Source: Candidatus Ruania gallistercoris (lineage in GTDB: Bacteria > Actinomycetota > Actinomycetes > Actinomycetales > Beutenbergiaceae). From it: DNA of 64,000 nucleotides. How positions within the stretch are numbered: position 1 is the first letter of the stretch; each line of letters starts with the position of its first letter. Both the position numbers and the translations under genes were made by a program. The notes under the pieces were generated by a model. The model was not told the DNA's origin and did no database searches. It was given only the letters and a program-made list of their open reading frames with translations. The stretch is taken from positions 1-64,000 of the forward strand of contig DXBY01000078.1 in NCBI GenBank assembly GCA_019116305.1, given 5' to 3'. Shown here piece after piece: positions 1-64,000 of this stretch.

Positions 1-21
1 CGGGCTCGCCGCGCCGGCTGA
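1..21 (+). CDS. C-terminal end of a gene truncated by the window edge, possibly whiB1
   Basis: Reading from base 1 gives R-A-R-R-A-G and a TGA at 19-21, directly before a hairpin. Only six residues are visible, so the sequence alone cannot identify it. The guess of WhiB1 rests on context: in mycobacteria whiB1 converges on the pdtaS gene, which is the next gene here in the expected orientation, and WhiB1-type proteins end in an Arg/Ala-rich tail. Another protein is fully possible. Confidence 0.3.
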   Translation, partial: RARRAG

Positions 22-40
22 CGGCACGCACTTCTCGGAC

Positions 41-67
41 GGCCGATCCCCGCTGCGGGGGTCGGCC
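41..67 (+). terminator. GC-rich hairpin terminator
   Basis: Arms 41-51 and 57-67 pair over 11 positions (one G-T wobble) around a 5-nt loop. It lies between a stop codon at 19-21 on the plus strand and the 3' end of the pdtaS-type gene on the minus strand, so it could end both transcripts. There is no T-run, which is common for actinobacterial terminators. Confidence 0.55.
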
Positions 68-150
68 GTTCGGTGTGTCCGGCCCCTTCGACGAACCCGA
101 CCCCACGTCGGCCAGATGAATCCACCCACCGGGCCGGGGCAACGCTCGGT

Positions 151-1611
151 TCAGACCTCTCGGATCTCCGCCAGGCGTGCCTTGAGCACCACTTCAGTGC
201 CACCACCCTCCAGCGGCGCCCAGTCGATGCTGCCGTCCAGCTCGGTGGCCACCAGCGTGCGCACGATCTGAGTACCGAGCCCGTTCATCGCCGCCTGCGG
301 CTCCATCCCGGAACCGTCGTCCAGCACCCGCACACGGAGCATGTTCCCCGTACGTTCAGCCTCGATCGTCACCGTGCCACCGACCTTCGCCAGACCATGC
401 TCGACGGCGTTCGTCACCAGCTCGGTGAGCACCACCGCCAAGGCGGTGGCATCGGTGGCCGGAACCCGGCCGAAGGTGCCGGTACGTACGGTCTTCACAT
501 GCGCCTCGCCGGAGGCGACGTCGGCCGCGAGCCGGAGAGTGCGCCCGAAGACCTCGTCGAAATCGACCACCTCGTCGATAGTCTGGGACAGCGCCTCGTG
601 CACGGTCGCGATCGTGGCGACCCGGCGCATCGCCTCCTCCAGCGCCGACCGGGCATCGGTGGAATCGGTCCGGCGCGCCTGGAGGCGCAGCAGCGCGGCC
701 ACGGTCTGCAGGTTGTTCTTCACCCGGTGGTGGATCTCCCGGATCGTGGCGTCCTTGGTGAGCAGCTCCCGTTCCCGACGGCGCAGCTCGGAGACGTCCC
801 GGACCAGGAGCACCGCCCCCACGCGCTGGCTGTACTCGGTGACCGGCACGGCGCGCAGGGACAGGCTCACCCCGCGAGCCTCCACCTCGGTGCGCCAGGC
901 CGCCCGACCCATCACCACCAGCGGCAGCGACTCGTCCACCGGTGAGCTCGCCTCGATCAACGGGGTGACCACCTCGGCGAGCGGGCGCCCGACGATCTCG
1001 TCGGTGACCCCGAGCCGGTGGAAGGCGGACAGCGCGTTCGGGCTGGCGTAGAGCACATCGCCCTCGCTGTTCAGCCGGACCAGACCGTCCCCCACCCGCG
1101 GAGCTCCGCGGCGCGGACCGGTGGCAGCGTTCGGCAACGGGAACTCACCGCGGGAGATCATTCCGCACAGCTCGTCAGCGGACTCGACGTAGTTCACCTC
1201 GAGGCGACTCGGCGTGCGGCTGGCGCCGAGGTAGGTCTCGCGGGCGATCAGCGCCAGCGTCCGCCCGGCCCGCACCACCGGGATGATCTCCTCGCGGATG
1301 GCGTAGGTACCGTTCCACCGGGCCTCTTTGGCGCGGCTGATGCCCTCCCGCTGACGGGCCTGGGTGAGCGTGTCCCGCAGGCTGTCCGGCACCGTCGAAC
1401 CGACCACGTCGTCGTGGTGCACGGTGGCGCCGGTGGACGGGCGGGCGTGGGCCACGGCAACGAAGTCCTCACCCGCGGGCAGCCACAGCACCAGATCGGC
1501 GAAGGCCAGGTCGGAGATGACCTGCCAGTCGCCGACCAGGAGGTGCAGCCACTCCGCGTCCTGTGTGGTCAGGTCGCTGTGCTGGTCGATCAATTCACCC
1601 ATCGTGGACAC
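151..1611 (-). CDS. pdtaS: PdtaS-type sensor histidine kinase
   Basis: About 486 residues: an N-terminal GAF-like region, a PAS region near 180-280, then a HisKA_2 dimerisation helix with the phospho-acceptor in HHRVKNNLQ and an HWE/HATPase_c domain (N box LVTNAVEHG, G1 box DDGSGM). No membrane segment is seen, so it should be a cytosolic sensor. In the PdtaS/PdtaR system such kinases phosphorylate an ANTAR-type RNA-binding regulator; no regulator gene is in this window. An in-frame ATG at 1617 directly abuts the hexamer TAGGCT (1618-1623), so it would lie upstream of the transcript; GTG at 1611, six bases after the hexamer, fits a leaderless start better. Confidence 0.85.
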   Translation of the reverse strand: MSTMGELIDQHSDLTTQDAEWLHLLVGDWQVISDLAFADLVLWLPAGEDFVAVAHARPSTGATVHHDDVVGSTVPDSLRDTLTQARQREGISRAKEARWNGTYAIREEIIPVVRAGRTLALIARETYLGASRTPSRLEVNYVESADELCGMISRGEFPLPNAATGPRRGAPRVGDGLVRLNSEGDVLYASPNALSAFHRLGVTDEIVGRPLAEVVTPLIEASSPVDESLPLVVMGRAAWRTEVEARGVSLSLRAVPVTEYSQRVGAVLLVRDVSELRRRERELLTKDATIREIHHRVKNNLQTVAALLRLQARRTDSTDARSALEEAMRRVATIATVHEALSQTIDEVVDFDEVFGRTLRLAADVASGEAHVKTVRTGTFGRVPATDATALAVVLTELVTNAVEHGLAKVGGTVTIEAERTGNMLRVRVLDDGSGMEPQAAMNGLGTQIVRTLVATELDGSIDWAPLEGGGTEVVLKARLAEIREV

Positions 1612-1617
1612 GCGCAT

Positions 1618-1734
1618 AGCCTACGCATCCCGAGCCGGCACTCTGGCCCACCGGGAGAGCACGTTCGCCGGCGCCGGCGCCTCAGCCGCCCACCGCGCGT
1701 CCTGGTGCACCGTGCGCCAGGAGCGCACTAGGCT
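1618..1734. promoter_or_regulatory. Divergent leaderless promoters for pdtaS and the IclR gene
   Basis: The 124-bp gap carries TAGGCT at both ends. On the minus strand TAGGCT (1623-1618) is followed by six bases and GTG 1611. On the plus strand TAGGCT (1729-1734) is followed by six bases and ATG 1741. With a start site about seven bases after the -10 box, both mRNAs would begin at their start codon. No clear -35 boxes were seen. Confidence 0.5.
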
Positions 1735-1740
1735 ATCGCG

Positions 1741-2532
1741 ATGCAAGCGGATCGTCCGGAGGGCCAGCGCGTCGAAGCGCTCACCCGTGGCCTCACCGTG
1801 CTGCGCAAGCTCGTCGATGCCGGACGGCCGCTCAGTGCCACGGCTATCGCAGCAGAGATGGGCCTGCACCAGTCGTCCGTGTCCCGGTTGCTGGCCACGC
1901 TGGCTGACATCGGCTTCGTCCGGAAGACCGCGGCGGGGTTCAGCCCGGACTTCGGTGTGCTGTCCCTGGCCTCTGCCAGCGAGCAGTTCCCGCTCGTCAA
2001 TCGACCGCGGGCGGCGATGCAGCGCATCGGCGAGCAGGCGGGGGGCCTGAATGTGTCCCTGGGGATGTTCTGGCGCAACCAGATGATCTACTTCCTGCGC
2101 CGGCTCGCCTCCGGAGAGATGATCGACTTCTGGTGGTCCACCTATCCGATCCAGGTCTCCGCGCCCGGCATGCGGCTCCTCCTCGACCAACCCGAGAGCG
2201 AGGCGTTGGACACGCTGCGGGCATCCCGGGCACGGCACGGGTGGCTCGGCAATCAGGACGTCCTGCCCGGGACGGAGGAAGGCGTGCTCGCAGCAGCCCG
2301 GGAGCAGACCGAGCACGACGTCCTCGTCCTGCGGCACTGGCACCACCGGGGCCAGGTCGGTGCCGCGATCCCGATCCACGCGCAGGAGGCCTACCCGGTG
2401 GCACTGGCCCTGTCCGGACCTGGCGAGCGTGCCGACGATGCGACGCTACGCATCTGGCTGCACGAGTTCCGCCGCGAGGTCGAAGCCAGCCTCCGCACGG
2501 ACCCCTCCACCTGGCATGCACATGACGCATAG
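1741..2532 (+). CDS. IclR-family transcriptional regulator
   Basis: 263 residues, the normal IclR length. The N-terminal winged helix is clear: LTRGLTVLRKLVDAG, then a helix-turn-helix with QSSVSRLLATLADIGFV. The remainder is the IclR effector-binding domain, whose ligand is not predictable. It stands alone, divergent from the kinase gene and 33 bp before the PhoD-type gene on the same strand, which has its own leaderless promoter. The neighbouring phosphatase is a possible target but nothing in the sequence shows it. Confidence 0.85.
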   Translation: MQADRPEGQRVEALTRGLTVLRKLVDAGRPLSATAIAAEMGLHQSSVSRLLATLADIGFVRKTAAGFSPDFGVLSLASASEQFPLVNRPRAAMQRIGEQAGGLNVSLGMFWRNQMIYFLRRLASGEMIDFWWSTYPIQVSAPGMRLLLDQPESEALDTLRASRARHGWLGNQDVLPGTEEGVLAAAREQTEHDVLVLRHWHHRGQVGAAIPIHAQEAYPVALALSGPGERADDATLRIWLHEFRREVEASLRTDPSTWHAHDA

Positions 2533-2553
2533 TCCTCGTATAGGCATGCGTGC

Positions 2554-2559
2554 TAGCGT
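2554..2559 (+). promoter_or_regulatory. -10 box of the PhoD-type gene, leaderless
   Basis: TAGCGT is followed by exactly six bases and the GTG at 2566. This spacing supports GTG 2566 rather than the downstream ATG 2572 or ATG 2608 as the start. Confidence 0.45.
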
Positions 2560-2565
2560 GCGATC

Positions 2566-4158
2566 GTGAGGATGACGCAGTCCGACTCCCTGTTTCGTGA
2601 CACCACCATGCGGCGCCGAGCTGTGCTGGGTGGGATGGGCGCCGCAGCACTGGCGTTCACCTTCAACACCCCGGACCCAGCATCGGCCCGGGTCCGGCAA
2701 CCTCGGTTCCGCTCCACTCCGTTCACGCTGGGCGTCGCCTCCGGCGATCCGCGGCGCAACGCCGTCGTCCTGTGGACCAGGCTGGCCCCGGAGAAGTTCG
2801 CCCCCTACGGCGGACTTGACCCGAGCGCCGCCATCCCGGTGCGCTGGCAGCTGTCCACGGACGAGAACTTCACCACCATCGCGCGGGAAGGAACCGAGCT
2901 CGCCCATCCCGAGTACTACTTCTCCGTGCACGTGGACGCCCGCGGACTTCGGCCCGGCTACACCTACTTCTACCGGTTCATCGCCGGGGACTACGTCAGC
3001 GATGTCGGCCGTACCCGCACCGCCCCCGCCGCGGGATCACGCCTGAGCGAGCTCAATTTCGCGTTCGCCTCCTGCAACTCGTTCGGCGCCGGCTACTTCA
3101 CGTCCGCCCGGCACCTGGGGGATGAGGACCTGGACGTGGTGTTCTTCCTCGGGGACTACATCTACGAGTACGCCATCAGCGCCGAGACGAGCCTGCGGGT
3201 CGGGATGGACCCGGTGCCCGCTGAGCTCAATGTCGAGACGGGCACCCTCGAGCGCTACCGGCTGCAGTACTCGTTGTACAAGTCCGACCCGGACATGATC
3301 TATGCGCACCGACAGGCACCGTGGATCGCCACCTGGGACGACCACGAGGTGGAGAACGAGTATCCGGTCGAGGAGGCCACCGCCGACGATGTGCTGCGCA
3401 GGGCCAACGCCTACCGGGCGTACTGGGAGCACATGCCGCTGCGCCCACCGCAACGGCCCGCCGGACCGGCCGCCCGGATGTACCGCGGCTTCGACTTCGG
3501 CCGGCTCGCACGGTTCAGTGTGCTGGACGTGCGCCAGTACCGCAGTGCGGAGCTGGCCGACGAGCCGATCCCCGACTCTCCCGAGCGGCGCGATTCCGGC
3601 CGGACCATGCTGGGCGCCGAGCAGGAGTCCTGGTTCCTGGACCGCCTGACCTCCTCCCGTGCCCGCTGGAACATCGCACCGCAACAGGTCCTGATGGGGA
3701 TGCTGGACACCCTGCCGGGTGAGCAGTCCCGGTTTGCTCCCGCCAGCTGGGACGGCTACCAGGCCTCCCAGCAGCGGGTGCTGAGCACGGTCGCCGAGCA
3801 CGACGTCTCCAACTTCGTCGTCCTCACCGGAGACGTCCACCGCAACTACGTGCTGGATCTCAAGGCCGACTACGACGATCCAGACTCGGCGACGATCGGC
3901 GCCGAGTTCGCCGGTACCTCGTTGACCAGCGGATCTGACGGCGTCGATGACGACGGCGGTCTCGACGATCGTTATGCGGCCAACCCGCACCTGCACTGGG
4001 CGTCCCTGCAGCGTGGCTACGTGCGGTGTCACCTGGAGGAGGACCTCCTGCAGGTCGACTATCGGGAGGTGCCCTACGTCACGACCCCGGGCGCTGGGGT
4101 GTCCACCCGATCCTCGTTCGTGGTCGAAGCCGGAACAGCCGGGGTCCAGCAGGCCTGA
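2566..4158 (+). CDS. phoD: Tat-exported alkaline phosphatase D / phosphodiesterase
   Basis: 530 residues. A twin-arginine signal (RRRAVLGG near residues 15-23) precedes a hydrophobic stretch, so it is predicted to be exported folded. The PhoD N-terminal beta domain (FTLGVASGDP) is followed by the metallophosphatase domain with metal-binding motifs FFLGDYIYEY, TWDDHEVENEY and LTGDVHRNYV. Family members hydrolyse phosphomono- and diesters outside the cell with Fe3+/Ca2+ centres, often for phosphate scavenging. It is monocistronic as far as can be seen; no Pho box was recognised. Confidence 0.9.
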   Translation: MRMTQSDSLFRDTTMRRRAVLGGMGAAALAFTFNTPDPASARVRQPRFRSTPFTLGVASGDPRRNAVVLWTRLAPEKFAPYGGLDPSAAIPVRWQLSTDENFTTIAREGTELAHPEYYFSVHVDARGLRPGYTYFYRFIAGDYVSDVGRTRTAPAAGSRLSELNFAFASCNSFGAGYFTSARHLGDEDLDVVFFLGDYIYEYAISAETSLRVGMDPVPAELNVETGTLERYRLQYSLYKSDPDMIYAHRQAPWIATWDDHEVENEYPVEEATADDVLRRANAYRAYWEHMPLRPPQRPAGPAARMYRGFDFGRLARFSVLDVRQYRSAELADEPIPDSPERRDSGRTMLGAEQESWFLDRLTSSRARWNIAPQQVLMGMLDTLPGEQSRFAPASWDGYQASQQRVLSTVAEHDVSNFVVLTGDVHRNYVLDLKADYDDPDSATIGAEFAGTSLTSGSDGVDDDGGLDDRYAANPHLHWASLQRGYVRCHLEEDLLQVDYREVPYVTTPGAGVSTRSSFVVEAGTAGVQQA

Positions 4159-4183
4159 CCGCACCTTCCCCGGTCCGGGCACG

Positions 4184-4189
4184 TACCAT
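4184..4189 (+). promoter_or_regulatory. -10 box of the RpiB-like gene, leaderless
   Basis: TACCAT lies six bases upstream of ATG 4196, the same arrangement as the two preceding genes. Confidence 0.45.
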
Positions 4190-4195
4190 CGAGGC

Positions 4196-4681
4196 ATGCG
4201 AATCGGTATCGGGAGCGACGCCTCCGGCAGTGAGCTCAAGTCTGTGGTCATCACGCATCTGCGCGAGCAGGGGCACGACGTCGTCGACTACGGCTACACC
4301 CCCACCAGCGGTGCGGACCCGGAGTACTCGGCCACCTACGCCCGGGAGGTCGCCCATGCGATCCGCGACGAGACCGTGGAGCGTGGTGTGCTGATCTGCG
4401 GAACCGGGATCGGCATCTCGATCTCGGCGAACAAGGTGCGCGGGATCCGTGCCGCCGTGTGCTCCGAGCCGTTCACCGCCCGGCACACCCGGGAGAACAA
4501 CGGCTCCCAGATCATCGCCTTCGGTTCGTTCGTGGTGGGCCCGGCCATGGCGACCAGCATCGTGGATGCGTTCCTCGGTGCCACCTTCAAGGGCGAGACC
4601 GACCCGGAGTTCGTCGGCCGGTTCAACAAGATCGCGGCAATCGAGGACGAGGAGCGTGCCGCGCCCGCAGCCGGGAACTGA
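4196..4681 (+). CDS. RpiB/LacA/LacB-family sugar-phosphate isomerase
   Basis: 161 residues, typical for the family. It has the phosphate-binding N-terminus (IGSDASGSELK) and the signature ICGTGIGISISANKVRGIRA. The catalytic Cys of RpiB sits in this CGTGIG loop. Members isomerise ribose-5-phosphate or related aldose/ketose phosphates such as D-erythrulose-4-phosphate. The N-terminal motif is DASG instead of the common DHAG, which suggests a substrate other than ribose 5-phosphate, but this is inference. A longer reading frame runs upstream inside phoD; the ATG at 4196 with a -10 box six bases before it is preferred. Confidence 0.85.
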   Translation: MRIGIGSDASGSELKSVVITHLREQGHDVVDYGYTPTSGADPEYSATYAREVAHAIRDETVERGVLICGTGIGISISANKVRGIRAAVCSEPFTARHTRENNGSQIIAFGSFVVGPAMATSIVDAFLGATFKGETDPEFVGRFNKIAAIEDEERAAPAAGN

Positions 4682-4692
4682 GCAGCACTCCC

Positions 4693-5856
4693 CTACAGTG
4701 CCCGGGCGATACTCCGCCGGAGCAGCACGCTGCCCAGCAGCAGTACGCCGACCGCCATCGCGGCCAGCACCCCGAGCGGGCCGAGGATGTCGCCGAGCCC
4801 GGCATCGTGCCGCTGGATCTCCGCGAAGGCGCGGTAGCCCCAGCCGTGCGGGGTGAACGAGGACACGAACTGCAGCGACGCCGGGAAGATCTCCTGCGGC
4901 ACCATGCACCCGCCGAGCGCTGCCAGCACCAGGGCGATACCGACCCCGAACCCGGACGCCGCACCCTCGTTGTCCAGCAGTGACCCGATCGTCATCGCTG
5001 CTCCGGCAGCCACCGTCGCGAAGACCGCCAGCACCAGGACGCACAGCCAGATGTTCCCCCAGCTGACCCCAAAGAGCAGCGAGGTCCCGGCCATCACGTA
5101 CACCCCCTGGAACAGTGCGATCACCCACCTGCCCAGAGCCTGGCCGGCCACCACGGAGACGACGGAGACCGGTGCGGCCAGGGTCCGTGCGATCACCCGG
5201 TGCCGCCGGGCATCGATCAACGTCGCCGAACCCGCCAGCGCCGTGAGGAACACGAACAACAGCGCCTGGGAGGATGCTCCGACGTCGAACCCGGTCACCC
5301 CGGCGAACGCCTGACTGACGTCGTCGACGTCCACCACGTCCAGGTCGGCGGGCGGCACCTGCTCCTCGGCATCCCGCCAGGCCGCGGCAGCGTCCTGGTC
5401 CCCCACTCCGGCGGCGATCAACGCCGCGACGCCGGCCTGCTCCCGGTCCAGCTCGTCCACGCCGGCCTGCACCAGCTGCGCCACGGCGGCCGCATTGCTG
5501 GAGGAGGCCTGGAGCATGTCCAGCTGCACCGGCTCACCGGCGTCGAAAGCGGCCGCGTCCTCGCCGTCCACGAGCAGGCCTACGTCGGCGCGCCCGCGGG
5601 CGAGGCTCTCCCGTGCGTCGTCGGCCGAGCTCACCTGCACGGTCAGGTCCCGTTCGGTCAGCTCCGCGGCGATGCGCTGCCCGAGCGCGCTGGAGTCGTC
5701 GGTGAGGACCACCCGCCCGTTGTCGCCCCCGCCGCCGAACTGCGCACCGATCACCACCACAAGCATGAATGGGAAGATGAAGGTGAAGAAGATGTTCGAC
5801 CGGTCCCGCACGAACCGGCGCAGCTCCACTGTGGCCACCGCCCAGGCCGCGCTCAC
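4693..5856 (-). CDS. ABC-2 type transporter permease (second of two)
   Basis: 387 residues. One N-terminal membrane segment (FTFIFPFMLVVVIGAQF) is followed by a large extracytoplasmic region and five C-terminal segments, the ABC2_membrane_3 layout of exporters. The start is taken as the GTG at 5856, which overlaps the TGA of the upstream permease (GTGA), so the two are translationally coupled; an ATG further upstream at 5901 is less likely. It would pair with the other permease and the ATPase encoded upstream to form a heteromeric efflux or lipid/drug exporter. The substrate is unknown. Confidence 0.85.
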   Translation of the reverse strand: MSAAWAVATVELRRFVRDRSNIFFTFIFPFMLVVVIGAQFGGGGDNGRVVLTDDSSALGQRIAAELTERDLTVQVSSADDARESLARGRADVGLLVDGEDAAAFDAGEPVQLDMLQASSSNAAAVAQLVQAGVDELDREQAGVAALIAAGVGDQDAAAAWRDAEEQVPPADLDVVDVDDVSQAFAGVTGFDVGASSQALLFVFLTALAGSATLIDARRHRVIARTLAAPVSVVSVVAGQALGRWVIALFQGVYVMAGTSLLFGVSWGNIWLCVLVLAVFATVAAGAAMTIGSLLDNEGAASGFGVGIALVLAALGGCMVPQEIFPASLQFVSSFTPHGWGYRAFAEIQRHDAGLGDILGPLGVLAAMAVGVLLLGSVLLRRSIARAL

Positions 5857-7013
5857 TGCGCCACCCCACGGTTCGGGATCAGCCGCGAGACCACCAGGCA
5901 CACCGCCGCGAAGCCCACCATGATCGCCACCGGCACCCCGATCGCGGCCAGTCCGCCACCGCCGGAGGTGATCCCCAGCCCGCGGGTGAACGCGGCGATC
6001 GGGTTCAGGTCCACGATCGCGCCGAGCGCGCCCTGTGCAGTGATCGGGAAGAACGCACCGCCGGACATTCCCAGCACCAGCGCGATGATCGACTGCACCA
6101 CGTTCGCCTGCTCTGCCGTCCGGGCCAGCCGGACCACCACGAACGTCAGCGAGGTCGCCGCCAGCACGGCAGCGAGCACCAGGACCGCCACCGCACCCGC
6201 CGAGCCGAAGTCCACCCCGAACAACAGCGACCCGATACTCAGCAGCACACCGGTGGCCACCAGCCCGAGCACGAAGGCGGTCAGCGCCTTGGCCGCCACG
6301 ATCGTCGACAGCCGCACCGGCATCGACCGCAGCCGCACCAGTGTGCCCTCCTCACGTTCGACGACCAGGCCGAGCACCCCGAAGCCCACGGTGAACATCA
6401 GGAACAGCCCCGCCTGGCCCGCGATCAACATGCCACCGGTGCTCAGCTGCTCCGAGGATGCCTCGCCCTGTTCCAGCTGCACCTGCACCTGAGCGGCAAG
6501 CACCTGCTGCGCAAGCGCCCCGGCCTGCTCAGGGTCGAGCCCGGCGGCACCACCGGCCACCGCGGCCACCGAGGCACCCCGGAACTGCTCCACCACCGCC
6601 TGCGCCACGGTGACCAGCACCTGCCCGGACAACCCTGCGCCGTCGCCGACCACGAACTGCACCGGCGCCTCCTCACCGGAGGTGAGCGCAGCCGTGAACC
6701 CTTCCGGTACCACCATGCCCAGGTCGGCGGAGCCGGCGTCCACCTCGGCGCGCGGATCGTCGCTGTCGATCACGGTCACGTCCACGATCCCGGGATCGGC
6801 GAGCGCATCCACGAGCGCACCGGCGAGCTCATCGTCCGCCGGTGCGGACACCGCCAGGTCCACCGGCTCGAACTCCCCCTCGTTCACCCCGCCGAGGAGC
6901 AGGTTGAGCACACTCATCAGCGCCAGCGGCACCGCGAGGGAGAAGATCAGCACGGACTTGTCCCGCAGCCGGCGGCGCAGGTCCACCGCGGTCATGGTGA
7001 GCAGGGCGCGCAT
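5853..7013 (-). CDS. ABC-2 type transporter permease (first of two)
   Basis: 386 residues with the same architecture as the downstream permease: an N-terminal membrane segment (FSLAVPLALMSVLNLLL), a long outer loop rich in Gln/Ala (residues about 160-220), and five C-terminal membrane segments. ATG 7013 lies 2 bp after the stop of the ATPase gene. The two permeases differ clearly, so the exporter is likely a heterodimer. Confidence 0.85.
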   Translation of the reverse strand: MRALLTMTAVDLRRRLRDKSVLIFSLAVPLALMSVLNLLLGGVNEGEFEPVDLAVSAPADDELAGALVDALADPGIVDVTVIDSDDPRAEVDAGSADLGMVVPEGFTAALTSGEEAPVQFVVGDGAGLSGQVLVTVAQAVVEQFRGASVAAVAGGAAGLDPEQAGALAQQVLAAQVQVQLEQGEASSEQLSTGGMLIAGQAGLFLMFTVGFGVLGLVVEREEGTLVRLRSMPVRLSTIVAAKALTAFVLGLVATGVLLSIGSLLFGVDFGSAGAVAVLVLAAVLAATSLTFVVVRLARTAEQANVVQSIIALVLGMSGGAFFPITAQGALGAIVDLNPIAAFTRGLGITSGGGGLAAIGVPVAIMVGFAAVCLVVSRLIPNRGVAQ

Positions 7014-7015
7014 GG

Positions 7016-7969
7016 TCAGTCCCGCAGTTCCTTGCCGGTCAGGTGCAGGAACACCTGCTCCAGATCCGGCCGGGTGATCTCCACATCCGCCAGCTCCAGC
7101 TCCCGCGAGGCCGCCGTGACGATCGCGGCCAGGTGTGCGGGCGCGTCCGTCACCGCGCACACTGCACCGCCGCTGACCAGATCGACCCGCTGCACCCCGG
7201 CCACCTGCTCCAGCGCGGCTCGGGCGGCGTCCAGGTCGCCGGTCCCGGCCAGCCGCACCTGGTCCAGGCCACCGACCAGCTGGATCAGCTCATCTCTGGT
7301 GCCCTCGGCCTGGATCGCACCCGAGTCGATGATCCCGATCCGGTCGCAGAGCCGCTCGGCCTCCTCCATGTAGTGCGTGGTGTACAACACCGCCATCCCC
7401 TCGCCGGAGAGTGCTTCCACCGACTCCAGGATCGCGTTCCGGGACTGCGGGTCCACGCCCACGGTGGGCTCGTCCAGGATGAGCAGCGCGGGCCGGTGCA
7501 ACAGCCCGGCGGCGATGTTCAACCGGCGTTTCATCCCCCCGGAGTACTCCTTCACCGGGTCCTTGGCCCGGTCGGCGAGCCCGACCACTTCGAGCACCTC
7601 GTCCACCCGGGCGCGCAGCTCGGTGCCGCGCAGCTTCTGCAGCGCCCCGAAGTAGCGCAGGTTCTCCCGGCCCTTCAGGTCCGGGTACAGTGCCAGGTCC
7701 TGCGGGACCAGCCCGATCCGGGACCGGATCGCCACGTGCCGCGGGCCCATCGGTTCACCCAGGAGGGACACGCTGCCGGAGTCCGGCGCGATCAGGCCCG
7801 AGATCATCGAGATCGTGGTGGTCTTGCCCGCGCCGTTCGGGCCGAGCAGACCGTAGGTCTCCCCCGGAGCGATGTGCAGGGACACCCCGGCCACGGCCTG
7901 CAAGTCGCCGAAGGTGCGCGTGACGTTCTCCACCCGCACCACGGCGGTACTGGTCCCGGCTTCCGTCAT
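7016..7969 (-). CDS. ABC transporter ATP-binding protein, DrrA-like
   Basis: 317 residues. Walker A GPNGAGKTT, signature YSGGMKRRL, Walker B LLILDEPTVGVD and a His switch (TTHYMEEAE) are all intact, followed by the C-terminal extension common in DrrA/CcmA-type exporters. First gene of a three-gene minus-strand operon. A TAGTAT -10 candidate lies at 8011-8016, about 40 bp before the start, in the region shared with the divergent NUDIX gene. Confidence 0.9.
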   Translation of the reverse strand: MTEAGTSTAVVRVENVTRTFGDLQAVAGVSLHIAPGETYGLLGPNGAGKTTTISMISGLIAPDSGSVSLLGEPMGPRHVAIRSRIGLVPQDLALYPDLKGRENLRYFGALQKLRGTELRARVDEVLEVVGLADRAKDPVKEYSGGMKRRLNIAAGLLHRPALLILDEPTVGVDPQSRNAILESVEALSGEGMAVLYTTHYMEEAERLCDRIGIIDSGAIQAEGTRDELIQLVGGLDQVRLAGTGDLDAARAALEQVAGVQRVDLVSGGAVCAVTDAPAHLAAIVTAASRELELADVEITRPDLEQVFLHLTGKELRD

Positions 7970-8035
7970 CTGCGTGCCCCGTCCGTGGCTGCCAGTGTTT
8001 CCCGCGCCGAATACTACACAGCCGGATCAGCGGCG

Positions 8036-8041
8036 TAGGCT
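8036..8041 (+). promoter_or_regulatory. -10 box of the NUDIX gene, leaderless
   Basis: TAGGCT is followed by six bases and the GTG at 8048. Confidence 0.45.
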
Positions 8042-8047
8042 CGCCCT

Positions 8048-8776
8048 GTGTCGCATCCTGCCCGTGGAGACCTGCTCGCCGTCGCCGACCGGGTCCGCCA
8101 CGGCACTTTCGAGGCACTCGCCGGCCCGCACAGCTACGACCCGGCCTCGGCCACCGGCTTCCGGCGGGCCGCTGTGCTCATGCTCTTCACGCCGACGGCG
8201 CAGCTCGCCTCGGCCGGGCAGCCGGCACCGCCGGTAGCCCTTCGGGACACGGACGTGTTCCTGGTGCAGCGCTCCCCGCTGCTGCGGCACCATCCCGGGC
8301 AGATCGCGCTGCCGGGCGGCTCGATCGACCCCGATGACGACGGCCCGGTCGCTGCCGCGTTGCGGGAGACCGAGGAGGAGACCGGTATCGGTGCCGACCA
8401 GGTGGAGGTGCTCGGCGAGCTGCCGCCGGTGCTGGTGCCGATCAGCTCGTTCGTGGTCACGCCGGTGCTGGGCTGGGCGCCGGCGGTACGGCCAGCGCCG
8501 GTGCTGGAGACCGAGGAGGTGCTGCACACCTTGCGCGCGCCGGTCGATGAGCTGATCGATCCGCGGGCACGCGCCACAGTGTGGATGGGCGGGCACGGGT
8601 CCAGCGGCTTCCGGGTGCCGACCGGCTGGGTGTGGGGCTTCACCGGGAACCTGCTGGACCACCTGTTCACCCAGCTCGGCTGGACCCGGGACTGGGACAC
8701 CTCAGTGCGGCACCAGATGAGCTGGGACGAGGCCCGTGGTGCCCAGCTGCTCGGGCACGCTCCCTCCCCGGACTGA
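8048..8776 (+). CDS. NUDIX hydrolase, CoA pyrophosphatase type
   Basis: 242 residues. The UPF0035-like segment QRSPLLRHHPGQIALPGG precedes the Nudix box GGSIDP...ALRETEEETGI, which has the catalytic REXXEE glutamates; the first Glu of the canonical box is Asp. Relatives cleave coenzyme A or acyl-CoA into 4'-phosphopantetheine and 3',5'-ADP. In several Actinobacteria such a gene lies near DNA-repair or membrane genes; here it stands alone between the exporter operon and the SDR gene. Confidence 0.8.
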   Translation: MSHPARGDLLAVADRVRHGTFEALAGPHSYDPASATGFRRAAVLMLFTPTAQLASAGQPAPPVALRDTDVFLVQRSPLLRHHPGQIALPGGSIDPDDDGPVAAALRETEEETGIGADQVEVLGELPPVLVPISSFVVTPVLGWAPAVRPAPVLETEEVLHTLRAPVDELIDPRARATVWMGGHGSSGFRVPTGWVWGFTGNLLDHLFTQLGWTRDWDTSVRHQMSWDEARGAQLLGHAPSPD

Positions 8777-8813
8777 CCCGATCCACCCTCGGTCGCCGGG
8801 TCCGGGGTGCGCT

Positions 8814-9797
8814 CTAGCGCACTGTTGACCGGACGACCTGGTCGAAGACTGCCTCCAGGTGCGCCTCGCCGCCCTGCCGGGACTCCTCGGCCAGGTACCA
8901 GTCCAGGCTCTCGGCGAAGCCCTCCTCCAAGGTGGCCACGGGTGCAAACTCGGGCACCAGGGAGCGGATCTTGCTGTTGTCCAGCACGAAGTCGTTCGCC
9001 TTGTCCCCGAGGGCTGAGGCGCCGAGGCGTTCGTCGACGGCGGCGATCGCCTCCGCGGGCACGTGCGCCAGCTCGGGGCGCACTCCGAGCAGGTCGGCGA
9101 GAGTGGTGTAGATCTCGTTCCAGGTGGGCGCCAGGTCGAAGGTGATGTGGAACGCCTCGCCGAGCGCTTCCGCACGGCCGAGCAGCCCGGTGAAGCCGAT
9201 CGCGAAGTCCTTCGCGCGGGTCACCGTCCACCGGGTGGTGCCATCGCCGAGCACCACGACCGGGGCGCCGCGGCGCAGCCGCTCCACATCGGTCCAGCCA
9301 CCGAACGTGGGGATCCGGGTGTGGTCGTAGGTGTGCGAGGGGCGCACCACGGTGACCGGGAATCCAGCCTCCCGGTGCTCACGGAACAGCAGGTCCTCGC
9401 TGGCGGCCTTGTCCCGGGAGTACTGCCAGTACGGGTTCTCCAGTGGCGTCTCCTCGGTGACCGGGAGCCGCGCCGGTGGGGTCTGGTAGGCGGAGGCGGA
9501 GCTGATGTACAGGTACTGGCCGGTACGGCCGGCGAACAGGTCCACCGCAGTACGGGCATGCTCGGGGGTGAAGGAGACGAAGTCCGCGACGGCGTCGAAG
9601 GTGCGCTGCCCGAGGGCGGCGCGCACAGCGGCCGGGTCCCGGACGTCCGCGTGGGCGGCCCGTACCCCGGCGGGCAGGCGACGCAGGCTGGACGCGCCGC
9701 GGTTCAGCACGGTCACGTCCCAGCCGCGGGCCAGCGCCACCGGTACGCAGGCAGCGCTGATCGTTCCGGTCCCTCCGACGAACAGCACACTGGGCAT
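8814..9797 (-). CDS. NAD-dependent epimerase/dehydratase (extended SDR)
   Basis: 327 residues. An N-terminal Rossmann fold starts with FVGGTGTIS, and the active site Tyr/Lys is in YSRDKAASE. ISSASAY supplies the catalytic Ser strand. The substrate may be a nucleotide sugar or similar compound but cannot be named. It lies 12 bp downstream of putA on the same strand and may be cotranscribed; a weak -10-like GAGGAT also sits six bases before its ATG. Confidence 0.8.
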   Translation of the reverse strand: MPSVLFVGGTGTISAACVPVALARGWDVTVLNRGASSLRRLPAGVRAAHADVRDPAAVRAALGQRTFDAVADFVSFTPEHARTAVDLFAGRTGQYLYISSASAYQTPPARLPVTEETPLENPYWQYSRDKAASEDLLFREHREAGFPVTVVRPSHTYDHTRIPTFGGWTDVERLRRGAPVVVLGDGTTRWTVTRAKDFAIGFTGLLGRAEALGEAFHITFDLAPTWNEIYTTLADLLGVRPELAHVPAEAIAAVDERLGASALGDKANDFVLDNSKIRSLVPEFAPVATLEEGFAESLDWYLAEESRQGGEAHLEAVFDQVVRSTVR

Positions 9798-9809
9798 GGC
9801 TCCATCCTC

Positions 9810-12800
9810 TCAGTGCTCGGTGGTGGGCAGGTGCCCGAACCGGTGCATCGTGCGGGAGATCGCCTGCTCCCGGAGCACGCAGAGCAGCTCGCGGCGGCCG
9901 GACGCGAGCACTTCACCGGTCAGCGGGTCCACATCGGCGCGCTCGTCAGCGGCCGCCTGCCACAGCCCAGGCACCTCGCCGATCACCCGGAGCCGGCCGG
10001 TCACGTCCCCGGCAGCCACCCGGCTGCAGAAGTCCTCGTCGGACTCCACACCCCAGCCCAGCTCACCTACTTCGGCGCCGAGGCCCGCCTGGGCCGCCGC
10101 GGCCACCTCCGGGTGCAGGCTCACCTCCACCGGCACCCCGGCGCACGCCGCCGCGAGCACCATCCGGCCCACCTCCACCGGCAGGGCATCGCCGCCGGCA
10201 CGCACAGCGAGCAGCGGAGCCGGCCGGTACCGGAAGATGTTCGCCTCAGCGCGCAGACCGGTCGGGTCGCTCTCCCCGCGGTAGTGCTCATCCCGGGCCC
10301 AGGCATCGCTGGCCACCGAGGCCCGTAACCACTCCGCCTGAGCGGGGTCGGCGGCCAGGCGCAGATAGGTGTCCAGCAGCTCCGCCACCCGGCTGCCGAC
10401 CGCCCCCTGGCCGCGGGGTCGGTCCCGGGTGGTCCAGCTGCCGAGCTGTGCCACGTAGTTCGGGCCACCCGCCTTCGCCCCCGGGCCCACGGAGGACCGC
10501 TTCCAGCCGCCGAAGGACTGCCGTTGCACGATCGCGCCGGTGATGTGCCGGTTGATGTAGGCGTTGCCGACCTCCACATGCGCCAGCCAGTGCCGGATCT
10601 CGTCCTCGTCCAGGCTGTGCAGCCCGCCGGTGAGACCGTAGGCGGTGGCGTTCTGCCACTCGATCGCCTGCTCCAGGGTCTCCGCGGTCATCACCCCCAG
10701 CACGGGGCCGAAGTACTCGGTGAGGTGGAACGGCGAACCCGGCCAGACCCCCTCTTTCATCCCGGGCGACCAGAGCCGTCCGGACTCGTCCAGCTGACGC
10801 GGCTCCACCAACCAGCGCTCCCCCGGTTCCAGGCGGGTGAGTGCGGTGAGCAGCTTGCCCTGCGGTGGCTCGATCACCGGACCCATCGCCGTGCTCAGGT
10901 CGGTCGGCCAGCCCACCTGGAGCGAGGCGACCGCATCGACGAGCTGGCGCCGGAACCGCTCCGAGGTGGCCACCGATCCCACCAGGATCAGCAGTGACGC
11001 GGCCGAGCACTTCTGCCCGGCGTGCCCGAAGGCGCTGCGCACGGCATCGGCCACGGCGAGGTCGTAGTCCGCGCTCGGCGTGACGATCAGGGCGTTCTTT
11101 CCGGAGGTCTCGGCGAGCACTCCGGGGCCAGCGGGATGCTCGGCCCGCCAGGCGGTGAACAGCCGGGAGGTCTCATAGCCGCCGGTGAGGATCACCCGGT
11201 CCACGTCCGGGTGGGCGACCAGGCGCTGCCCGGCCCCGTCCTCCTCGGCCCGCACGATCTGGATCGTCTCGGTCGGGATGTCGTGGGCGGCCATCGCCGC
11301 GTGGATCGCCTCCACGGCGATCTCCGAGCAGCCGGGCACCGGCGGCGCCGGCTTGATCACCACGGCCGACCCGGCCGCGAGCGCGGCCAGCATCCCTCCG
11401 GTGGGGATCGCCACCGGGAAGTTCCACGGCGGGGTGACCAGCACCACCGGGTCGGGGGTGAAGGTCAGGCCCTCCTCGGCCTCGATCGTCGCCAGCTCCT
11501 CGGCGCGGTCGGCGTAGTACCGGGCGAAGTCGATCGCCTCGGAGACCTCCGGGTCCGCCTCGGCCACGGTCTTGCCCCCCTCGTGGCTCATCGCCGTGAT
11601 CAGCGCGCCGCGGCGGACCTCGAGCTCATCGGCCACAGTGCGCAGCACGGCGGCCCGTTCGCTCGCCGGCCGGGCCGCCCAGGCCTCGGCGGCGGACCGG
11701 GCGCGCGCCACCACCTGGTCCACCTCCTCGGCGCCGGCGAGCAGGTCCGAGGTGAGCTCCCGGGCCGGTGCGTCCACCCACTGCCGGGCGGCGGCGCGTA
11801 CCTGCGGCAGCGCCGGGTCGGAGTCGGTGGTGTTCACGAACTGGTCCGGAGCGCTGGGACGAACGTCGCTGCGCCGCCGCTCGGCGCTCAGCTCCGCAGC
11901 GGCGGTCACACTGGTGCGGAACCGGCGCTCCTGGTCCGCCATCGGTGAGGTGCTCACCTCGTCCCCCTCGTGCGGGGCGAAGATCGCGTGCACGAAGTTC
12001 TCCGGAGCGGCGTTCTCCTCCAGCCGCCGCACCAGGTAGGAGACGGCGACGTCGAAGTCCTTCGGGGCGACCACCGGGGTGTACAGGATCAGTGGTCCGT
12101 GGGTGTCCACGTCCGCCGCCACCGCCCGGGCCTGCGCCGGCGCCATCCCTTGCAGCATCTCCACGTCCATCGACCGGCTCACCCCGCGGGCGGTGGCGAG
12201 CTGGAAGGCCAGCGCCAGGTCGAACAGGTTGTGCGAGGCGACGCCGGTGCGCAGTGCCTCGGCCACCTCCGGGCGGAGCATCCGGTCCAGCATCCGCACG
12301 TAGTTGGCGTCCACATCCGCCTTGGTGGCGTACGGCGCCTGTGCCCAGCCGTGCAGCTCCGCCTCGACCGCCTCCATCGCCAGGTTAGCGCCCTTGACCA
12401 GACGCACCTTGATCGGCGCACCTCCACCGGCCACCCGCTTCTGGGCGAACGTGGTCAGCCGCTCCAGTGCCGCCACCGAGTCCGGCAGGTAGGCCTGCAG
12501 CACGATGCCCATCTGCAGCCGGGCGAACTCCGGTTCGGAGCAGATCGCCTCGAAGGCCGCCACAGTCAGGTCCAGGTCGCGGTACTCCTCCATGTCCAGG
12601 TTCACGAACGCGGCGGGCGACTTGGCCGCTGCGGTGCGGTACAGCGGTCGGAGCCGCTCCAGCACCCGGGCCACGTTCTGCTCGGTGTCCCAGGTGGAGA
12701 GCTGGGAGACCAGCGAGGACACCTTGATGGAGACGTAGTCCACGTCCGGACGCTCGAGCAGGGCGCGGGTGCGTTCAGTGCGGGCAGCGGCCTCCCCCTC

Positions 12801-13274
12801 ACCGAGCACCGCCTCGCCGAGCAGGTTGATGTTCAGCCGCCGACCGTCCGCCTTCGCATGGGCGAGGTGATTCGCCAGCGCCGGGTCCTCGGCGTCGACC
12901 ACCAGGTGCCCGACCAGCTGCCGCAACCGGGTGCGGGCGAGCGGCACCACCACCGACGGTGCCAGCCGGGAGACGGCCGCGCCGGTACCGAGCATCAGCC
13001 GGTCCACCGGGGAGAGGAAGCTGCTGGCGTCGGAGGCGGACAGCCGGGCGAGCTCCCGGGCCGCCACCTGCAGATCCTCGGGCCTGGCCACCCGGTCCAC
13101 GAACCGCACCGCCAGGTCCAGCCCCGCCGGGTCCGCGACCAGCGCCGCCAATCGCTTGCTGGTCCGGGACTCCGCACCGGTGGTGGACTGTGCGGTCGCC
13201 TGCGCCCACCGGTGCGCCAGCTCGACGGCGGGCTCGACCATGGCGTCGATCGTCACAGAAGTCATGGCATCCAT
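9810..13274 (-). CDS. putA: Bifunctional proline dehydrogenase / glutamate semialdehyde dehydrogenase
   Basis: About 1154 residues. The FAD-dependent PRODH barrel spans roughly 130-430 (VRLVKGANLAMEAVEAE, YATKADVDANYVRML). The P5C dehydrogenase (ALDH) domain spans about 500-980, with the Glu in LAETSGKNA and the nucleophilic Cys in GHAGQKCSA. A C-terminal ALDH-related tail follows. It converts proline to glutamate, channelling P5C internally. No N-terminal ribbon-helix-helix is present, so unlike E. coli PutA it should not act as its own repressor. ATG 13274 is chosen; ATG 13265 is equally possible. A divergent PAS/AraC regulator gene begins 118 bp away. Confidence 0.92.
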   Translation of the reverse strand: MDAMTSVTIDAMVEPAVELAHRWAQATAQSTTGAESRTSKRLAALVADPAGLDLAVRFVDRVARPEDLQVAARELARLSASDASSFLSPVDRLMLGTGAAVSRLAPSVVVPLARTRLRQLVGHLVVDAEDPALANHLAHAKADGRRLNINLLGEAVLGEGEAAARTERTRALLERPDVDYVSIKVSSLVSQLSTWDTEQNVARVLERLRPLYRTAAAKSPAAFVNLDMEEYRDLDLTVAAFEAICSEPEFARLQMGIVLQAYLPDSVAALERLTTFAQKRVAGGGAPIKVRLVKGANLAMEAVEAELHGWAQAPYATKADVDANYVRMLDRMLRPEVAEALRTGVASHNLFDLALAFQLATARGVSRSMDVEMLQGMAPAQARAVAADVDTHGPLILYTPVVAPKDFDVAVSYLVRRLEENAAPENFVHAIFAPHEGDEVSTSPMADQERRFRTSVTAAAELSAERRRSDVRPSAPDQFVNTTDSDPALPQVRAAARQWVDAPARELTSDLLAGAEEVDQVVARARSAAEAWAARPASERAAVLRTVADELEVRRGALITAMSHEGGKTVAEADPEVSEAIDFARYYADRAEELATIEAEEGLTFTPDPVVLVTPPWNFPVAIPTGGMLAALAAGSAVVIKPAPPVPGCSEIAVEAIHAAMAAHDIPTETIQIVRAEEDGAGQRLVAHPDVDRVILTGGYETSRLFTAWRAEHPAGPGVLAETSGKNALIVTPSADYDLAVADAVRSAFGHAGQKCSAASLLILVGSVATSERFRRQLVDAVASLQVGWPTDLSTAMGPVIEPPQGKLLTALTRLEPGERWLVEPRQLDESGRLWSPGMKEGVWPGSPFHLTEYFGPVLGVMTAETLEQAIEWQNATAYGLTGGLHSLDEDEIRHWLAHVEVGNAYINRHITGAIVQRQSFGGWKRSSVGPGAKAGGPNYVAQLGSWTTRDRPRGQGAVGSRVAELLDTYLRLAADPAQAEWLRASVASDAWARDEHYRGESDPTGLRAEANIFRYRPAPLLAVRAGGDALPVEVGRMVLAAACAGVPVEVSLHPEVAAAAQAGLGAEVGELGWGVESDEDFCSRVAAGDVTGRLRVIGEVPGLWQAAADERADVDPLTGEVLASGRRELLCVLREQAISRTMHRFGHLPTTEH

Positions 13275-13392
13275 TTTGCTCTGGATCCCAGCCCCGCGTC
13301 TTGTCGGATCGCCGCGGGCGGACCCGCGCTCCACCACCAAAAATGGTCACCGTGGGCCGGCTGGTCGGTACGCAGTAGCATCAGCCCTCGTC

Positions 13393-14115
13393 ATGTCCAC
13401 TCCTGCCGACCGGGCTCGCCGTGCGCTCAACCCGGCGATGACCGAGCTGTTCGCCTCGCTGACCACCACGATGTTCTGCGCCAAGGACGTCACCGGAACC
13501 TACGTGGCGGTCAACGACGTGTTCGTCGCCCGGACCAACGAACGCACCCGGGCTGCCGTGCTCGGCCGCACCGCCGGCGAGCTGTTCGTCACCCCGCTCG
13601 CGCTGCGGTACGAGACCCAGGACGCCGCGGTACTCACCGGTCGCACGCTGCGCCGCGAGCTCGAGCTGATCCGCCGCCCCGGCGGCAGCCCGGGCTGGTA
13701 CCTGACCACGAAGGTCCCGCTACCCGCGGACGGCGAGATCGTCGGTGTGGTGAGCATCTCCGAGGATCTGCAGGTGGCCACCGAGACCGCGGAGCCAATG
13801 CAGTCCCTGGCCCGGGTGCAGGAGTGGATCGCGGCCCACCTGCACGAGCCGATCCGGGTGGCGGACCTGGCCGCCGTGGCCGGATGCTCCCGGCACGCCC
13901 TGGAGCGGCGCACCCGCCGGGTGTTCCACCTCTCCCCGACACAGGTGGTGCTCCGCGCCCGGATCGACCGCGCCACCGAACAGCTCACCAGTACTGGCAC
14001 CCCGATCGCGCAGATCGCGACCGCCTGCGGTTTCTACGACCAGGCGGCCTTCACCCGAACCTTCGCCCGGGTGACCGGCGAGACCCCGGCCCAGTTCCGC
14101 CGTCGGGCAGGTTGA
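13393..14115 (+). CDS. PAS domain-containing AraC-family regulator
   Basis: 240 residues. An N-terminal PAS-like sensor (about 12-130; TTTMFCAKDVTGTYVAVNDVF) is joined to a C-terminal AraC double helix-turn-helix (RVQEWIAAHLHEPIRVADLA, then GFYDQAAFTRTFARVTGETPAQFRRR). Divergent arrangement with putA strongly suggests that it controls proline use; the ligand is unknown. A TAGCAT -10 candidate lies at 13376-13381, giving a leader of only about five bases. Confidence 0.85.
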   Translation: MSTPADRARRALNPAMTELFASLTTTMFCAKDVTGTYVAVNDVFVARTNERTRAAVLGRTAGELFVTPLALRYETQDAAVLTGRTLRRELELIRRPGGSPGWYLTTKVPLPADGEIVGVVSISEDLQVATETAEPMQSLARVQEWIAAHLHEPIRVADLAAVAGCSRHALERRTRRVFHLSPTQVVLRARIDRATEQLTSTGTPIAQIATACGFYDQAAFTRTFARVTGETPAQFRRRAG

Positions 14116-14188
14116 CCAGGGACGACGCCGATCACGCCATACCGCTCTGCCGCCGAGGAGCGGCGGCGACGGCCATAAGGTGGTGCTC

Positions 14189-15289
14189 ATGACCACCGCT
14201 GAGCAGATCGCGGCGTGCGAGCGCACGTTCCGGCGCTACGGGCTGCCGCTGCTGGTGCACGGTCACACCGCGCGGCGGGACGTGTTCGGCCGGGCCGCGC
14301 CGTTCCTGGTGGTGGTGCTGCTGCTGGAGGCGTTCGCGACCATCCAGCTGGACTGGCCGTGGTGGGCGAACCTGCTCGCTCCGATCGGGGTACTGGCGGC
14401 GCTCGGGGCCTCCTACGCGGGGTTGAATGTGCTCCGTGGCCGGCGCTGGTCCACGCTGCCGCAGGACGTCGGTGGACCGGAGCTGGCGTTCTTCGTGCTC
14501 GCCCCGGCGGTGCTGCCACTGCTGTTCGGCGGGCAGTGGGTGACCGGACTGGTGAACGCCGGTGTGAATGTGCTCCTCCTGCTGCTGGTGCGGGCGGTGG
14601 TCGGTTACGGTCTGGCCGCCACGCTGTGGTGGGGGCTGAGCCGGGTCGGCAGCGAGCTCGGATCCTCGCTGGTGCGGCTGATCCGCTTCCTGCCACTGCT
14701 GCTGATCTTCTCCATCGCGCTGTTCTACAACGCCGAGGTGTGGCAGGTCTTCGACCACACCCCAGGGATCTCGGACGTCATCCTGGGCATCTTCTTCGCC
14801 GCGCTCATCCTGGTGATCCTGTCCATGCGGCTGGGACCGGAGACCCGGGAGGTGCTCACCCGGGCGGAGGCCGAGCACCCGAGCGCAGCCGATCTTCCGG
14901 CGCTCACCCGCGCGCAGCAGTTGAACGTGACCGCGATGGTGGGCGCCAACCAGCTGCTCCAGGTGATCGTGGTCAGCCTCGGGGTGGGGCTGTTCTTCTT
15001 CGCCCTGGGCGTGCTCACCATCACCCCCGGCGTGCTGGAGGAGTGGGGGATCGACGGCGGCACCTGGCAGGTGGAGCTGCCGCTGCTCGGTGAGACGCTG
15101 CTGGTCAGCCAGACGTTGCTGCGGGTCTCGGTGGCGCTGGCCACGTTCACCGGGCTGTACTACGCCATCTCGGTGCTCACCGACGGGGTCTACCGGGCGG
15201 ACTTCATCGACGAGATGGTGGTGAAGATGTCCGATGTGGCCGGGCACCGGGTGACCTATCACCAGCTGCTGCAGCGGGCGGCCGCCTGA
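14189..15289 (+). CDS. Conserved membrane protein of unknown function
   Basis: 366 residues with about eight predicted membrane segments (for example FLVVVLLLEAFATI, LLLIFSIALFYNAEVW, VILGIFFAALILVILS, VIVVSLGVGLFFFALGVL). A cytoplasmic loop rich in charged residues sits near 225-250. I do not recognise a catalytic motif. The ATG lies seven bases after TAAGGT (14176-14181), so a leaderless mRNA is likely. Confidence 0.75.
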   Translation: MTTAEQIAACERTFRRYGLPLLVHGHTARRDVFGRAAPFLVVVLLLEAFATIQLDWPWWANLLAPIGVLAALGASYAGLNVLRGRRWSTLPQDVGGPELAFFVLAPAVLPLLFGGQWVTGLVNAGVNVLLLLLVRAVVGYGLAATLWWGLSRVGSELGSSLVRLIRFLPLLLIFSIALFYNAEVWQVFDHTPGISDVILGIFFAALILVILSMRLGPETREVLTRAEAEHPSAADLPALTRAQQLNVTAMVGANQLLQVIVVSLGVGLFFFALGVLTITPGVLEEWGIDGGTWQVELPLLGETLLVSQTLLRVSVALATFTGLYYAISVLTDGVYRADFIDEMVVKMSDVAGHRVTYHQLLQRAAA

Positions 15290-15299
15290 TCTACCGACC

Positions 15300-15317
15300 G
15301 CGCCGGCACCCCGGCGC
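15300..15317 (+). terminator. Short GC hairpin after the membrane protein
   Basis: Seven-bp arms (15300-15306 and 15311-15317) with a 4-nt loop, 11 bp past the stop codon and without a T-run. A weak terminator candidate. Confidence 0.3.
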
Positions 15318-15334
15318 CGTGGGAAGATCGGCGG

Positions 15335-15832
15335 ATGGAGCACTCCCCCACCGCCGGACCCGACCGCACACCCGGCACCGCCGACAGCACTGTCCCCGCC
15401 GCCCCTGAACCCGCACCCGGGCCCGCCCCGGTGCACGTCGAACGCACCGGCACCCGCCGCTACGTCGCCCGGAACGACCGCGGCGCCGAGGTACAGATCG
15501 GCGGTGAGGAGGTCGACGCCGTCTTCACCCCGGGTGAGCTGCTCGCGATCGCTCTCGGGGCCTGCAACGTGATGAGCACCGACCTCCCCCTCGTCCGGCG
15601 CCTCGGCGAGGACTTCACCGCACAGGTCTCGGTCCGCAGGACCAAGCTGGCCGAGGAGAACCGGTACACCGCCGCCGACGTGGAGCTGGTCCTCGGCCCG
15701 GAGGCCGCCGACCGGTTGGCCGAGCTGGAGCCGGTGATCACCCGGGCGGTCGAGCGCGGCTGCACCGTGGGCCGTACCCTCGAAGCCGGGCTGACCGACA
15801 CCCTGACCATCCGCACCGACCAGGAGAGGTGA
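15335..15832 (+). CDS. OsmC-family protein
   Basis: 165 residues. An Ala/Pro-rich N-terminal tail of about 40 residues precedes the OsmC/Ohr fold (FTPGELLAIALGACNVMSTD; ERGCTVGRTLEAG). Both redox Cys residues of the family are present, consistent with thiol peroxidase activity against organic hydroperoxides. The next gene follows after 4 bp, with its ribosome site inside the end of this gene. Confidence 0.8.
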   Translation: MEHSPTAGPDRTPGTADSTVPAAPEPAPGPAPVHVERTGTRRYVARNDRGAEVQIGGEEVDAVFTPGELLAIALGACNVMSTDLPLVRRLGEDFTAQVSVRRTKLAEENRYTAADVELVLGPEAADRLAELEPVITRAVERGCTVGRTLEAGLTDTLTIRTDQER

Positions 15833-15836
15833 TCCA

Positions 15837-16586
15837 TTGCCTCGTCCACCGACCCGAAGCGAACGGCTCCTCGATGCTGCGGTGACCATCCCGAGCCAGC
15901 GGATCCGGGCCTACGTCGAGGGCGTGCGCCGGGACCACCCGGACGCCGACCCGGAGGAGATCATCGAGATCCTCACCAGCCGCTACCTGTGGACGGTCAG
16001 CGGTTCCGGTGGGGCTGTCGGTGCCGCTGCCGCGTTCCCCGTGGTCGGCACGACGGCGGCACTCGCCCTGACCGCCGGACAGGTCACCGCCTTCCTCGCC
16101 GCCTCGAGCGCGCTGTGCCTGGCGGTGGCCGAAGTGCACGGCATCAGCACCGATGACGCCGCGCGGCGCCGCGCTCTGCTGGTGAGCACCCTGCTCGGTG
16201 AGAGTGGCCCACGCCTGCTGGAGCAGCAGCTCGGCCTGTCCACCGCCACCTGGGGCAAGGTGCTGCTCACCCGGCTCCCGGTGGCCACGGTCAAGACGGT
16301 GAACCGCACGCTGCGCGGCCGGATGGCCAAGACCGTGATCGCCAAGGGGTCCACCGTGTTCGTCGGTCGGCTGCTGCCGTTCGGGATCGGCGCGGTGATC
16401 GGCTTCGCCGGCTCCCGGGCGATGGGGAAGAACCTGGTGGTCGGGCTCGCGCGGGCGTTCGGCCCGGCACCTGCTGCCTTCGCCCGTGAGCTCGGCGCCG
16501 CCCCCACGGCCGGCGAGCTCGAGCCGGACCTGTTCCGCGGTGCCGAGGCGCTCACCGAGCCCGCTGAGGAGTCCGGCACGCCCTGA
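15837..16586 (+). CDS. Hypothetical membrane-associated protein, EcsC-like
   Basis: 249 residues, start TTG 15837 supported by GGAGAGG eight bases upstream within the osmC-type gene. Three hydrophobic, Gly/Ala-rich stretches (AVGAAAAFPVVGTTAALALTA, VTAFLAASSALCLAVA, LPFGIGAVIGFAGSRAMG) resemble the EcsC family, whose role is poorly defined. The match is by general look only; I see no catalytic motif. Confidence 0.6.
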   Translation: MPRPPTRSERLLDAAVTIPSQRIRAYVEGVRRDHPDADPEEIIEILTSRYLWTVSGSGGAVGAAAAFPVVGTTAALALTAGQVTAFLAASSALCLAVAEVHGISTDDAARRRALLVSTLLGESGPRLLEQQLGLSTATWGKVLLTRLPVATVKTVNRTLRGRMAKTVIAKGSTVFVGRLLPFGIGAVIGFAGSRAMGKNLVVGLARAFGPAPAAFARELGAAPTAGELEPDLFRGAEALTEPAEESGTP

Positions 16587-16616
16587 GCGTGTCGGCGCTC
16601 CGGGACCGGACCCACC

Positions 16617-16622
16617 TACACT
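16617..16622 (+). promoter_or_regulatory. -10 box of thyA, leaderless
   Basis: TACACT is followed by six bases and the ATG at 16629. No Shine-Dalgarno sequence is visible. Confidence 0.45.
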
Positions 16623-16628
16623 GCGGGT

Positions 16629-17429
16629 ATGCCGGACACTCAATTCGAAGACCTGCTCGCCCATGTGCTGCGCGAGGGCACGGCGAAGTCGGACCGGACC
16701 GGCACCGGTACCCGCTCGGTCTTCGGCCACCAGCTGCGCTATGACCTGCAGCGCGGTTTCCCGCTGGTCACCACCAAGCGGGTGTTCCTGCGCGGACTGG
16801 TGGAGGAGCTGTTGTGGTTCCTGCGCGGTTCGACGAACGCGAACGAGCTGATCGCCAAGGACGTGCACATCTGGGACGAGTGGGCCGACCCGGACACCGG
16901 TGAGCTCGGACCGGTCTACGGCGCCCAGTGGCGATCCTGGCCGACACCGGACGGCGGGCACATCGACCAGCTCGAGCGCGTGCTGCAGCAGCTGCGCGAG
17001 CAGCCCGACTCCCGCCGGATGCTGGTCTCGGCCTGGAACGTCGCCGAGCTGGACAAGATGGCCCTCGCCCCCTGCCACGCGTTCTTCCAGTTCTACGTGG
17101 CCGACGGCGCGCTCTCCTGCCAGCTCTACCAGCGCAGTGCCGACCTGTTCCTCGGGGTGCCGTTCAACATCGCCTCCTACGCACTGCTCACCCACATGGT
17201 CGCCCAGCAGACCGGCCTGGCCGTCGGGGACTTCATCTGGACCGGCGGGGACTGCCACATCTACGACAACCACCTCGACCAAGTGCGCACCCAGCTGGAC
17301 CGGGCCCCGTACGAGTTCCCCACCCTGGAGCTGCGCCCGGCGCCGGACCTGTTCTCCTACAGCTACGAGGACGTGCAGGTGCTCGGCTACCAGCACCACC
17401 CCGGCATCAAGGCGCCGGTGGCCGTCTGA
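16629..17429 (+). CDS. thyA: Thymidylate synthase
   Basis: 266 residues, standard length for the ThyA class. Key parts are intact: substrate Arg in [11 protein letters not shown], catalytic Cys in [30 protein letters not shown] and the C-terminal KAPVAV needed to close the active site. It makes dTMP from dUMP using methylene-THF, producing dihydrofolate that the next gene product recycles. One base separates it from folA. Confidence 0.97.
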
Positions 17430-17430
17430 G

Positions 17431-17913
17431 ATGCTGGGGATGATCTGGGCGCAGGCCCACGACCGGGTGATCGGCCGGGCCGGCGACCTGCCCTGGCACC
17501 TGCGCGAGGATCTGAAGCACTTCCGCTCCACCACGGCCGGCGATGCGGTGGTGATGGGCCGCCGGCAGTGGGAGTCGCTGCCGGAGAAGGTCCGCCCGCT
17601 GCCCGGCCGGCGGAACGTGGTGCTCACCCGGAATCCGAACTACCGGGCACCCGGCGCCGAGCTCGCCACGACCCTGGAGCAGGCGCTGGCGCTGGTCGCC
17701 GACCAGGATGCCTGGATCTGCGGCGGCGGTCAGGTCTACGACGAAGCACTCCCGCACGCCGATCTGCTGGTGGTCACCGAGATCGACCTGCACGTGGCCG
17801 GGGACACCTACGCCCCGCCGATCGGTGCCGAGTTCGAGGCCACCGAAACCGGTGACTGGCAGCACGCCGAGAACGGGATGCGGTACCGGATCCGCACCTA
17901 CCGGAGGCGATAG
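17431..17913 (+). CDS. folA: Dihydrofolate reductase
   Basis: 160 residues. MIWAQAHDRVIGRAGDLPWHL, the GRRQWESLP segment and WICGGGQVYDEAL identify DHFR with NADPH and folate sites intact. It regenerates tetrahydrofolate after ThyA. The ATG sits immediately after the thyA stop, so the two are one operon. Confidence 0.96.
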   Translation: MLGMIWAQAHDRVIGRAGDLPWHLREDLKHFRSTTAGDAVVMGRRQWESLPEKVRPLPGRRNVVLTRNPNYRAPGAELATTLEQALALVADQDAWICGGGQVYDEALPHADLLVVTEIDLHVAGDTYAPPIGAEFEATETGDWQHAENGMRYRIRTYRRR

Positions 17914-17918
17914 CACCG

Positions 17919-18728
17919 GTGCCCTCTCCCGTTCCGCCGACGACGCCGGACGCCCGCCGCGACGATGCCGCGCGGGGGCGGCGGTTGCACGCCCTCACCC
18001 AGATCGTGGCCGTGGGCTTCGTGGCCCTGCTGCTGGTGGTCGCGGCCACGGCCACCGGGCGGTGGGAGCTGGACCCGCGCTGGCAGCTCGAGGCACCGAG
18101 CACCACCGATGTGCCGCCGCCGCCAACAGCCACCGGGATGCCGAGCAACACACCGTCCGAAGACCCACCGCTCGACCTGGACGAGGTACCGAGCCCGGAC
18201 CTGACCTGGCTGGCCGTGACGATCGGCGTGATCGCTGCAGCCCTCCTGCTGCTGGTGCTGCTGCGGGTCCTCGCCTACCTGCGCCGGCCCCGGGCCGAGG
18301 AGCTGCCCGATCCGGGCACCAGTGCCGACTACGGCGAGGACGAGCCGGAGCCGGACCTGCCGGCGCTGCACCAGGGCGTACGCGACGCCGTCGAGCAGCT
18401 GCGGGCCGTGGGCCCACCGCGGGATGCGATCGTCTCCGCCTGGTTGGCACTGGAGGAGGCGGCGGACCGCTCCGGTGCCCGGCGCCGCCCGTCGCAGACC
18501 CCCACCGAGCACGCCGCGGCGGTGCTCGAGCGCACCGGGGCGGACCGGGAGGCCACTGAGGAGCTGCTGCACCTGTACCACCGGGCGCGGTTCTCCAGCC
18601 GGGAGCCCGGTAGCGCGGATCTGGCCGCTGCCGGGCGTGCCCTGCAGACCCTCGCCGACTCCTGGCCCGAGCTCGCACACGGATCGGTGCCGAGCCAGGC
18701 CGAGCCCGGAAGTGGAGCGAACCGGTGA
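17919..18728 (+). CDS. DUF4129 domain membrane protein
   Basis: 269 residues from GTG. Membrane segments at about 27-47 and 95-118 flank a Pro/Thr-rich outer loop. The C-terminal cytosolic domain (QGVRDAVEQLRAVGPPRDAI ... LYHRARFSSREP) is the DUF4129 domain often found next to MoxR and DUF58 genes, as here. It starts 5 bp after folA, so it may be read from the same transcript. Role unknown, possibly envelope-associated protein assembly. Confidence 0.8.
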   Translation: MPSPVPPTTPDARRDDAARGRRLHALTQIVAVGFVALLLVVAATATGRWELDPRWQLEAPSTTDVPPPPTATGMPSNTPSEDPPLDLDEVPSPDLTWLAVTIGVIAAALLLLVLLRVLAYLRRPRAEELPDPGTSADYGEDEPEPDLPALHQGVRDAVEQLRAVGPPRDAIVSAWLALEEAADRSGARRRPSQTPTEHAAAVLERTGADREATEELLHLYHRARFSSREPGSADLAAAGRALQTLADSWPELAHGSVPSQAEPGSGANR

Positions 18729-19222
18729 CCCGCGCCGAGGATCGACAGGAACGCCGCGCCGCCCGCCGCCGACGGTGGGCACCGCTGGCCGCAGCGATCC
18801 TCACCCCGCTGTTCGCCCTGCTGATCGGCACCGGACTACCGCACGCCCTGCTCCTCGGCGGGGTGGTGGTGGTCGCCATCCTGGTCAGCCGGGCGCTGCC
18901 GTACGGTAGTCGGGCGGCCTGGCCAGTGCTGCCCTACGGCCGCCGGGCCGGTGCCCGGCGGGACGTCTCCAGCCTCACCTGGACGATGATCGACCGGGGC
19001 GGCTCGATCTCCTCCTCTGGTGAGCAGCGGCTGCGCACTGTGCTCACCGCCGCCCTGGAGCTGCGCGGGGTGGACCTGGCCTCGACCGATGGTGGCGAGC
19101 AGGCCGCCGCCATCGTGGGCCCGAGTGTGGCGCGCTGGCTCAGCGACCCCGACGCCCCCACCCCGGACCCGCGCGCGGTCCGGCGCACCATCGCCGACGT
19201 CCTCGAGGCGAACGGCACCTGA
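18725..19222 (+). CDS. Small membrane protein of the MoxR/DUF58 operon
   Basis: 165 residues. GTGA overlap with the DUF4129 gene. A basic N-terminus (about ten Arg in the first 22 residues) precedes one or two hydrophobic segments (LAAAILTPLFALLIG, LLGGVVVVAILVSRALP). The rest is soluble and without a recognised motif. Family unknown to me; position in the operon implies a shared function with MoxR. Confidence 0.75.
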   Translation: MTRAEDRQERRAARRRRWAPLAAAILTPLFALLIGTGLPHALLLGGVVVVAILVSRALPYGSRAAWPVLPYGRRAGARRDVSSLTWTMIDRGGSISSSGEQRLRTVLTAALELRGVDLASTDGGEQAAAIVGPSVARWLSDPDAPTPDPRAVRRTIADVLEANGT

Positions 19223-19237
19223 GAAGAGAGGCACTAC

Positions 19238-20242
19238 GTGACCGAGACCCCCATCACCCCGCTGCCCGCCGCCGAGGTCGCCCGCCTGGGCGAGCAGGTG
19301 CTGACCGAGGTGAGCTCCGCCGTCGTGGGGATGAGCGAACCGTTGCGGACGGCGCTGGCAACGATCTGCGCCGGTGGGCACGTGCTGTTCGAGGACGTGC
19401 CCGGGCTCGGCAAGACCCTCGCCGCCCGCTGCCTGGCCGCCGCTCTCGGCCTGGAGTTCGCCCGGCTGCAGTGCACTCCGGACCTGCTACCGGCGGACAT
19501 CACTGGCTCGTTCGTGTACGACCCGGCCAGCTCGGAGTTCACCTTCCGGCCCGGTCCGCTGTTCACCGGGCTGTTCCTGGCGGACGAGATCAACCGCACC
19601 CCACCGAAGACCCAGTCCGCGCTGCTGGAGGCGATGGCCGAGCGGCAGGTGACCGTGGAGGGCACCAGCTACACCCTGCCGCAGCCGTTCCACGTGCTCG
19701 CCACCTCCAACCCGGTGGAGTACGAGGGCACCTACCCGTTGCCGGAGGCGCAGCTGGACCGGTTCATGGTGCGGCTGGCCGTGGGCTACCCGGATGCCGA
19801 CGGCGAGGCGGATGTGCTGCTGCGCCGGATCGCGCGGCGGCAGGAGGCGGCCACTGTCGCCCAGGTCACCGATGCCAGCACGCTGCGCGCGATCCAGGCC
19901 GGTGTGGAGGCAGTGGACGCCGACCCGGACGTTGCTCGGTACTGCGTGGACCTGGCCGTGGCCACCCGGTCCCACCCGGCGGTGGAGGTGGGCGCCTCAC
20001 CGCGGGGCTCGCAGGCGTTGCTGCTGGTGGCCCGGTCCCGGGCGGTGCTGGACGGGCGGGAGTTCGTCACGCCGGAGGACGTGAAGGCGATCGCCGTCCC
20101 CGCACTGGCGCACCGTCTGGTGCTCACCCCGGCCGCCTGGGCCCAGGGCACCACGCCCGAAGCCGTGGTCGCCCAGCTCCTCGACCAGGTGCCCGGACCG
20201 GCCACGACCGCGACAGCGAGCGCGGGCGTGGGCCAGCAGTGA
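19238..20242 (+). CDS. MoxR-type AAA+ ATPase
   Basis: 334 residues from GTG, preceded by AGAAGAGAGG. Walker A-like EDVPGLGKTLAARCLA, Walker B LFLADEINRTPPKTQSALLE, sensor 1 ATSNPVEYEGTYPLPEAQLDRF and a C-terminal lid with the MoxR signature. MoxR proteins are chaperone-like ATPases that work with partners carrying VWA/DUF58 domains. The DUF58 gene follows with a 4-bp overlap. Confidence 0.9.
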   Translation: MTETPITPLPAAEVARLGEQVLTEVSSAVVGMSEPLRTALATICAGGHVLFEDVPGLGKTLAARCLAAALGLEFARLQCTPDLLPADITGSFVYDPASSEFTFRPGPLFTGLFLADEINRTPPKTQSALLEAMAERQVTVEGTSYTLPQPFHVLATSNPVEYEGTYPLPEAQLDRFMVRLAVGYPDADGEADVLLRRIARRQEAATVAQVTDASTLRAIQAGVEAVDADPDVARYCVDLAVATRSHPAVEVGASPRGSQALLLVARSRAVLDGREFVTPEDVKAIAVPALAHRLVLTPAAWAQGTTPEAVVAQLLDQVPGPATTATASAGVGQQ

Positions 20243-21588
20243 GCTCGCCGCGCTGGTTCCTCGGGCTGGAGTCGCTGACCCTGGCCGTGATCGGCGTGCT
20301 CGCGCTCGCCGTGGGGGTGCTGGTGCGGCGACCGGACGTGGCACTGCTCGGCGTCCCGTTCCTGCTCTCCTTCGCCTGGGGCTGGATCACCCGCCCGACG
20401 GCGGAGCCTGAGGTGGTCCTGCGCCGTCGGGGGGCTCGTGCTCGAGCAGGCGCTGTCGGCGCCGAGGTGCAGCTGCGGCCCACCCCCGGGGTCGCGATGG
20501 CCCGGCTGCGGATCTCCTCGGCCGGGTTCCGCCCGGTGGAGGCCCTGGTGGACGCCCGGAACGAGCGGGTCCTGGCCACCGAGCTGGCCACGGCGCGCAC
20601 CGGGAGGCAGGAACTGTTCCGGCTGGACCACCTCAGCGCCGGGTTCGAGGCCACTGTGCTCTCCCCGGTGCAGACCGCGCAGCCGTTGCAGATGAGTGTC
20701 CACCCGCCGCTGGTCACCCTGCAGGGCACCCCGGTGCCACCGCAGCTGGCCGGGCTGACCGGGAACCACACCTCACGCCGGGTGGGCGACGGTACCGCGT
20801 TCCGGGACGTGCACCTGTTCACCCCCGGTGACCGGCTGCGCCGGATCGACTGGCGGGTCAGCGCCCGGCGCTCCCTGGACGTGCGCACCGGGCGGTTGAC
20901 CGAGCTGTACACCCGCCGCACGTTCGCGACGGCCGATGCCTCGGTGATGCTGGTGGTCGACTCCCGGGACGCGGTCGGGCCGGACGTGTCCGCCTGGGGT
21001 GGTGGGCAGGCGGCAGCCGTCGACGAACCGATCTCTCTGGACCTGGCCCGCGAGGCGGCGGCCGCGATCGCGCACGTGGTGCTCGCCGCCGGGGACCGCG
21101 TGGGGTTGGACGATCTCGGACTGCGCCGCCGACCGGTGGCCCCGGCGGCGGGCCGGAGCCAGTTCGAACGGATCTCCCGGCGCCTGGCCGCCCTGCACCC
21201 GGAGAGCTTCCCGACGCCCCGCAAGCGTGCTCCGCAGGTGCCCTCGAGCGCACTGGTGGTGGTGTTCTCCACGTTCCTGGACGACGAAGCCGCCCGGATG
21301 GCCCGGACCTGGCGCGGGCAGGGGCACCGGGTGATTACCGTGGACACGCTGCCGCCGGTGCGCACCACTGAACTGGACACCCTCGGCGACTTCGCCTACC
21401 AGGTGGTCCGGCTGGAGCGGCAGGTGCGGTTGGCGCAGCTGACCCGGGCGGGTGTGGAGGTGCTGCGTTGGATCGACCCGCACGCCCCGGCGGGGAGCCG
21501 GGCGATCGACGTGGCCTGGCGGCTGCTCACCCGTGCGCACCGCCGCCGAGGCAGCGGCGTGCCGGGTCGGCCGGGAGCAGTGCGATGA
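20239..21588 (+). CDS. DUF58 domain protein
   Basis: 449 residues. GTG 20239 overlaps the moxR stop (GTGA). Two N-terminal membrane segments are followed by the DUF58 signature FTPGDRLRRIDWRVSARR and a VWA-like fold (VMLVVDSRDAV; LAREAAAAIAHVVLAAGDRVG). It is the usual partner of MoxR ATPases. Its stop codon TGA begins a chain of overlapping ATGA junctions leading to the next gene. Confidence 0.85.
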   Translation: MSSPRWFLGLESLTLAVIGVLALAVGVLVRRPDVALLGVPFLLSFAWGWITRPTAEPEVVLRRRGARARAGAVGAEVQLRPTPGVAMARLRISSAGFRPVEALVDARNERVLATELATARTGRQELFRLDHLSAGFEATVLSPVQTAQPLQMSVHPPLVTLQGTPVPPQLAGLTGNHTSRRVGDGTAFRDVHLFTPGDRLRRIDWRVSARRSLDVRTGRLTELYTRRTFATADASVMLVVDSRDAVGPDVSAWGGGQAAAVDEPISLDLAREAAAAIAHVVLAAGDRVGLDDLGLRRRPVAPAAGRSQFERISRRLAALHPESFPTPRKRAPQVPSSALVVVFSTFLDDEAARMARTWRGQGHRVITVDTLPPVRTTELDTLGDFAYQVVRLERQVRLAQLTRAGVEVLRWIDPHAPAGSRAIDVAWRLLTRAHRRRGSGVPGRPGAVR

Positions 21589-21697
21589 CCGAGGACGGTG
21601 TGCGATGAGCGCGAGGAGCCCCCGTGGAGGTACGCCGAGGAACGAGGTGTGCCGCAGCGAGGCACCGCAGCGGTCATCGAGATACGAGCACCAATGA
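21585..21697 (+). other. Relay of two micro-ORFs between DUF58 and the next gene
   Basis: ATG 21585 overlaps the DUF58 stop and opens a 7-codon ORF ending at 21608. ATG 21605 overlaps that stop and opens a 30-codon ORF ending at 21697. ATG 21694 overlaps that stop and opens the membrane protein gene. Each junction is ATGA. The segment repeats ATGAGCG at 21605 and 21694 and is rich in GAGG/CGAG words, so it looks like a small insertion into a former simple ATGA junction. Confidence 0.5.
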
Positions 21698-22317
21698 GCG
21701 AGGCGGAGCGCGGACCGGGGATGCGTGAGCAGATCGCCTCGATGTGGGGCGACTGGGACGTGACCACGCCCCGTCCGCGGCGCATGCCCCAGGTGCAGCT
21801 GCAGCTCGGCCGCAGTGTGCCGGCCTGGCTGGTCCGAGGGCTGGCGGGGCTGCTGGTGGCCGTGGCCGGGGTGCTGGTGGCCAGCGGGGTGATGCAGCTG
21901 GTGGCCGCCCTGGTGCTGGCCGTCGGCGTGGCGGTGAGCCGGAGCGGGGTGCTGCCAGGCACGAGTGTGGCCCTGCTGCTGGTGGCGCTGGTCACCCGGC
22001 TGCCCGGGGAGCCGGGCCTGGTGACCGTCTCCGGGCACCCGCTGGTCACCGCGGCCCTGCTGCTGGTGCTGCACGCGATGGTGTTCCTCAGCCAGAAGAC
22101 CACGGAGCTCGGGGCCGGGGCACGGATCGAGCTCGCCGCGCTGGCAGCCGGTCTGCCCGCGGCCGCCGCGATCCAGGGCTTCGCCCAGCTGCTCGGGGTG
22201 GTGGTGGCCGTCGCGGGGGACGCCGGCGACGGCCTGACCTGGCTGGCGGTGGTGGCCCTGGTGGCGCTGGTGGCGCTGGTCTGGACCGGTCTGCGCGCGC
22301 TCCGCCGCCAGGAGTAA
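21694..22317 (+). CDS. Polytopic membrane protein ending the MoxR operon
   Basis: 207 residues from ATG 21694. After a soluble N-terminus of about 45 residues come roughly six hydrophobic segments (LAGLLVAVAGVLVASGVM, LVAALVLAVGVAVSR, LVTAALLLVLHAMVFLS, LTWLAVVALVALVALVW). Start uncertain: ATG 21721 is an alternative and neither has a good ribosome site, which fits translational coupling. Function unknown. Confidence 0.7.
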   Translation: MSEAERGPGMREQIASMWGDWDVTTPRPRRMPQVQLQLGRSVPAWLVRGLAGLLVAVAGVLVASGVMQLVAALVLAVGVAVSRSGVLPGTSVALLLVALVTRLPGEPGLVTVSGHPLVTAALLLVLHAMVFLSQKTTELGAGARIELAALAAGLPAAAAIQGFAQLLGVVVAVAGDAGDGLTWLAVVALVALVALVWTGLRALRRQE

Positions 22318-22399
22318 CCCCACCCGCCCCCGGCAGGTGCGGGGACTACAGCCAGCAGCGGCCACTAGATTGTTGTCCACGACGACGGAAGAGGCGGCG

Positions 22400-23635
22400 A
22401 TGACCGAGACGAACTGGGCCGGCTGCTACACCTACACCGCGCAGCGGCTGCACCAGCCGGACACCGTGTCCCAGGCGCAGCGGATCGTGGCCGGGGCGAG
22501 CCGGATCCGCGCGCTCGGTTCCCGGCACTCCTTCAATGACCTGGCCGACACCGCCGGGGACCTGATCAGCCTGGCCGCACTGCCCACCGACATCCACGTG
22601 GACGAGGAGGCACGCGTGGTACGCGTGGCTGCCGGTGTGCGCTACGGCGACCTCGCCGCCGAGCTGGACCGGGCCGGCTGGGCCCTGGCCGCGATGGCCT
22701 CGCTCCCGCACATCGCGGTGGCCGGCGCGATCGCCACGGCGACCCACGGCTCCGGTGACGGCGTGCAGAACCTGGCGAGCGCCGTCGTCGGCCTGGAGCT
22801 GATCTCCCCGGAAGGGGACCTGGTCACCCTCGGTGCGGACCACCCGGACCTGCCCGGCGCGGTGGTGCACCTGGGCGCACTCGGGGTGATCACCACCGTG
22901 TGGCTGCGGATCGAACCGAGCTACCAGGTGGCTCAGTACGTGATCAACGATGTGCCCTGGGAGCACGTTCTGAGCCACTTCGACGACATCACCTCGGCTG
23001 CCTACAGCGTGAGCCTGTTCACTCGCTGGGACGCCGACGTGGTAGACCAGGTGTGGCTGAAGAGCCGTACCGGGGAGGTGAGCCTGCCGGTCGGTGTGGC
23101 GGCTCCCGGCCCGCAGCACCCGATCCGGGGTGTGGACCCGGCCTGGGCCACCGAGCAGGCCGGGGTCGCCGGGCCATGGTTCGACCGGCTGCCGCACTTC
23201 CGGCTGGAGTTCACCCCCAGTGCCGGTCAGGAGATCCAGGCCGAATACCTGGTGCCCCGCCCGGCCGCGGTAGCGGCGATCGATGCCGTCCGGGAGATCG
23301 CACCGCAGATCGCGCAGCATCTGCAGGTGTGCGAGTTCCGGACGATGGCCGGGGACGAGCTGTGGTTGTCGATGGCCCAGGGGCAGGACAGCGTGGCGCT
23401 GCACTTCACCTTCGACCCGGCACCGGACCCGGTGCGGGCGCTGCTCCCGCTGCTGGAGGAGACCCTCGCCCCGTTCGACGCCCGACCGCACTGGGCCAAG
23501 TGGTTCGCCATGGGCGCTGACCGGCTCGAGCGGCTGTACCCGCGGATGGGAGCCTTCCGCGACCTGGTTCGCCGTTACGACCCGGACGGCAAGTTCCACA
23601 ACGCGTTCCTGCAGCGCACCGTGCTGGAGCGCTGA
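22400..23635 (+). CDS. aldO: FAD-linked alditol oxidase
   Basis: 411 residues. The N-terminal TNWAG motif, FAD-binding segment ALGSRHSFNDLADT with the His expected to carry covalent FAD, HIAVAGAIATATHGSG, and the C-terminal substrate domain (FTPSAGQEIQAEYLVPR, EFRTMAGDELWLS, HWAKWF) closely follow the Streptomyces AldO/XyoA enzymes. Those oxidise xylitol, sorbitol and similar polyols at C1 with O2, giving aldoses and H2O2. A TAGATT -10 candidate lies at 22367-22372 and GAAGAGG precedes the ATG. The sugar catabolic cluster next to it is convergent, so joint control is not shown. Confidence 0.9.
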   Translation: MTETNWAGCYTYTAQRLHQPDTVSQAQRIVAGASRIRALGSRHSFNDLADTAGDLISLAALPTDIHVDEEARVVRVAAGVRYGDLAAELDRAGWALAAMASLPHIAVAGAIATATHGSGDGVQNLASAVVGLELISPEGDLVTLGADHPDLPGAVVHLGALGVITTVWLRIEPSYQVAQYVINDVPWEHVLSHFDDITSAAYSVSLFTRWDADVVDQVWLKSRTGEVSLPVGVAAPGPQHPIRGVDPAWATEQAGVAGPWFDRLPHFRLEFTPSAGQEIQAEYLVPRPAAVAAIDAVREIAPQIAQHLQVCEFRTMAGDELWLSMAQGQDSVALHFTFDPAPDPVRALLPLLEETLAPFDARPHWAKWFAMGADRLERLYPRMGAFRDLVRRYDPDGKFHNAFLQRTVLER

Positions 23636-23666
23636 GCCCCGGCCGGTCCGCCGCGCGGCTGTGGTC

Positions 23667-24509
23667 TCAGCCCTTCACTGAGCCGGTGGCCAACCCACTC
23701 ATGATGAACCGCTGCATCACGATGAAGATCACCAGGATTGGCACCACTGCGAGCAGCAGGGTCGGGAACACCACCTCGTAATTGGTGCTGTAGCTGGAGA
23801 CCGCCGCATACACCCCGGTGGTGATGGTCTTGAACTCCGAACCCGGGCCGAGAATCAGCTGTGGGCTGACGAAGTCGTTCCAGGCGCTGAGGGCGTTCAG
23901 GATGAACGCCGTGGCCACGATCGGCTTCATCAGCGGGAACACGATGGTCCACAACACTCGCTGCCGGCCCGCACCGTCGATCGCCGCGGCCTCGTCCAGG
24001 GAGCGCGGCAGCATCCGGATGTAGCCGGTGAAGATGAACAGCGTGAACGGCACCATCGTGGCGGACATGAACAGCACCAGCCCGGGGATCGTGCCCATCA
24101 GCCCGAGGCCCTTGAGCACCAGGATCGCCGGCACCAGGATGATCTGCGGTGGGATGAACATCCCGGCGAGGAAGAACAGCAGCAGGAACCGGAACAGCGG
24201 TGTCGGCGTCCGCGCGATGACGTAGGCGGCCGGGACCGCCGTACCGATCGCCACCAGGTTGCAGGCCAGCACCAGGAACAGCGTGACCGCGTAGCCGTCG
24301 AGCACCGGGAAGGCGGTGTTCGACCAGGCGGCAGCGAGGAAGTCGGTGGAGGCCGTGTCCGGGTCCAGCCCCAGCGGGCTGCGCAGGATCTCCTGCTGTG
24401 GCTTGAACGCGTTCACCACCATGATGTACATCGGCACCAGCATCGCGATCGACAGGAGTGCCACGAACACCACACGCACCCTGGACGCGAACCGCGAACC
24501 ACCCCTCAT
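23667..24509 (-). CDS. Carbohydrate ABC transporter permease, MalG type
   Basis: 280 residues, six membrane segments, and the cytoplasmic EAA loop EAAAIDGAGRQRVLWTIVFP that docks the ATPase. CUT1 family. It overlaps the upstream MalF-type gene by 4 bp (ATGA). No ATPase gene is in the cluster; in many Actinobacteria a shared MsiK-type ATPase energises several such importers. Confidence 0.9.
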   Translation of the reverse strand: MRGGSRFASRVRVVFVALLSIAMLVPMYIMVVNAFKPQQEILRSPLGLDPDTASTDFLAAAWSNTAFPVLDGYAVTLFLVLACNLVAIGTAVPAAYVIARTPTPLFRFLLLFFLAGMFIPPQIILVPAILVLKGLGLMGTIPGLVLFMSATMVPFTLFIFTGYIRMLPRSLDEAAAIDGAGRQRVLWTIVFPLMKPIVATAFILNALSAWNDFVSPQLILGPGSEFKTITTGVYAAVSSYSTNYEVVFPTLLLAVVPILVIFIVMQRFIMSGLATGSVKG

Positions 24510-25417
24510 GAGAGAGCCTCCGCTCCGGATTCCGCGCGCCGGCGCAGCGCGATGATGGTGAACGAGAGCAGCCCGGCAACCAGGATGAGCAGGACGGCCT
24601 GGGCCGAGGCGAGACCGACCTTGTTGTTCGCGAACGACACGGCGAGGATCTCGTACGCCCAGGTCTGGGTGGCATCACCTGGTCCGCCGTTGGTCAGACC
24701 GAGGACCACGTCGTACACCTTCAGCAGGGACAGGATCGAGGTGACGATGGTGACCGTGACCGTGGGTGCCAGTGCCGGCCAGGTGACGTGCCGGAACACC
24801 TGCACCCGGTTCGCACCGTCGATCCGCGCTGCCTCCTGCAGCTCGGCAGAGACCGCCTGCAGGCCGGCCAGGTACAGTACGAGCTGCACCCCGAACTGGC
24901 CCCAGACGATCACGCCGATCATCGTGGCCAGCGCCCAGGTGGGGTCGGACAGGAACGGCAGCGTGTCCGCCCCGGCGCCGGAGAGGATGTTGTTCACCGC
25001 CCCCTGCGGGCCCAGGATGGCCTGCCAGAGGAAGCCGACGATCAGCGCGGACAGCACGTGCGGGTAGAACATCACCGCCCGGGCGAAGGTGTTGAACCGG
25101 TTGGTGCGCTGCAGCAGCAGGGCGAGCCCGAGAGCTATGGCGTTCACCAGGAACGCGCCGATGAGCGCGACCGCAGCGGTCACCACCACAGCCGGACGCA
25201 TCTCGTCGATCGGATCGGTGATGATGCGCAGGTAGTTGTCCCACCCGATCCACTCCGGAGCCTGGCTGGGGATGCCGTTGTAGCTGGTGAAGGAGTAGTA
25301 CACGGCGAAGCCGACCGGGACCACCAACAGTCCGATGTAGACCGCAGCGGCGGGGACGGTCATCACCAGGGAGCCCAGCATCTCCCGTCCCCGCGCCGCC
25401 CTGGAGCGCGCGACCAT
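24506..25417 (-). CDS. Carbohydrate ABC transporter permease, MalF type
   Basis: About 303 residues, six membrane segments, EAA loop EAARIDGANRVQVFRHVTWP. The start is taken at ATG 25417, just after the binding-protein stop, with GGAGG 12 bases upstream; ATG 25441, overlapping the previous gene, is possible and would add eight residues. Confidence 0.88.
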   Translation of the reverse strand: MVARSRAARGREMLGSLVMTVPAAAVYIGLLVVPVGFAVYYSFTSYNGIPSQAPEWIGWDNYLRIITDPIDEMRPAVVVTAAVALIGAFLVNAIALGLALLLQRTNRFNTFARAVMFYPHVLSALIVGFLWQAILGPQGAVNNILSGAGADTLPFLSDPTWALATMIGVIVWGQFGVQLVLYLAGLQAVSAELQEAARIDGANRVQVFRHVTWPALAPTVTVTIVTSILSLLKVYDVVLGLTNGGPGDATQTWAYEILAVSFANNKVGLASAQAVLLILVAGLLSFTIIALRRRAESGAEALS

Positions 25418-25418
25418 C

Positions 25419-26693
25419 TCAGCCCATGGCCTCCGCGTCATACCAGGTGGTCAGGTCCGCGGCGACATCAGCGGCGGGCCGGCCCTGCCACAGTCCCTGC
25501 ACCAGCTCGGTGAACTTCGGGTTGAACCCGGCCACCGGGAGCGCGAAGTCTCCGACGGTCTGGTTCCCGGGCACGGCGAACGACGGCGCCGCCTCCACCA
25601 GCTCCTGCACGCTCGCCGCAAACTCGTCGGCGGTGACGTCCAGGCCCTCCCGGTTGAAGTTGTCCATCTCCGCCTGGGTGGCGATGGCGTCCTCGTCGGT
25701 GACCAGGTACTCGACCAACTGGGTGGCGGCGTCCACGTCGCTGGCCCCCTGGCGCACCATGTACGGGAAGGCGAGGGTCGCCCCCATCGGGCCCGGGTAG
25801 TCGCCCGCCTCCTCGACCGGTGCGGCGAACACCCCCACCTCGAAGTCCGGCGGCGAGGCCGCCAGCGTGGTGGTGAACCAGGAACCCATCGGGTAGATGC
25901 CCACGTCGCCGGCGATGAAGTTGGCCTCCTGGGTACCGCTGTCGGTGGCGACGTCATCGGCGGTGGTGTAGCCGGCCTCGATCCAGTCGGCGACGTGGTC
26001 GAACATGGGCTGGAACTGCTCACCCAGCGTGCTCGAGCCATCCGCCACGCTCTGCTGCCAGCCCGGGGTGGCCACATTCTGCTGCGGGTGCCACATCTGC
26101 TGCACCTGCACACCGGTGGCCCAGTCGGCGGCGAAGCCGATCGGCGTGGGCACCCCCTCGTCCTGGAGCGCCGCCAGCGCGGCGTCGAACTCGTCCCAGG
26201 TCTGCGGGGTCTCGCTGATCCCCGCCTGGGCGAACAGGTCCTTGTTGTAGAAGAGCAGGGACTGCGCCTGCATCCCCACCCCGACGACGTTCACCTGGCC
26301 GTCGGTGGCGTACAGATCGGACATCGGGGTGTCCTGGGCCCACTCGAACTCGGTGAGATCGAGGATCTCCGGTGCGGTGTCCGCACTCGGGAAGATCGAC
26401 TCGATCACATCCGGTGCGGTACCGGCGGCCAGCTGGGAGGGGAACGTCTCGGCGACCGACTGCCCGCTGGGGCCCTCGATCTGGACGTCGATACCGGTCT
26501 CCTCCTCGAACGGGGCGACCAGTTCGTCCCACTTCGCCTGGGTGAGGTTGTCGGTGATGTTCACCAACATCCGCACCGTGCCGCTGCCGCCGTCTTCTTC
26601 TCCTCCGCCGCTGCCACCACAGGCGGTCGCCACCAGTGCCGTGGCCAGGGCGAGAGCGGTCACCGGGACTGCTCGGATGCGTCGTACCGACAT
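25419..26693 (-). CDS. Sugar-binding lipoprotein of a CUT1 ABC importer
   Basis: 424 residues. Lipoprotein signal with lipobox LVATAC, then a Gly/Ser/Glu linker and a MalE-type solute-binding domain (WDEFDAALAALQDEGVPTPI, VGIYPMGSWFT). ATG 26693 is favoured by AAGGAG six bases upstream; earlier ATGs at 26708 and 26720 are less likely. It should capture a sugar or sugar-acid oligomer outside the membrane. A motif shared with the regulator/dehydratase promoter region lies about 25-35 bp before the start, so this gene probably heads its own transcript. Confidence 0.9.
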   Translation of the reverse strand: MSVRRIRAVPVTALALATALVATACGGSGGGEEDGGSGTVRMLVNITDNLTQAKWDELVAPFEEETGIDVQIEGPSGQSVAETFPSQLAAGTAPDVIESIFPSADTAPEILDLTEFEWAQDTPMSDLYATDGQVNVVGVGMQAQSLLFYNKDLFAQAGISETPQTWDEFDAALAALQDEGVPTPIGFAADWATGVQVQQMWHPQQNVATPGWQQSVADGSSTLGEQFQPMFDHVADWIEAGYTTADDVATDSGTQEANFIAGDVGIYPMGSWFTTTLAASPPDFEVGVFAAPVEEAGDYPGPMGATLAFPYMVRQGASDVDAATQLVEYLVTDEDAIATQAEMDNFNREGLDVTADEFAASVQELVEAAPSFAVPGNQTVGDFALPVAGFNPKFTELVQGLWQGRPAADVAADLTTWYDAEAMG

Positions 26694-26715
26694 CCTCGTC
26701 TCCTTCATCGATCCT

Positions 26716-26729
26716 GTCACTTGTCATAC
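26716..26729. promoter_or_regulatory. Candidate operator A of the sugar cluster
   Basis: GTCACTTGTCATAC matches GTCACTTATGATAC at 31456-31469 at 12 of 14 positions; both are AT-rich islands upstream of cluster genes. In the direction of the binding-protein gene it reads GTATGACAAGTGAC, containing a possible -10 TATGAC. TTGTCATACA also resembles FadR/GntR-type half sites (TTGT-N3-ACAA). Binding by the cluster regulator is inference. Confidence 0.4.
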
Positions 26730-26742
26730 ATCCTATCTATGC

Positions 26743-28209
26743 TCACGGGTGGAGGGAACCCTCGCCCGACCGGATGTGGCCCAGGTAGGGGCGGTCACCG
26801 ATCACGGTGACGTCGGTGGGTCGGTTGGAGTCGTCGATGCGGTAGATGCCCTCGTCGGCCACGAAGAACACCGGCGCCTCGGGGTAGGTCAGCTCCTCGG
26901 CCAGCGGCTCCTTGTCCGTCCAGGCGAAGAACGTGCGGCCGAACGTGTCGAGGTCCTTGCGGCCGAAGATGCTCAGGTCGCCGGCGGTGAGCGGGCTCTG
27001 GATCGACCAGTGCTCGCCGTGCTCGGCCCAGATCGCCCGGTCGCTGAGCAGCACCGACTGCCGCTGGCGGGGTGCGAAGACCTCGTCCCAGAATGCGGTC
27101 GGGGTGTCCTGATGGCGCACCAGGAACATCAGGTCGTGGGCGTGCCAGGCGGTACTCGGGGCGACATCGGCCTCGTTGTGCCAGCCGGTGGCCGAGGCAA
27201 AGTAGCCGGCTGGGCTCTGGTACGCCGCGTAGGTGCGCAAGCACTGCTCCAGGAAGTCGGACAGCTCGGGGTCGTCCCGGTCAGCGAGCAGCTCGTCCAT
27301 CCCGTACAGGGACAGGCCCATCCCGGCGATGAGCATCGGCGTGCTGGTCCGACGCCGGAACTCACCGCGCACGTACCAGTACCGGTGGAACCGGGTCTGC
27401 CCACGTTCGTCCCCCCAGGCCGAGCGGACCACGTGCCGGGCGATCCCGAACGCCTCCTCGCGAAGGTCCGGGCGGTCGAATCGCCGCGCACCGAGCACCA
27501 GCGGCACGATCATCAGTCCGTAGTACTCGGCCGGTTCCAGGATCCCGCCCTCGGCCCGGTCAGCGGGTTGCCGGTAGGTGGCCACACAGTCGGCATCGGG
27601 CACACCGGACAGATGGGCCAGCTGCACCAGGGAGTCCAGGTCGTCCTCGAGCTCGTCGGCGTAGACCGGGTCCTCGGACAGCTCGGTATAGCGCAGCTTG
27701 GCCCACACCCGGGCGTACTCCTGGTTGACCGTGCCCTCCGGACTCGGCCGGCCGCCACCGTAGCGGCGGCAGGCGTCCAGGTTGCGGCGCACAGCGGCGA
27801 GGATCTCGGTGACCTCGGCCGCCGGGAGCAGGTCACCGGCCACGCGCAGCCCCTCGAGCAGGCCGAGGCAGCCGGCCATGTTGTGGATCAGCCCGGAAGT
27901 GGCCGACTCTCCCACCTGGAACCCGATGTGCCGGAACTGCCCGTCCGGCTGCACTCTCCTGGCCTGGAAGAGCATCATCGAGCGCCACAGCACCTTCGCC
28001 CGGTCGTCCGGCCGGCGGGCCAGCGCCGTGGCGAAGCCGGCGAGCGCCGGTGCAGCAAACGCCTGGTGGCCGCTGGTGAAGTCCTGGAAGGTTGCCGGGT
28101 TCGTGCCCCACACGCTGTGGTTGTGGAAACCGTGGAGCGCTCCGTCCTCGCCCACCCAGCTACGCAGCCATCCGGCCAGCGCTGCCACGTCGGGAACTGC
28201 TGTGCTCAT
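26743..28209 (-). CDS. Unknown protein, possible (alpha/alpha)6-barrel sugar enzyme
   Basis: 488 residues with no signal peptide, so cytosolic. The sequence is helical and Trp/His/Tyr-rich, with several Asp/Glu/His-containing loops (GFHNHSVWGTNP, TSGHQAFAAPAL, FRHIGFQVGESATSGL, GWHNEADVAPSTAWHAHDLM). This looks like the (alpha/alpha)6-barrel architecture of unsaturated glucuronyl hydrolases or related glycoside enzymes, but I cannot assign a family. It overlaps the aldo/keto reductase gene (ATGA) and precedes the importer genes, so a role in processing the imported sugar is likely. Confidence 0.7.
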   Translation of the reverse strand: MSTAVPDVAALAGWLRSWVGEDGALHGFHNHSVWGTNPATFQDFTSGHQAFAAPALAGFATALARRPDDRAKVLWRSMMLFQARRVQPDGQFRHIGFQVGESATSGLIHNMAGCLGLLEGLRVAGDLLPAAEVTEILAAVRRNLDACRRYGGGRPSPEGTVNQEYARVWAKLRYTELSEDPVYADELEDDLDSLVQLAHLSGVPDADCVATYRQPADRAEGGILEPAEYYGLMIVPLVLGARRFDRPDLREEAFGIARHVVRSAWGDERGQTRFHRYWYVRGEFRRRTSTPMLIAGMGLSLYGMDELLADRDDPELSDFLEQCLRTYAAYQSPAGYFASATGWHNEADVAPSTAWHAHDLMFLVRHQDTPTAFWDEVFAPRQRQSVLLSDRAIWAEHGEHWSIQSPLTAGDLSIFGRKDLDTFGRTFFAWTDKEPLAEELTYPEAPVFFVADEGIYRIDDSNRPTDVTVIGDRPYLGHIRSGEGSLHP

Positions 28210-29210
28210 CTCGTCCTCGCCTGTGTCACGGGGAGCCGGACCAGACCGCGGCGGTCCAGCTCGGCCCAGAGTGTCTCCGGCACCTGGGACCGGATCCGGT
28301 CCACGTTCGTGGCCACGTGTGCGCCGGTCCGCATCCCGAGCACCACCGAGGCCACCGGGGCGAACTGCAGCGGGTACTGCACGGCCAGGTCGGGCAGGGT
28401 CAGTGCGTACTGCTCGGCGATCTCGGCGATCTGCTCGGCTCGGCGGCGCAGGTCCTGCGGTGCCTGCTGGTAGTCGTACCGGGCATCGGCGGGCGGTCGG
28501 GGCCGGGAGAGCAGCCCGGAGTTGTACACCCCGGCCGCCACCACTGCGACTCCGCGCTCCTCAGCAGCGGGCAGCAGCTCAGTCCGGGCCTCGGGGTCGA
28601 GCAGGGTGAGCCGGCCGGCGCACATCACCAGGTCCACATCGGTCTCCCGGATGAACCGGGCGAGCATACGTGCCTGGTTCATCCCCACGCCGACGGCGGA
28701 GATCACCCCTTCCTCGCGCAGCTCCAGCAGTGCCTCGATCGCCGTGGTCGAGGCGTCCCGCCAGTGGTCGTCCGGGTCGTGCAGGTAGACGATGTCCACC
28801 CGGTCCACACCGAGCCGCTCCAGGCTGCCGGCGAGCGAGCGCCGCACCCCGTCGGCAGAGAAGTCCCAGCCCCGGGTGTGCGTCGCCGGGACGTCGAACC
28901 CGTGCTCGTCGCGCAGGTGGGCACGCTCCGGGGTGGGCACCAGGTCACGTCCCACCTTGGTGGAGAGCACGTAGTCCTGCCGGGGCCGGGCCGCCAGAGC
29001 CGCACCGAGGCGGCGTTCGGACAGGCCGAGACCGTAGTGCGGGGCGGTGTCGAAGTACCGGATCCCGGCGTTCCAGGCCGCGTCGACGGCGTCGGTCGCC
29101 ACCTCGTCGGAGATCGCCTGGTTCAGGTTGCCCAGCTGGGCCGCGCCGTAGCCGAGACGGGTCAGCAGTGTCCCGGTGCGCAGCCGGGTCCGGATACCGG
29201 GGTCGCTCAT
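28206..29210 (-). CDS. Aldo/keto reductase, aldose 1-dehydrogenase-like
   Basis: 334 residues from ATG 29210. LGYGAAQLGNL, FDTAPHYGLGLSERRLG with the catalytic Asp/Tyr, STKVGRDLV with the Lys, and DIVYLHDPDDHW with the His place it with L-fucose / D-threo-aldose dehydrogenases. Those oxidise free aldoses at C1 with NAD(P). Overlaps of 4 bp (ATGA) with both neighbours show tight coupling. Confidence 0.85.
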   Translation of the reverse strand: MSDPGIRTRLRTGTLLTRLGYGAAQLGNLNQAISDEVATDAVDAAWNAGIRYFDTAPHYGLGLSERRLGAALAARPRQDYVLSTKVGRDLVPTPERAHLRDEHGFDVPATHTRGWDFSADGVRRSLAGSLERLGVDRVDIVYLHDPDDHWRDASTTAIEALLELREEGVISAVGVGMNQARMLARFIRETDVDLVMCAGRLTLLDPEARTELLPAAEERGVAVVAAGVYNSGLLSRPRPPADARYDYQQAPQDLRRRAEQIAEIAEQYALTLPDLAVQYPLQFAPVASVVLGMRTGAHVATNVDRIRSQVPETLWAELDRRGLVRLPVTQARTR

Positions 29211-30190
29211 CCCAGCTCCTCGGGATGGTGCACCGGCTCGTCCCGGACGAAGCGTTCCACGTCCTGTACCACCTGCAGACCGATCCGGTGCAGTTCGGTG
29301 CCCATCGAGCCGGCGATGTGCGGGGTGAGGACGACGTTCGGCAGCCGCCACAGCTCGCTGGTGGAGGCGGGCGGCTCCGGGTCGGTCACATCCAGGACCG
29401 CCTCCAGCCGGCCCCGGCGCAGCTCCGCCAGCAGCGCTGCCTCATCGACGACGGCTCCGCGGGCGGTGTTGATCACCGTGGCCCCGTCCGGCAGGAGCGC
29501 GAGGATGCGGGCGTCGATCTGCCCGGTGGTGGCAGCGGTGAGCGGCTGGTGCAGGGAGAGCACATGGCTGGCGGCCGCCACCTCCTCCAGGGTGCCGGTG
29601 CGCACGCCCAGGTCCACTGCCTCGCCCTCGGTGAGCATCGGGTCGTAGACGATCACCTCGAGGTCGAACGGGCGGAGCAGCTCGATCACCAGGCGGCCGA
29701 CCTGGGAGGCACCGACGATCCCGACCACCCGTCGGTAGTTGCCAACCCCGGGCCGCGGTGCCGGCTTGTGCCGGAGCACGGAAAAGTCCCCGATAGCCGC
29801 TCGGGTCGCCTTGTTCGCCAACAGGATCATCGCCAGGGTGTACTCGGCCACCGGCACCGCGTTCGCAGCCCGGGCGTTGGCGGCCACCACACCGCGAGCC
29901 GACAGCTTCTCCGGGTCGGCCAAGCAGGTGCGGGCCACACCACCGGCATAGAACACCCCGCGCAGTGCCGGCACCAGACCGCTGTCCACTCGCGGAGCGC
30001 CCCACCCTGCAATCAGCACCTCGGCCTTGGCCAACCGGTCCCGGGCCTCCGGCGAGTCGGTCTCGGTGAGCACCGTACCCACCTCCACCCGGACGGAGCT
30101 GGCCAGTCGTCCCCACAGGTGCGGAGGGAAGATCTCCTCCGCCAGGCTCGGCTCACCGAAAGCGAGCACGGCACGGGGTCGCCGGTCCAT
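29207..30190 (-). CDS. D-isomer specific 2-hydroxyacid dehydrogenase
   Basis: 327 residues. NAD-binding motif GIVGASQVGRLVIELLRPF, catalytic Arg in NTARGAVVDE, Glu near DVTDPEPP and His in LTPHIAGS. ATG 30190 has GGGAGG nine bases upstream. It may reduce or oxidise a keto/hydroxy acid produced in the pathway; substrate not predictable. Confidence 0.85.
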   Translation of the reverse strand: MDRRPRAVLAFGEPSLAEEIFPPHLWGRLASSVRVEVGTVLTETDSPEARDRLAKAEVLIAGWGAPRVDSGLVPALRGVFYAGGVARTCLADPEKLSARGVVAANARAANAVPVAEYTLAMILLANKATRAAIGDFSVLRHKPAPRPGVGNYRRVVGIVGASQVGRLVIELLRPFDLEVIVYDPMLTEGEAVDLGVRTGTLEEVAAASHVLSLHQPLTAATTGQIDARILALLPDGATVINTARGAVVDEAALLAELRRGRLEAVLDVTDPEPPASTSELWRLPNVVLTPHIAGSMGTELHRIGLQVVQDVERFVRDEPVHHPEELG

Positions 30191-30218
30191 CACAACCTCC
30201 CTGGGTGACAGTGCGACA

Positions 30219-31373
30219 TCAGCCGACCCGCGCATCCCGGCGCTGCGCGAGCTGCAGGCCGGCGTCGGCAGAGCGGACATGCGGTCCCGCGGGCACCTCC
30301 CACGCCCCGGTGGCGGTGCGTGCCTCGATCGCTGCCTCGTCCACCTCGATGCCGAGCCCGGGGGCGTCACCGAGCACCAGCCCGCCGTCCTCGATCTCCT
30401 GGTCGACCCGCAGGCCCACCGGCGAGTGCAGGTTCTGCAGCTCGGTGCTCAGGTGGTTCGGCACTGCGGCAGCGGCATGGGCGACCGGGTTGGTGTTGTA
30501 GGCGACCGGGCTGACCGGCAGATCCCGGCCGAGGGCGAGCACGGCAACCCGGAGGAAGTGCGTGATCCCCCAGACGCTCCCGGTCTGCACCACCTCGACC
30601 GCATCGCCGTCCAGCAGGGCCCGGTACTGCTCGAGACCGGTGAGGTTCTCGCCGGTGGCGACCGCCGCCGACGCCGCCCGGGCCACGGCGCGATGCCCGG
30701 GGACGTCCCACCGGCGCACCGGCTCCTCGATCCAGGTCAGCTCCGCACCCTCGTCCACCCGACGGGCCAGGCGCACGGCCTGGTGGCGGCCCCAGCTCTC
30801 GTTGACGTCGTACATCATCGCCGGCTGGTCGCTGTTCGCCCGGAGCACCTCGCGCACGGCGGCGATCCGTTGCAAGTCTCTGTCGACGTCCACCCCGCCC
30901 TTGACCTTGGCGCCGGTGAATCCGCGGTCGGCCCAGTGCTGGTAGAGCGCCACCAGGTCGGCGTCGGAGAGCGCGTAGTCCAGCCCCGAGGCATATCCGG
31001 GCACGAACCGGTCGGCGGCACCGAGCGTGCGCCAGAGCGGTTCGTCGGCCGCTTTGGCCTTGAGGTCCCAGAGCGCCATGTCCAGGGCACCGATCGTGGC
31101 GAACGTCGCCCCGCCGTGCCCGGTCTTGAACACCCGGGCGAGCATCCGGTCATACAGCGCGAAGGTGGCGCGCGGGTCCTGGCCCTCAAGCGCGGGGAAG
31201 AGTCGGTCCACCTCGGCATGACCACCGAGTCCGACGCCGGTGAGCCCCGCATCGGTCTCCAGCAGTACGAGCGGGACCTCGGTCACCCCGTCGGCCACCA
31301 CACCATTGACGTCACCGACCGGTCGCCCCCAGTCGTGCACCGTGGTCAGGGTGCGGTATCCGATAATGCGCAT
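30219..31373 (-). CDS. Enolase-superfamily sugar-acid dehydratase
   Basis: 384 residues, mandelate racemase subgroup. Visible active-site parts: K156-x-K158 (GAKVKGG), metal ligands D189 with N191 (YDVNESWG), E216/E217 (WIEEPV) and E242 (TGENLTG). The proton-abstracting KxK resembles galactarate/talarate or other acid-sugar dehydratases. Expected reaction: dehydration of an aldonate or aldarate to a 2-keto-3-deoxy acid. First gene of the minus-strand catabolic operon, divergent from the FadR-type regulator. Confidence 0.85.
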   Translation of the reverse strand: MRIIGYRTLTTVHDWGRPVGDVNGVVADGVTEVPLVLLETDAGLTGVGLGGHAEVDRLFPALEGQDPRATFALYDRMLARVFKTGHGGATFATIGALDMALWDLKAKAADEPLWRTLGAADRFVPGYASGLDYALSDADLVALYQHWADRGFTGAKVKGGVDVDRDLQRIAAVREVLRANSDQPAMMYDVNESWGRHQAVRLARRVDEGAELTWIEEPVRRWDVPGHRAVARAASAAVATGENLTGLEQYRALLDGDAVEVVQTGSVWGITHFLRVAVLALGRDLPVSPVAYNTNPVAHAAAAVPNHLSTELQNLHSPVGLRVDQEIEDGGLVLGDAPGLGIEVDEAAIEARTATGAWEVPAGPHVRSADAGLQLAQRRDARVG

Positions 31374-31455
31374 GGTGTGCGTTCTTCTCCTGTCTCGGCG
31401 TCGAGGCAGAAGGCCCCGGTGCCCGAACCAGCGTCTCTCTCAGCGCTCGTCACTT

Positions 31456-31469
31456 GTCACTTATGATAC
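31456..31469. promoter_or_regulatory. Candidate operator B of the sugar cluster
   Basis: GTCACTTATGATAC, 12/14 identical to site A at 26716-26729. It sits in an AT-rich island of the 184-bp gap between the dehydratase and regulator genes, next to the palindrome GTTATAAC (31472-31479). On the dehydratase strand it contains TATCAT, a fair -10 box; on the regulator strand TATAAC follows. This is where a divergent autoregulator would be expected to bind. Confidence 0.45.
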
Positions 31470-31557
31470 GAGTTATAACAGTACCACGGTCGGCTACCCT
31501 GGGAGTTCCCTCGGGCGCGGTCGCCCGGTCAGAGGTCGAGTGCGATTGGCGAATCAG

Positions 31558-32307
31558 ATGGAGTCCACACCGGTGCGTCCCCCCGCGGTACCGCTGCCCC
31601 ACCGGCACCGCCCTCCGCTGTCCGAGGCAGTGATCCGAAGCCTGGTCACCGAGATCGTGGTCGGCACCTACCCGCCCGGCTCACCACTACCCACCGCCGG
31701 AGTCCTCGGCGAGCACTACCAGGTGAGTCGGACGGTGATCCGGGAGGCCACCACCTCGTTGACCGAGAAGGGACTCGTGGCCACCCGGCAGGGCTGGGGC
31801 ACAGTGGTCCTGGACGAAGGCCAGTGGAGCCTGCTCGACCCGATGGTCCTGGACGCGCTCTTCCAACGCGAGGACCGGCTGGTCTACCTGGACAACCTGA
31901 TCGAGATCCGCGCGCTGCTGGAGTGCGCGATGGCGTCCCGGGCCGCGGACCGGATCGATGACGAGGGCCGCCGGGAGCTGCGCGGCGCCGTCGAGCGGCT
32001 CGCCGCACTGCGCGAGGACCCGGACGGCTACTCCCAGGCGGACATCGAGTTCCACGAGTGCATCCACCAGATCTCCGCGGACGCGTTCGGGCGTGCCATC
32101 GTGAAGGGCATCCAGGACAAGGCCGTCCGTTCTCCGCAGTACCGCGGACGCCCCGGCGAGGAGGAGATGGCGATCACGCACAGCCAACACACCAAGATCG
32201 CCGAGGCAATCCTCGCCGAGGACGGCGACGCTGCCGCAGCCGCGATGCGCGAGCACATCACCTCCTCCTGGCAGCGGCGCCGCCCGGACGCCGACGACAC
32301 CCCCTGA
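31558..32307 (+). CDS. FadR-type GntR-family regulator
   Basis: 249 residues. Winged helix (EIVVGTYPPGSPLPTAGVLGE, VSRTVIREATTSLTEKGLVATRQGWGT) and the all-helical FCD domain with probable metal/ligand residues (EFHECIHQ, HTKIAEAI, MREHI). Relatives respond to sugar acids or other organic acids. ATG 31558 is the first clear start; GTG 31540 in frame with AGAGG upstream is an alternative. Likely controls the divergent catabolic operon and the importer. Confidence 0.85.
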   Translation: MESTPVRPPAVPLPHRHRPPLSEAVIRSLVTEIVVGTYPPGSPLPTAGVLGEHYQVSRTVIREATTSLTEKGLVATRQGWGTVVLDEGQWSLLDPMVLDALFQREDRLVYLDNLIEIRALLECAMASRAADRIDDEGRRELRGAVERLAALREDPDGYSQADIEFHECIHQISADAFGRAIVKGIQDKAVRSPQYRGRPGEEEMAITHSQHTKIAEAILAEDGDAAAAAMREHITSSWQRRRPDADDTP

Positions 32308-32437
32308 CGACGGAGCCCCGTCCGGGCTGAGCCCTGGGCCGACCCGCGCCATCGCGCACGCCACGACGCCCCGCACCCGATCCAGATGGCCTGCCACAGG
32401 CGGGACATCGGCACCGCACCCTCCGCCGTCGTCAGCG

Positions 32438-32463
32438 AGCACATGTGATATGTGTTAAGTGCT
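32438..32463. promoter_or_regulatory. 26-bp imperfect palindrome before the beta-helix gene
   Basis: AGCAC (32438-32442) and GTGCT (32459-32463) frame CACAT-N5-ATGTG, with an AT-rich TTAA, 62 bp upstream of the start codon of the secreted beta-helix protein. The AT-content stands out in the otherwise GC-rich 217-bp gap (32308-32524). It may be an operator; the binding protein is unknown and the motif differs from sites A and B. Confidence 0.35.
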
Positions 32464-32524
32464 ACCTGTCCGATCAGGCTCGTGGCGGTGCTGCCGCCAC
32501 CACACATTGGGAGAGAGCTCGACG

Positions 32525-35500
32525 ATGAGAACACGACAGCGGCTCCGCATCGCGGCGCTGACGCTGGCCCTGGGGTTGACCGCACCGCTGGTCAGCACCG
32601 GCGGCACGGCCACTGCAGAGGCCACCACCGGCACCGGGCCGGTGGTCTACGTGGCCACCGACGGCGACGATGCCAACCCCGGCACCCTGGCCGAACCCTT
32701 CGCCACCATCACCGCCGCACGGGACGCCCTCGCCGGGCGCACGAGTGCGGAGGAGGTGGGTACTGTATGGATCCGCGGCGGCCAGTACACCCTGAACGAG
32801 GCGATCACCCTCTCCGGTGAGGAGAACTCCTGGGTCACCTACGGTGCCTACCGCGGCGAGGACGTCCACCTCACCGGCGCACACCACCTGCCTACTGAGG
32901 ACTGGGACCGGCTCGGTGACCTCAGCGAGGACGAGCTGTCCCAGACCGCACTCTCCTCCCACTCCCGCCTACCGGAGAACGTCCGCGACGACGTCTGGGT
33001 CTACGACCTGGGCGAAGCCGACGTGAACCCCGGCACCCTGTACAAGAACGGCTTCAACTGGGTGCCGCAGCCGTTCGCGCCCGAACTGACCGTGGACGGC
33101 GGACTGCAGACCCTCGCCCAGTACCCGAACGAGGGCGACTGCAGCACCACCGAGACCGAGTGCCACCTGTGGGGTACCGGGGACAAGTGGGGCGCCGACG
33201 GCACCGAGGACCTGATCCAGGTAGACCTCGACGAGCGTTTCGGGCTCCAGGACGACTGGCAGACCAGTGGCACCACGCCCCGCTCGCAGTTCGAGGACAA
33301 GAAGCAGACCCGCGAGGACCCGGACACCTGGAGCCTGGAGGAGATGTACCGGATGACGCCCTCGATCTTCGAGGTCGGCGGCCGCCTCCTGGACGGTGAC
33401 CGGTACCAGACCTGGGCCCCGGAGACGGTGCCGACCGTCGAGGATGCCGGCACCCGCGGGTTCGACGAGTACTCCGACATCCCGGTGCAGGCCGACCCCG
33501 CCTGGATCGAGGACATCGACAACTCCCAGTACGAGACCGAGGGCTGGCTGTCGGGCTACCTGGGCAACAACTACGCGGTCGACATGGTGCGCATCCTGTC
33601 CTGGGACGGCACCACGATGTACACGAAGTACCCGTCGATGTATATCCCGCAGGACGAGTGGACGAAGGTCACCGCGATCAACATCCTCTCCGAGCTGGAC
33701 GTGGCCGGGGAGTACTACATCGACCGTTACGACGGTAACGACGTGCTCTACTACCTGCCCGAAGACGGCACGATCGAGGGGCACGACATCTCCCTGTCCA
33801 CCTTCGACGACAACTTCTTCCGGCTGGAGGGCACCAGTGGTGTGACTCTGCGCGGCCTGACCATGACCGACTCGCTCACCTCCGGGGTCCAGCTCCTGGA
33901 CGCCCACGACACCCTGGTCGACGGGGTGGAGATCGCGAACGTGAGCATGGACGCCGTCCGGATCGGTGAGACCACCGAGTCGATCACGGCGATGCCCGAC
34001 TACGAGGCAGTCCGGGGTGGCACCGGCAACGTGGTACAGAACTCCTACCTGCACGACCTCGGTGGCGGTGGGGTGCTGCTCGGCGGCGGTGACCGGGACA
34101 CGCTGGAGCCTGGCAACAACGTCGCCCGGCACAACGAGATCGCGCGGTTCTCCCGGTTGGCGACCTACACCCCGGCCGGCTACCTGTACGGCGTCGGGAA
34201 CACCTTCGAGTACAACGAGGTCTACGACGCACCGCACATGGCGATCCAGATCATGGGCAACGACATGCAGATCACCAACAACTACTTCCACGATCTCGTG
34301 CTGAACGCGGGTGACCAGGGCGTGATCTACACCGGCCGGGACTACACCTACCTGGGCAACGAGGTGGCCTACAACCTGTTCGAGGGCATCGGCGGTTCGA
34401 ACGATGCGTTCTACATGGACGACGGTGCCTCCGGGATGAGGTTCCACCACAACGTGGTCAAGGACGCGCACTCCGGTCTGTACTTCCAGTCCGGGCACAG
34501 CAACACCGCGAACGACAATGTGTTCATCAACGTCGGGCGGACCGGTCATGACCGCCAGTACGCCCTGGACGGGGAACCGGGTCTGCCGGTCTCGAACGCC
34601 TGGGTGGTGCACAGCAGGTTCAACGCCTTCCTCGACGTGCGCGAGGGAGAGAAGTACTCCGCCACCCCGGAGATCGTCCAGACCTGGCACGATCACTACA
34701 CCAGCGGGGAGCACTCCTACACCGACGGCGAACCCATCCTGTTCCCGGAGATCGAGGACTGGTACATCCCGCGGGTGAGCGAGACCGGCGAGGAGTGCCT
34801 GCCGGAGGACTACGCCGTCGATGCGACCAACGGCTGCAGCCGGGCCACGGTGTGGGAGGACCCGAACTCGCTCTATGTGCCGGCGCGGGTGGAGATCGAC
34901 CACTCGGTGATCATCGACGGCGGCGAGTACGCACCCAGTACGGCCCACTTCAGCGAGCCGGCGGCGGAGTACACGCTGTCCACCTGGTCCGAGAAGATCA
35001 ACACCAACCTGGTGCAGCCGGAGAGCACCGAGGCTGCCGGGTTCGACCTGGACACGATGCAGTTCACCGAAGCCGGACAGGTCGCCGAGAGCTTCGGCAC
35101 CGAGTGGGTCCAGACCTGGAACTCGCTGGTCTCCCGCGACGGCATCGGCCGACCGGAGGCCGGCGATGCCACCGAGCTGTGGCAGACGGTCTCCCAGGCG
35201 GAAGAGGTGCTCGCCACCGACCCGGACGAGGACACGGCCGCCCTGGAGGAGGCCCTGAGCCACGCGATCGAGGTCGGCGGGCGCACCGATGCCGGTCAGG
35301 CGGAGATCGACGAGGCTGTGCAGGCACTGCGTGCAGAGCTCGAGGCACTCCTCCCGCCGGCACCCGGGACCCCGGTGCTCAGCGACGACAACGCCCATGA
35401 TGGTCTGCGCGGCAGCGCGTACACCGTCACCGCGAACCTGTGGTGGGGGCAGAACGGCACCTCGTTCCGCCTCTTCGAGAACGGTGAACTGATCGCCGAG

Positions 35501-35929
35501 GAAGAGCTGAGTGACGACACCCCGCACGCGCAGGAGGTCCAGGTCCCGATCGAGGGCCGGGCCAACGGTGAGTACACCTACACCTGCGAGCTGGTGAATG
35601 CCGGCGGTGTCACCGAGTGCGAGGCGCACACTGTGGTCGTGGACGCGGCCGCGCCGGGCACACCGGTGCTCAGCCACGACAACTGGGACGGCGACGGGGA
35701 CTTCACTCTGCGCGCCGACCTGTGGTGGGGCACGAACGCGACGTCCTGGACGTTGACCGAGGACGGCGAGCAGATCGACACCGGGGAGCTGACCGACCAC
35801 ACCCCGCGTGCCCAGCAGGTCGAGATCCCGGTCACCGGGGCCGAGTCCGGCTCGCGGACGTACGTGATCACGTTCAGCAACGAGCTCGGCAGCACCGACA
35901 GCGAGGAGCTCACCGTCACGGTCGACTGA
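32525..35929 (+). CDS. Secreted right-handed beta-helix protein, possible polysaccharide lyase
   Basis: 1134 residues from ATG 32525 (GGGAGAG upstream). A Sec signal peptide (RIAALTLALGLTAPLVS) is followed by a DUF1565-like start (VYVATDGDDANPGTLAEPFATI) and a long right-handed parallel beta-helix (about 40-760; repeats such as NVVQNSYLHDLGGGGVLLGG, ITNNYFHDLVLNAGDQGVIY). A helical FIVAR-like segment (about 910-960) and two C-terminal Ig-like domains of about 90 residues follow, both starting PGTPVLS-DN and containing LWWG-N-TS, as in chitinase-associated modules. It probably cleaves or binds an extracellular polysaccharide whose products feed the nearby importer; this link is inference. Confidence 0.8.
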   Translation: MRTRQRLRIAALTLALGLTAPLVSTGGTATAEATTGTGPVVYVATDGDDANPGTLAEPFATITAARDALAGRTSAEEVGTVWIRGGQYTLNEAITLSGEENSWVTYGAYRGEDVHLTGAHHLPTEDWDRLGDLSEDELSQTALSSHSRLPENVRDDVWVYDLGEADVNPGTLYKNGFNWVPQPFAPELTVDGGLQTLAQYPNEGDCSTTETECHLWGTGDKWGADGTEDLIQVDLDERFGLQDDWQTSGTTPRSQFEDKKQTREDPDTWSLEEMYRMTPSIFEVGGRLLDGDRYQTWAPETVPTVEDAGTRGFDEYSDIPVQADPAWIEDIDNSQYETEGWLSGYLGNNYAVDMVRILSWDGTTMYTKYPSMYIPQDEWTKVTAINILSELDVAGEYYIDRYDGNDVLYYLPEDGTIEGHDISLSTFDDNFFRLEGTSGVTLRGLTMTDSLTSGVQLLDAHDTLVDGVEIANVSMDAVRIGETTESITAMPDYEAVRGGTGNVVQNSYLHDLGGGGVLLGGGDRDTLEPGNNVARHNEIARFSRLATYTPAGYLYGVGNTFEYNEVYDAPHMAIQIMGNDMQITNNYFHDLVLNAGDQGVIYTGRDYTYLGNEVAYNLFEGIGGSNDAFYMDDGASGMRFHHNVVKDAHSGLYFQSGHSNTANDNVFINVGRTGHDRQYALDGEPGLPVSNAWVVHSRFNAFLDVREGEKYSATPEIVQTWHDHYTSGEHSYTDGEPILFPEIEDWYIPRVSETGEECLPEDYAVDATNGCSRATVWEDPNSLYVPARVEIDHSVIIDGGEYAPSTAHFSEPAAEYTLSTWSEKINTNLVQPESTEAAGFDLDTMQFTEAGQVAESFGTEWVQTWNSLVSRDGIGRPEAGDATELWQTVSQAEEVLATDPDEDTAALEEALSHAIEVGGRTDAGQAEIDEAVQALRAELEALLPPAPGTPVLSDDNAHDGLRGSAYTVTANLWWGQNGTSFRLFENGELIAEEELSDDTPHAQEVQVPIEGRANGEYTYTCELVNAGGVTECEAHTVVVDAAAPGTPVLSHDNWDGDGDFTLRADLWWGTNATSWTLTEDGEQIDTGELTDHTPRAQQVEIPVTGAESGSRTYVITFSNELGSTDSEELTVTVD

Positions 35930-35939
35930 CCGACCGGCT

Positions 35940-35982
35940 GCGAGCGGCAGGGGAGGCTACGAAAAGCTCCCCTGCCGCTCGC
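35940..35982 (+). terminator. Strong hairpin terminator
   Basis: Sixteen-bp perfect stem (35940-35955 with 35967-35982) and an 11-nt loop, 11 bp after the beta-helix stop codon. No T-run. Confidence 0.75.
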
Positions 35983-36014
35983 GGCCGCCGGCCCGTTGGT
36001 GGCACGATGACGTC

Positions 36015-36749
36015 ATGTCCGTACCCACTCCTCAGGTGATCGGCATGCTCGGCGGGATGAGCTGGCAGTCCACGGCGACGTACTACCAGCTCGCCAACGA
36101 GCTGGTCGGCGAGCGCCTCGGCGGCCTGCACTCCGCCCGCCTCGTGCTCGCCTCCGTGGACTTCGCCGAGGTCGAGCAGATGCAGCAGGAGGACCGATGG
36201 CAGGAGGCCGGTGAGCTTCTCGCCCGCGAGGCCGCCGGGCTGCAGGCGGCCGGTGCCGAGCTGCTGCTGATCTGCACGAACACGATGCACAAGGTGGCCG
36301 GCCAGGTCCAGGACGCGGTCGACATCCCGCTGCTGCACCTGGCGGATGCCACCGCCGCGGCCATCACCGGCCGCGGACTGACCACTGTGGGGCTGCTCGG
36401 TACCGCGTTCACCATGGAGCAAGATTTCTACCGCGACCGGCTGGCCGCGCACGGACTGCGGGTGCTCGTGCCGGAGGCAGCGGACCGGACCGAGGTGCAC
36501 CGGATCATCTTCACCGAGCTGGTCCGCGGCGACCTGACCGAAGCCTCCCGGCAGGTCTACCGGGAGGTGATCGGCCGCCTGGTCGCCGCCGGCGCGGAGG
36601 GCGTGATCCTGGGCTGCACGGAGATCGAACTGCTGATCGCCGCGGCGGACTCCCCCGTGCCGGTTTTCCCCACTACCCGGCTGCATGTGCAGGCGGCCGT
36701 GGACGTGGCGCTCGGCACAGTCGAGGTCGGCGCGTTCGGGCCTGGCTGA
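36015..36749 (+). CDS. Aspartate/glutamate racemase family protein
   Basis: 244 residues. MLGGMSWQSTATYYQ at the N-terminus and the two-Cys catalytic pair C87 (ICTNTMHK) and C201 (GCTEIELL) are typical of cofactor-independent Asp/Glu racemases. It probably interconverts an acidic amino acid. Length and motifs are normal. CACGAT lies six bases before the ATG, so it may be leaderless. Confidence 0.88.
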   Translation: MSVPTPQVIGMLGGMSWQSTATYYQLANELVGERLGGLHSARLVLASVDFAEVEQMQQEDRWQEAGELLAREAAGLQAAGAELLLICTNTMHKVAGQVQDAVDIPLLHLADATAAAITGRGLTTVGLLGTAFTMEQDFYRDRLAAHGLRVLVPEAADRTEVHRIIFTELVRGDLTEASRQVYREVIGRLVAAGAEGVILGCTEIELLIAAADSPVPVFPTTRLHVQAAVDVALGTVEVGAFGPG

Positions 36750-36776
36750 GGCTGCCGCTCGGCCATACTTGTTCGG

Positions 36777-37991
36777 GTGAGCAATCGTGGGTCCGGGCGC
36801 CGGTGGGTCCCGTGGGTGGCCGCCGCCGTGCTGGTGGCGCTGCTGGCTGGGTTCGACCAGGGCGTCGTGATCGTCGTGCTCGCACTGGTCACCGGCGTGC
36901 TGGGGCTGGTGCTGCTGCTGATTCGCGGGTATCGCCGCCGCGGTGCGGGCCTGATCGCTGCCGGACTGGTGGCCACACTGGTCGGGGCTGCGGTCCTGGA
37001 TCCGGAGCCCACCGCCGAGCTACCGACCCCGACCGCTTCCGCGGAAGCGCCTACCACTCCCCCGGTGAACACACCTACGCCGGCCCGGGAGTCGCCGTCG
37101 CCGACGGTCGCCACGGACGAGACTCGGACCGCTTCCGCGGAAGCGCCCTCGGCAACCCCGACCCCGGCCGCACCGGAACCCGACTCCGACGGCGAGCTGC
37201 GCGCCGTCGACGTGCTCGCCCTGCTCGAGGTCAAGGGGCGGGCGCCGAAGACCGGCTACGACCGGGAGGCGTTCGCCTACCGGGAGGTGGACCTGGACCG
37301 CAACGGCTGCGACACGCGCAACGACATCCTGAACCGCGACCTGCAGGCCACCACCCACCGCCCGGGCACCGGCGGCTGCGTCGTGCTGACCGGCATGCTC
37401 GCGGACCCCTACAGCGGCGAGTGGATCAGCTTCGTGCGCGGCGCGGACACCTCCAGCGATGTGCAGATCGACCATGTGGTGGCCCTCTCCGACGCGTGGC
37501 AGAAGGGGGCGCAGGCGTGGGATCCAGGCACCCTGCAGGCGTTCGGCAACGACCCGCTGAACCTGCTCGCCGTCTCCGGCCCGCTGAACTCGCAGAAGGG
37601 CGACGGGGACGCTGCCACCTGGCTGCCGCCGGACCGGACCTACCGCTGCGACTACGTGGCCCGGCAGATCGCCGTGAAGTTCGCCTACGAGCTCTGGGTC
37701 ACCCCGGCCGAGCACGGGGCGATGGCGCGCATCCTGGACTCCTGCCCGGAGCAACGTCTGCCCGAGGGCCACACCCCGGCCCAGGAGCCTGCCACCGATC
37801 CCCCGACGCCACCGCCGGCCTACGAACCCAGCCCGGCTCCGCCGTCCACCCCGGCCGGCGACGCGCCCGCCGAACCGTACTACGCCAACTGCTCCGAGGT
37901 GCGCGCCGCGGGGGCGGACCCGATCCGAGAGGGTGATCCGGGGTGGAGCACCCGGTTCGACGGCGACGGCGATGGCGTGGGGTGTGAGTAG
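36777..37991 (+). CDS. Exported HNH-type nuclease with excalibur domain
   Basis: 404 residues from GTG. Three N-terminal membrane segments (about 10-75), a Pro/Thr/Ala-rich linker, a DUF1524-like HNH nuclease domain (VQIDHVVALSDAWQKGA, FGNDPLNLLAVSGPLNSQKG) and a C-terminal excalibur calcium-binding motif (FDGDGDGVGCE). The catalytic part should face outside, so it is probably a surface nuclease. The linker DNA has a 21-bp exact direct repeat. Confidence 0.85.
   Translation: MSNRGSGRRWVPWVAAAVLVALLAGFDQGVVIVVLALVTGVLGLVLLLIRGYRRRGAGLIAAGLVATLVGAAVLDPEPTAELPTPTASAEAPTTPPVNTPTPARESPSPTVATDETRTASAEAPSATPTPAAPEPDSDGELRAVDVLALLEVKGRAPKTGYDREAFAYREVDLDRNGCDTRNDILNRDLQATTHRPGTGGCVVLTGMLADPYSGEWISFVRGADTSSDVQIDHVVALSDAWQKGAQAWDPGTLQAFGNDPLNLLAVSGPLNSQKGDGDAATWLPPDRTYRCDYVARQIAVKFAYELWVTPAEHGAMARILDSCPEQRLPEGHTPAQEPATDPPTPPPAYEPSPAPPSTPAGDAPAEPYYANCSEVRAAGADPIREGDPGWSTRFDGDGDGVGCE
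37031..37147 (+). repeat. Pair of 21-bp direct repeats containing a palindrome
   Basis: An identical 21-bp sequence occurs at 37031-37051 and 37127-37147, 96 bp apart and in frame, coding T-A-S-A-E-A-P both times. Its core GCTTCCGCGGAAGC is a perfect 14-bp palindrome. It may be a duplication in a low-complexity linker. Confidence 0.8.
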
Positions 37992-38003
37992 TGCGCCCTG
38001 CGG

Positions 38004-38201
38004 CTATCGCCGGTCTCGACGACGCCGGCCGAGCACGTCGGATACGGCGCTCATCGCAGCGCCCACTGCGATCCCGATCGCGATGCCGATCGGCAGGTTG
38101 TCCGTCAGGATGCCGATGGTCACGCCGATCACCGCGCCGATGCCCATCCCGGCCCAGGATTCTGTCCCCCGGGCCCGGTCCTCGTTCGGGTCGGCAGCCA
38201 T
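38004..38201 (-). CDS. Small glycine-zipper membrane protein
   Basis: 65 residues from ATG 38201. Two hydrophobic segments with regular Gly/Ala spacing (MGIGAVIGVTIGILTD and IGIAIGIAVGAAMSAVSD), then a basic tail (LGRRRRDRR). Such small proteins are common in Actinobacteria; function unknown. It converges on the nuclease gene with 12 bp between stops. Confidence 0.6.
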   Translation of the reverse strand: MAADPNEDRARGTESWAGMGIGAVIGVTIGILTDNLPIGIAIGIAVGAAMSAVSDVLGRRRRDRR

Positions 38202-38231
38202 GAGAATCACTCTATGCGGCCGATGTCATTG

Positions 38232-38280
38232 CCGGATCCCCCGTGCGGCGGAGATCTGCCCCGCCGGCACGGGGGTCCGG
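38232..38280 (-). terminator. Large hairpin after the MerR/TipAS gene
   Basis: Arms 38232-38246 and 38267-38280 pair almost fully, with a nested GGCGG/CCGCC stem inside. It begins 2 bp downstream of the MerR gene stop on the minus strand. Confidence 0.55.
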
Positions 38281-38281
38281 A

Positions 38282-39028
38282 TCAGGCGGTGGCGCGGGCG
38301 ATGAACTCTAGCTGCTCGGGGCTGGGCCCGCCGTGCTCGCGCTGGATCTGCTCGGCGTTCTCCGCCTGCATGGTGTACAGCGAGTCGCGCAGCTGCTCAT
38401 CGCCGCGGTGGAACTGCGCCAGCAGGTCCTGCCACTCCTTGCCGAGTGCGCGCCCCTCCTCGCTGGTCGGGTCCACACCGTTCTCGACGGCGTTCTGCAC
38501 CCGGGCGATCAGGTCCGGCCAGGCGTGCTGCACCTGGGCGATCTGCTCCGCCTCGCTCTCCTGGCGCTGCGCCAGTTCGGCGAGCTGGTCCGGGGTGAAG
38601 TACTTCTCAACGGTCTTGTCCACGACGATCACCTTTCTGATCAGGGTCAACAAGTCGGCGGAAGTGCGGTCCTCGGCCGCGGTCAGGGTGGCCTGCAGGC
38701 TCGCCCGGAGCCGCGTCAGCTCGGTGAGCTGGCTCTGCACAGCGGCCAGGTGCCGGCTGAGCACGACCTCGAGCGGGACCGCGTCGGCCAGCACCGCACC
38801 GATGGTGTCCAGCGCCACGCCGAGCCGGCGCAGCGCCAGCACCTGGTAGACCCGCTCCACGTCGGCGCCGGTGTAGTACCGGTGCCCGGAGAACGCCTCT
38901 CGGGCCGGTGCGACCAGCCCGAGGTCGTCCCAGTGGTGCAGGGTGCGCACCGTCAGACCGGTGGCGCGGGCGAGATCGCCGATCTTCCAGGTCTGCCGGC
39001 CCGTCAATGCCTCCTGCTCCCTGGTCAC
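38282..39028 (-). CDS. MerR-family regulator with TipAS ligand-binding domain
   Basis: About 248 residues. MerR winged helix (WKIGDLARATGLTVRTLHHWDDLGLVAPA, GHRYYTGADVERVYQVLALR), a coiled-coil dimer helix, and a C-terminal TipAS-like domain (KYFTPDQLAELAQRQ ... EWQDLLAQFHRGDEQL). In Streptomyces TipA this domain traps thiopeptide antibiotics. GTG 39028 is favoured by GGAAGGA six bases upstream; GTG 39052 would add eight residues. Its own promoter region has the MerR-type 19-bp spacer. Confidence 0.88.
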   Translation of the reverse strand: MTREQEALTGRQTWKIGDLARATGLTVRTLHHWDDLGLVAPAREAFSGHRYYTGADVERVYQVLALRRLGVALDTIGAVLADAVPLEVVLSRHLAAVQSQLTELTRLRASLQATLTAAEDRTSADLLTLIRKVIVVDKTVEKYFTPDQLAELAQRQESEAEQIAQVQHAWPDLIARVQNAVENGVDPTSEEGRALGKEWQDLLAQFHRGDEQLRDSLYTMQAENAEQIQREHGGPSPEQLEFIARATA

Positions 39029-39079
39029 GAGGGATCCTTCCGTCGACTTCACCGGCCACGGATGCGGCCGGCGTCATGG

Positions 39080-39110
39080 ACGCTAGGACCTGACCTTACG
39101 TGAGGTTCAA
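39080..39110 (-). promoter_or_regulatory. MerR-type promoter with 19-bp spacer
   Basis: On the minus strand TTGAAC (39110-39105) and TAGCGT (39085-39080) are separated by 19 bp. The spacer start forms the dyad ACCTCACGTAAGGT (39093-39106). Overlong 19-bp spacers with a central dyad are the hallmark of promoters activated by MerR-family proteins. The regulator gene starts about 30-50 bp downstream, so this is probably an autoregulated promoter. Confidence 0.65.
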
Positions 39111-39505
39111 CCCCTCGGTTCCCCGCGGTAGGACCCGAAGGACCAGAGGTTGCCCTCCGGGTCGGCAGCGGTGAAGTCGTAGTTGCCGTAGTCCTGGGTG
39201 GCCGGTTCGCGCACGATGGTGGCACCAGCGGCCTTCGCCCGCGCGTAGACGTCGTCGACGTGGTCGGTGACCACGTAGCCGCCGAACGTCCCCGGTTCGC
39301 GGGTCCATTCGCGGTCGGGCTGGTAGGAGCCGAGCATGATGCCGCCGCCCTCGGGCCAGTCGAGCTGAGCATGGGCGACCTGGTCACCGTCGGCGTACAC
39401 GGCGGTCTTGATGAAGCCGAAGGCCTCGAGGAGAAAGTCGATCAGGGCCGGGCAGTCCCGGGCCTGCAGAGAGGGCCAGACAGTGGGTGCGGGTGTGTTG
39501 TTCAT
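39107..39505 (-). CDS. VOC-family (glyoxalase/bleomycin-resistance fold) protein
   Basis: 132 residues. LQARDCPALIDFLLEAFGF, VVTDHVDDVYARAKAAGATI and FTAADPEGNLWSFGSYRG are the paired beta-alpha-beta-beta-beta units of the fold, resembling PhnB-like VOC proteins. Substrate unknown. Its start overlaps the upstream AraC gene (ATGA) and its 3' end touches the MerR promoter. Confidence 0.8.
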   Translation of the reverse strand: MNNTPAPTVWPSLQARDCPALIDFLLEAFGFIKTAVYADGDQVAHAQLDWPEGGGIMLGSYQPDREWTREPGTFGGYVVTDHVDDVYARAKAAGATIVREPATQDYGNYDFTAADPEGNLWSFGSYRGEPRG

Positions 39506-40419
39506 AGGCTCGACTCTGCCCCGCGCTGGTGCCCACCGGCTTGGATGTTTCGGCGCTCTTCGCCGACCCAGCCGGTGGGTGCGGCGCCGGCGAACTCGTG
39601 GAACTCCCGGACCAGGTGGGACTGGTCGGCGTAGCCACAGCTGTGCGCAACCTCGGCGAGCGGGCGCGGGCGGCCGGTGCGCAGGCCGTCGGCGATCTGC
39701 CCGGAAGCGTGGGAGAACCGCATCAGCCGACTCACCATCTTCGGGCTGTGGCCCACCTCCCGGTCGAAGAGGGTGCGCAGCTGCCGCGGGCTGAGCGCCA
39801 CATGCTCGGCCAACCCGCTCATCGACCCGGTGCCGCGGTGGCGAGCCATCCAGGTCCAGGCCTCGGCCAGCTCCGGGCGGACCCGGGCCGAACGGCCGGC
39901 CGACTCGTAGCGCCCGCGCAGGTAGGCGGCGAGCCGGTTGAAGCGCCGGGACCAGTCCGGCTCCTCGAGCAGCTGCTCGCGCAGCCGGGCGACCTCCGGA
40001 CCGAGCAGATCGGTGCCCTCGATGGTGAGCACGTTCAGCTCCCGGGCCGGAACGCCGAACACGGCATGAGCAGCCAGCGGGTGGACAGCCAGCTGGATAC
40101 CGGCTTCATGGCTGGGCCGGCGGACGTAGGCGGAGACCGTGTGCAGGCCGGCGACCAGCACCTCGTTGCACGCGGCGTCGGTCGAAGCCAGGTGCTCTGG
40201 ACTCGCCCCGGTGGTGATCGGTTCGTCCAGAGAGAGGATGAACGTCAGGTGCGGCGAGGGCAGACCGCGATGGATCCCTGGCTGCTGATCAGCGCTGTGG
40301 TAGCCGACCGTGGAGGCGATCAGACCGGGCAGTGCCGGGGCGGCGCGCAGGAACGTGTACGGCGGCTCAACCTCGTCCCGCTGCGCCCGCTGGTCGCGCA
40401 CCGTCTGCCCGGAAGCCAT
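39502..40419 (-). CDS. AraC-family regulator
   Basis: 305 residues. An N-terminal cupin-like sensing domain is followed by an AraC double helix-turn-helix (LAEHVALSPRQLRTLFDREVG, VAHSCGYADQSHLVREFHEFAGAAPTGW). ATG 40419 is chosen because TATCGT (40431-40426) lies exactly six bases upstream; ATG 40461 would be upstream of that promoter. Translationally coupled to the VOC gene, which it may control. Confidence 0.83.
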   Translation of the reverse strand: MASGQTVRDQRAQRDEVEPPYTFLRAAPALPGLIASTVGYHSADQQPGIHRGLPSPHLTFILSLDEPITTGASPEHLASTDAACNEVLVAGLHTVSAYVRRPSHEAGIQLAVHPLAAHAVFGVPARELNVLTIEGTDLLGPEVARLREQLLEEPDWSRRFNRLAAYLRGRYESAGRSARVRPELAEAWTWMARHRGTGSMSGLAEHVALSPRQLRTLFDREVGHSPKMVSRLMRFSHASGQIADGLRTGRPRPLAEVAHSCGYADQSHLVREFHEFAGAAPTGWVGEERRNIQAGGHQRGAESSL

Positions 40420-40512
40420 CCGGCCACGATAGGCCGAAGGCGACCGGGGCGACAGTGCCACGTGCCAGCCGTCGGCGACTCGCCCGTCAGAGCAACCGCG
40501 TGACCAGGCCTC

Positions 40513-41478
40513 TCAGGGGCGGTAGCGCTCGGCGATAGCAGCGGCACGGCGATGCAGGGCGACCCGTAACGTGTCCGGGGCCACCACCTCGGCGTCGGTC
40601 TCCAGCTGCCAGAAGGCCCACACCGCGTGCCGCAGGTCCTCGAAGTCGACGTCGAGACGAACCCAGCCGTCCGCCTCGGGCTCCTCACAGCGGACTGCGC
40701 GCACAGTGCTGAGCAGTTCTTCGCGCCGCGTCGGATTGATCCGGACCAGGACCCGAAGGCGCTTCTCGGCGAGGAACTGGGCGGTTCGCTGAGTCCAGAT
40801 GCGATCAAGGTCAACTTCCGCCGGACGCTCCGCGCGGTCCGGCAGCGACTGTGCCGTCAGCATCCGGGAGACACGGTAGGTGCGGTCCTCCCGCGCCTTC
40901 ATCGCCACCAGGTAGGTGCGATCGCGGACGGTCACCAGACCGATCGGGTCGACGGTGTGCCAGGCGGGCTCCTTCTCGGGCGCGGCATACTGGAAGCGGA
41001 GCCGGTGGCCGGTGAGCACCGCCTGGCGGACCTGCCCCATCACTGCGCTGGCCGCCTCCTCGGGGACCAACCGCCTGGAGAGCAGATCTGTCTCCGGCTC
41101 GACCAGGAACCGCTGGGCGGCATCGCTCAGGCTGACTCGGTGACCCTCGGGCAGTGCATCCACCACTTTTCGCATGGCAGAGGCCAGAGCAGTGCTGAGG
41201 CCGAAGACCTTCTGGCTGCGCCCTGAGCTGGCGGTGAGCAGGGCGAGCGCCTCGTCATAGTTCAGCCCGGTCAGCTCGGTGCGCAGCCCGGGGAGGAGGG
41301 AGAACCCGCCGTATCGCCCGCGGTCGGCGTAGATGGGGACGCCTGCGGTCGACAGCGCCTCGACGTCGCGCAGCACGGTCCGCACGGACACCTCCAGCTC
41401 GCGAGCCAGCTCGCCCGCGGTCAGCCGACCTCGCTGCCGCAGGAGCAGCACCAGGGAGACCAACCGATCGGCGCGCAC
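40513..41478 (-). CDS. WYL-domain transcriptional regulator
   Basis: 321 residues. N-terminal winged helix (RLVSLVLLLRQRGRLTAGEL, VSVRTVLRDVEALSTAGVPI) and a central WYL domain (PEKEPAWHTVDPIGLVTVRDRTYLVAMKA) with C-terminal WCX extension. YafY/PafC-like. GTG 41478 lies six bases after CAGAAT (41490-41485), favouring it over an ATG at 41502. Divergent from the RidA-like gene. Confidence 0.85.
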   Translation of the reverse strand: MRADRLVSLVLLLRQRGRLTAGELARELEVSVRTVLRDVEALSTAGVPIYADRGRYGGFSLLPGLRTELTGLNYDEALALLTASSGRSQKVFGLSTALASAMRKVVDALPEGHRVSLSDAAQRFLVEPETDLLSRRLVPEEAASAVMGQVRQAVLTGHRLRFQYAAPEKEPAWHTVDPIGLVTVRDRTYLVAMKAREDRTYRVSRMLTAQSLPDRAERPAEVDLDRIWTQRTAQFLAEKRLRVLVRINPTRREELLSTVRAVRCEEPEADGWVRLDVDFEDLRHAVWAFWQLETDAEVVAPDTLRVALHRRAAAIAERYRP

Positions 41479-41553
41479 CCGATCATTCTGTCCAACAAAC
41501 ATGCCATGACGTGTCGTGTTTCGGGTTCAGGCTTGCTCTGACGGCGTTGAGGA

Positions 41554-41573
41554 CAGTGGCTGCCCAGCCACTG
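41554..41573. promoter_or_regulatory. 20-bp perfect inverted repeat upstream of the RidA gene
   Basis: CAGTGGCTG (41554-41562) and CAGCCACTG (41565-41573) are exact inverted copies with a 2-bp centre, 15-27 bp before the RidA start and in the gap shared with the WYL regulator. A likely operator for the WYL protein, though an RNA hairpin in the ridA leader is the alternative. Confidence 0.5.
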
Positions 41574-41587
41574 GGCGCCGCGCAACG

Positions 41588-41995
41588 ATGGGAGTCGCAG
41601 TGGAACGCACAGCAGTCAATCCGGTGAACTGGTCGCTGGAACTGGGGTTCAACCAGGGCGAGGTCGTGTCCGGGGTGAACCGGACCCTCTACATCTCGGG
41701 GCAGACGGCGATGAGCAAGGAGGGTAGGCCCGAGCACGAGGGCGACATCGCCGCGCAGCTCCGGCTCGCCGTGGACAACCTCGACGCAGTACTCACCGAG
41801 GCCGGCATGTCACTGATGAACCTGGTTCGGCTCACCGTGTACACCACGGACGTGGACGCGCTGTTCCCGCACTACGGTGTGCTCACTGCACGGCTCGACG
41901 CGGCGGGCGTCGCACCGACGACCACGATGCTCGGTGTGGGGCGACTCGCGGTCCCTGGCCAGCTGGTCGAGCTCGACGGCATCGCCGTGGCCTAG
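41588..41995 (+). CDS. RidA-family (YjgF/UK114) protein
   Basis: About 135 residues. GVNRTLYISGQTAMSKEGRP, LTEAGMSLMNLVRLTVYTTD and a C-terminal GVGRLAVPGQLVELDGIAVA match the family; the Arg of the RidA deaminase site (typically in a C/xxR motif) is not obvious, so it may be a non-deaminating member. GTG 41600 with GGGAG five bases upstream is an alternative start. Confidence 0.85.
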   Translation: MGVAVERTAVNPVNWSLELGFNQGEVVSGVNRTLYISGQTAMSKEGRPEHEGDIAAQLRLAVDNLDAVLTEAGMSLMNLVRLTVYTTDVDALFPHYGVLTARLDAAGVAPTTTMLGVGRLAVPGQLVELDGIAVA

Positions 41996-42024
41996 AAAGA
42001 CCACCGGCCGGAGCGGGAATGACG

Positions 42025-42062
42025 AACGGCGCGATCCCAGCTTTCGCTGGGATCGCGCCGTT
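42025..42062. terminator. Bidirectional terminator between RidA gene and tRNA
   Basis: Perfect 16-bp stem (42025-42040 with 42047-42062), loop CTTTCG. It lies 29 bp past the RidA stop and 3 bp past the tRNA CCA end, so it serves both convergent transcripts. Confidence 0.85.
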
Positions 42063-42065
42063 CCT

Positions 42066-42142
42066 TGGTGGCGGGGGGAGGATTTGAACCTCCGACCTCC
42101 GGGTTATGAGCCCGGCGAGCTACCGAACTGCTCCACCCCGCG
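42066..42142 (-). tRNA. Initiator tRNA-fMet (CAT)
   Basis: 77 nt including an encoded CCA (42066-42068). Minus-strand acceptor CGCGGGG pairs with CCCCGC while positions 1 and 72 (C-C) mismatch, and the anticodon stem has the three G-C pairs GGG-CTCATAA-CCC. Both are identity features of initiator tRNA. D and T arms are normal (GGTTCAAATCC). Confidence 0.95.
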
Positions 42143-42154
42143 TCGGTGTCATCC

Positions 42155-42184
42155 ACTCTACGGCAGCGTCGGGAGCAGGGGCAA
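42155..42184 (-). promoter_or_regulatory. Promoter of the initiator tRNA
   Basis: Minus strand TTGCCC (42184-42179), 18 bp, TAGAGT (42160-42155), ending 12 bp before the mature tRNA 5' end. Confidence 0.55.
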
Positions 42185-42191
42185 ATCCGCC

Positions 42192-42226
42192 GGCGGTGGC
42201 CCCGGTCACACCCCGGGGCCACCGCC
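42192..42226 (-). terminator. Terminator of the UPF0182 gene
   Basis: Fourteen-bp perfect stem (42192-42205 with 42213-42226) and a 7-nt loop, 13 bp downstream of the stop codon on the minus strand. Confidence 0.7.
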
Positions 42227-42239
42227 CTCCGCTGGAAGG

Positions 42240-45200
42240 TCAGCCCTCGCCGTCGGTCGGTTCCTCGGTCGCACCCTCGTCGCCGGAGCCGTCACCGGTG
42301 ATCGACTGACCGGTCAGCTCCTCCTCGGCCTCGATCGCCTCGGCCAGGGCTGCGTTCAACCGGTCCTGGGCGTCGCCGTAGGCGGCCCAGTCCCCGTCAG
42401 CCAGTGCGGTGCTGGACTCCTCCATCGCCTGGGCGGCGTCCGCGAGCGCCTGGTTCAGGCGCTGCTGGGCGTCGGAGTCGCTACCGCTACCGTCACCGCC
42501 GTCCTGACCAGAGCCGTCCCCGGTACCCTCGTCGGACCCGTCCCCGCTGGCCTCGTCCTCTCCAGGCTCCACTCCGGCGTCACCGGCGTTCGCCCCGGAG
42601 TCACCCTGGAACACCTGGTCGAGGGCTTCGTCCAGGGTTTGCGCGAACCCGATCTCGTCACCGAAGGCCACCAGCACTCGCCGCAACAACGGGAACTGGG
42701 TGCTGCCCGAGGACTGCACGTACACCGGTTGCACATACAACATGCCTTGACCGACCGGCAGGGTGAGCAGGTTGCCCTGGATCACCTGCGAACCGCCGCG
42801 GGAGAGGATGTTCAGCTCGTTGGCGGCGTCGGTGTCGGAGTCGAAGTTGTTCTGCACCTGCCCCGGTCCGGGCACTGTGAGATCTCGCGGCAGTTCGAGC
42901 AAGGTGATCGTGCCGTAATCCTCGGACACCTGCCCGGCCTCGCTTCCGGGCTCGGCGTTCACCGCCATGAACCCGGTGAGCACGTTGCGTTGGTCATCAT
43001 CCAGGATGAACGAGGAGGTCAGCGAGAAGTTCGCATTCTGCTCGTCGCCCGGCATCGCCAGGCTCAGGTAGTACGGCGGTTGTGGCACCTCGTTCGACTC
43101 CGTCGGGTCGTTCGGGACCCGCCAGAAGTCACTGCCGGTGTAGAAGGTGGACGCATCGGTCACGTGGTACTGGCTGAGCAGCTCGCGCTGCACCTTGAAC
43201 AGGTCCTCCGGGTACCGCAGGTGACCCATCAGGTCACCGCTGATCTCCGACAAGGGCTGGATCGTGTCCGGGTAGACCTCCATCCAGGTCTGCAGCACCG
43301 GGTCGTCGGGGATGAACTCCTCACCCTCACCACTGCCCTGCCCCCAGGCATACAGGGTCACCGAGCCGTCGTAGGCGTTCACCACCGCCTTGACCGAGTT
43401 GCGGATGTAGTTGATGTACTCCGGTAGCTCGGTGATCTGCTGCTGCTCACCGGTGGAGAGCGAGTCGGTGATCGCCGACTCCAGCTCCTGCCGAGCCGAG
43501 TACGGGTACTCGTTGGAGGTGGTGTAGGCATCGACCACCCAGACCACCTCGTTGGTGCCGTCCTCGTCGGTGTCCACGACCGCCGGGTAGGTGGTGCCGT
43601 CGGTGGTCAGGAACGGAGCCACCCGGTTCACCCGCTCGATCGGGTCCCGGTTGTACAGGATCTGCGACTCCTCGGTGACCCGGTCGGAGAAGATGATCTG
43701 CTCACTGCCGAACCGTGCGGCGTAGAGCAGCCGGTTCCACCAGTTGCCCACGGACGGTCCGCCGTCACCGGAGTAGGTGTTGTTCACCACGCCGTTCGGG
43801 GCACTGTCGTCCGGGTAGTCCAGCTCCCACGGTTCGGTCCCCTCGGGCGCACCCACGATGGAGTATTCCGGCGAGCTCGGGCTGAAGTAGATCCGCGGCT
43901 CGTAGTCACCGAACTCACCGACGCTCGGGATCCCGCGCTGGATGAACTGCGGGCGTCCGTCCGAGGTCACGGTGTTCCCGCGCGCGGCGACCACGCCGAA
44001 CCCGTGGGTGAAGACGGTGTGGTCGTTCACCCAGCTGCGCTGCCCGGAGCCCTCCAGGTCCAGCTCACGGACGGCGATCACGGTGTCCGTGCTCTCGCCA
44101 TCGATGTCGTACCGGTCCACGGCGAGGGTCTCCGGGAACGTGTAGTACTGCTTGTTCTGCTGCAGCTGGCGGAACGTCGGGGAAACGATGTTCGGGTCCA
44201 GCAGCCGGATGCTCGCCGTGGAGGCGGCATCCTCGCGCAGCGCCCCGGCCTCGGCCACCGTCTCCGCCTCGTACGGCTCCACCTCCACCCGGTTCAGCCC
44301 GTAGGCGTCATAGGTGGCATCGATGTTGCGCTGGATGTACTCGGACTCCAGCGCCTGGGCGTTCGGGTTCACCCGCACCGACTGGATGACCGCCGGGTAG
44401 GCCCAGCCGACCAGCAGACCGGAGACCACCATCAGCGCCACCCCGACAGCGGGCAGGCGCCAGTTCCCGCGGGCGCCGGTCCACACGAACAGCAGCGCCA
44501 CGAACACCGCGATGACGGCGAGGATCGCCTTGGCCGGCAGCACGGCGTTGATGTCGGTGTAGGAGGCGCCGTCGAACCGGTCCCCCACATCGGACAGCAG
44601 CGAGTACCGGTCCAGCCAGTAGTTCGCGCCGATCAGCAGGGTGATCACCGCGGCCAGGATGGCCGTGTGGATCCGCGCCGCCCGGGAGATCTTCTCCCCC
44701 TGGCCCATCGGCTGCAGCGCACCGTAGAGATAGTGCGTGAACACCGAGACCACGGCCGACAGGATCGCGGCCACCAGCAGGAAGGAGACGATGAACCGCA
44801 GGAACGGCAGCGTGAACATGAAGAAGGACAGATCGACACCGAACTGCGGGTCGTTCTGCCCCCACTCCTGCCCGTTCAGCGCCAGCAGCGCGTTCTGCCA
44901 CTGCGCAGTGGCGGTCGAGCCGGCGAAGAACGCGGCCACGATCGGCGCGCCCACGAACACTGCCCGCCGCAGCGGTTCGAACGCTTCCCGGTACCGGTCC
45001 AGGTCCTGCTGCTGTGGTGTGGTCGGCACGTACATCGGCCGGTTCCGGTAGGCCACCCGCAGGTTCACCCAGAGCGCGGCACCCATCACCAACGCGCCCG
45101 CCACGAACAGCACCGCCCGGGTGATCCACTCGGTCCGGATCACCTGGGTGTAGCCCAGCTGGTCGTACCACAGGTACTCGGTCCAGAACCGGGAGAGGAT

Positions 45201-45308
45201 GAGGAAGAGGACAACCACACCGACGATCACCAGGATCGTGGGCAGCAGCGGGCCCCGCCGTCGGCGCCCGGTGGAGCCTGATGCGGGGCGGCTGGCAGCA
45301 AATGACAC
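42240..45308 (-). CDS. UPF0182 family large membrane protein
   Basis: 1022 residues. Seven predicted membrane segments in the first ~330 residues (LLPTILVIVGVVVLFLILS; AVLFVAGALVMGAALWVNL; LRFIVSFLLVAAILSAVVS), then a large extracellular part with conserved runs (SWVNDHTVFTHGFGVVAA, RLLYAARFGSEQIIFSDRV). The C-terminus (about 925-1022) is an acidic Gly/Asp/Ser/Glu low-complexity tail around a short helical repeat (LNQALADAAQAMEES, LNAALAEAIEAEEEL). Homologous to M. tuberculosis Rv3193c. Function unknown. GTG 45308 has GAGGTG seven bases upstream. Confidence 0.9.
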   Translation of the reverse strand: MSFAASRPASGSTGRRRRGPLLPTILVIVGVVVLFLILSRFWTEYLWYDQLGYTQVIRTEWITRAVLFVAGALVMGAALWVNLRVAYRNRPMYVPTTPQQQDLDRYREAFEPLRRAVFVGAPIVAAFFAGSTATAQWQNALLALNGQEWGQNDPQFGVDLSFFMFTLPFLRFIVSFLLVAAILSAVVSVFTHYLYGALQPMGQGEKISRAARIHTAILAAVITLLIGANYWLDRYSLLSDVGDRFDGASYTDINAVLPAKAILAVIAVFVALLFVWTGARGNWRLPAVGVALMVVSGLLVGWAYPAVIQSVRVNPNAQALESEYIQRNIDATYDAYGLNRVEVEPYEAETVAEAGALREDAASTASIRLLDPNIVSPTFRQLQQNKQYYTFPETLAVDRYDIDGESTDTVIAVRELDLEGSGQRSWVNDHTVFTHGFGVVAARGNTVTSDGRPQFIQRGIPSVGEFGDYEPRIYFSPSSPEYSIVGAPEGTEPWELDYPDDSAPNGVVNNTYSGDGGPSVGNWWNRLLYAARFGSEQIIFSDRVTEESQILYNRDPIERVNRVAPFLTTDGTTYPAVVDTDEDGTNEVVWVVDAYTTSNEYPYSARQELESAITDSLSTGEQQQITELPEYINYIRNSVKAVVNAYDGSVTLYAWGQGSGEGEEFIPDDPVLQTWMEVYPDTIQPLSEISGDLMGHLRYPEDLFKVQRELLSQYHVTDASTFYTGSDFWRVPNDPTESNEVPQPPYYLSLAMPGDEQNANFSLTSSFILDDDQRNVLTGFMAVNAEPGSEAGQVSEDYGTITLLELPRDLTVPGPGQVQNNFDSDTDAANELNILSRGGSQVIQGNLLTLPVGQGMLYVQPVYVQSSGSTQFPLLRRVLVAFGDEIGFAQTLDEALDQVFQGDSGANAGDAGVEPGEDEASGDGSDEGTGDGSGQDGGDGSGSDSDAQQRLNQALADAAQAMEESSTALADGDWAAYGDAQDRLNAALAEAIEAEEELTGQSITGDGSGDEGATEEPTDGEG

Positions 45309-45432
45309 GAAAAGCACCTCAGGAAGTCGTCAGGGCGTGGCAGGCCCGGCACTCGCCGGGGCTCTACTGCCACAACGCACGGGCCTGTAGGAAAGTTTCG
45401 CACACCCTGGAAGGCCTGCGACCATAGCGGGC

Positions 45433-45969
45433 ATGGACGCTGAGCACTCCCCGCGGACCGCCGCCCTGGCCGAGACCGTCCGTGAGGTCGAGCGGCACGT
45501 GGCCGCCGAGGGCTGGGACGCCCCGGTGGCGGTGTACGCACTGGTCCGGTCGGCGTCGTTGGTCGCCGCTAGTCCCGAGCTGGCGGCCGAGCTTCCGGAC
45601 GGCGCAACCTCCGATCCGGAGCATCTCACCGCAGTCGTCCAGGACGGTCTGCCCGAGGCGGACACGTTGGAGGACCTGCTCGCCCAGCTCGCCTGGCCGG
45701 AGACCGTGGACGGTGCCGCCGTCGTCGTCGAACGCCTCGTCGTGCCGCCGGAGGCGGAGGCGCAGCTGCCGGGCGAGGATGCCGACCAGGTGGAGTACCT
45801 GATGAACCACCCCGAGCGCCAGGACGTGCGGATCGCCGCCGGGGTGCTGCGCACCGGCGAGTCCTGGTGTGCGCTGCGCTCCCGCGCCAACGACGACGAT
45901 GCAGCGGTCGGCGGCGGGCCGACGGCGGTTCCTGGCCTGGTCGAGGCACTCGCCGCGACGTTGCGTTAG
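45433..45969 (+). CDS. PPA1309-family conserved protein
   Basis: 178 residues, soluble, Ala/Glu-rich. The core LAWPETVDGAAVVVERLVVPP and QDVRIAAGVLRTGESWCALR is typical of a small actinobacterial family of unknown function that usually sits beside the UPF0182 gene. Its 3' end overlaps the convergent esterase gene by 4 bp. Confidence 0.8.
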   Translation: MDAEHSPRTAALAETVREVERHVAAEGWDAPVAVYALVRSASLVAASPELAAELPDGATSDPEHLTAVVQDGLPEADTLEDLLAQLAWPETVDGAAVVVERLVVPPEAEAQLPGEDADQVEYLMNHPERQDVRIAAGVLRTGESWCALRSRANDDDAAVGGGPTAVPGLVEALAATLR

Positions 45970-46715
45970 CCGGTCCGGCCCAGGCCGCCGATCAGTTCCA
46001 GGACCAGTGCGGCAAACTGCGACTGGCCCTGCGGCGCTGCATCGTCGAGGTAGCTCGAGTGCTGGTAGCCGGCCAGCACCTCGGTCCGCACCAGCGCGTC
46101 CAGACCGTACGCGCGGAGCGTGGCCAGCAGCACCTCGGTCTGCTCCCGGCGCCCCGGGACGTCGTCGGCGGCGAGCACGATCAGCGCGGGGGCCAACCGG
46201 CTCTGGGTGCCGACATGGAACAACGGCGCCGCCTCATCGACCAGCACGCGACGCGGATCGATCCCGCGTTCGCGCAGCACGGCGAAGTGCGTGGTGGGTT
46301 GACCGGCGTCGAACACCCAGCCGGCCACCTCAGCCACGGCCACGTCGGCCTCCGCCAGCCAGCGCGCATCGAAGCAGAGCATCATCGCCAGGTACGCACC
46401 GGCCGAGCTCCCGCCGACCAGCAGGCGATGGCCGGGGAACGCGGCCCGTGTCCACGCGATGGCCTCGGCCGCATCGGTGAGGTACTGCGGGTACCGAGCC
46501 TGCGGGTAGAGGCGGTAATCGGGTGCGGCGACGGTGACCCCGGCACCGGCCAGCGCATCGAGGACACCGGCCGCGTCCCGTCGGCTCCCTCCCGCCAGAC
46601 CACCACCGTGGAAGTAGACCAGCACCGGCTCCTCGCGTGCCGGCCGGGCAGTGCGGATGTCGAGGAGCTGGTCCGGGCGCGGGCCGTACGCCACGGTGCG
46701 TAGATCCACGAGCAC
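45966..46715 (-). CDS. Alpha/beta-hydrolase esterase, HSL type
   Basis: 249 residues from GTG. Oxyanion motif YFHGGGLAGGS, nucleophile elbow GGSSAGAYLAM, acid Asp in LAADDVPGRR and His in GYQHSSYLD give a complete catalytic triad. A carboxylesterase or lipase acting on an unknown ester. Starts 1 bp after the PDZ protease stop, so likely cotranscribed. Confidence 0.85.
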   Translation of the reverse strand: MLVDLRTVAYGPRPDQLLDIRTARPAREEPVLVYFHGGGLAGGSRRDAAGVLDALAGAGVTVAAPDYRLYPQARYPQYLTDAAEAIAWTRAAFPGHRLLVGGSSAGAYLAMMLCFDARWLAEADVAVAEVAGWVFDAGQPTTHFAVLRERGIDPRRVLVDEAAPLFHVGTQSRLAPALIVLAADDVPGRREQTEVLLATLRAYGLDALVRTEVLAGYQHSSYLDDAAPQGQSQFAALVLELIGGLGRTG

Positions 46716-46716
46716 C

Positions 46717-47847
46717 TCAGCCGGTGCAGCCGGGTAGATCGGCAGCGGTGCCGTCGGCGATCGCCTGCACCGCCTCCTGGGCCTCGGCCAGCGTCGCGAC
46801 CCGGATCACCTGCAGCCCTTCGGGCACATGCCCGACCACCTCCGCGCAGTTGCTCGCCGGTGCCAGGAAGTACTCGGCACCGTCCCGCACCGCACCGAGC
46901 AGCTTCAGCCTGATGCCGCCGATCGGTCCGACCTGTCCGTCCGGGGTGATCGTGCCGGTACCCGCCACCACATGTCCGCCGGCCATCGGTCCCGGGGTGA
47001 GCAGATCGATGATGCCGAGCGCGAACATGGTGCCGGCACTGGGACCGCCGACGTTGTCGATCTCGATGTGCACATCGATCGGATAGTCGAACTCGGCGTT
47101 CAGGTATACCCCGAGCACGCTGCCGCCATGCCCGTCGTCCCCGGTGCGAATCTCCAGGTCGGTCGGCTCACCGCCGCGATCCACCGTCATCGTGACCACT
47201 GTGCCGGGCTCGGTGGCCGCGAGCGCATCGGAGAGATCCTGGTAGGTGGTGATCGCGTGCGCCCCCTCGGGAGTGCGCAGATCGGTGATCACATCACCGT
47301 GCTGCACCTGGCCGACCGCTCCGCTACCGGAGACGGGTTCGGTGACGGTCAGCACAGCGGGAACGTCGTACCCGAGCGCAGTCAGTGCGGACACGGTGGC
47401 ATTCTGCTGCGAGGACGCCATCTGCTGCGCAGCCATCTGGCTCCGCTGCTCCTCGGTGACCTCGGGAGCGAACACGGCCTCCGCCGGCTGCACCACCATG
47501 TCCTCGGCCAACCATCCGCGCAGCACGCTTCCGGCCGTGACCGGGAACCCGGGCCCACCGGCGGAGGTGACCGTGGTCAGTCGCAGCTGGCCCTCGTCCT
47601 CGGGGTAGGTCTGCGCACCGTCCACGCTGATCAGCGGGTGCTCAGCCACCTCACCGAGGGTGTTGAACGTGGGCCCGGAGGCTTCGACGGCGTAAGGTAC
47701 CGGCACCAGCAGCATCGCCACCAGCAGGCCCAAGGCGGTCAGCCCGGAACCCACCATGGTGATCGCCCGAGTGCCGATCCGGTAGCGCTGGCGGATCCGC
47801 TGCCACCGGGTCGGGCCGGGAGGCGGCGCGGAGGTATCGGGCGTCAT
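46717..47847 (-). CDS. PDZ and Lon-like (S16) membrane serine protease, YlbL type
   Basis: 376 residues. One N-terminal membrane segment (about 30-55), a PDZ domain near 160-250 (GSGAVGQVQHGDVITDL), and a C-terminal S16 protease domain with Ser in GGPSAGTMFALG and Lys in GIRLKLLGAVRDG. Homolog of Rv3194c. ATG 47847 follows GGAGGT directly and GATGAT six bases before, so a leaderless mRNA is more plausible than a ribosome site. Confidence 0.88.
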   Translation of the reverse strand: MTPDTSAPPPGPTRWQRIRQRYRIGTRAITMVGSGLTALGLLVAMLLVPVPYAVEASGPTFNTLGEVAEHPLISVDGAQTYPEDEGQLRLTTVTSAGGPGFPVTAGSVLRGWLAEDMVVQPAEAVFAPEVTEEQRSQMAAQQMASSQQNATVSALTALGYDVPAVLTVTEPVSGSGAVGQVQHGDVITDLRTPEGAHAITTYQDLSDALAATEPGTVVTMTVDRGGEPTDLEIRTGDDGHGGSVLGVYLNAEFDYPIDVHIEIDNVGGPSAGTMFALGIIDLLTPGPMAGGHVVAGTGTITPDGQVGPIGGIRLKLLGAVRDGAEYFLAPASNCAEVVGHVPEGLQVIRVATLAEAQEAVQAIADGTAADLPGCTG

Positions 47848-47961
47848 ACCTCCATCATCGCGCGTGCACGACGATGCCGAGGCACAGCGGGCCTGGTGCG
47901 CCGAGAGCGAAAGCACCGCTCGGAGTCTGGTCCGGCCCCGGGCTGATGGTTACCGTGAAGC

Positions 47962-49431
47962 ATGACCGAGGATGACTCCCGCGAGCAGATGCGCCGGATG
48001 CTCGAGCAGATGCTCGGGCCGGACGGTGCGGAGGAGGCGCTGCGCGCCCTGGAGGCCAGTGGGATGGACCCGGCCGCCTGGTCCTCGGCGGGTATGCCGG
48101 TCAACCCGGAGCAGCTGCAGGCAGCGATGGCGCAGATGCGTCAGGTGCTCGCCGCCGGGGATGACGACGAGTCCCGCTGGCGGATGGCCCACGACGTGGC
48201 GCGGCAGGTGGCGCACAGTGGTGGGGATCCCTCGGTCACCTCAGCAGAGGCTGCCCGGGCCCGCTCCATCCTGTCCGTGGCGGACTTGTGGCTGGATGCG
48301 GCAACCGACCTGCCACCCGCCGGTGGACAGCACCTCGCACTCTCCCGGGCGCAGTGGGTGGAGCGCACCCTGCCCACCTGGCGCGCAGTGGCCGAACCGG
48401 TGGGTTCCTCGGTGGCGGACGCACTCGGTCAGCTGGTGGATCCGGAACAGCTCGCCGAACAGGGGCTGGCCGTCCCGGAGATGCCGATGCTCGCCGGCCT
48501 CGACATCGGCTCGATGATGCACACGATGGGTTCGCTGAGCTTCGCGATGCAGGTCGGTCAGGCCGCCGGCACCCTTTCGCGTGAGGTGTTCGGCGGCACG
48601 GACGTCGGACTGCCGCTGCTGTCCGAGCCGGCGCTGCTGCTGGTGCCGGCGAATGTGGCCGAGTTCGCCGAGGGTCTGGATGCACCCGCGGACGAGGTCT
48701 GGCACTTCCTCGCGGTCCGGGAGGCCGCGCACGCCCGCCTGTTCGCGCACGTTCCCTGGCTGCGGGCCAGCCTGCTCGGCGCCGTGGAGGAGTACGCCCG
48801 CGGGATCGAGATCGACCTGGAACAGATGGAGGAGTCGATGCGCGGCATCGACCCCACCAACATGGACCAGCTGCGCTCGGCCCTGGCCGGCGGGATCTTC
48901 GCCCCGCACCACACCGAGACCCAGACGCGGGCACTGAACCGGCTGGAGACCTCCCTGGCGCTCGTCGAGGGCTGGGTGGAGGAGGTCACGGCCACGGCCG
49001 TCGCCCCGCACCTGCCGCATGCGGTCCCGCTGCGGGAGATGCTCCGGCGACGGCGCGCCGCCGGCGGCCCCGCCGAGGACACGTTCCGCACTCTGGTCGG
49101 ACTGGAGCTGCGGCCCCGGCGGGCCCGCGATGCCGCCACCCTGTGGGCGATCGTCGCCCGCGAGCAGGGACCGCAGGCTCGGGACGAGCTGTGGTCCCAC
49201 CCGGACCTGTTCCCCACGGCCGAGGACCTGGACTCGCCCACCGACTTCCTGCAGCGGCGGGCCGACCGGGACGCCGAGTCCTCCGAGATCGACGCCGCCC
49301 TGGAGGCGATGCTGGACGGCACCCTGGGCACCGAACCTGCCGATGAGGAGGCAGCCACCGGCGAGGCGCCTGACGAGGGCGATGCGGACGACGCGGACGA
49401 CGACGCTGACCCGGGGCGCCGCACCGACTGA
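47962..49431 (+). CDS. Zincin-like metalloprotease family protein (DUF2342)
   Basis: 489 residues. Conserved core DEVWHFLAVREAAHARLFAHVPWL with the putative metal-binding Glu/His helix, preceded by LLSEPALLLVPANVAEFAEGL. Family members are annotated as zinc-dependent metalloproteases or F420-associated proteins; function not established. The C-terminus is a Glu/Asp/Ala-rich acidic tail. Homolog of Rv3195. TACCGT lies five bases before the ATG. Confidence 0.85.
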   Translation: MTEDDSREQMRRMLEQMLGPDGAEEALRALEASGMDPAAWSSAGMPVNPEQLQAAMAQMRQVLAAGDDDESRWRMAHDVARQVAHSGGDPSVTSAEAARARSILSVADLWLDAATDLPPAGGQHLALSRAQWVERTLPTWRAVAEPVGSSVADALGQLVDPEQLAEQGLAVPEMPMLAGLDIGSMMHTMGSLSFAMQVGQAAGTLSREVFGGTDVGLPLLSEPALLLVPANVAEFAEGLDAPADEVWHFLAVREAAHARLFAHVPWLRASLLGAVEEYARGIEIDLEQMEESMRGIDPTNMDQLRSALAGGIFAPHHTETQTRALNRLETSLALVEGWVEEVTATAVAPHLPHAVPLREMLRRRRAAGGPAEDTFRTLVGLELRPRRARDAATLWAIVAREQGPQARDELWSHPDLFPTAEDLDSPTDFLQRRADRDAESSEIDAALEAMLDGTLGTEPADEEAATGEAPDEGDADDADDDADPGRRTD

Positions 49432-49507
49432 CCCACTCTCCGTCCTTCCCTGTTCTGTCACTCCGCTCCCGCCGTCAGCGACCGGGTGCCGCAGAGCGGG
49501 GGCGCGG

Positions 49508-50035
49508 TCAGCCGTGCCAGACGTGGCTGACGCCGAGGAGGAAGCCGCGCGCGCGTTCGGTGTGCGGGTAGTCGGCCAGCAGTGCCCAGAACTCCTCCCC
49601 GTGCCCCGGCTCGATCAGGTGCGCGAGCTCGTGCAGCAGCACGTAGTCGATCACCCACGGCGGCATCCCCTGGACCCGGTCGGAGATCCGCACCGTACCG
49701 CGCGCCGGGGTGCATGAGCCCCACCGGGTGTCCTGGTTCGCGGTCCACCGGATCGAGGTCGGCACAGCACGCTCGTCCAGGTACTGGCGCGCGAGCGCGG
49801 CTGCCCGGCGGGTGAGCTCGGCGCCGTTCGGACTGCGTCGCCGGTCGGAGTCGGCGAGCCGGGCAAGCATCCGTCGCACCCAGGTGTCCTCCTCAGCCCG
49901 GGTGAACCCACTGGGGATGGCCACGATCGTGCGGCCCGCCTCGCGGTAGGCGGAGACTGTCTTGCGACGGCGACTGCTGCGGCGCACCACCACACGGTGG
50001 CCGTCCACCTGACGCGCAGAGTCGCGGGTGCTCAC
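49508..50035 (-). CDS. YgjP-like M48-type metallopeptidase
   Basis: 175 residues. KTVSAYREAGRTIVAIPSGF, RWGSCTPARGTVRIS and the zinc motif LLHELAHLIEPGHGEEFW are diagnostic of the YgjP/DUF45 family. Zinc ligands HExxH plus a further His are all present. GTG 50035 is preferred to an ATG at 50071. Confidence 0.85.
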   Translation of the reverse strand: MSTRDSARQVDGHRVVVRRSSRRRKTVSAYREAGRTIVAIPSGFTRAEEDTWVRRMLARLADSDRRRSPNGAELTRRAAALARQYLDERAVPTSIRWTANQDTRWGSCTPARGTVRISDRVQGMPPWVIDYVLLHELAHLIEPGHGEEFWALLADYPHTERARGFLLGVSHVWHG

Positions 50036-50134
50036 CGGACAAGCGTGGCACACCCCGTCTGGGTTATCCACAGCCTCGGCGGCCGGCGCGCAGGCGAGAG
50101 GTGCGGTGTGTCAGCCTCTCTGCAGGAGGAGGCG

Positions 50135-51163
50135 ATGATGCGGTTACGTCCCGGCTATCAGGTGTACTGGCACGGCCCCGGGTCCATGCAGATCGGTGTG
50201 GACCCCCGATGCGCGGTCGTGCTGGACCGGCTCAGCGAGGCCGAGCAGCGGCTGCTCACCGAGCTTCCGAAGATGATGGATGTGACCTGGCTCCAGGCAC
50301 GCGGCAACGAGCTCGGGATGCGCCCGGCGCAGGTGCGCACGCTGCAGCGCCGGTTGTCCCGCGCCGGGGTGCTCACCGCTGCCCCGGCCGCCGGGACACC
50401 GAGCGAGGACGAACGATACTGGCAGCTCGCCGAGGCCGCCGGGGTGAAACGCCCCGCCGACCGGCGCCGCGCCGTGGTCGAGCTCCGGCATGCCGATCCG
50501 GTAGGGCTACGCACCGCGCTGGTGCTGGCCCGGGCGGGTGTGGGCACCATCGTGCTCACCGATCCCGGGCAGGTGCTCGCCGAGGACATCGACACCGGCC
50601 TGTACGACGGCGACGATCTGGGCGAGCCTCGGTCCCGGGCAGGGCTGGGGGTGCTCCGCAGCGTGGCACCGCACCTGCGCACCAGCGCACCGGCGGGCAC
50701 CCGGCCGGACGTGGTGCTGCTGGTGGATCAGCTGGTGGTCGACCCGGTGCCGGTGCGCCGGTTGCAGCGCACCGGGCAGCCGTACCTGAACGTGCTGGTC
50801 ACCGAGGTGGCGGTGCGGGTGGGCCCCTTGGTGCGCCCCGGCAACGGTGCATGCAGCACCTGCGTGGAGCACTACCGCAGCTCGACCGATCCGCGCTGGC
50901 CGGCGGTGGCGGCACAGGCGGCAGTGCGCGGGCGGGGCACTGTGGAGCCCAGCCTGGGCTGGTGGGCTGCGGTCACCGCTGCGCAGCAGCTGCTCGCCCT
51001 GGTGGACGGGCGGGAGGTGGCTACCGAGTCGGCGACGGTGGAGCTGGCGGCCTGGGAGCCGATGCCGACCCGCACGGTGTGGGCACCGCACCCGGACTGC
51101 GAGTGCGCCGGGTCGCGGCAGGGTGGGACGGGCCCGTCCTCACGCAGCACCACGGCTGCGTGA
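50135..51163 (+). CDS. ThiF/E1-like protein with leader-binding type N-terminus
   Basis: 342 residues from ATG 50135 (AGGAGGAGG upstream). A winged-helix-like N-terminal region (about 20-95) precedes a degenerate ThiF/MoeB Rossmann fold (LVLARAGVGTIVLTDPGQVL; lacking a clean GxGxxG), and Cys pairs CSTC and CEC near 245 and 328 look like a zinc site. It resembles cyclodehydratase/ocin-ThiF partners of peptide-modifying systems, but no precursor or YcaO gene is nearby. Position matches Rv3196. The last 24 bp overlap the convergent whiB7 gene. Confidence 0.75.
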   Translation: MMRLRPGYQVYWHGPGSMQIGVDPRCAVVLDRLSEAEQRLLTELPKMMDVTWLQARGNELGMRPAQVRTLQRRLSRAGVLTAAPAAGTPSEDERYWQLAEAAGVKRPADRRRAVVELRHADPVGLRTALVLARAGVGTIVLTDPGQVLAEDIDTGLYDGDDLGEPRSRAGLGVLRSVAPHLRTSAPAGTRPDVVLLVDQLVVDPVPVRRLQRTGQPYLNVLVTEVAVRVGPLVRPGNGACSTCVEHYRSSTDPRWPAVAAQAAVRGRGTVEPSLGWWAAVTAAQQLLALVDGREVATESATVELAAWEPMPTRTVWAPHPDCECAGSRQGGTGPSSRSTTAA

Positions 51164-51505
51164 GGACGAGGCCGCGTACGGGTCGTTCTTGCGGGGGCGT
51201 CCGCGGCCGCGCTTGCGAGCGACCACGGCGCCGTCGACGAACACCTCACCACCCCAGACGCCCCACGGCTCCTGCCGATCGAGGGCGCCGGAAAGGCACT
51301 CGGCCTTCAGTGGGCAGTCGGCACACAGTGCCTTGGCTGCTTCGACGTCCTCGGTGCGCTCAGCGAACCAGAGGTCCTGGGTGGTGGTGTCCTGACACGG
51401 CAGCGGCTGGTCGGTGACACCGACGCTGTCGGTCAGCGCCGGGAAGGTCCAGCTGGTTGCCGAGCCTCCGCGGGACAGTTGATCGAGTACGGAGGTGTAC
51501 TGCAC
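51140..51505 (-). CDS. whiB7: WhiB7-type Fe-S transcriptional regulator
   Basis: 121 residues from GTG 51505 (AGGAG six bases upstream). Cluster ligands C37, C61, C64 and C70 (C-x23-C-x2-C-x5-C), the sigma-contact turn WGVWGGE (81-87) and a C-terminal AT-hook R-G-R-G-R-P-R-K (99-106) identify WhiB7, the master activator of intrinsic ribosome-antibiotic resistance in Actinobacteria. It acts bound to the primary sigma factor. The N-terminal tail is about 25 residues longer than in M. tuberculosis. Expression is governed by the leader described in separate entries. Confidence 0.95.
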   Translation of the reverse strand: MQYTSVLDQLSRGGSATSWTFPALTDSVGVTDQPLPCQDTTTQDLWFAERTEDVEAAKALCADCPLKAECLSGALDRQEPWGVWGGEVFVDGAVVARKRGRGRPRKNDPYAASSSRSRGAA

Positions 51506-51545
51506 GACGTGCTCCTGGTGCGAGTTCTGGGTGGTCTGCCAGCCA

Positions 51546-51614
51546 GGTCCGTGCTTCCGGGAGAGGGGTGAGACCCGGAATGAGAAAAGCCACGGACCCG
51601 AGGGGTTCCGTGGC
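51546..51614 (-). terminator. Intrinsic attenuator of whiB7 with an alternative downstream pairing
   Basis: On the minus strand CCACGGAACC (51613-51604) pairs with GGGTCCGTGG (51599-51590) and is followed by CTTTTCTC, a proper intrinsic terminator 85 bases before the whiB7 start. Downstream, CACGGACC (51553-51546) is an exact complement of GGTCCGTG in the terminator's 3' arm, and encloses a small hairpin (51580-51574 with 51561-51555). Terminator and this alternative fold exclude each other. Confidence 0.85.
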
Positions 51615-51639
51615 CGCTACGAAGCAGGTGTGATCTGCT

Positions 51640-51810
51640 CTAACGAAGTGCTGGCCCGGAACCCGGTGCGAGAGTGCCGCCAATGGCGCCGCCTGCGGCG
51701 GTCATGCCACGGAAGCCGGCGGTGCGATCGATGCGCGGGTAGGTGAACACCTGGGCATCGCGCAGTCGTGCGCCGGTCTTCGGCAGACTCATCGTGATGA
51801 TCATCTCCAT
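51640..51810 (-). CDS. uORF, whiB7 leader peptide
   Basis: 56 codons from ATG 51810 to TAG 51642-51640, with AAGGAGGTG about nine bases upstream, stronger than most sites in the window. The peptide begins M-E-M-I-I-T-M-S-L-P and contains T-Y-P-R-I-D-R-T-A-G-F-R-G (23-35). Codons 33-35 (F-R-G) hold TTCCGTGG (51714-51707), the exact complement of the first eight bases of the terminator 5' arm. The stop codon lies 26 bases before the terminator. A ribosome that completes the uORF would mask this segment and allow termination; one stalled early would leave it free to pair and prevent termination. WhiB7 orthologs are known to be controlled by such uORFs. Confidence 0.85.
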   Translation of the reverse strand: MEMIITMSLPKTGARLRDAQVFTYPRIDRTAGFRGMTAAGGAIGGTLAPGSGPALR

Positions 51811-51887
51811 GGGGTATTCACCTCCTTCTTCTCATCGAACCGCTGGTGCTGGCTAGGCACGGCTCGTACCGGTCAGGAACGTTGACC

Positions 51888-51946
51888 ACCTTACGGGCAG
51901 TGCCCCGGGGGCCCAAGCCTTTTTCTGAACTTTTTTGAAGATTCTT
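51888..51946 (-). promoter_or_regulatory. WhiB7-type autoregulated promoter
   Basis: Minus strand: an AT-rich run with two A5-A6 stretches (51946-51918) sits directly before -35 TTGGGC (51916-51911), then a 17-bp spacer and -10 TAAGGT (51893-51888). An AT-rich block touching the -35 box is the recognised docking site for the WhiB7 AT-hook. It is the most AT-rich stretch I noticed in the window. Predicted leader length to whiB7 is about 375 nt. Confidence 0.75.
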
Positions 51947-52031
51947 TCCCGGGACGGGTTTTTCGCTGTGATTCCGGGGAAAACTCAGGTGCGTGAATCG
52001 GCGACTCAGGCCGCGCCGGAGCCGGCAGCGC

Positions 52032-54077
52032 TCAGTCAGCGACGCCGGCCGGATCCTCCCCGCGCACCACGGCGAGGATCTGCGCGCCGTAGGCCTCGAG
52101 CTTGGTCGGTCCGATGCCACGCAGCAGGGCGAGCTGGCGCAGCTGGCTGGGTTGGGCAGCGGCGATCGCCACCAGGGTGGAGTCGTGCAGCACGGTGAAC
52201 GCCGGTTTGTCGATGGCTTGTGCGGTGCTCGCCCGCCAGTCGCGCAGCCGTTCGAAGACCTCCGGGTCGGCGTCGTTCTCGGTCAGCGCCGTGGACAACG
52301 CATCGGCCCGGCCGGCCCGGGACCGCCGGGACTTGGGCGTGCGGGCGCGTTCCTCGGCCGGCCAGATGCCGTCCAGGAACCGGGTGTGCCTCCGGGTACC
52401 GCGCCCGCCCACGTTCCGGGCGCGGGCATAGGACAGGGACAGGTGTTCCCGAGCCCGGGTGATGCCCACGTACAGCAGTCGACGCTCCTCGGCGACCGCA
52501 TCCTCGGTCTCGGCCATCGAGATCGGCAGCAGCCCGTCACTGGCTCCCACCAGGAACACCGCATCCCACTCCAGCCCCTTGGCAGCGTGCAGGGAAGCGA
52601 GCGTCACGCCGTCGACCGTGGGGGCGTGCTGGGCGGAGGCACGCTCCATCAGCTCGGCCACCAGGTCCTCCAGCCGGGCCCCTCGGCTGGTGTGCAGGTC
52701 GTCCGCCAGCTGGACCAGCGCGTTCAGCGACTCCCACCGTTCCCGGACCGCGCCGCGGGCCGCCGGCGGTTCGGGCGCCCAGCCCGCGGTGGCGAGCACG
52801 TCCCGCACCGCATCCGGTAACGGCGTCTCCCCCTGGCTGCGGGCGGCGCCGCGGAGCAGCACGATGGCGTCCTTGACCTCCTTGCGGGAGAAGAACCGTT
52901 CCCCGCCCCGGACCAGGTACCCCAGACCGGCCTCGCTCAACGCCTGCTCGAACGCCTCCGACTGGGCATTGGTGCGGTACAGCACGGCGATCTCGCTGGC
53001 CGGCACCCCTCTGTCCACCAGCCGGCGAGCCTGCTCGGCCACCCCGCGTGCCTCTGCCTGGTCGTCGTCGTAGGCGGTGAAGGTCGGCGCCGGCCCGGTC
53101 GGGCGCTGTGCCTGCAGTTCCACGGTGGCATCCGGCCGAAAACGGCCGGCCCGGGCGAGCACCGCGTTCGCCAGGGACACCACCTGTGGGGTGGACCGGT
53201 AGTCCCGGACCAGGCGGATCACCGGTGCCTCCGGATAGGTCCGGGAGAACGTGGTCAGGTAGCGGGAGGTGGCACCGGTGAAGGAGTAGATCGTCTGCGC
53301 GGCGTCACCCACCACGCACAGCTCCTTCCGGTCCCCCAGCCAGAGGGAGAGCAGTCGGTGTTGCAGCGGAGACACGTCCTGGAACTCGTCCACCACGAAG
53401 TGCCGGTACTGCCGGCGTACGGTGTCGGCGACATCGCCGCGCTCGGCGAGGATGCCGACCATCAGCAGCAGCACGTCCTCGAAGTCGATCACGTGCCGGT
53501 CGGTCTTGGCGTCCTCGTACACCGAGAGCAGGCGGGCGATGGTGGTGGCGTCGAAGCCGGCCACCCCCTCCCGACCGGTCCGGGCCGAGGCGCGGGCGTA
53601 GTCGTCCGGGGTCACCAGGGAGACTTTCGCCCACTCCACCTCCGCGGCCAGGTCCCGGATCGCCAACCGGTCCACGGACAGGCCGAGCCGGCCGGCCGCC
53701 TCGCCGATCAGCGGTGCCTTGTGCTCCATGATCCGGGGCACGCTGCCACCGATCGTGCTGGGCCAGAAGTAGGACAACTGGCGCAGTGCGGCGGCATGGA
53801 AGGTCCGGGCCTGCACCCCGGCGACGCCGAGGTCGCGCAACCGTGAGCGCATCTCCCCGGCCGCGCGGGCAGTGAAGGTCACCGCCAGCACCGTGGTGGG
53901 GTTGTACACACCGGCGGCCACCCCGTGCGCGATCCGGTAGGTGACCGCCCGGGTCTTGCCGGTGCCGGCCCCGGCGAGCACGCACACCGGACCGGTCAGC
54001 TGCTCAGCGACGGCGCGCTGGTCCTCGTCGAGGGCATCGAGGAGAGCATCGGCATCGGGTGGGGCTGGTGTGGTCAT
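52032..54077 (-). CDS. uvrD2: UvrD2-type ATP-dependent DNA helicase
   Basis: 681 residues. SF1A motifs: Walker A AGAGTGKTRAVTYR, motif II VVDEFQDVSPLQ, motif III LCVVGDAAQTIYSFTGA, motif IV VRDYRSTPQVV, motif V TLASLHAAKGLEWDAVFLVG, motif VI YVGITRAREHL. A C-terminal HRDC domain (about 600-680; RDWRASTAQAIDKPAFTVL, LLRGIGPTKLEAYG) marks UvrD2. The tetracysteine motif that joins the helicase to HRDC in M. tuberculosis UvrD2 is absent; the linker has no Cys. ATG 54077. Confidence 0.92.
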   Translation of the reverse strand: MTTPAPPDADALLDALDEDQRAVAEQLTGPVCVLAGAGTGKTRAVTYRIAHGVAAGVYNPTTVLAVTFTARAAGEMRSRLRDLGVAGVQARTFHAAALRQLSYFWPSTIGGSVPRIMEHKAPLIGEAAGRLGLSVDRLAIRDLAAEVEWAKVSLVTPDDYARASARTGREGVAGFDATTIARLLSVYEDAKTDRHVIDFEDVLLLMVGILAERGDVADTVRRQYRHFVVDEFQDVSPLQHRLLSLWLGDRKELCVVGDAAQTIYSFTGATSRYLTTFSRTYPEAPVIRLVRDYRSTPQVVSLANAVLARAGRFRPDATVELQAQRPTGPAPTFTAYDDDQAEARGVAEQARRLVDRGVPASEIAVLYRTNAQSEAFEQALSEAGLGYLVRGGERFFSRKEVKDAIVLLRGAARSQGETPLPDAVRDVLATAGWAPEPPAARGAVRERWESLNALVQLADDLHTSRGARLEDLVAELMERASAQHAPTVDGVTLASLHAAKGLEWDAVFLVGASDGLLPISMAETEDAVAEERRLLYVGITRAREHLSLSYARARNVGGRGTRRHTRFLDGIWPAEERARTPKSRRSRAGRADALSTALTENDADPEVFERLRDWRASTAQAIDKPAFTVLHDSTLVAIAAAQPSQLRQLALLRGIGPTKLEAYGAQILAVVRGEDPAGVAD

Positions 54078-54208
54078 CACCCCTGATTCTCGCAGCCTGC
54101 GCCGACATCGCCGGCGGGAGTGTGCACAGCGTGCCGGGGAGCCCGGAATACCGGATCCGGACCGCTCGTTGACCGAGCAGACCCCCACCGCCGCCCCATG
54201 GAGGACCA

Positions 54209-54472
54209 GTGAGCAGCACCGCCCCACCCCCGCCCGGAACAGTCGTGATGTACAGCACCACCTGGTGCGGTTACTGCCGCCGACTGAAGACCCAGCTGAC
54301 GGGCGCCGGCATCCCGTTCACCGAGGTGAACATCGAGACCGAGCCGGAGGCGGCTGCCCTGGTGGAGCGGGTGAACGAGGGCAACCAGACCGTGCCCACC
54401 CTGGTGTTCCCGGACGGCTCGGCGGCCACGAACCCGTCCCTGGCGCAGGTGCAGGAACGCCTCGGCGCGTAG
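54209..54472 (+). CDS. mrx1: Mycoredoxin / glutaredoxin-like protein
   Basis: 87 residues from GTG 54209 with GGAGG upstream. Thioredoxin fold with C20-G-Y-C23 (WCGYC), the cis-Pro loop in NQTVPTLVFPDG and a C-terminal GLA-type end. Mycoredoxin-1 reduces mycothiol mixed disulfides. Its place beside uvrD2 matches Rv3198A. Confidence 0.92.
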   Translation: MSSTAPPPPGTVVMYSTTWCGYCRRLKTQLTGAGIPFTEVNIETEPEAAALVERVNEGNQTVPTLVFPDGSAATNPSLAQVQERLGA

Positions 54473-54493
54473 GGGTGACCCCGCCGGAGACAG

Positions 54494-54536
54494 AGCAGCG
54501 GGCCCCGACCACGGTGACTGGTCGGGGCCCGCTGCT
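54494..54536. terminator. Bidirectional terminator between mrx1 and lipoprotein genes
   Basis: Perfect 18-bp stem (54494-54511 with 54519-54536) and a 7-nt loop between two convergent genes. Confidence 0.85.
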
Positions 54537-54547
54537 GTGCGGTGGGC

Positions 54548-55081
54548 TCAGGCGCTGCCGAAGTTCACCGAGGCGTTCTCCCCGCCGTGGGAGATGGCGA
54601 CCCGGATCGCCGGGATCGACTCGTCCGCCAGGCCGGTGATCAGCTCGGTGAGCTGGTCCGAGCGCTCGTCGGCGGTCGCGGCGAGGTCCTCGGCGTACTC
54701 GGCGATCTCGTCGTGCTCGGCGAAGCTGTCGGCCTCGGTCAGCGCGGCGAGGACGTCGGCAACGGAGTCCTCGGTCACCTCCACCTGGGTCAGTTCGGCG
54801 AGTTGGTCGGCAGACACTGTGAGCACGGTCCGGTAGTCGTCGTCGGTGAGCACGGTGTAGGCCGGGCCCTCGGTCGCGGTGTGCCCCTCGGAGGACAGGC
54901 CCACGTCGGAGCCGGTGGAGTCCTCGTCGGCGGCCTCACTCTCGGCCGCTGTGTCTTCGCCCGGTTCTGCCGAGGCCGGGGCGCTCTCCTCCGGAGCGTC
55001 GGAGGTGGCGGATCCGGCGCCACCACAACCAGCAAGGGCGAGCACTGCCAGCAGGGCTCCCGCAGACCACAACCGCTTCAC
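54548..55081 (-). CDS. Hypothetical lipoprotein
   Basis: 177 residues from GTG 55081 (GGAGG upstream). Lipobox LALAGC after a short signal. An acidic Glu/Ser/Ala linker (about 20-60) is followed by a mainly helical Asp/Glu-rich domain. No family recognised. The 191-bp gap upstream (55082-55272) contains two GATATC words and no gene that I can see. Confidence 0.75.
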   Translation of the reverse strand: MKRLWSAGALLAVLALAGCGGAGSATSDAPEESAPASAEPGEDTAAESEAADEDSTGSDVGLSSEGHTATEGPAYTVLTDDDYRTVLTVSADQLAELTQVEVTEDSVADVLAALTEADSFAEHDEIAEYAEDLAATADERSDQLTELITGLADESIPAIRVAISHGGENASVNFGSA

Positions 55082-55272
55082 GTTCTTCCTCCGATTCTCC
55101 GCTGGGCAGGACGATGTCGGCCGGATATCCCGGCCATCGATGAAGCCCCCGTCGCGCCCCGATATCTGGACGCTACGCCGCGCCGAGAACGGCGGTCAAA
55201 CCGTTTTCCGTGACCCTGGTCGCAGTGTGAGCAAGGACACCTGTGCGGCGCCTCGACCGCGAGGATTCCCCC

Positions 55273-56238
55273 TCATCGTGGCCGCGGCAGCGGCTGCCCG
55301 AACCAGTCCTCGATCAGCGCGCGGGCCACCGAGGTCGGCCGGGGCGGGCGGATCAGTCCGTCCGCCCATGCCTGGGCGATCTCCGCCCGGGCGACGAACC
55401 GGGCATCGACCACCTCATCTCCGTCGGCGACCGGTTGGCGGTCCTGGCTGCGCCCGGTGAACGCGCACATCAGCGAGGCGGGGAACGGCCATGGCTGGCT
55501 CGCTCGGTAGGCCACCGGGCCGACCCGAACCCGGGTCTCCTCGAGCACCTCCCGACGCACTGCCGCCTCCAACGACTCCCCCGGTTCGACGAATCCGGCC
55601 GGTACCGAGTACTGGGTGGCCGGCCAGTGCGCGGAGCGCGCGATCAGCAACCGGTCGTCCGGGTCGGTGATCGCCATGATCACCGCCGGGTCGGTACGTG
55701 GGAAGTGCTGGGACCCCTCCTGTGGGCAGCGGCGGACCCACCCGGCCGCCTCCACCACGGTGCGAGCACCGCAGCGCGGGCAGTGCTGGTGCCCGCTGTG
55801 CCAGTTCGCCAGGGCGAGCGCCGCAGTGGCCAGAGCGGCATCCACCTCACCGAGCAGCGCGCCGATGTCGCGCAGGTTCACCGCCCGGGGCCCGTCCGCG
55901 GCACGGTCGGCGGGCCCGTTCCCGGCCGGCCAGTGCTGCCCGGGGCTTTCCTCGGTGGCGGCCGGCTCGAGTGCGGCGAGGTAGTGCCGGCCCGCGGCTG
56001 TGCCCAAGTAGGCCCAGAGCACGTCGGCGTCTGCTGCCCCGGACGGTCCGCCGTCGGCTGGAGTGGTGACCAGCTCCGGCTCCTCGGTGCTGAAGTCGGC
56101 GAGCACCTGGGTGCCACGCACGGTGAGCACGCGGGTGGCCGGATCGGCCGCGAGGCTCTCCAGCAGTCCGGCTTGGGTGCGCCGGGCAGTGTCTCGGTCC
56201 AGCCCGAGGCGGGAGAGCGGGAGGTCGTCCGAGTTCAC
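55273..56238 (-). CDS. nudC: NAD+ diphosphatase NudC
   Basis: 321 residues. Zinc-ribbon-like segment (HCPRCGARTVVEAAGWVRRC), Nudix box GFVEPGESLEAAVRREVLEETRV with all catalytic Glu, and the NudC signature SQPWPFPASLM. It hydrolyses NAD(H) and can decap NAD-RNA. GTG 56238 is six bases downstream of TACGGT (56250-56245), suggesting a leaderless mRNA. Matches Rv3199c in the conserved order. Confidence 0.92.
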   Translation of the reverse strand: MNSDDLPLSRLGLDRDTARRTQAGLLESLAADPATRVLTVRGTQVLADFSTEEPELVTTPADGGPSGAADADVLWAYLGTAAGRHYLAALEPAATEESPGQHWPAGNGPADRAADGPRAVNLRDIGALLGEVDAALATAALALANWHSGHQHCPRCGARTVVEAAGWVRRCPQEGSQHFPRTDPAVIMAITDPDDRLLIARSAHWPATQYSVPAGFVEPGESLEAAVRREVLEETRVRVGPVAYRASQPWPFPASLMCAFTGRSQDRQPVADGDEVVDARFVARAEIAQAWADGLIRPPRPTSVARALIEDWFGQPLPRPR

Positions 56239-56244
56239 CGATCC

Positions 56245-56304
56245 ACCGTAGTTCACAACGCGCCGCGGCCAGCGCCCTGGTCTGCGCCGTGCCTGGCCTA
56301 CCGT
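56245..56304. promoter_or_regulatory. Divergent leaderless promoters of nudC and the APH-type gene
   Basis: TACGGT (56250-56245, minus) and TACCGT (56299-56304, plus) each lie exactly six bases before a GTG start (56238 and 56311). No AT-rich block next to a -35 is seen, so neither looks like a WhiB7 target promoter. Confidence 0.5.
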
Positions 56305-56310
56305 GGTGCC

Positions 56311-57492
56311 GTGTCCGAGAACCAGCGCTCCCCTCTCGCCCTGGCGGCCCTGGCCACAGTGGCGATCCGTGGTTTGGACGTGGTCGCCACCCGGCCCCCA
56401 CGCCACCCCGGCGCCGACTTCGACGTGGTCGGGGTGATGGATGCCGAGAAGCGGCGCTGGATCGTGCGCGCACCGCGCACCGCAGCAGCCGGTGCCGCGC
56501 TCGAAGGAGAGGTCGCGCTGCTGGAGGTGCTCGGGCAGGCCGTCGACGGCGGAGCGTTGCGGTTCCAGGTCCCTCGCCCGGGCGGGTTCGCCCCGTTGCC
56601 CGAGGGCGGCCGCGCGATGGTCTACCGCGAGTTGGTCGGCACCCCGGTGCAGATCACCGGGCTACGGCCTGGACCGGGGCTGGCGGCCGCGCTTGGCCGG
56701 GCGCTGGCGTCGGTGCACGAGCTGGACCCGCGCCCGGTGGCCGATGCCGGTCTGCCGTCCTACGACGCCGAGTCCTACCGGCAGCGTCGGCTCACCGAGG
56801 TCGACGAGGCGGCCCGCACCGGCCACGTCCCGGCGGGGCTGCTGCGCCGGTGGGAGCACGCGTTGGAGAACGTGGCCCTGTGGCGGTTCGGGGCGACCCC
56901 GGTGCACGGAGACCTGGCCGCGGAACACGTGCTGGTCAAGGATGGGGAGATCGCCGCGATCCTGGACTGGTCCGAGGCGCGGGTGGCCGATCCGGCCGAC
57001 GATCTCGCCTGGCTCTACGCCGAGGCCGATGACGAGGCGCTGGAGTCGATCCTGGAGGCCTACGCGCTCGCCCGCACGGAGAGCACTGACGATCACCTGG
57101 GTGACCGGGCACTGCTCGCTGGTGAGCTGGCGCTCGCCCGGTGGCTGATGCACGGCGTGCGGGCCCGGGACGGTCAGGTCATCGATGACGCGATCGGGAT
57201 GCTCGGCCAGCTCGAGGTGGATCTCGCCGGTGCCGGACCGATCGGCCAGGTGGAGCCGGTGGTCGAGCCGGTGGTCGAGCCGATTGAGCCACAGGATCTC
57301 GAGGACGATGAGCTTGAGGACGATGAGCTCGACGAACCGCGGGCCACCTTCACCGGCGATGACTCGGACACCGCCGAGCTACGGACCGACGAGCTCCGGG
57401 TCCCCGACTACGAACGGCGGGCAGTGCCGCGCGGCCAGGACGACACTCCCACAGCGCAGCTGCCGCCCCAGTCGCCCGCTGACCGGGACTGA
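56311..57492 (+). CDS. Aminoglycoside/macrolide phosphotransferase-family kinase
   Basis: 393 residues. APH-type kinase fold; catalytic loop VHGDLAAEHVLV (H199, D201) and metal-binding ILDWSEA (D219), with DPADDLAWL after it. It resembles macrolide 2'-phosphotransferase-like proteins common in Actinobacteria. A C-terminal extension of about 90 residues (from ~305) is acidic and contains short repeats (EPVVEPVVEPIEP; DELEDDELDEP), not part of the kinase. Substrate unknown; could be an antibiotic or a metabolite. Confidence 0.82.
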   Translation: MSENQRSPLALAALATVAIRGLDVVATRPPRHPGADFDVVGVMDAEKRRWIVRAPRTAAAGAALEGEVALLEVLGQAVDGGALRFQVPRPGGFAPLPEGGRAMVYRELVGTPVQITGLRPGPGLAAALGRALASVHELDPRPVADAGLPSYDAESYRQRRLTEVDEAARTGHVPAGLLRRWEHALENVALWRFGATPVHGDLAAEHVLVKDGEIAAILDWSEARVADPADDLAWLYAEADDEALESILEAYALARTESTDDHLGDRALLAGELALARWLMHGVRARDGQVIDDAIGMLGQLEVDLAGAGPIGQVEPVVEPVVEPIEPQDLEDDELEDDELDEPRATFTGDDSDTAELRTDELRVPDYERRAVPRGQDDTPTAQLPPQSPADRD

Positions 57493-57510
57493 GCCGGCGA
57501 GCCGGCGCCG

Positions 57511-59379
57511 TCAGGCTGCGGCCGAGCGGAACTGGGACCGGTAGAGCTCGTCGTACCGGCCGCCGGTGGCGAGCAGCTCGGTGTGTGAGCCGGTCTCCAC
57601 GATCCGGCCGGCTTCGAGCACCAGGATGGTGTCCGCAGCCCGGATGGTGGACAGCCGGTGGGCGATCACGATCGCCGTGCGGCCGGCCAGCGCCTCGGTG
57701 AGTGCCTCCTGCACTGCGGTCTCGGAGGTGTTGTCCAGGTGCGCCGTGGCTTCGTCCAGGATCACCACCTGGGACCGGGCGAGCAGAACCCGGGCGATGG
57801 TCAGTCGCTGTCGCTCCCCGCCGGAGAGGCGGTACCCGCGTTCACCGACCACAGTGTCCAGCCCGTCCGGCAGGGAGCTGATCAACGGCTGCAGCCGGGC
57901 GCGGGCCAGGGCGTCCCAGAGCTCGGCGTCGGTGGCCTCGGCGCGGGCCAGCAGCAGGTTGGCCCGGATGGTGTCGTGGAACAGGTGACCGTCCTGGGTG
58001 ACCATCCCGATGGTGGCCCGCAACGAGTCCGCGCTGAGCTCGCGCACATCGGTGCCGCCGATCCGCACCGCACCCTCGTCCACGTCGTACAGCCGGGGCA
58101 GCAACGAAGCGATGGTGGACTTGCCCGCACCTGAGGAACCGACCAGTGCCACCGTCTGTCCGGCCTCGGCCCGGAAGGAGACCTCGTGCAGCACTCTCTC
58201 CCCGCCCCGTTCGTCGAGGGTGGCCACCTCCTCCAGCGACGCCAGCGAGACCCGCTGGGCCGAGGGGTAGGCGAAGCTGACCCGGTCGAACTCCACCGAG
58301 ACCGGCCCGGTCGCCGCTGCCCGGGCGTCCGGGAGCTCCTGGATCAGCGGTCGCAGGTCGAGGACCTCGAAGACCCGCTCGAAGCTGACCATCGCACTCA
58401 TCACCTCCACCCGCGCGTTCGCCAGCGCGGTCAGCGGCGCGTACAGCCGGGTGAGCAGCAGCGCCAGGGAGACCACGTCTCCGGCGGCGAGCGTGCCGTT
58501 CAGCGCGAGTGCGCCACCGAGGCCGTAGACCAGGGCGAGCGCCAGAGCGGACACCAGGGTGAGCGCGATCAGGAACACCTGCTGCAGCATGGCGCTGCGG
58601 ATGCCGATGTCGCGCACCCGTCCGGCGCGCACGGAGAACTCCGCCGACTCCTGCGCCGGCCGGCCGAACAGCTTGATCAGCGTGGCTCCCGGTGCGGAGA
58701 AGCGTTCGGTCATCCGGGTGGTCATTGCGGCGTTGTGGTTCGCGGCCTCGCGGCGCAGCCGGGCCAGCCGTGCCCCGAGCCTGCGGGCCGGCAGCACGAA
58801 CACCGGCAGCAGCAGCAAGGTCAGCAGGGTCACCTGCCAGGACAGGCTCACCATCACCACCAGTGCCAGGAGCAGGGTGACCGCGTTGCTGACCACTCCG
58901 GAGAGGGTGTCGCTGAACGCGCGCTGGGCCCCGAGGACGTCGTTGTTCAGCCGGCTGACCAGCGCCCCGGTGCGGGTGCGGTTGAAGAAGGCGACCGGCA
59001 TCCGCTGCACGTGGTCGAAGACCGTGGTGCGCATGTCCAGGATCAGTCCCTCACCGATGGTGGCCGAGAGCCACCGCTGCGCCATGCTCAGCCCGGCCTC
59101 GGCCAGGGCAATCACCGCGATCACCACCGCCAGGGTGAGCACCACCGAGAGCGCCGCCTCGGCCACGATCGCGTCCACGACCCGCCCGGCGAGCAGCGGG
59201 GTGGCCACAGTGACCGCCGCGAGCACGACGCCGATCGCGACGAACAGCACCAGCCGCCGGCGGTGCGGGCGGGCGAAGGTGCCGATCCGGCGCAGGGTCG
59301 CCCGCGAGAACGGCCGCCGGTCCTGCTGTGCGGTCATCGTGGTGTACATCGAGTGCCAGGCGGCCGTCTCCATGCTCAT
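57511..59379 (-). CDS. ABC exporter, fused membrane and ATPase domains
   Basis: 622 residues from ATG 59379 (GGAGG eight bases upstream). Six membrane segments (about 40-330) and a nucleotide-binding domain with Walker [17 protein letters not shown]-loop, signature [11 protein letters not shown], Walker [14 protein letters not shown] and His switch [10 protein letters not shown]. Half-transporter, so a homodimer is likely. The divergent soxR gene and SoxR box make it a probable SoxR target, as reported for an ABC transporter in Streptomyces. Confidence 0.92.
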
Positions 59380-59426
59380 CCGGATCCCTCCCCGGCTCAG
59401 GTGCACTTGCGGAACTCAGCCTGCTA

Positions 59427-59444
59427 CCTCAACATTGGTTGAGG
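59427..59444. promoter_or_regulatory. SoxR box
   Basis: CCTCAA-CATTGG-TTGAGG: perfect 6-bp inverted arms around a 6-bp centre, matching the arms of the E. coli soxS SoxR operator (CCTCAA...TTGAGG). It lies between the starts of the ABC exporter (59379, minus) and soxR (59468, plus). On the exporter strand TTGACC directly precedes it, giving an overlong spacer to the -10 candidates just past the box. Confidence 0.8.
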
Positions 59445-59467
59445 TCAACCGGGCGGGAGGTGTGACG

Positions 59468-59923
59468 GTGACCACTCCGACATGGCACCAGGGCGAACTC
59501 AGCGTGGGCGAGGTGGCCGCGCGCAGTGGAGTCGCGGTCTCCGCACTGCACTTCTACGAACGGCACGGGCTGATCCAGGCTCGGCGCACCTCGGGAAACC
59601 AGCGCCGGTACCGGCGGGACGTGCTCCGCCGGGTGGCGCTGATCCGGATCGCGCAACGCGTCGGGATCCCGCTCGCCGACATCCGCGCGGCGCTGGCCGA
59701 GCTTCCGGAGGCGCGCACGCCCACCCGCCGGGACTGGCAGCAGCTCTCCGAGCGGTGGCGGTCCGAGCTGGACGAGCGGATCCACCGCCTGCAGCAGCTC
59801 CGGGACGACTTCACCGAGTGCATCGGCTGCGGCTGCCTGTCCATCGACCGGTGCTCACTGGCCAATCCCGAAGATGCGCTGGCCAGTCACGGGCCGGGGC
59901 CGCGGCGGTTGCTGGAGAACTGA
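59468..59923 (+). CDS. soxR: SoxR redox-sensing regulator
   Basis: 151 residues. MerR winged helix ([50 protein letters not shown]), dimer helix, and the [2Fe-2S] ligands C118-x2-C121-x-C123-x5-C129, the exact SoxR spacing. GTG 59468 has GGAGG seven bases upstream. In non-enteric bacteria SoxR responds to redox-active secondary metabolites and switches on exporters and modifying enzymes; the exporter next door fits. Confidence 0.95.
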
Positions 59924-59938
59924 GCGCCGGCACGGCGC
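59924..59938. terminator. Short hairpin between soxR and nitroreductase genes
   Basis: Six-bp arms GCGCCG/CGGCGC around a 3-nt loop directly after the soxR stop, between convergent genes. Confidence 0.35.
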
Positions 59939-59945
59939 CTCGACC

Positions 59946-60563
59946 TCAGAGCACGGTCGCTGCGTCGTCGAACTCCAGCCGGGGCAGCCGCGGCAGTGGT
60001 GTGCCACTCCCCTCGGCCCGGCCCACGTTGACCACCATCAGGGACCGCCAGCCGTTCTCGGTGAAGAACTCGGCGTCCACAGCGTCGGCGTCCATCCCGT
60101 CCATCGGACCGGCCGCCAGCCCGGCCGCGCGCAGCCCGACGATCAGGTAGCCGGCCTGGATGAGGGCATTCTTGCGGGCCATCGGCTCGCAGACCTCCGG
60201 CGACCGGCTCAGCTGCTCCTGCACCTGGGGGGCGTGCGGGAACAGGGTGCCCATGTGCTGATGGAAAGCGGGGTCGGCGGCCAGCACCAGGGTCAGGGGC
60301 GCCGAAGCCACCCGGTCCCGGTTGCCCTCGTCCATCAGCGGCACCAGTCGCTCGCGGGCCGCACCCCGGCGGAGCACCAGCAGCCGCAGCGGCACGATGT
60401 TCATCGCCGTCGGACCCCATTTGATCAGGTCGTACACCTGCCTGATCTGCTCCACGTCCACCTCGTCGTCGGCGAACTCGCGCGCCGTCCGGGCGGTGCG
60501 GAAGAGCTGGTCCGCGGTCTCGGAGTCGATGTGCAGGTCTCGGACGAGGGTGTCGATGCTCAT
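59946..60563 (-). CDS. Nitroreductase-family protein, RutE/HadB-like
   Basis: 205 residues. FRTARTAREFADDEV, LIKWGPTAMNIVPLRLLVL, and MARKNALIQAGYLIVGLRAAGLAAGPMDG follow the malonic semialdehyde reductase (RutE) subgroup of FMN nitroreductases. ATG 60563 lies six bases after TATGCT (60575-60570). It is convergent with soxR, so SoxR control is not shown, though redox activity fits. Confidence 0.85.
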   Translation of the reverse strand: MSIDTLVRDLHIDSETADQLFRTARTAREFADDEVDVEQIRQVYDLIKWGPTAMNIVPLRLLVLRRGAARERLVPLMDEGNRDRVASAPLTLVLAADPAFHQHMGTLFPHAPQVQEQLSRSPEVCEPMARKNALIQAGYLIVGLRAAGLAAGPMDGMDADAVDAEFFTENGWRSLMVVNVGRAEGSGTPLPRLPRLEFDDAATVL

Positions 60564-60569
60564 CTCTCC

Positions 60570-60575
60570 AGCATA
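60570..60575 (-). promoter_or_regulatory. -10 box of the nitroreductase gene, leaderless
   Basis: TATGCT on the minus strand, followed by GGAGAG and ATG 60563. The AT-rich stretch just upstream (to about 60590) may hold an operator. Confidence 0.45.
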
Positions 60576-60638
60576 CAGTTGAACCTTAAAGCATCCAGCG
60601 GGTGCGGGCGTGAGATTCGCCACCAGGCTGCTCCCGGA

Positions 60639-63600
60639 TCAGCTGACGGCGGCGAGCACCTCCTCGATCTCCTGCTCGGTGATCGTGCCCGAGCTGATGC
60701 TCTGCCCGGCGCCGACGTAGACGAACGAGGCCTGGATCTGTTCCAGCGGCTGGTTGTGCAGCCGGGACCAGGCGAGCCGGTAGAGGGCGAGCTGCATCTG
60801 CCGGGCACGTAGCGTGCCGGCATCGGTCGGCGGTGCGCCCGTCTTCCAGTCCACGATGTGCACTCCGCCTTCGGCAGCGGCGAACACCGCGTCGATCCGA
60901 CAGCGCACCATCACCGAGCGCACCGGGGTCTCGATGTCCACCTCCACACCGAGCGGGGTGGCGCCGGCCCACTCGCTGGCCAGGAAAGCTCGCTGCAGCT
61001 CGGCCAGCGCCACGTCCTCCCCGGTGAGGTCGTCGTCGGCGCCGGGCAGGTCCTCCCAGTCGAGCAGGGCTCGGGACCCGAAGTACTGCTCCACCCAGGC
61101 GTGGAACCTGGTCCCGCGCCTGGCCTGCACGCTGGGCTGGTGCGGGACCGGACGGCGGCGGCTGCGCTGGAAGGCGTCCCGGTCCTGGGCGAGCGCCACC
61201 ACGGCGGAGGCGGACAGGTGTGCCGGGCGGTCCGGCGCCGGTGTTGCGGCACGGTCCCGTTCGGCGAGCAGTAGCTCCGCGTCCCGCCACCAGTCCTGGG
61301 CCTGGGCACTCACCCCGGGCAGCACCGCCGCAGCCTGCTCCGGCCAGAGCTGGTCCCACTGCCGGCCGATGGTCACCTCCGGCTCCGGCCAGCTGGCAAC
61401 CTGGCTGGCAGCCCCGGCCGGGTTCGTCTCGTGCCGGGACTCGGCGGGCAGATCGGCGCCGGCCACCAGGCCCGCCTCGACCAGCTCCCGAAGGAATGGC
61501 GAGGGCCGTTTCGGCCGGGTCTGGTTCACCCAGAAGGAGCCGGTGAGCAGCAGCTCGTGCCGGGCGCGGGTGAGCGCCACATAGGCCAGCCGTCGCTCCT
61601 CGCGAAGCAGCCGCTCCCCCTCCGCCAGCCGGAACTGCTCCACAGCGGACTCCACCTCGGTGTGCGTACCGGCCTCTTCCACCGCCAGCTCGGGCAGCGA
61701 TCCGGCGTCCCCCCGCAGGAAGTACGGCAGCGTGCCGATCGGGGTGAGCCAGCCACCGCTGGTGACCGGCTTACCCTCGGCCGGGGTGTGCTGAAGTGAG
61801 GGGAAATCGCCCATGTTCATCCCGGCGACCACCACACAGTCCCACTCCAGCCCCTTGGCGGCGTGCACGGTCATGATCTGGATCGCCTGCGGATCAGGTT
61901 CGGCCTCGATCACTTCCAGGCCGCGCTCCTCGTCCTCGGCGACGTCCAGGTAGGTGAGGAAGCCGCTCAGCGTGGGGCTGTCGGCGGATCCGGCGAAGTC
62001 GGCGCCCGCGGCGGTGAAGGCATCGAGGTGCCGGCGGGCGTGCCCGGCGCTGCCCGGAGTGGCGGCGAGCACCTCGATGTCCAGCTCGAGGGCCTGCTCG
62101 GTGGCTGTGATCAGCTCCGGTACGGACAGGTGGGTGAGCGCGCGCACCTGTCGGATTGCCCCGGCCAGGCGCTGCAGCCGGCTGGTGGCGGCTGCGCTCA
62201 GCGACACCCCGCGCGAGTTCTGCCAGCCCTCCCGCGGCAGCCGGTCGACCGCCTCGACCAGGCTCGCCTCCTCCACGGCCTCCCGGACCTGGGGCACCTC
62301 CTCGGCCGGCGCACCGGCCCCGGCCGCACCCTCCTGACCGTCGGGTCGGGCCCAGGACGTCGCCTGGCTGCGGGCCCAGTCGGCGAGCACCCGCAGATCG
62401 GCGGCGCCGAGGTTCACGCTCGGTCCGGTGAGCAACCGCATCATCGCGTCCCCGCGCGAGGGGTCGTGCGCCACCTGCAGCGCCGCACGTACGTCGGCAA
62501 CCTCCGGTGTGGACAGCAGTCCAGCCAGACCGACCACCTGGCAGGGCAGACCGGCCGCGGTCAGCGCCTGTTCCACGGCCACGAACTGGGCGCGCCGTCG
62601 GCACAGCACGGCCGCGGAGAACCCCTCCGGGGACCAGCGTGCGGCCAGGTAGGCGGCGATGTACTCGGCTTCGGCCAGATGGGTCTCGGTGTAGTGCGCC
62701 TGCACCCGGCCCGCACCGGCGCCGGGGCGCGGGACGAGGGCGGCGACCGCGTCGGTGCGCAGCGGGGCGGCAAGGTGGTTCGCTGCAGCCAGCACAGCCA
62801 GGTCGTTGCGCCAGGCGGTGCTCAGGTTCACGATCCGCGCCGGGCCCGCTGTCCCGGGGAACGTCGCCGGGAAGTCGAGCAGGGTGCCGGCGGCGGCGCC
62901 GCGCCAGCCGTAGATGGCCTGGTTCGGGTCGCCGACCGCGGTCACCGGGTGGCCGCCACCGAACAGCGCACGCAGCATCTGCACCTGGGCGATCGAGGTG
63001 TCCTGGTACTCATCCAGCAGCACGGCCCGGTACCGGGACTGCTCCCCGGCGCCGACGTCGTCGACCTGGTCGGCGATCGTGGCGGCCAGCCGCACCTGGT
63101 CACCGAAGTCGACCACGCCGTCGGCACGTTTACGCGCGATGAACGCCTCGACCAGGTCCATCAGCTGACGCCGGGTGCGCAACGAGGCCACCACTTTCGC
63201 CACCGCAGCCCGCACCCCGGGCTTCTTGCCGGGCTCGTCCTCCTTGGCCAGGATGTCCTGGACCAACCGGTCGATGGCGGTGGCCGCCTCCTCCGGGCTG
63301 CGGCCGTGCTCGGAGAGCTCGGCCGCCAGCGCCGCCACCGCATCGACGACGGTACTCACCGCCGAGGTCGTCTCCACCTCCTCGGTCCAGGTCTGGACCA
63401 GGTCGTCGGCGAGCTGGTACCGGCCGGCGTCCCCGATCAGGGTCGCGTCCGGATCGACCCCGATCCGGAGCGCATGGTCGGTCACCAGTCCGGCGGCATA
63501 GGAGTTGTAGGTGGCGATCCGTGGCTGGTCCTCGACCGGATCGGTGCCCAGCCCCCCGACCCGCGCGAGCCGGCGCAGCCGGGACCGGATCCGCACCGAC

Positions 63601-63866
63601 AGCTCCGAGGCGGCTTTCCGGGTGAAGGTCAACCCGAGGATCTCACTGGGCCGCACCAGCTGGTTTGCCACCAGGTAGACGACCCGGGCGGCCATCGTCT
63701 CGGTCTTGCCCGACCCGGCCCCGGCCACCACCAGCATCGGCTCCAGCGCCGCCTCGATCACGCTCTGTTGTTCGGCAGTGGGCGGCGGCTGGCCGAGTGC
63801 CTCGGCGATCGCGGCCGCGGTCCAGATCCGGTGCGGGCCCGCGGCAGGTTCCTCGTTCGTGCTCAT
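60639..63866 (-). CDS. adnB: AdnB-type helicase-nuclease subunit
   Basis: 1075 residues. N-terminal SF1A motor with Walker A VVAGAGSGKTETMAARV (about 47-63), motif II VLLDEYQDTS, motif III VTAVGDPNQAIYGWRGA and motif VI YVALTRARHELLL. C-terminal RecB-type nuclease with H in GTRFHAWVEQY, E/D in CRIDAVF and the D-x-K of VDWKTG. AdnAB is the actinobacterial RecBCD/AddAB-like end-resecting complex. Start overlaps the adnA stop (ATGA), so the subunits are coupled. Homolog of Rv3201c. Confidence 0.93.
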   Translation of the reverse strand: MSTNEEPAAGPHRIWTAAAIAEALGQPPPTAEQQSVIEAALEPMLVVAGAGSGKTETMAARVVYLVANQLVRPSEILGLTFTRKAASELSVRIRSRLRRLARVGGLGTDPVEDQPRIATYNSYAAGLVTDHALRIGVDPDATLIGDAGRYQLADDLVQTWTEEVETTSAVSTVVDAVAALAAELSEHGRSPEEAATAIDRLVQDILAKEDEPGKKPGVRAAVAKVVASLRTRRQLMDLVEAFIARKRADGVVDFGDQVRLAATIADQVDDVGAGEQSRYRAVLLDEYQDTSIAQVQMLRALFGGGHPVTAVGDPNQAIYGWRGAAAGTLLDFPATFPGTAGPARIVNLSTAWRNDLAVLAAANHLAAPLRTDAVAALVPRPGAGAGRVQAHYTETHLAEAEYIAAYLAARWSPEGFSAAVLCRRRAQFVAVEQALTAAGLPCQVVGLAGLLSTPEVADVRAALQVAHDPSRGDAMMRLLTGPSVNLGAADLRVLADWARSQATSWARPDGQEGAAGAGAPAEEVPQVREAVEEASLVEAVDRLPREGWQNSRGVSLSAAATSRLQRLAGAIRQVRALTHLSVPELITATEQALELDIEVLAATPGSAGHARRHLDAFTAAGADFAGSADSPTLSGFLTYLDVAEDEERGLEVIEAEPDPQAIQIMTVHAAKGLEWDCVVVAGMNMGDFPSLQHTPAEGKPVTSGGWLTPIGTLPYFLRGDAGSLPELAVEEAGTHTEVESAVEQFRLAEGERLLREERRLAYVALTRARHELLLTGSFWVNQTRPKRPSPFLRELVEAGLVAGADLPAESRHETNPAGAASQVASWPEPEVTIGRQWDQLWPEQAAAVLPGVSAQAQDWWRDAELLLAERDRAATPAPDRPAHLSASAVVALAQDRDAFQRSRRRPVPHQPSVQARRGTRFHAWVEQYFGSRALLDWEDLPGADDDLTGEDVALAELQRAFLASEWAGATPLGVEVDIETPVRSVMVRCRIDAVFAAAEGGVHIVDWKTGAPPTDAGTLRARQMQLALYRLAWSRLHNQPLEQIQASFVYVGAGQSISSGTITEQEIEEVLAAVS

Positions 63867-64000
63867 CGGGCGACCCGATCGCCGGTGGGTTGTGCCGGGC
63901 ACGAGGTGAGCACCGGGCAGGTGCGGCAGGTCTCGTTCGGCCGGGCTTCGAACCTACCGGCCGCCATCGTCTCGGCACCGGTGCGGATCAAGGCCTCGGC
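63863..64000 (-). CDS. adnA: AdnA-type helicase-nuclease subunit, C-terminal end only
   Basis: Partial: the last 45 residues, cut by the window edge. The end E-T-C-R-T-C-P-V-L-T-S-C-P-A-Q shows C-x2-C-x5-C, the Fe-S cluster ligands that close the nuclease domain of RecB-family nucleases (the first Cys would be upstream, outside the window). Identity follows mainly from position before adnB. Confidence 0.8.
   Translation of the reverse strand, partial: AEALIRTGAETMAAGRFEARPNETCRTCPVLTSCPAQPTGDRVAR

Follow-up and report, generated by a model that had tools for sequence, protein, structure and literature searches.

Nine genes at positions 23667-35929 of the window (the whole stretch of DNA analysed, 64,000 nucleotides) form a catabolic cluster that is real, conserved and for the most part explainable; central to it is a single enzyme family that has yet to be described. 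From the observed gene content and synteny we infer reaction steps that would probably make this cassette a system taking a glycan to a deoxysugar acid. The best candidate for its sugar is L-fucose or one closely related to it (L-rhamnose, L-galactose).

The cassette and its conservation

Seven of the genes lie on the minus strand and two on the plus strand. Read from 31373 down to 23667, the minus-strand genes overlap or are closely spaced, and encode ENO, an enolase-superfamily protein resembling acid-sugar dehydratases (30219-31373; MR_MLE_N/C and alignments); HADH, of the D-2-hydroxyacid dehydrogenase family (29207-30190; PF02826, 2-Hacid_dh_C, 149.5 bits); AKR, an aldose 1-dehydrogenase-like aldo/keto reductase (28206-29210, its start directly overlapping the end of HADH; PF00248, Aldo_ket_red); AA6, a cytosolic protein of 488 aa with an (alpha/alpha)6 barrel and a C-terminal beta domain (26743-28209; AlphaFold model and Foldseek); SBP, the sugar-binding lipoprotein of the importer (~25419-26693; SBP_bac_1, 105.6 bits; lipobox LVATAC); and CUT1-type ABC permeases 1 and 2 (24506-25441 and 23667-24509; both PF00528, BPD_transp_1). 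The plus strand carries a GntR/FCD regulator (31558-32307; PF00392 and PF07729) and BHX, a secreted, GH141-like protein that combines a right-handed beta-helix with beta-sandwich domains at the C-terminal end (32525-35929; Pfam Beta_helix). Signal peptide and lipobox were recognised by sequence. Every gene named in the sequence-only reading is present at these coordinates, and Pfam confirmed the families.

Scanning genome contigs with AA6 yielded 51 loci, and the 25 that are actinobacterial with long flanks, among them Glycomyces, Promicromonospora, Krasilnikoviella, Isoptericola, Agromyces, Streptomyces, Kitasatospora, Prauserella and Nocardioides, were used for gene counts. Importer genes, including both permeases, accompany AA6 in all 25, HADH in 24, ENO in 22, and AKR and a beta-helix protein in 21 each; GntR/FCD orthologs adjoin ENO in most loci. 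Three of the four genomes without a local ENO have an ENO ortholog (56-64%) elsewhere. Order and content are kept across Actinobacteria, and this synteny excludes chance clustering. The genes on either side, an FAD-binding/ALO-type lactone or alditol oxidase convergent with the cassette and not conserved alongside it (22400-23632) and an aspartate racemase-like gene (36015-36746), have no counterpart in any of the 51 loci and were rejected as members; since they never occur in orthologous loci, the boundaries at 23667 and 35929 are right. The earlier claim that these genes make a coherent set is thus borne out, both by the conserved order and by the unmatched flanks. A search of the open-access literature found no paper on such an operon in Actinobacteria.

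Between ENO and the GntR gene lies the motif ACTTATGATACGAGTTA (31459-31475), a candidate operator predicted from the sequence; orthologous loci have the same motif upstream of ENO. Upstream of the beta-helix gene a CACATGTCATACATGTTC-like palindrome recurs, in the window at 32440-32470 and in loci L011, L017, L023 and L030; it is unlike the ENO operator motif, possibly indicating a second regulator. Since the sites upstream of BHX differ from the ENO motif, co-regulation of both genes by the same GntR protein is unsupported. A scan for sigma-70 promoters was uninformative.

AA6 and the secreted protein BHX

Family search and structure prediction, named in the sequence-only reading as the check on these two proteins, returned an (alpha/alpha)6 barrel with no Pfam or NCBIfam family for AA6, and for BHX a beta-helix closest to GH141 BT1002. 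AA6 gave no match above cut-off in either database, nor any in a profile search of solved-structure sequences. Its AlphaFold model (pLDDT 88, pTM 0.91) and Foldseek agree on the cytosolic (alpha/alpha)6-like protein described earlier. The Foldseek matches were GH127, AGE epimerases (including cellobiose epimerases), GH76 and GH88/105, with GH127 best by E-value and the epimerases and unsaturated glucuronyl hydrolases best by TM-score. Like the GH127 beta-L-arabinofuranosidases, AA6 combines an (alpha/alpha)6 barrel with a beta domain, and 21 of 27 AA6 homologs have a sub-threshold match to Pfam GH127. However, AA6 scores 16.4 bits against the Pfam GH127 catalytic domain, under the cut-off of 24.9, is much shorter than the GH127 enzymes, and fits them weakly (TM-score about 0.4). 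In addition, no Cys is invariant or close to invariant across 27 aligned AA6 sequences, leaving AA6 without the invariant Cys for a Zn-Cys nucleophile or the Zn-binding Cys/Glu. Membership in GH127 was rejected on these grounds.

AA6 is an (alpha/alpha)6 barrel outside the described families, present in at least five phyla. Homologs with ~40-47% identity are found in Paenibacillus, Anaerolineae, Verrucomicrobia, Bryobacteraceae and Anaerofilum, and those of Paenibacillus and Anaerofilum adjoin GH88, heparinase-like, Gfo/Idh, AKR, FAH and sulfatase genes. With such surroundings, the substrate of AA6 may include a uronic acid. Heparinase II/III-like proteins lie by the AA6 homolog in Anaerofilum (L061:5022-14128), where a sulfatase is also present, and in Paenibacillus (L056:4068-5957); such neighbours suggest a uronic-acid or sulfated glycan.

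We propose that AA6 may act as an intracellular glycosidase. It is rather unlikely, in our estimate, that AA6 is instead an epimerase or lyase working on an imported disaccharide or uronic acid, with the uronate context of Paenibacillus and Anaerofilum being ancestral and HADH taking the 2-keto-acid product. The heparinase II/III, GH88, Gfo/Idh and sulfatase neighbours would fit this, but the actinobacterial loci contain neither lyase nor GH88. The Foldseek matches to AGE/cellobiose epimerases and GH88/GH105 also point that way, as do weak matches to the C5-epimerase family PF06662 in 5 of 27 members; yet TM-scores of ~0.5-0.6 are too low to carry function, and a glycosidase, GH127, leads by E-value. 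Further support comes from Agromyces and Leucobacter loci without local AKR and ENO, where HADH still adjoins AA6; from this association, HADH may serve the product of AA6 rather than the end product of the route.

BHX has a profile match to BT_1002 (5mqp) in the N-terminal part, and 5mqp is also the top Foldseek match (E 7e-11) of its model (pLDDT 65). BT1002 is a GH141 alpha-L-fucosidase of the RG-II system, acting on L-fucose in RG-II (PMC10154630). The two proteins share the parallel beta-helix, this being the best fold match, but are only about 13% identical in the fold alignment, and BHX has extra C-terminal beta-sandwich domains. Residues D597 and D632 of BHX, 35 apart, are invariant in 42 proteins and can be likened, by spacing only, to the catalytic Asp pair D523/D564 of BT1002, which are 41 apart. 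The GH141 insertion domain PF21231 had no match at E 0.01 in BHX or its orthologs; further beta-helix proteins encoded in the loci do carry it.

Predicted oxidative enzymes and the steps outside the window

The best solved relatives of AKR are L-galactose dehydrogenases, which upholds its description as aldose dehydrogenase-like, and its tetrad D54/Y59/K85/H144 shows little or no variation across 22 sequences. HADH has a Rossmann domain and an Arg/Glu/His triad (R244, E272, H291) conserved in 29 sequences; its nearest families are PGDH and glyoxylate reductase. ENO was read earlier as an acid-sugar dehydratase with KxK, in agreement with its MR_MLE_N/C domains and conserved AKVKGG. It has the two-domain enolase fold, the KxK and conserved metal ligands in common with L-talarate/galactarate dehydratase (2pp0) and the MR-subgroup dehydratases, but differs from them in the His-Asp dyad, which is absent in all aligned orthologs: the PH of the dyad is replaced by PV or PA followed by a conserved Tyr, and the Asp partner is missing. 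That AA6 represents a new glycoside hydrolase, epimerase or lyase family, with a hitherto undescribed activity dedicated to the oligosaccharide made by the GH141-like enzyme, and is paired with a dehydratase that works in the absence of the His-Asp dyad, is a tentative proposal to which we give somewhat less than an even chance. If true, AA6 and ENO define a new glycan catabolic system in Actinobacteria, with an altered form in Paenibacillus and other phyla.

Other copies of ENO were also observed. A second one, around 18600-20600, lies next to a GntR gene in L022, L026, L027, L029, L032, L033 and L043, in most of them with a ThuA-family gene next in line; the ENO of the window resembles this copy (75-78%) more than it does the in-operon ENO. 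The genome of the window itself has a second ENO paralog (63-66%) on contig C50 (L073), at 1-5126, beside a GntR gene (53%) and two ABC permeases. This sister sugar-acid locus is cut by the contig end, and a search with its last 127 bases found no continuation.

The absence of a lactonase, kinase and aldolase had been taken to mean that the chemistry is incomplete or novel. The absence holds for the cassette in the window, but not for the system: an amidohydrolase, of the lactonase family, occurs in 13 of the 25 long-flank actinobacterial loci, and DeoC and a ribokinase in one branch. The conclusion drawn from it was largely wrong. A single operon of Prauserella cavernicola (L032), and likewise of Streptomyces NRRL WC-3626 (L022), reads FAH-ENO-HADH-AKR-amidohydrolase-AA6-SBP-perm-perm-RhaM-SDR-BHX, the L032 amidohydrolase between AKR and AA6 being PF04909. 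Glycomyces (L059) and Promicromonospora (L017) also have the amidohydrolase, FAH and SDR, in a different arrangement. SDR and the FAH hydrolase are found in 11 of the 25 loci, and RhaM lies inside 10 orthologous clusters.

The window's own genome carries these genes on other contigs. FAH and the opening portion of an SDR lie on contig C62; contig C132 continues that SDR and also holds a second AKR (AKR2) and RhaM. The end of C62 and the start of C132 share exactly 131 bp, an overlap that makes the SDR gene continuous, so the two are very probably neighbours. Joined, they form one operon, FAH-SDR-AKR2-RhaM, and a GntR/FCD regulator gene is oriented divergently to it. FAH matches that of Prauserella L032 at 68%; the figures are 61% and 73% for the two parts of SDR and about 52-56% for AKR2; RhaM, beside AKR2, scores 70.4 bits against PF05336 (cut-off 23.4). 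FAH is closest to 2,4-diketo-3-deoxy-L-rhamnonate hydrolase (PDB 8gsr), and an FAH ortholog reached 292 bits against the NCBIfam model for that enzyme, below its cut-off of 500. Relatives of FAH at least 56% identical were present in 21 of 21 cassette-bearing genomes tested. At the family level, then, the genome carries putative enzymes of the SDR 4-dehydrogenase and FAH diketo-acid hydrolase types.

We consider it very improbable that the pathway is truly incomplete or novel, with the ENO product passing straight to HADH and lactonase, SDR and FAH unused. The window does lack these three genes, and none was found within the flanks examined of several loci, L029 and L034 among them; against this stand the FAH-SDR-AKR2-RhaM operon of the same genome, the full operon in sister taxa and the FAH relatives in every genome tested. 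In the complete oxidative route, the lactonase is the weakest link in this genome, where the one candidate is a 43% match on C184. An L-fucono-1,5-lactonase of COG3618 was found in the amidohydrolase superfamily, according to the title of a reference cited in PMC6946681 and PMC11199699.

A route by kinase and aldolase was rejected for this genome, in which the best match to the Promicromonospora ribokinase-like or DeoC protein is just 32-33%. One branch (Promicromonospora, Glycomyces, Isoptericola, Krasilnikoviella) has DeoC, a ribokinase-like PfkB and RbsD in addition, a hint that the glycan holds a second sugar, or that the sugar is a different one. The three genes lie downstream of the permeases at L017:14571-16784, and also in L011, L012, L013, L015, L016, L020 and L023.

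The proposed pathway and known routes

In the pathway that we propose, the GH141-like BHX would cut the glycan outside the cell, SBP and the two permeases would import the oligosaccharide, with the ATPase presumably supplied in trans, and AA6 would free the monosaccharide in the cytosol. AKR would then oxidise the sugar at C1 to a lactone, to be opened by an amidohydrolase-type lactonase or by spontaneous hydrolysis, and ENO would dehydrate the resulting sugar acid to a 2-keto-3-deoxy acid. Oxidation at C4 by SDR would allow the FAH hydrolase to split the diketo acid into pyruvate and a 2-hydroxy acid, and HADH probably converts a 2-hydroxy acid and a 2-keto acid arising en route into one another. 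The SDR, FAH, mutarotase and second AKR would come from C62/C132, outside the window. Gene content and the sister operons support the path first suggested, from polysaccharide through oligosaccharide import to an oxidative, non-phosphorylated sugar-acid route.

The substrate had been thought impossible to deduce by eye. It can now be narrowed to a sugar of the fucose or rhamnose type, but is not settled: the mutarotase family, the nearest relatives of FAH and AKR and the GH141 link suggest fucose, rhamnose or L-galactose, and we put L-fucose itself just short of an even chance. The same scheme could serve a pentose or hexose in place of a 6-deoxy-L-hexose, such as D-arabinose or L-galactose, giving pyruvate and glycolate or glycerate, which HADH would process as a glyoxylate/hydroxypyruvate-type dehydrogenase. 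This would give HADH a role that suits its nearest families, PGDH and glyoxylate reductase, agrees with the kinship of AKR to L-galactose dehydrogenases, and has a parallel in an analogous pentose route that yields glycolate (PMC6336799). We nevertheless regard it as unlikely, given the RhaM-family mutarotase and the diketo-deoxy-rhamnonate-hydrolase-like FAH within the same operons, and the tie of GH141 to fucose.

With a fucose- or rhamnose-type sugar, an undescribed (alpha/alpha)6 family becomes tied to a defined route, which narrows the search for its substrate to glycans containing fucose or rhamnose. The results suggest that soil Actinobacteria use a full non-phosphorylating route for deoxysugars, fed by an importer of its own, and exemplify how a 'missing' pathway step may just sit on another contig.

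The closest known system is the non-phosphorylating route 3 for L-fucose and L-rhamnose (FucM-FucA-FucB-FucC-FucF-FucG), which comprises a mutarotase, 1-dehydrogenase, lactonase, dehydratase, SDR 4-dehydrogenase and hydrolase (PMC11199699). Across the genome and the sister operons its enzyme types are matched by a mutarotase, a candidate 1-dehydrogenase, a candidate lactonase of the amidohydrolase type, a putative enolase-superfamily dehydratase, an SDR and an FAH hydrolase. The present system differs in that the candidate 1-dehydrogenase is an AKR and that the His-Asp dyad seen in enzymes of the L-fuconate dehydratase type is missing from ENO. HADH is an addition: the L-fucose route as published has no step for a D-2-hydroxyacid dehydrogenase. 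Finally, the gene set is split over two loci in the window's genome, and three further components accompany it, namely the uncharacterised (alpha/alpha)6 protein, the CUT1 importer and the GH141-like enzyme.
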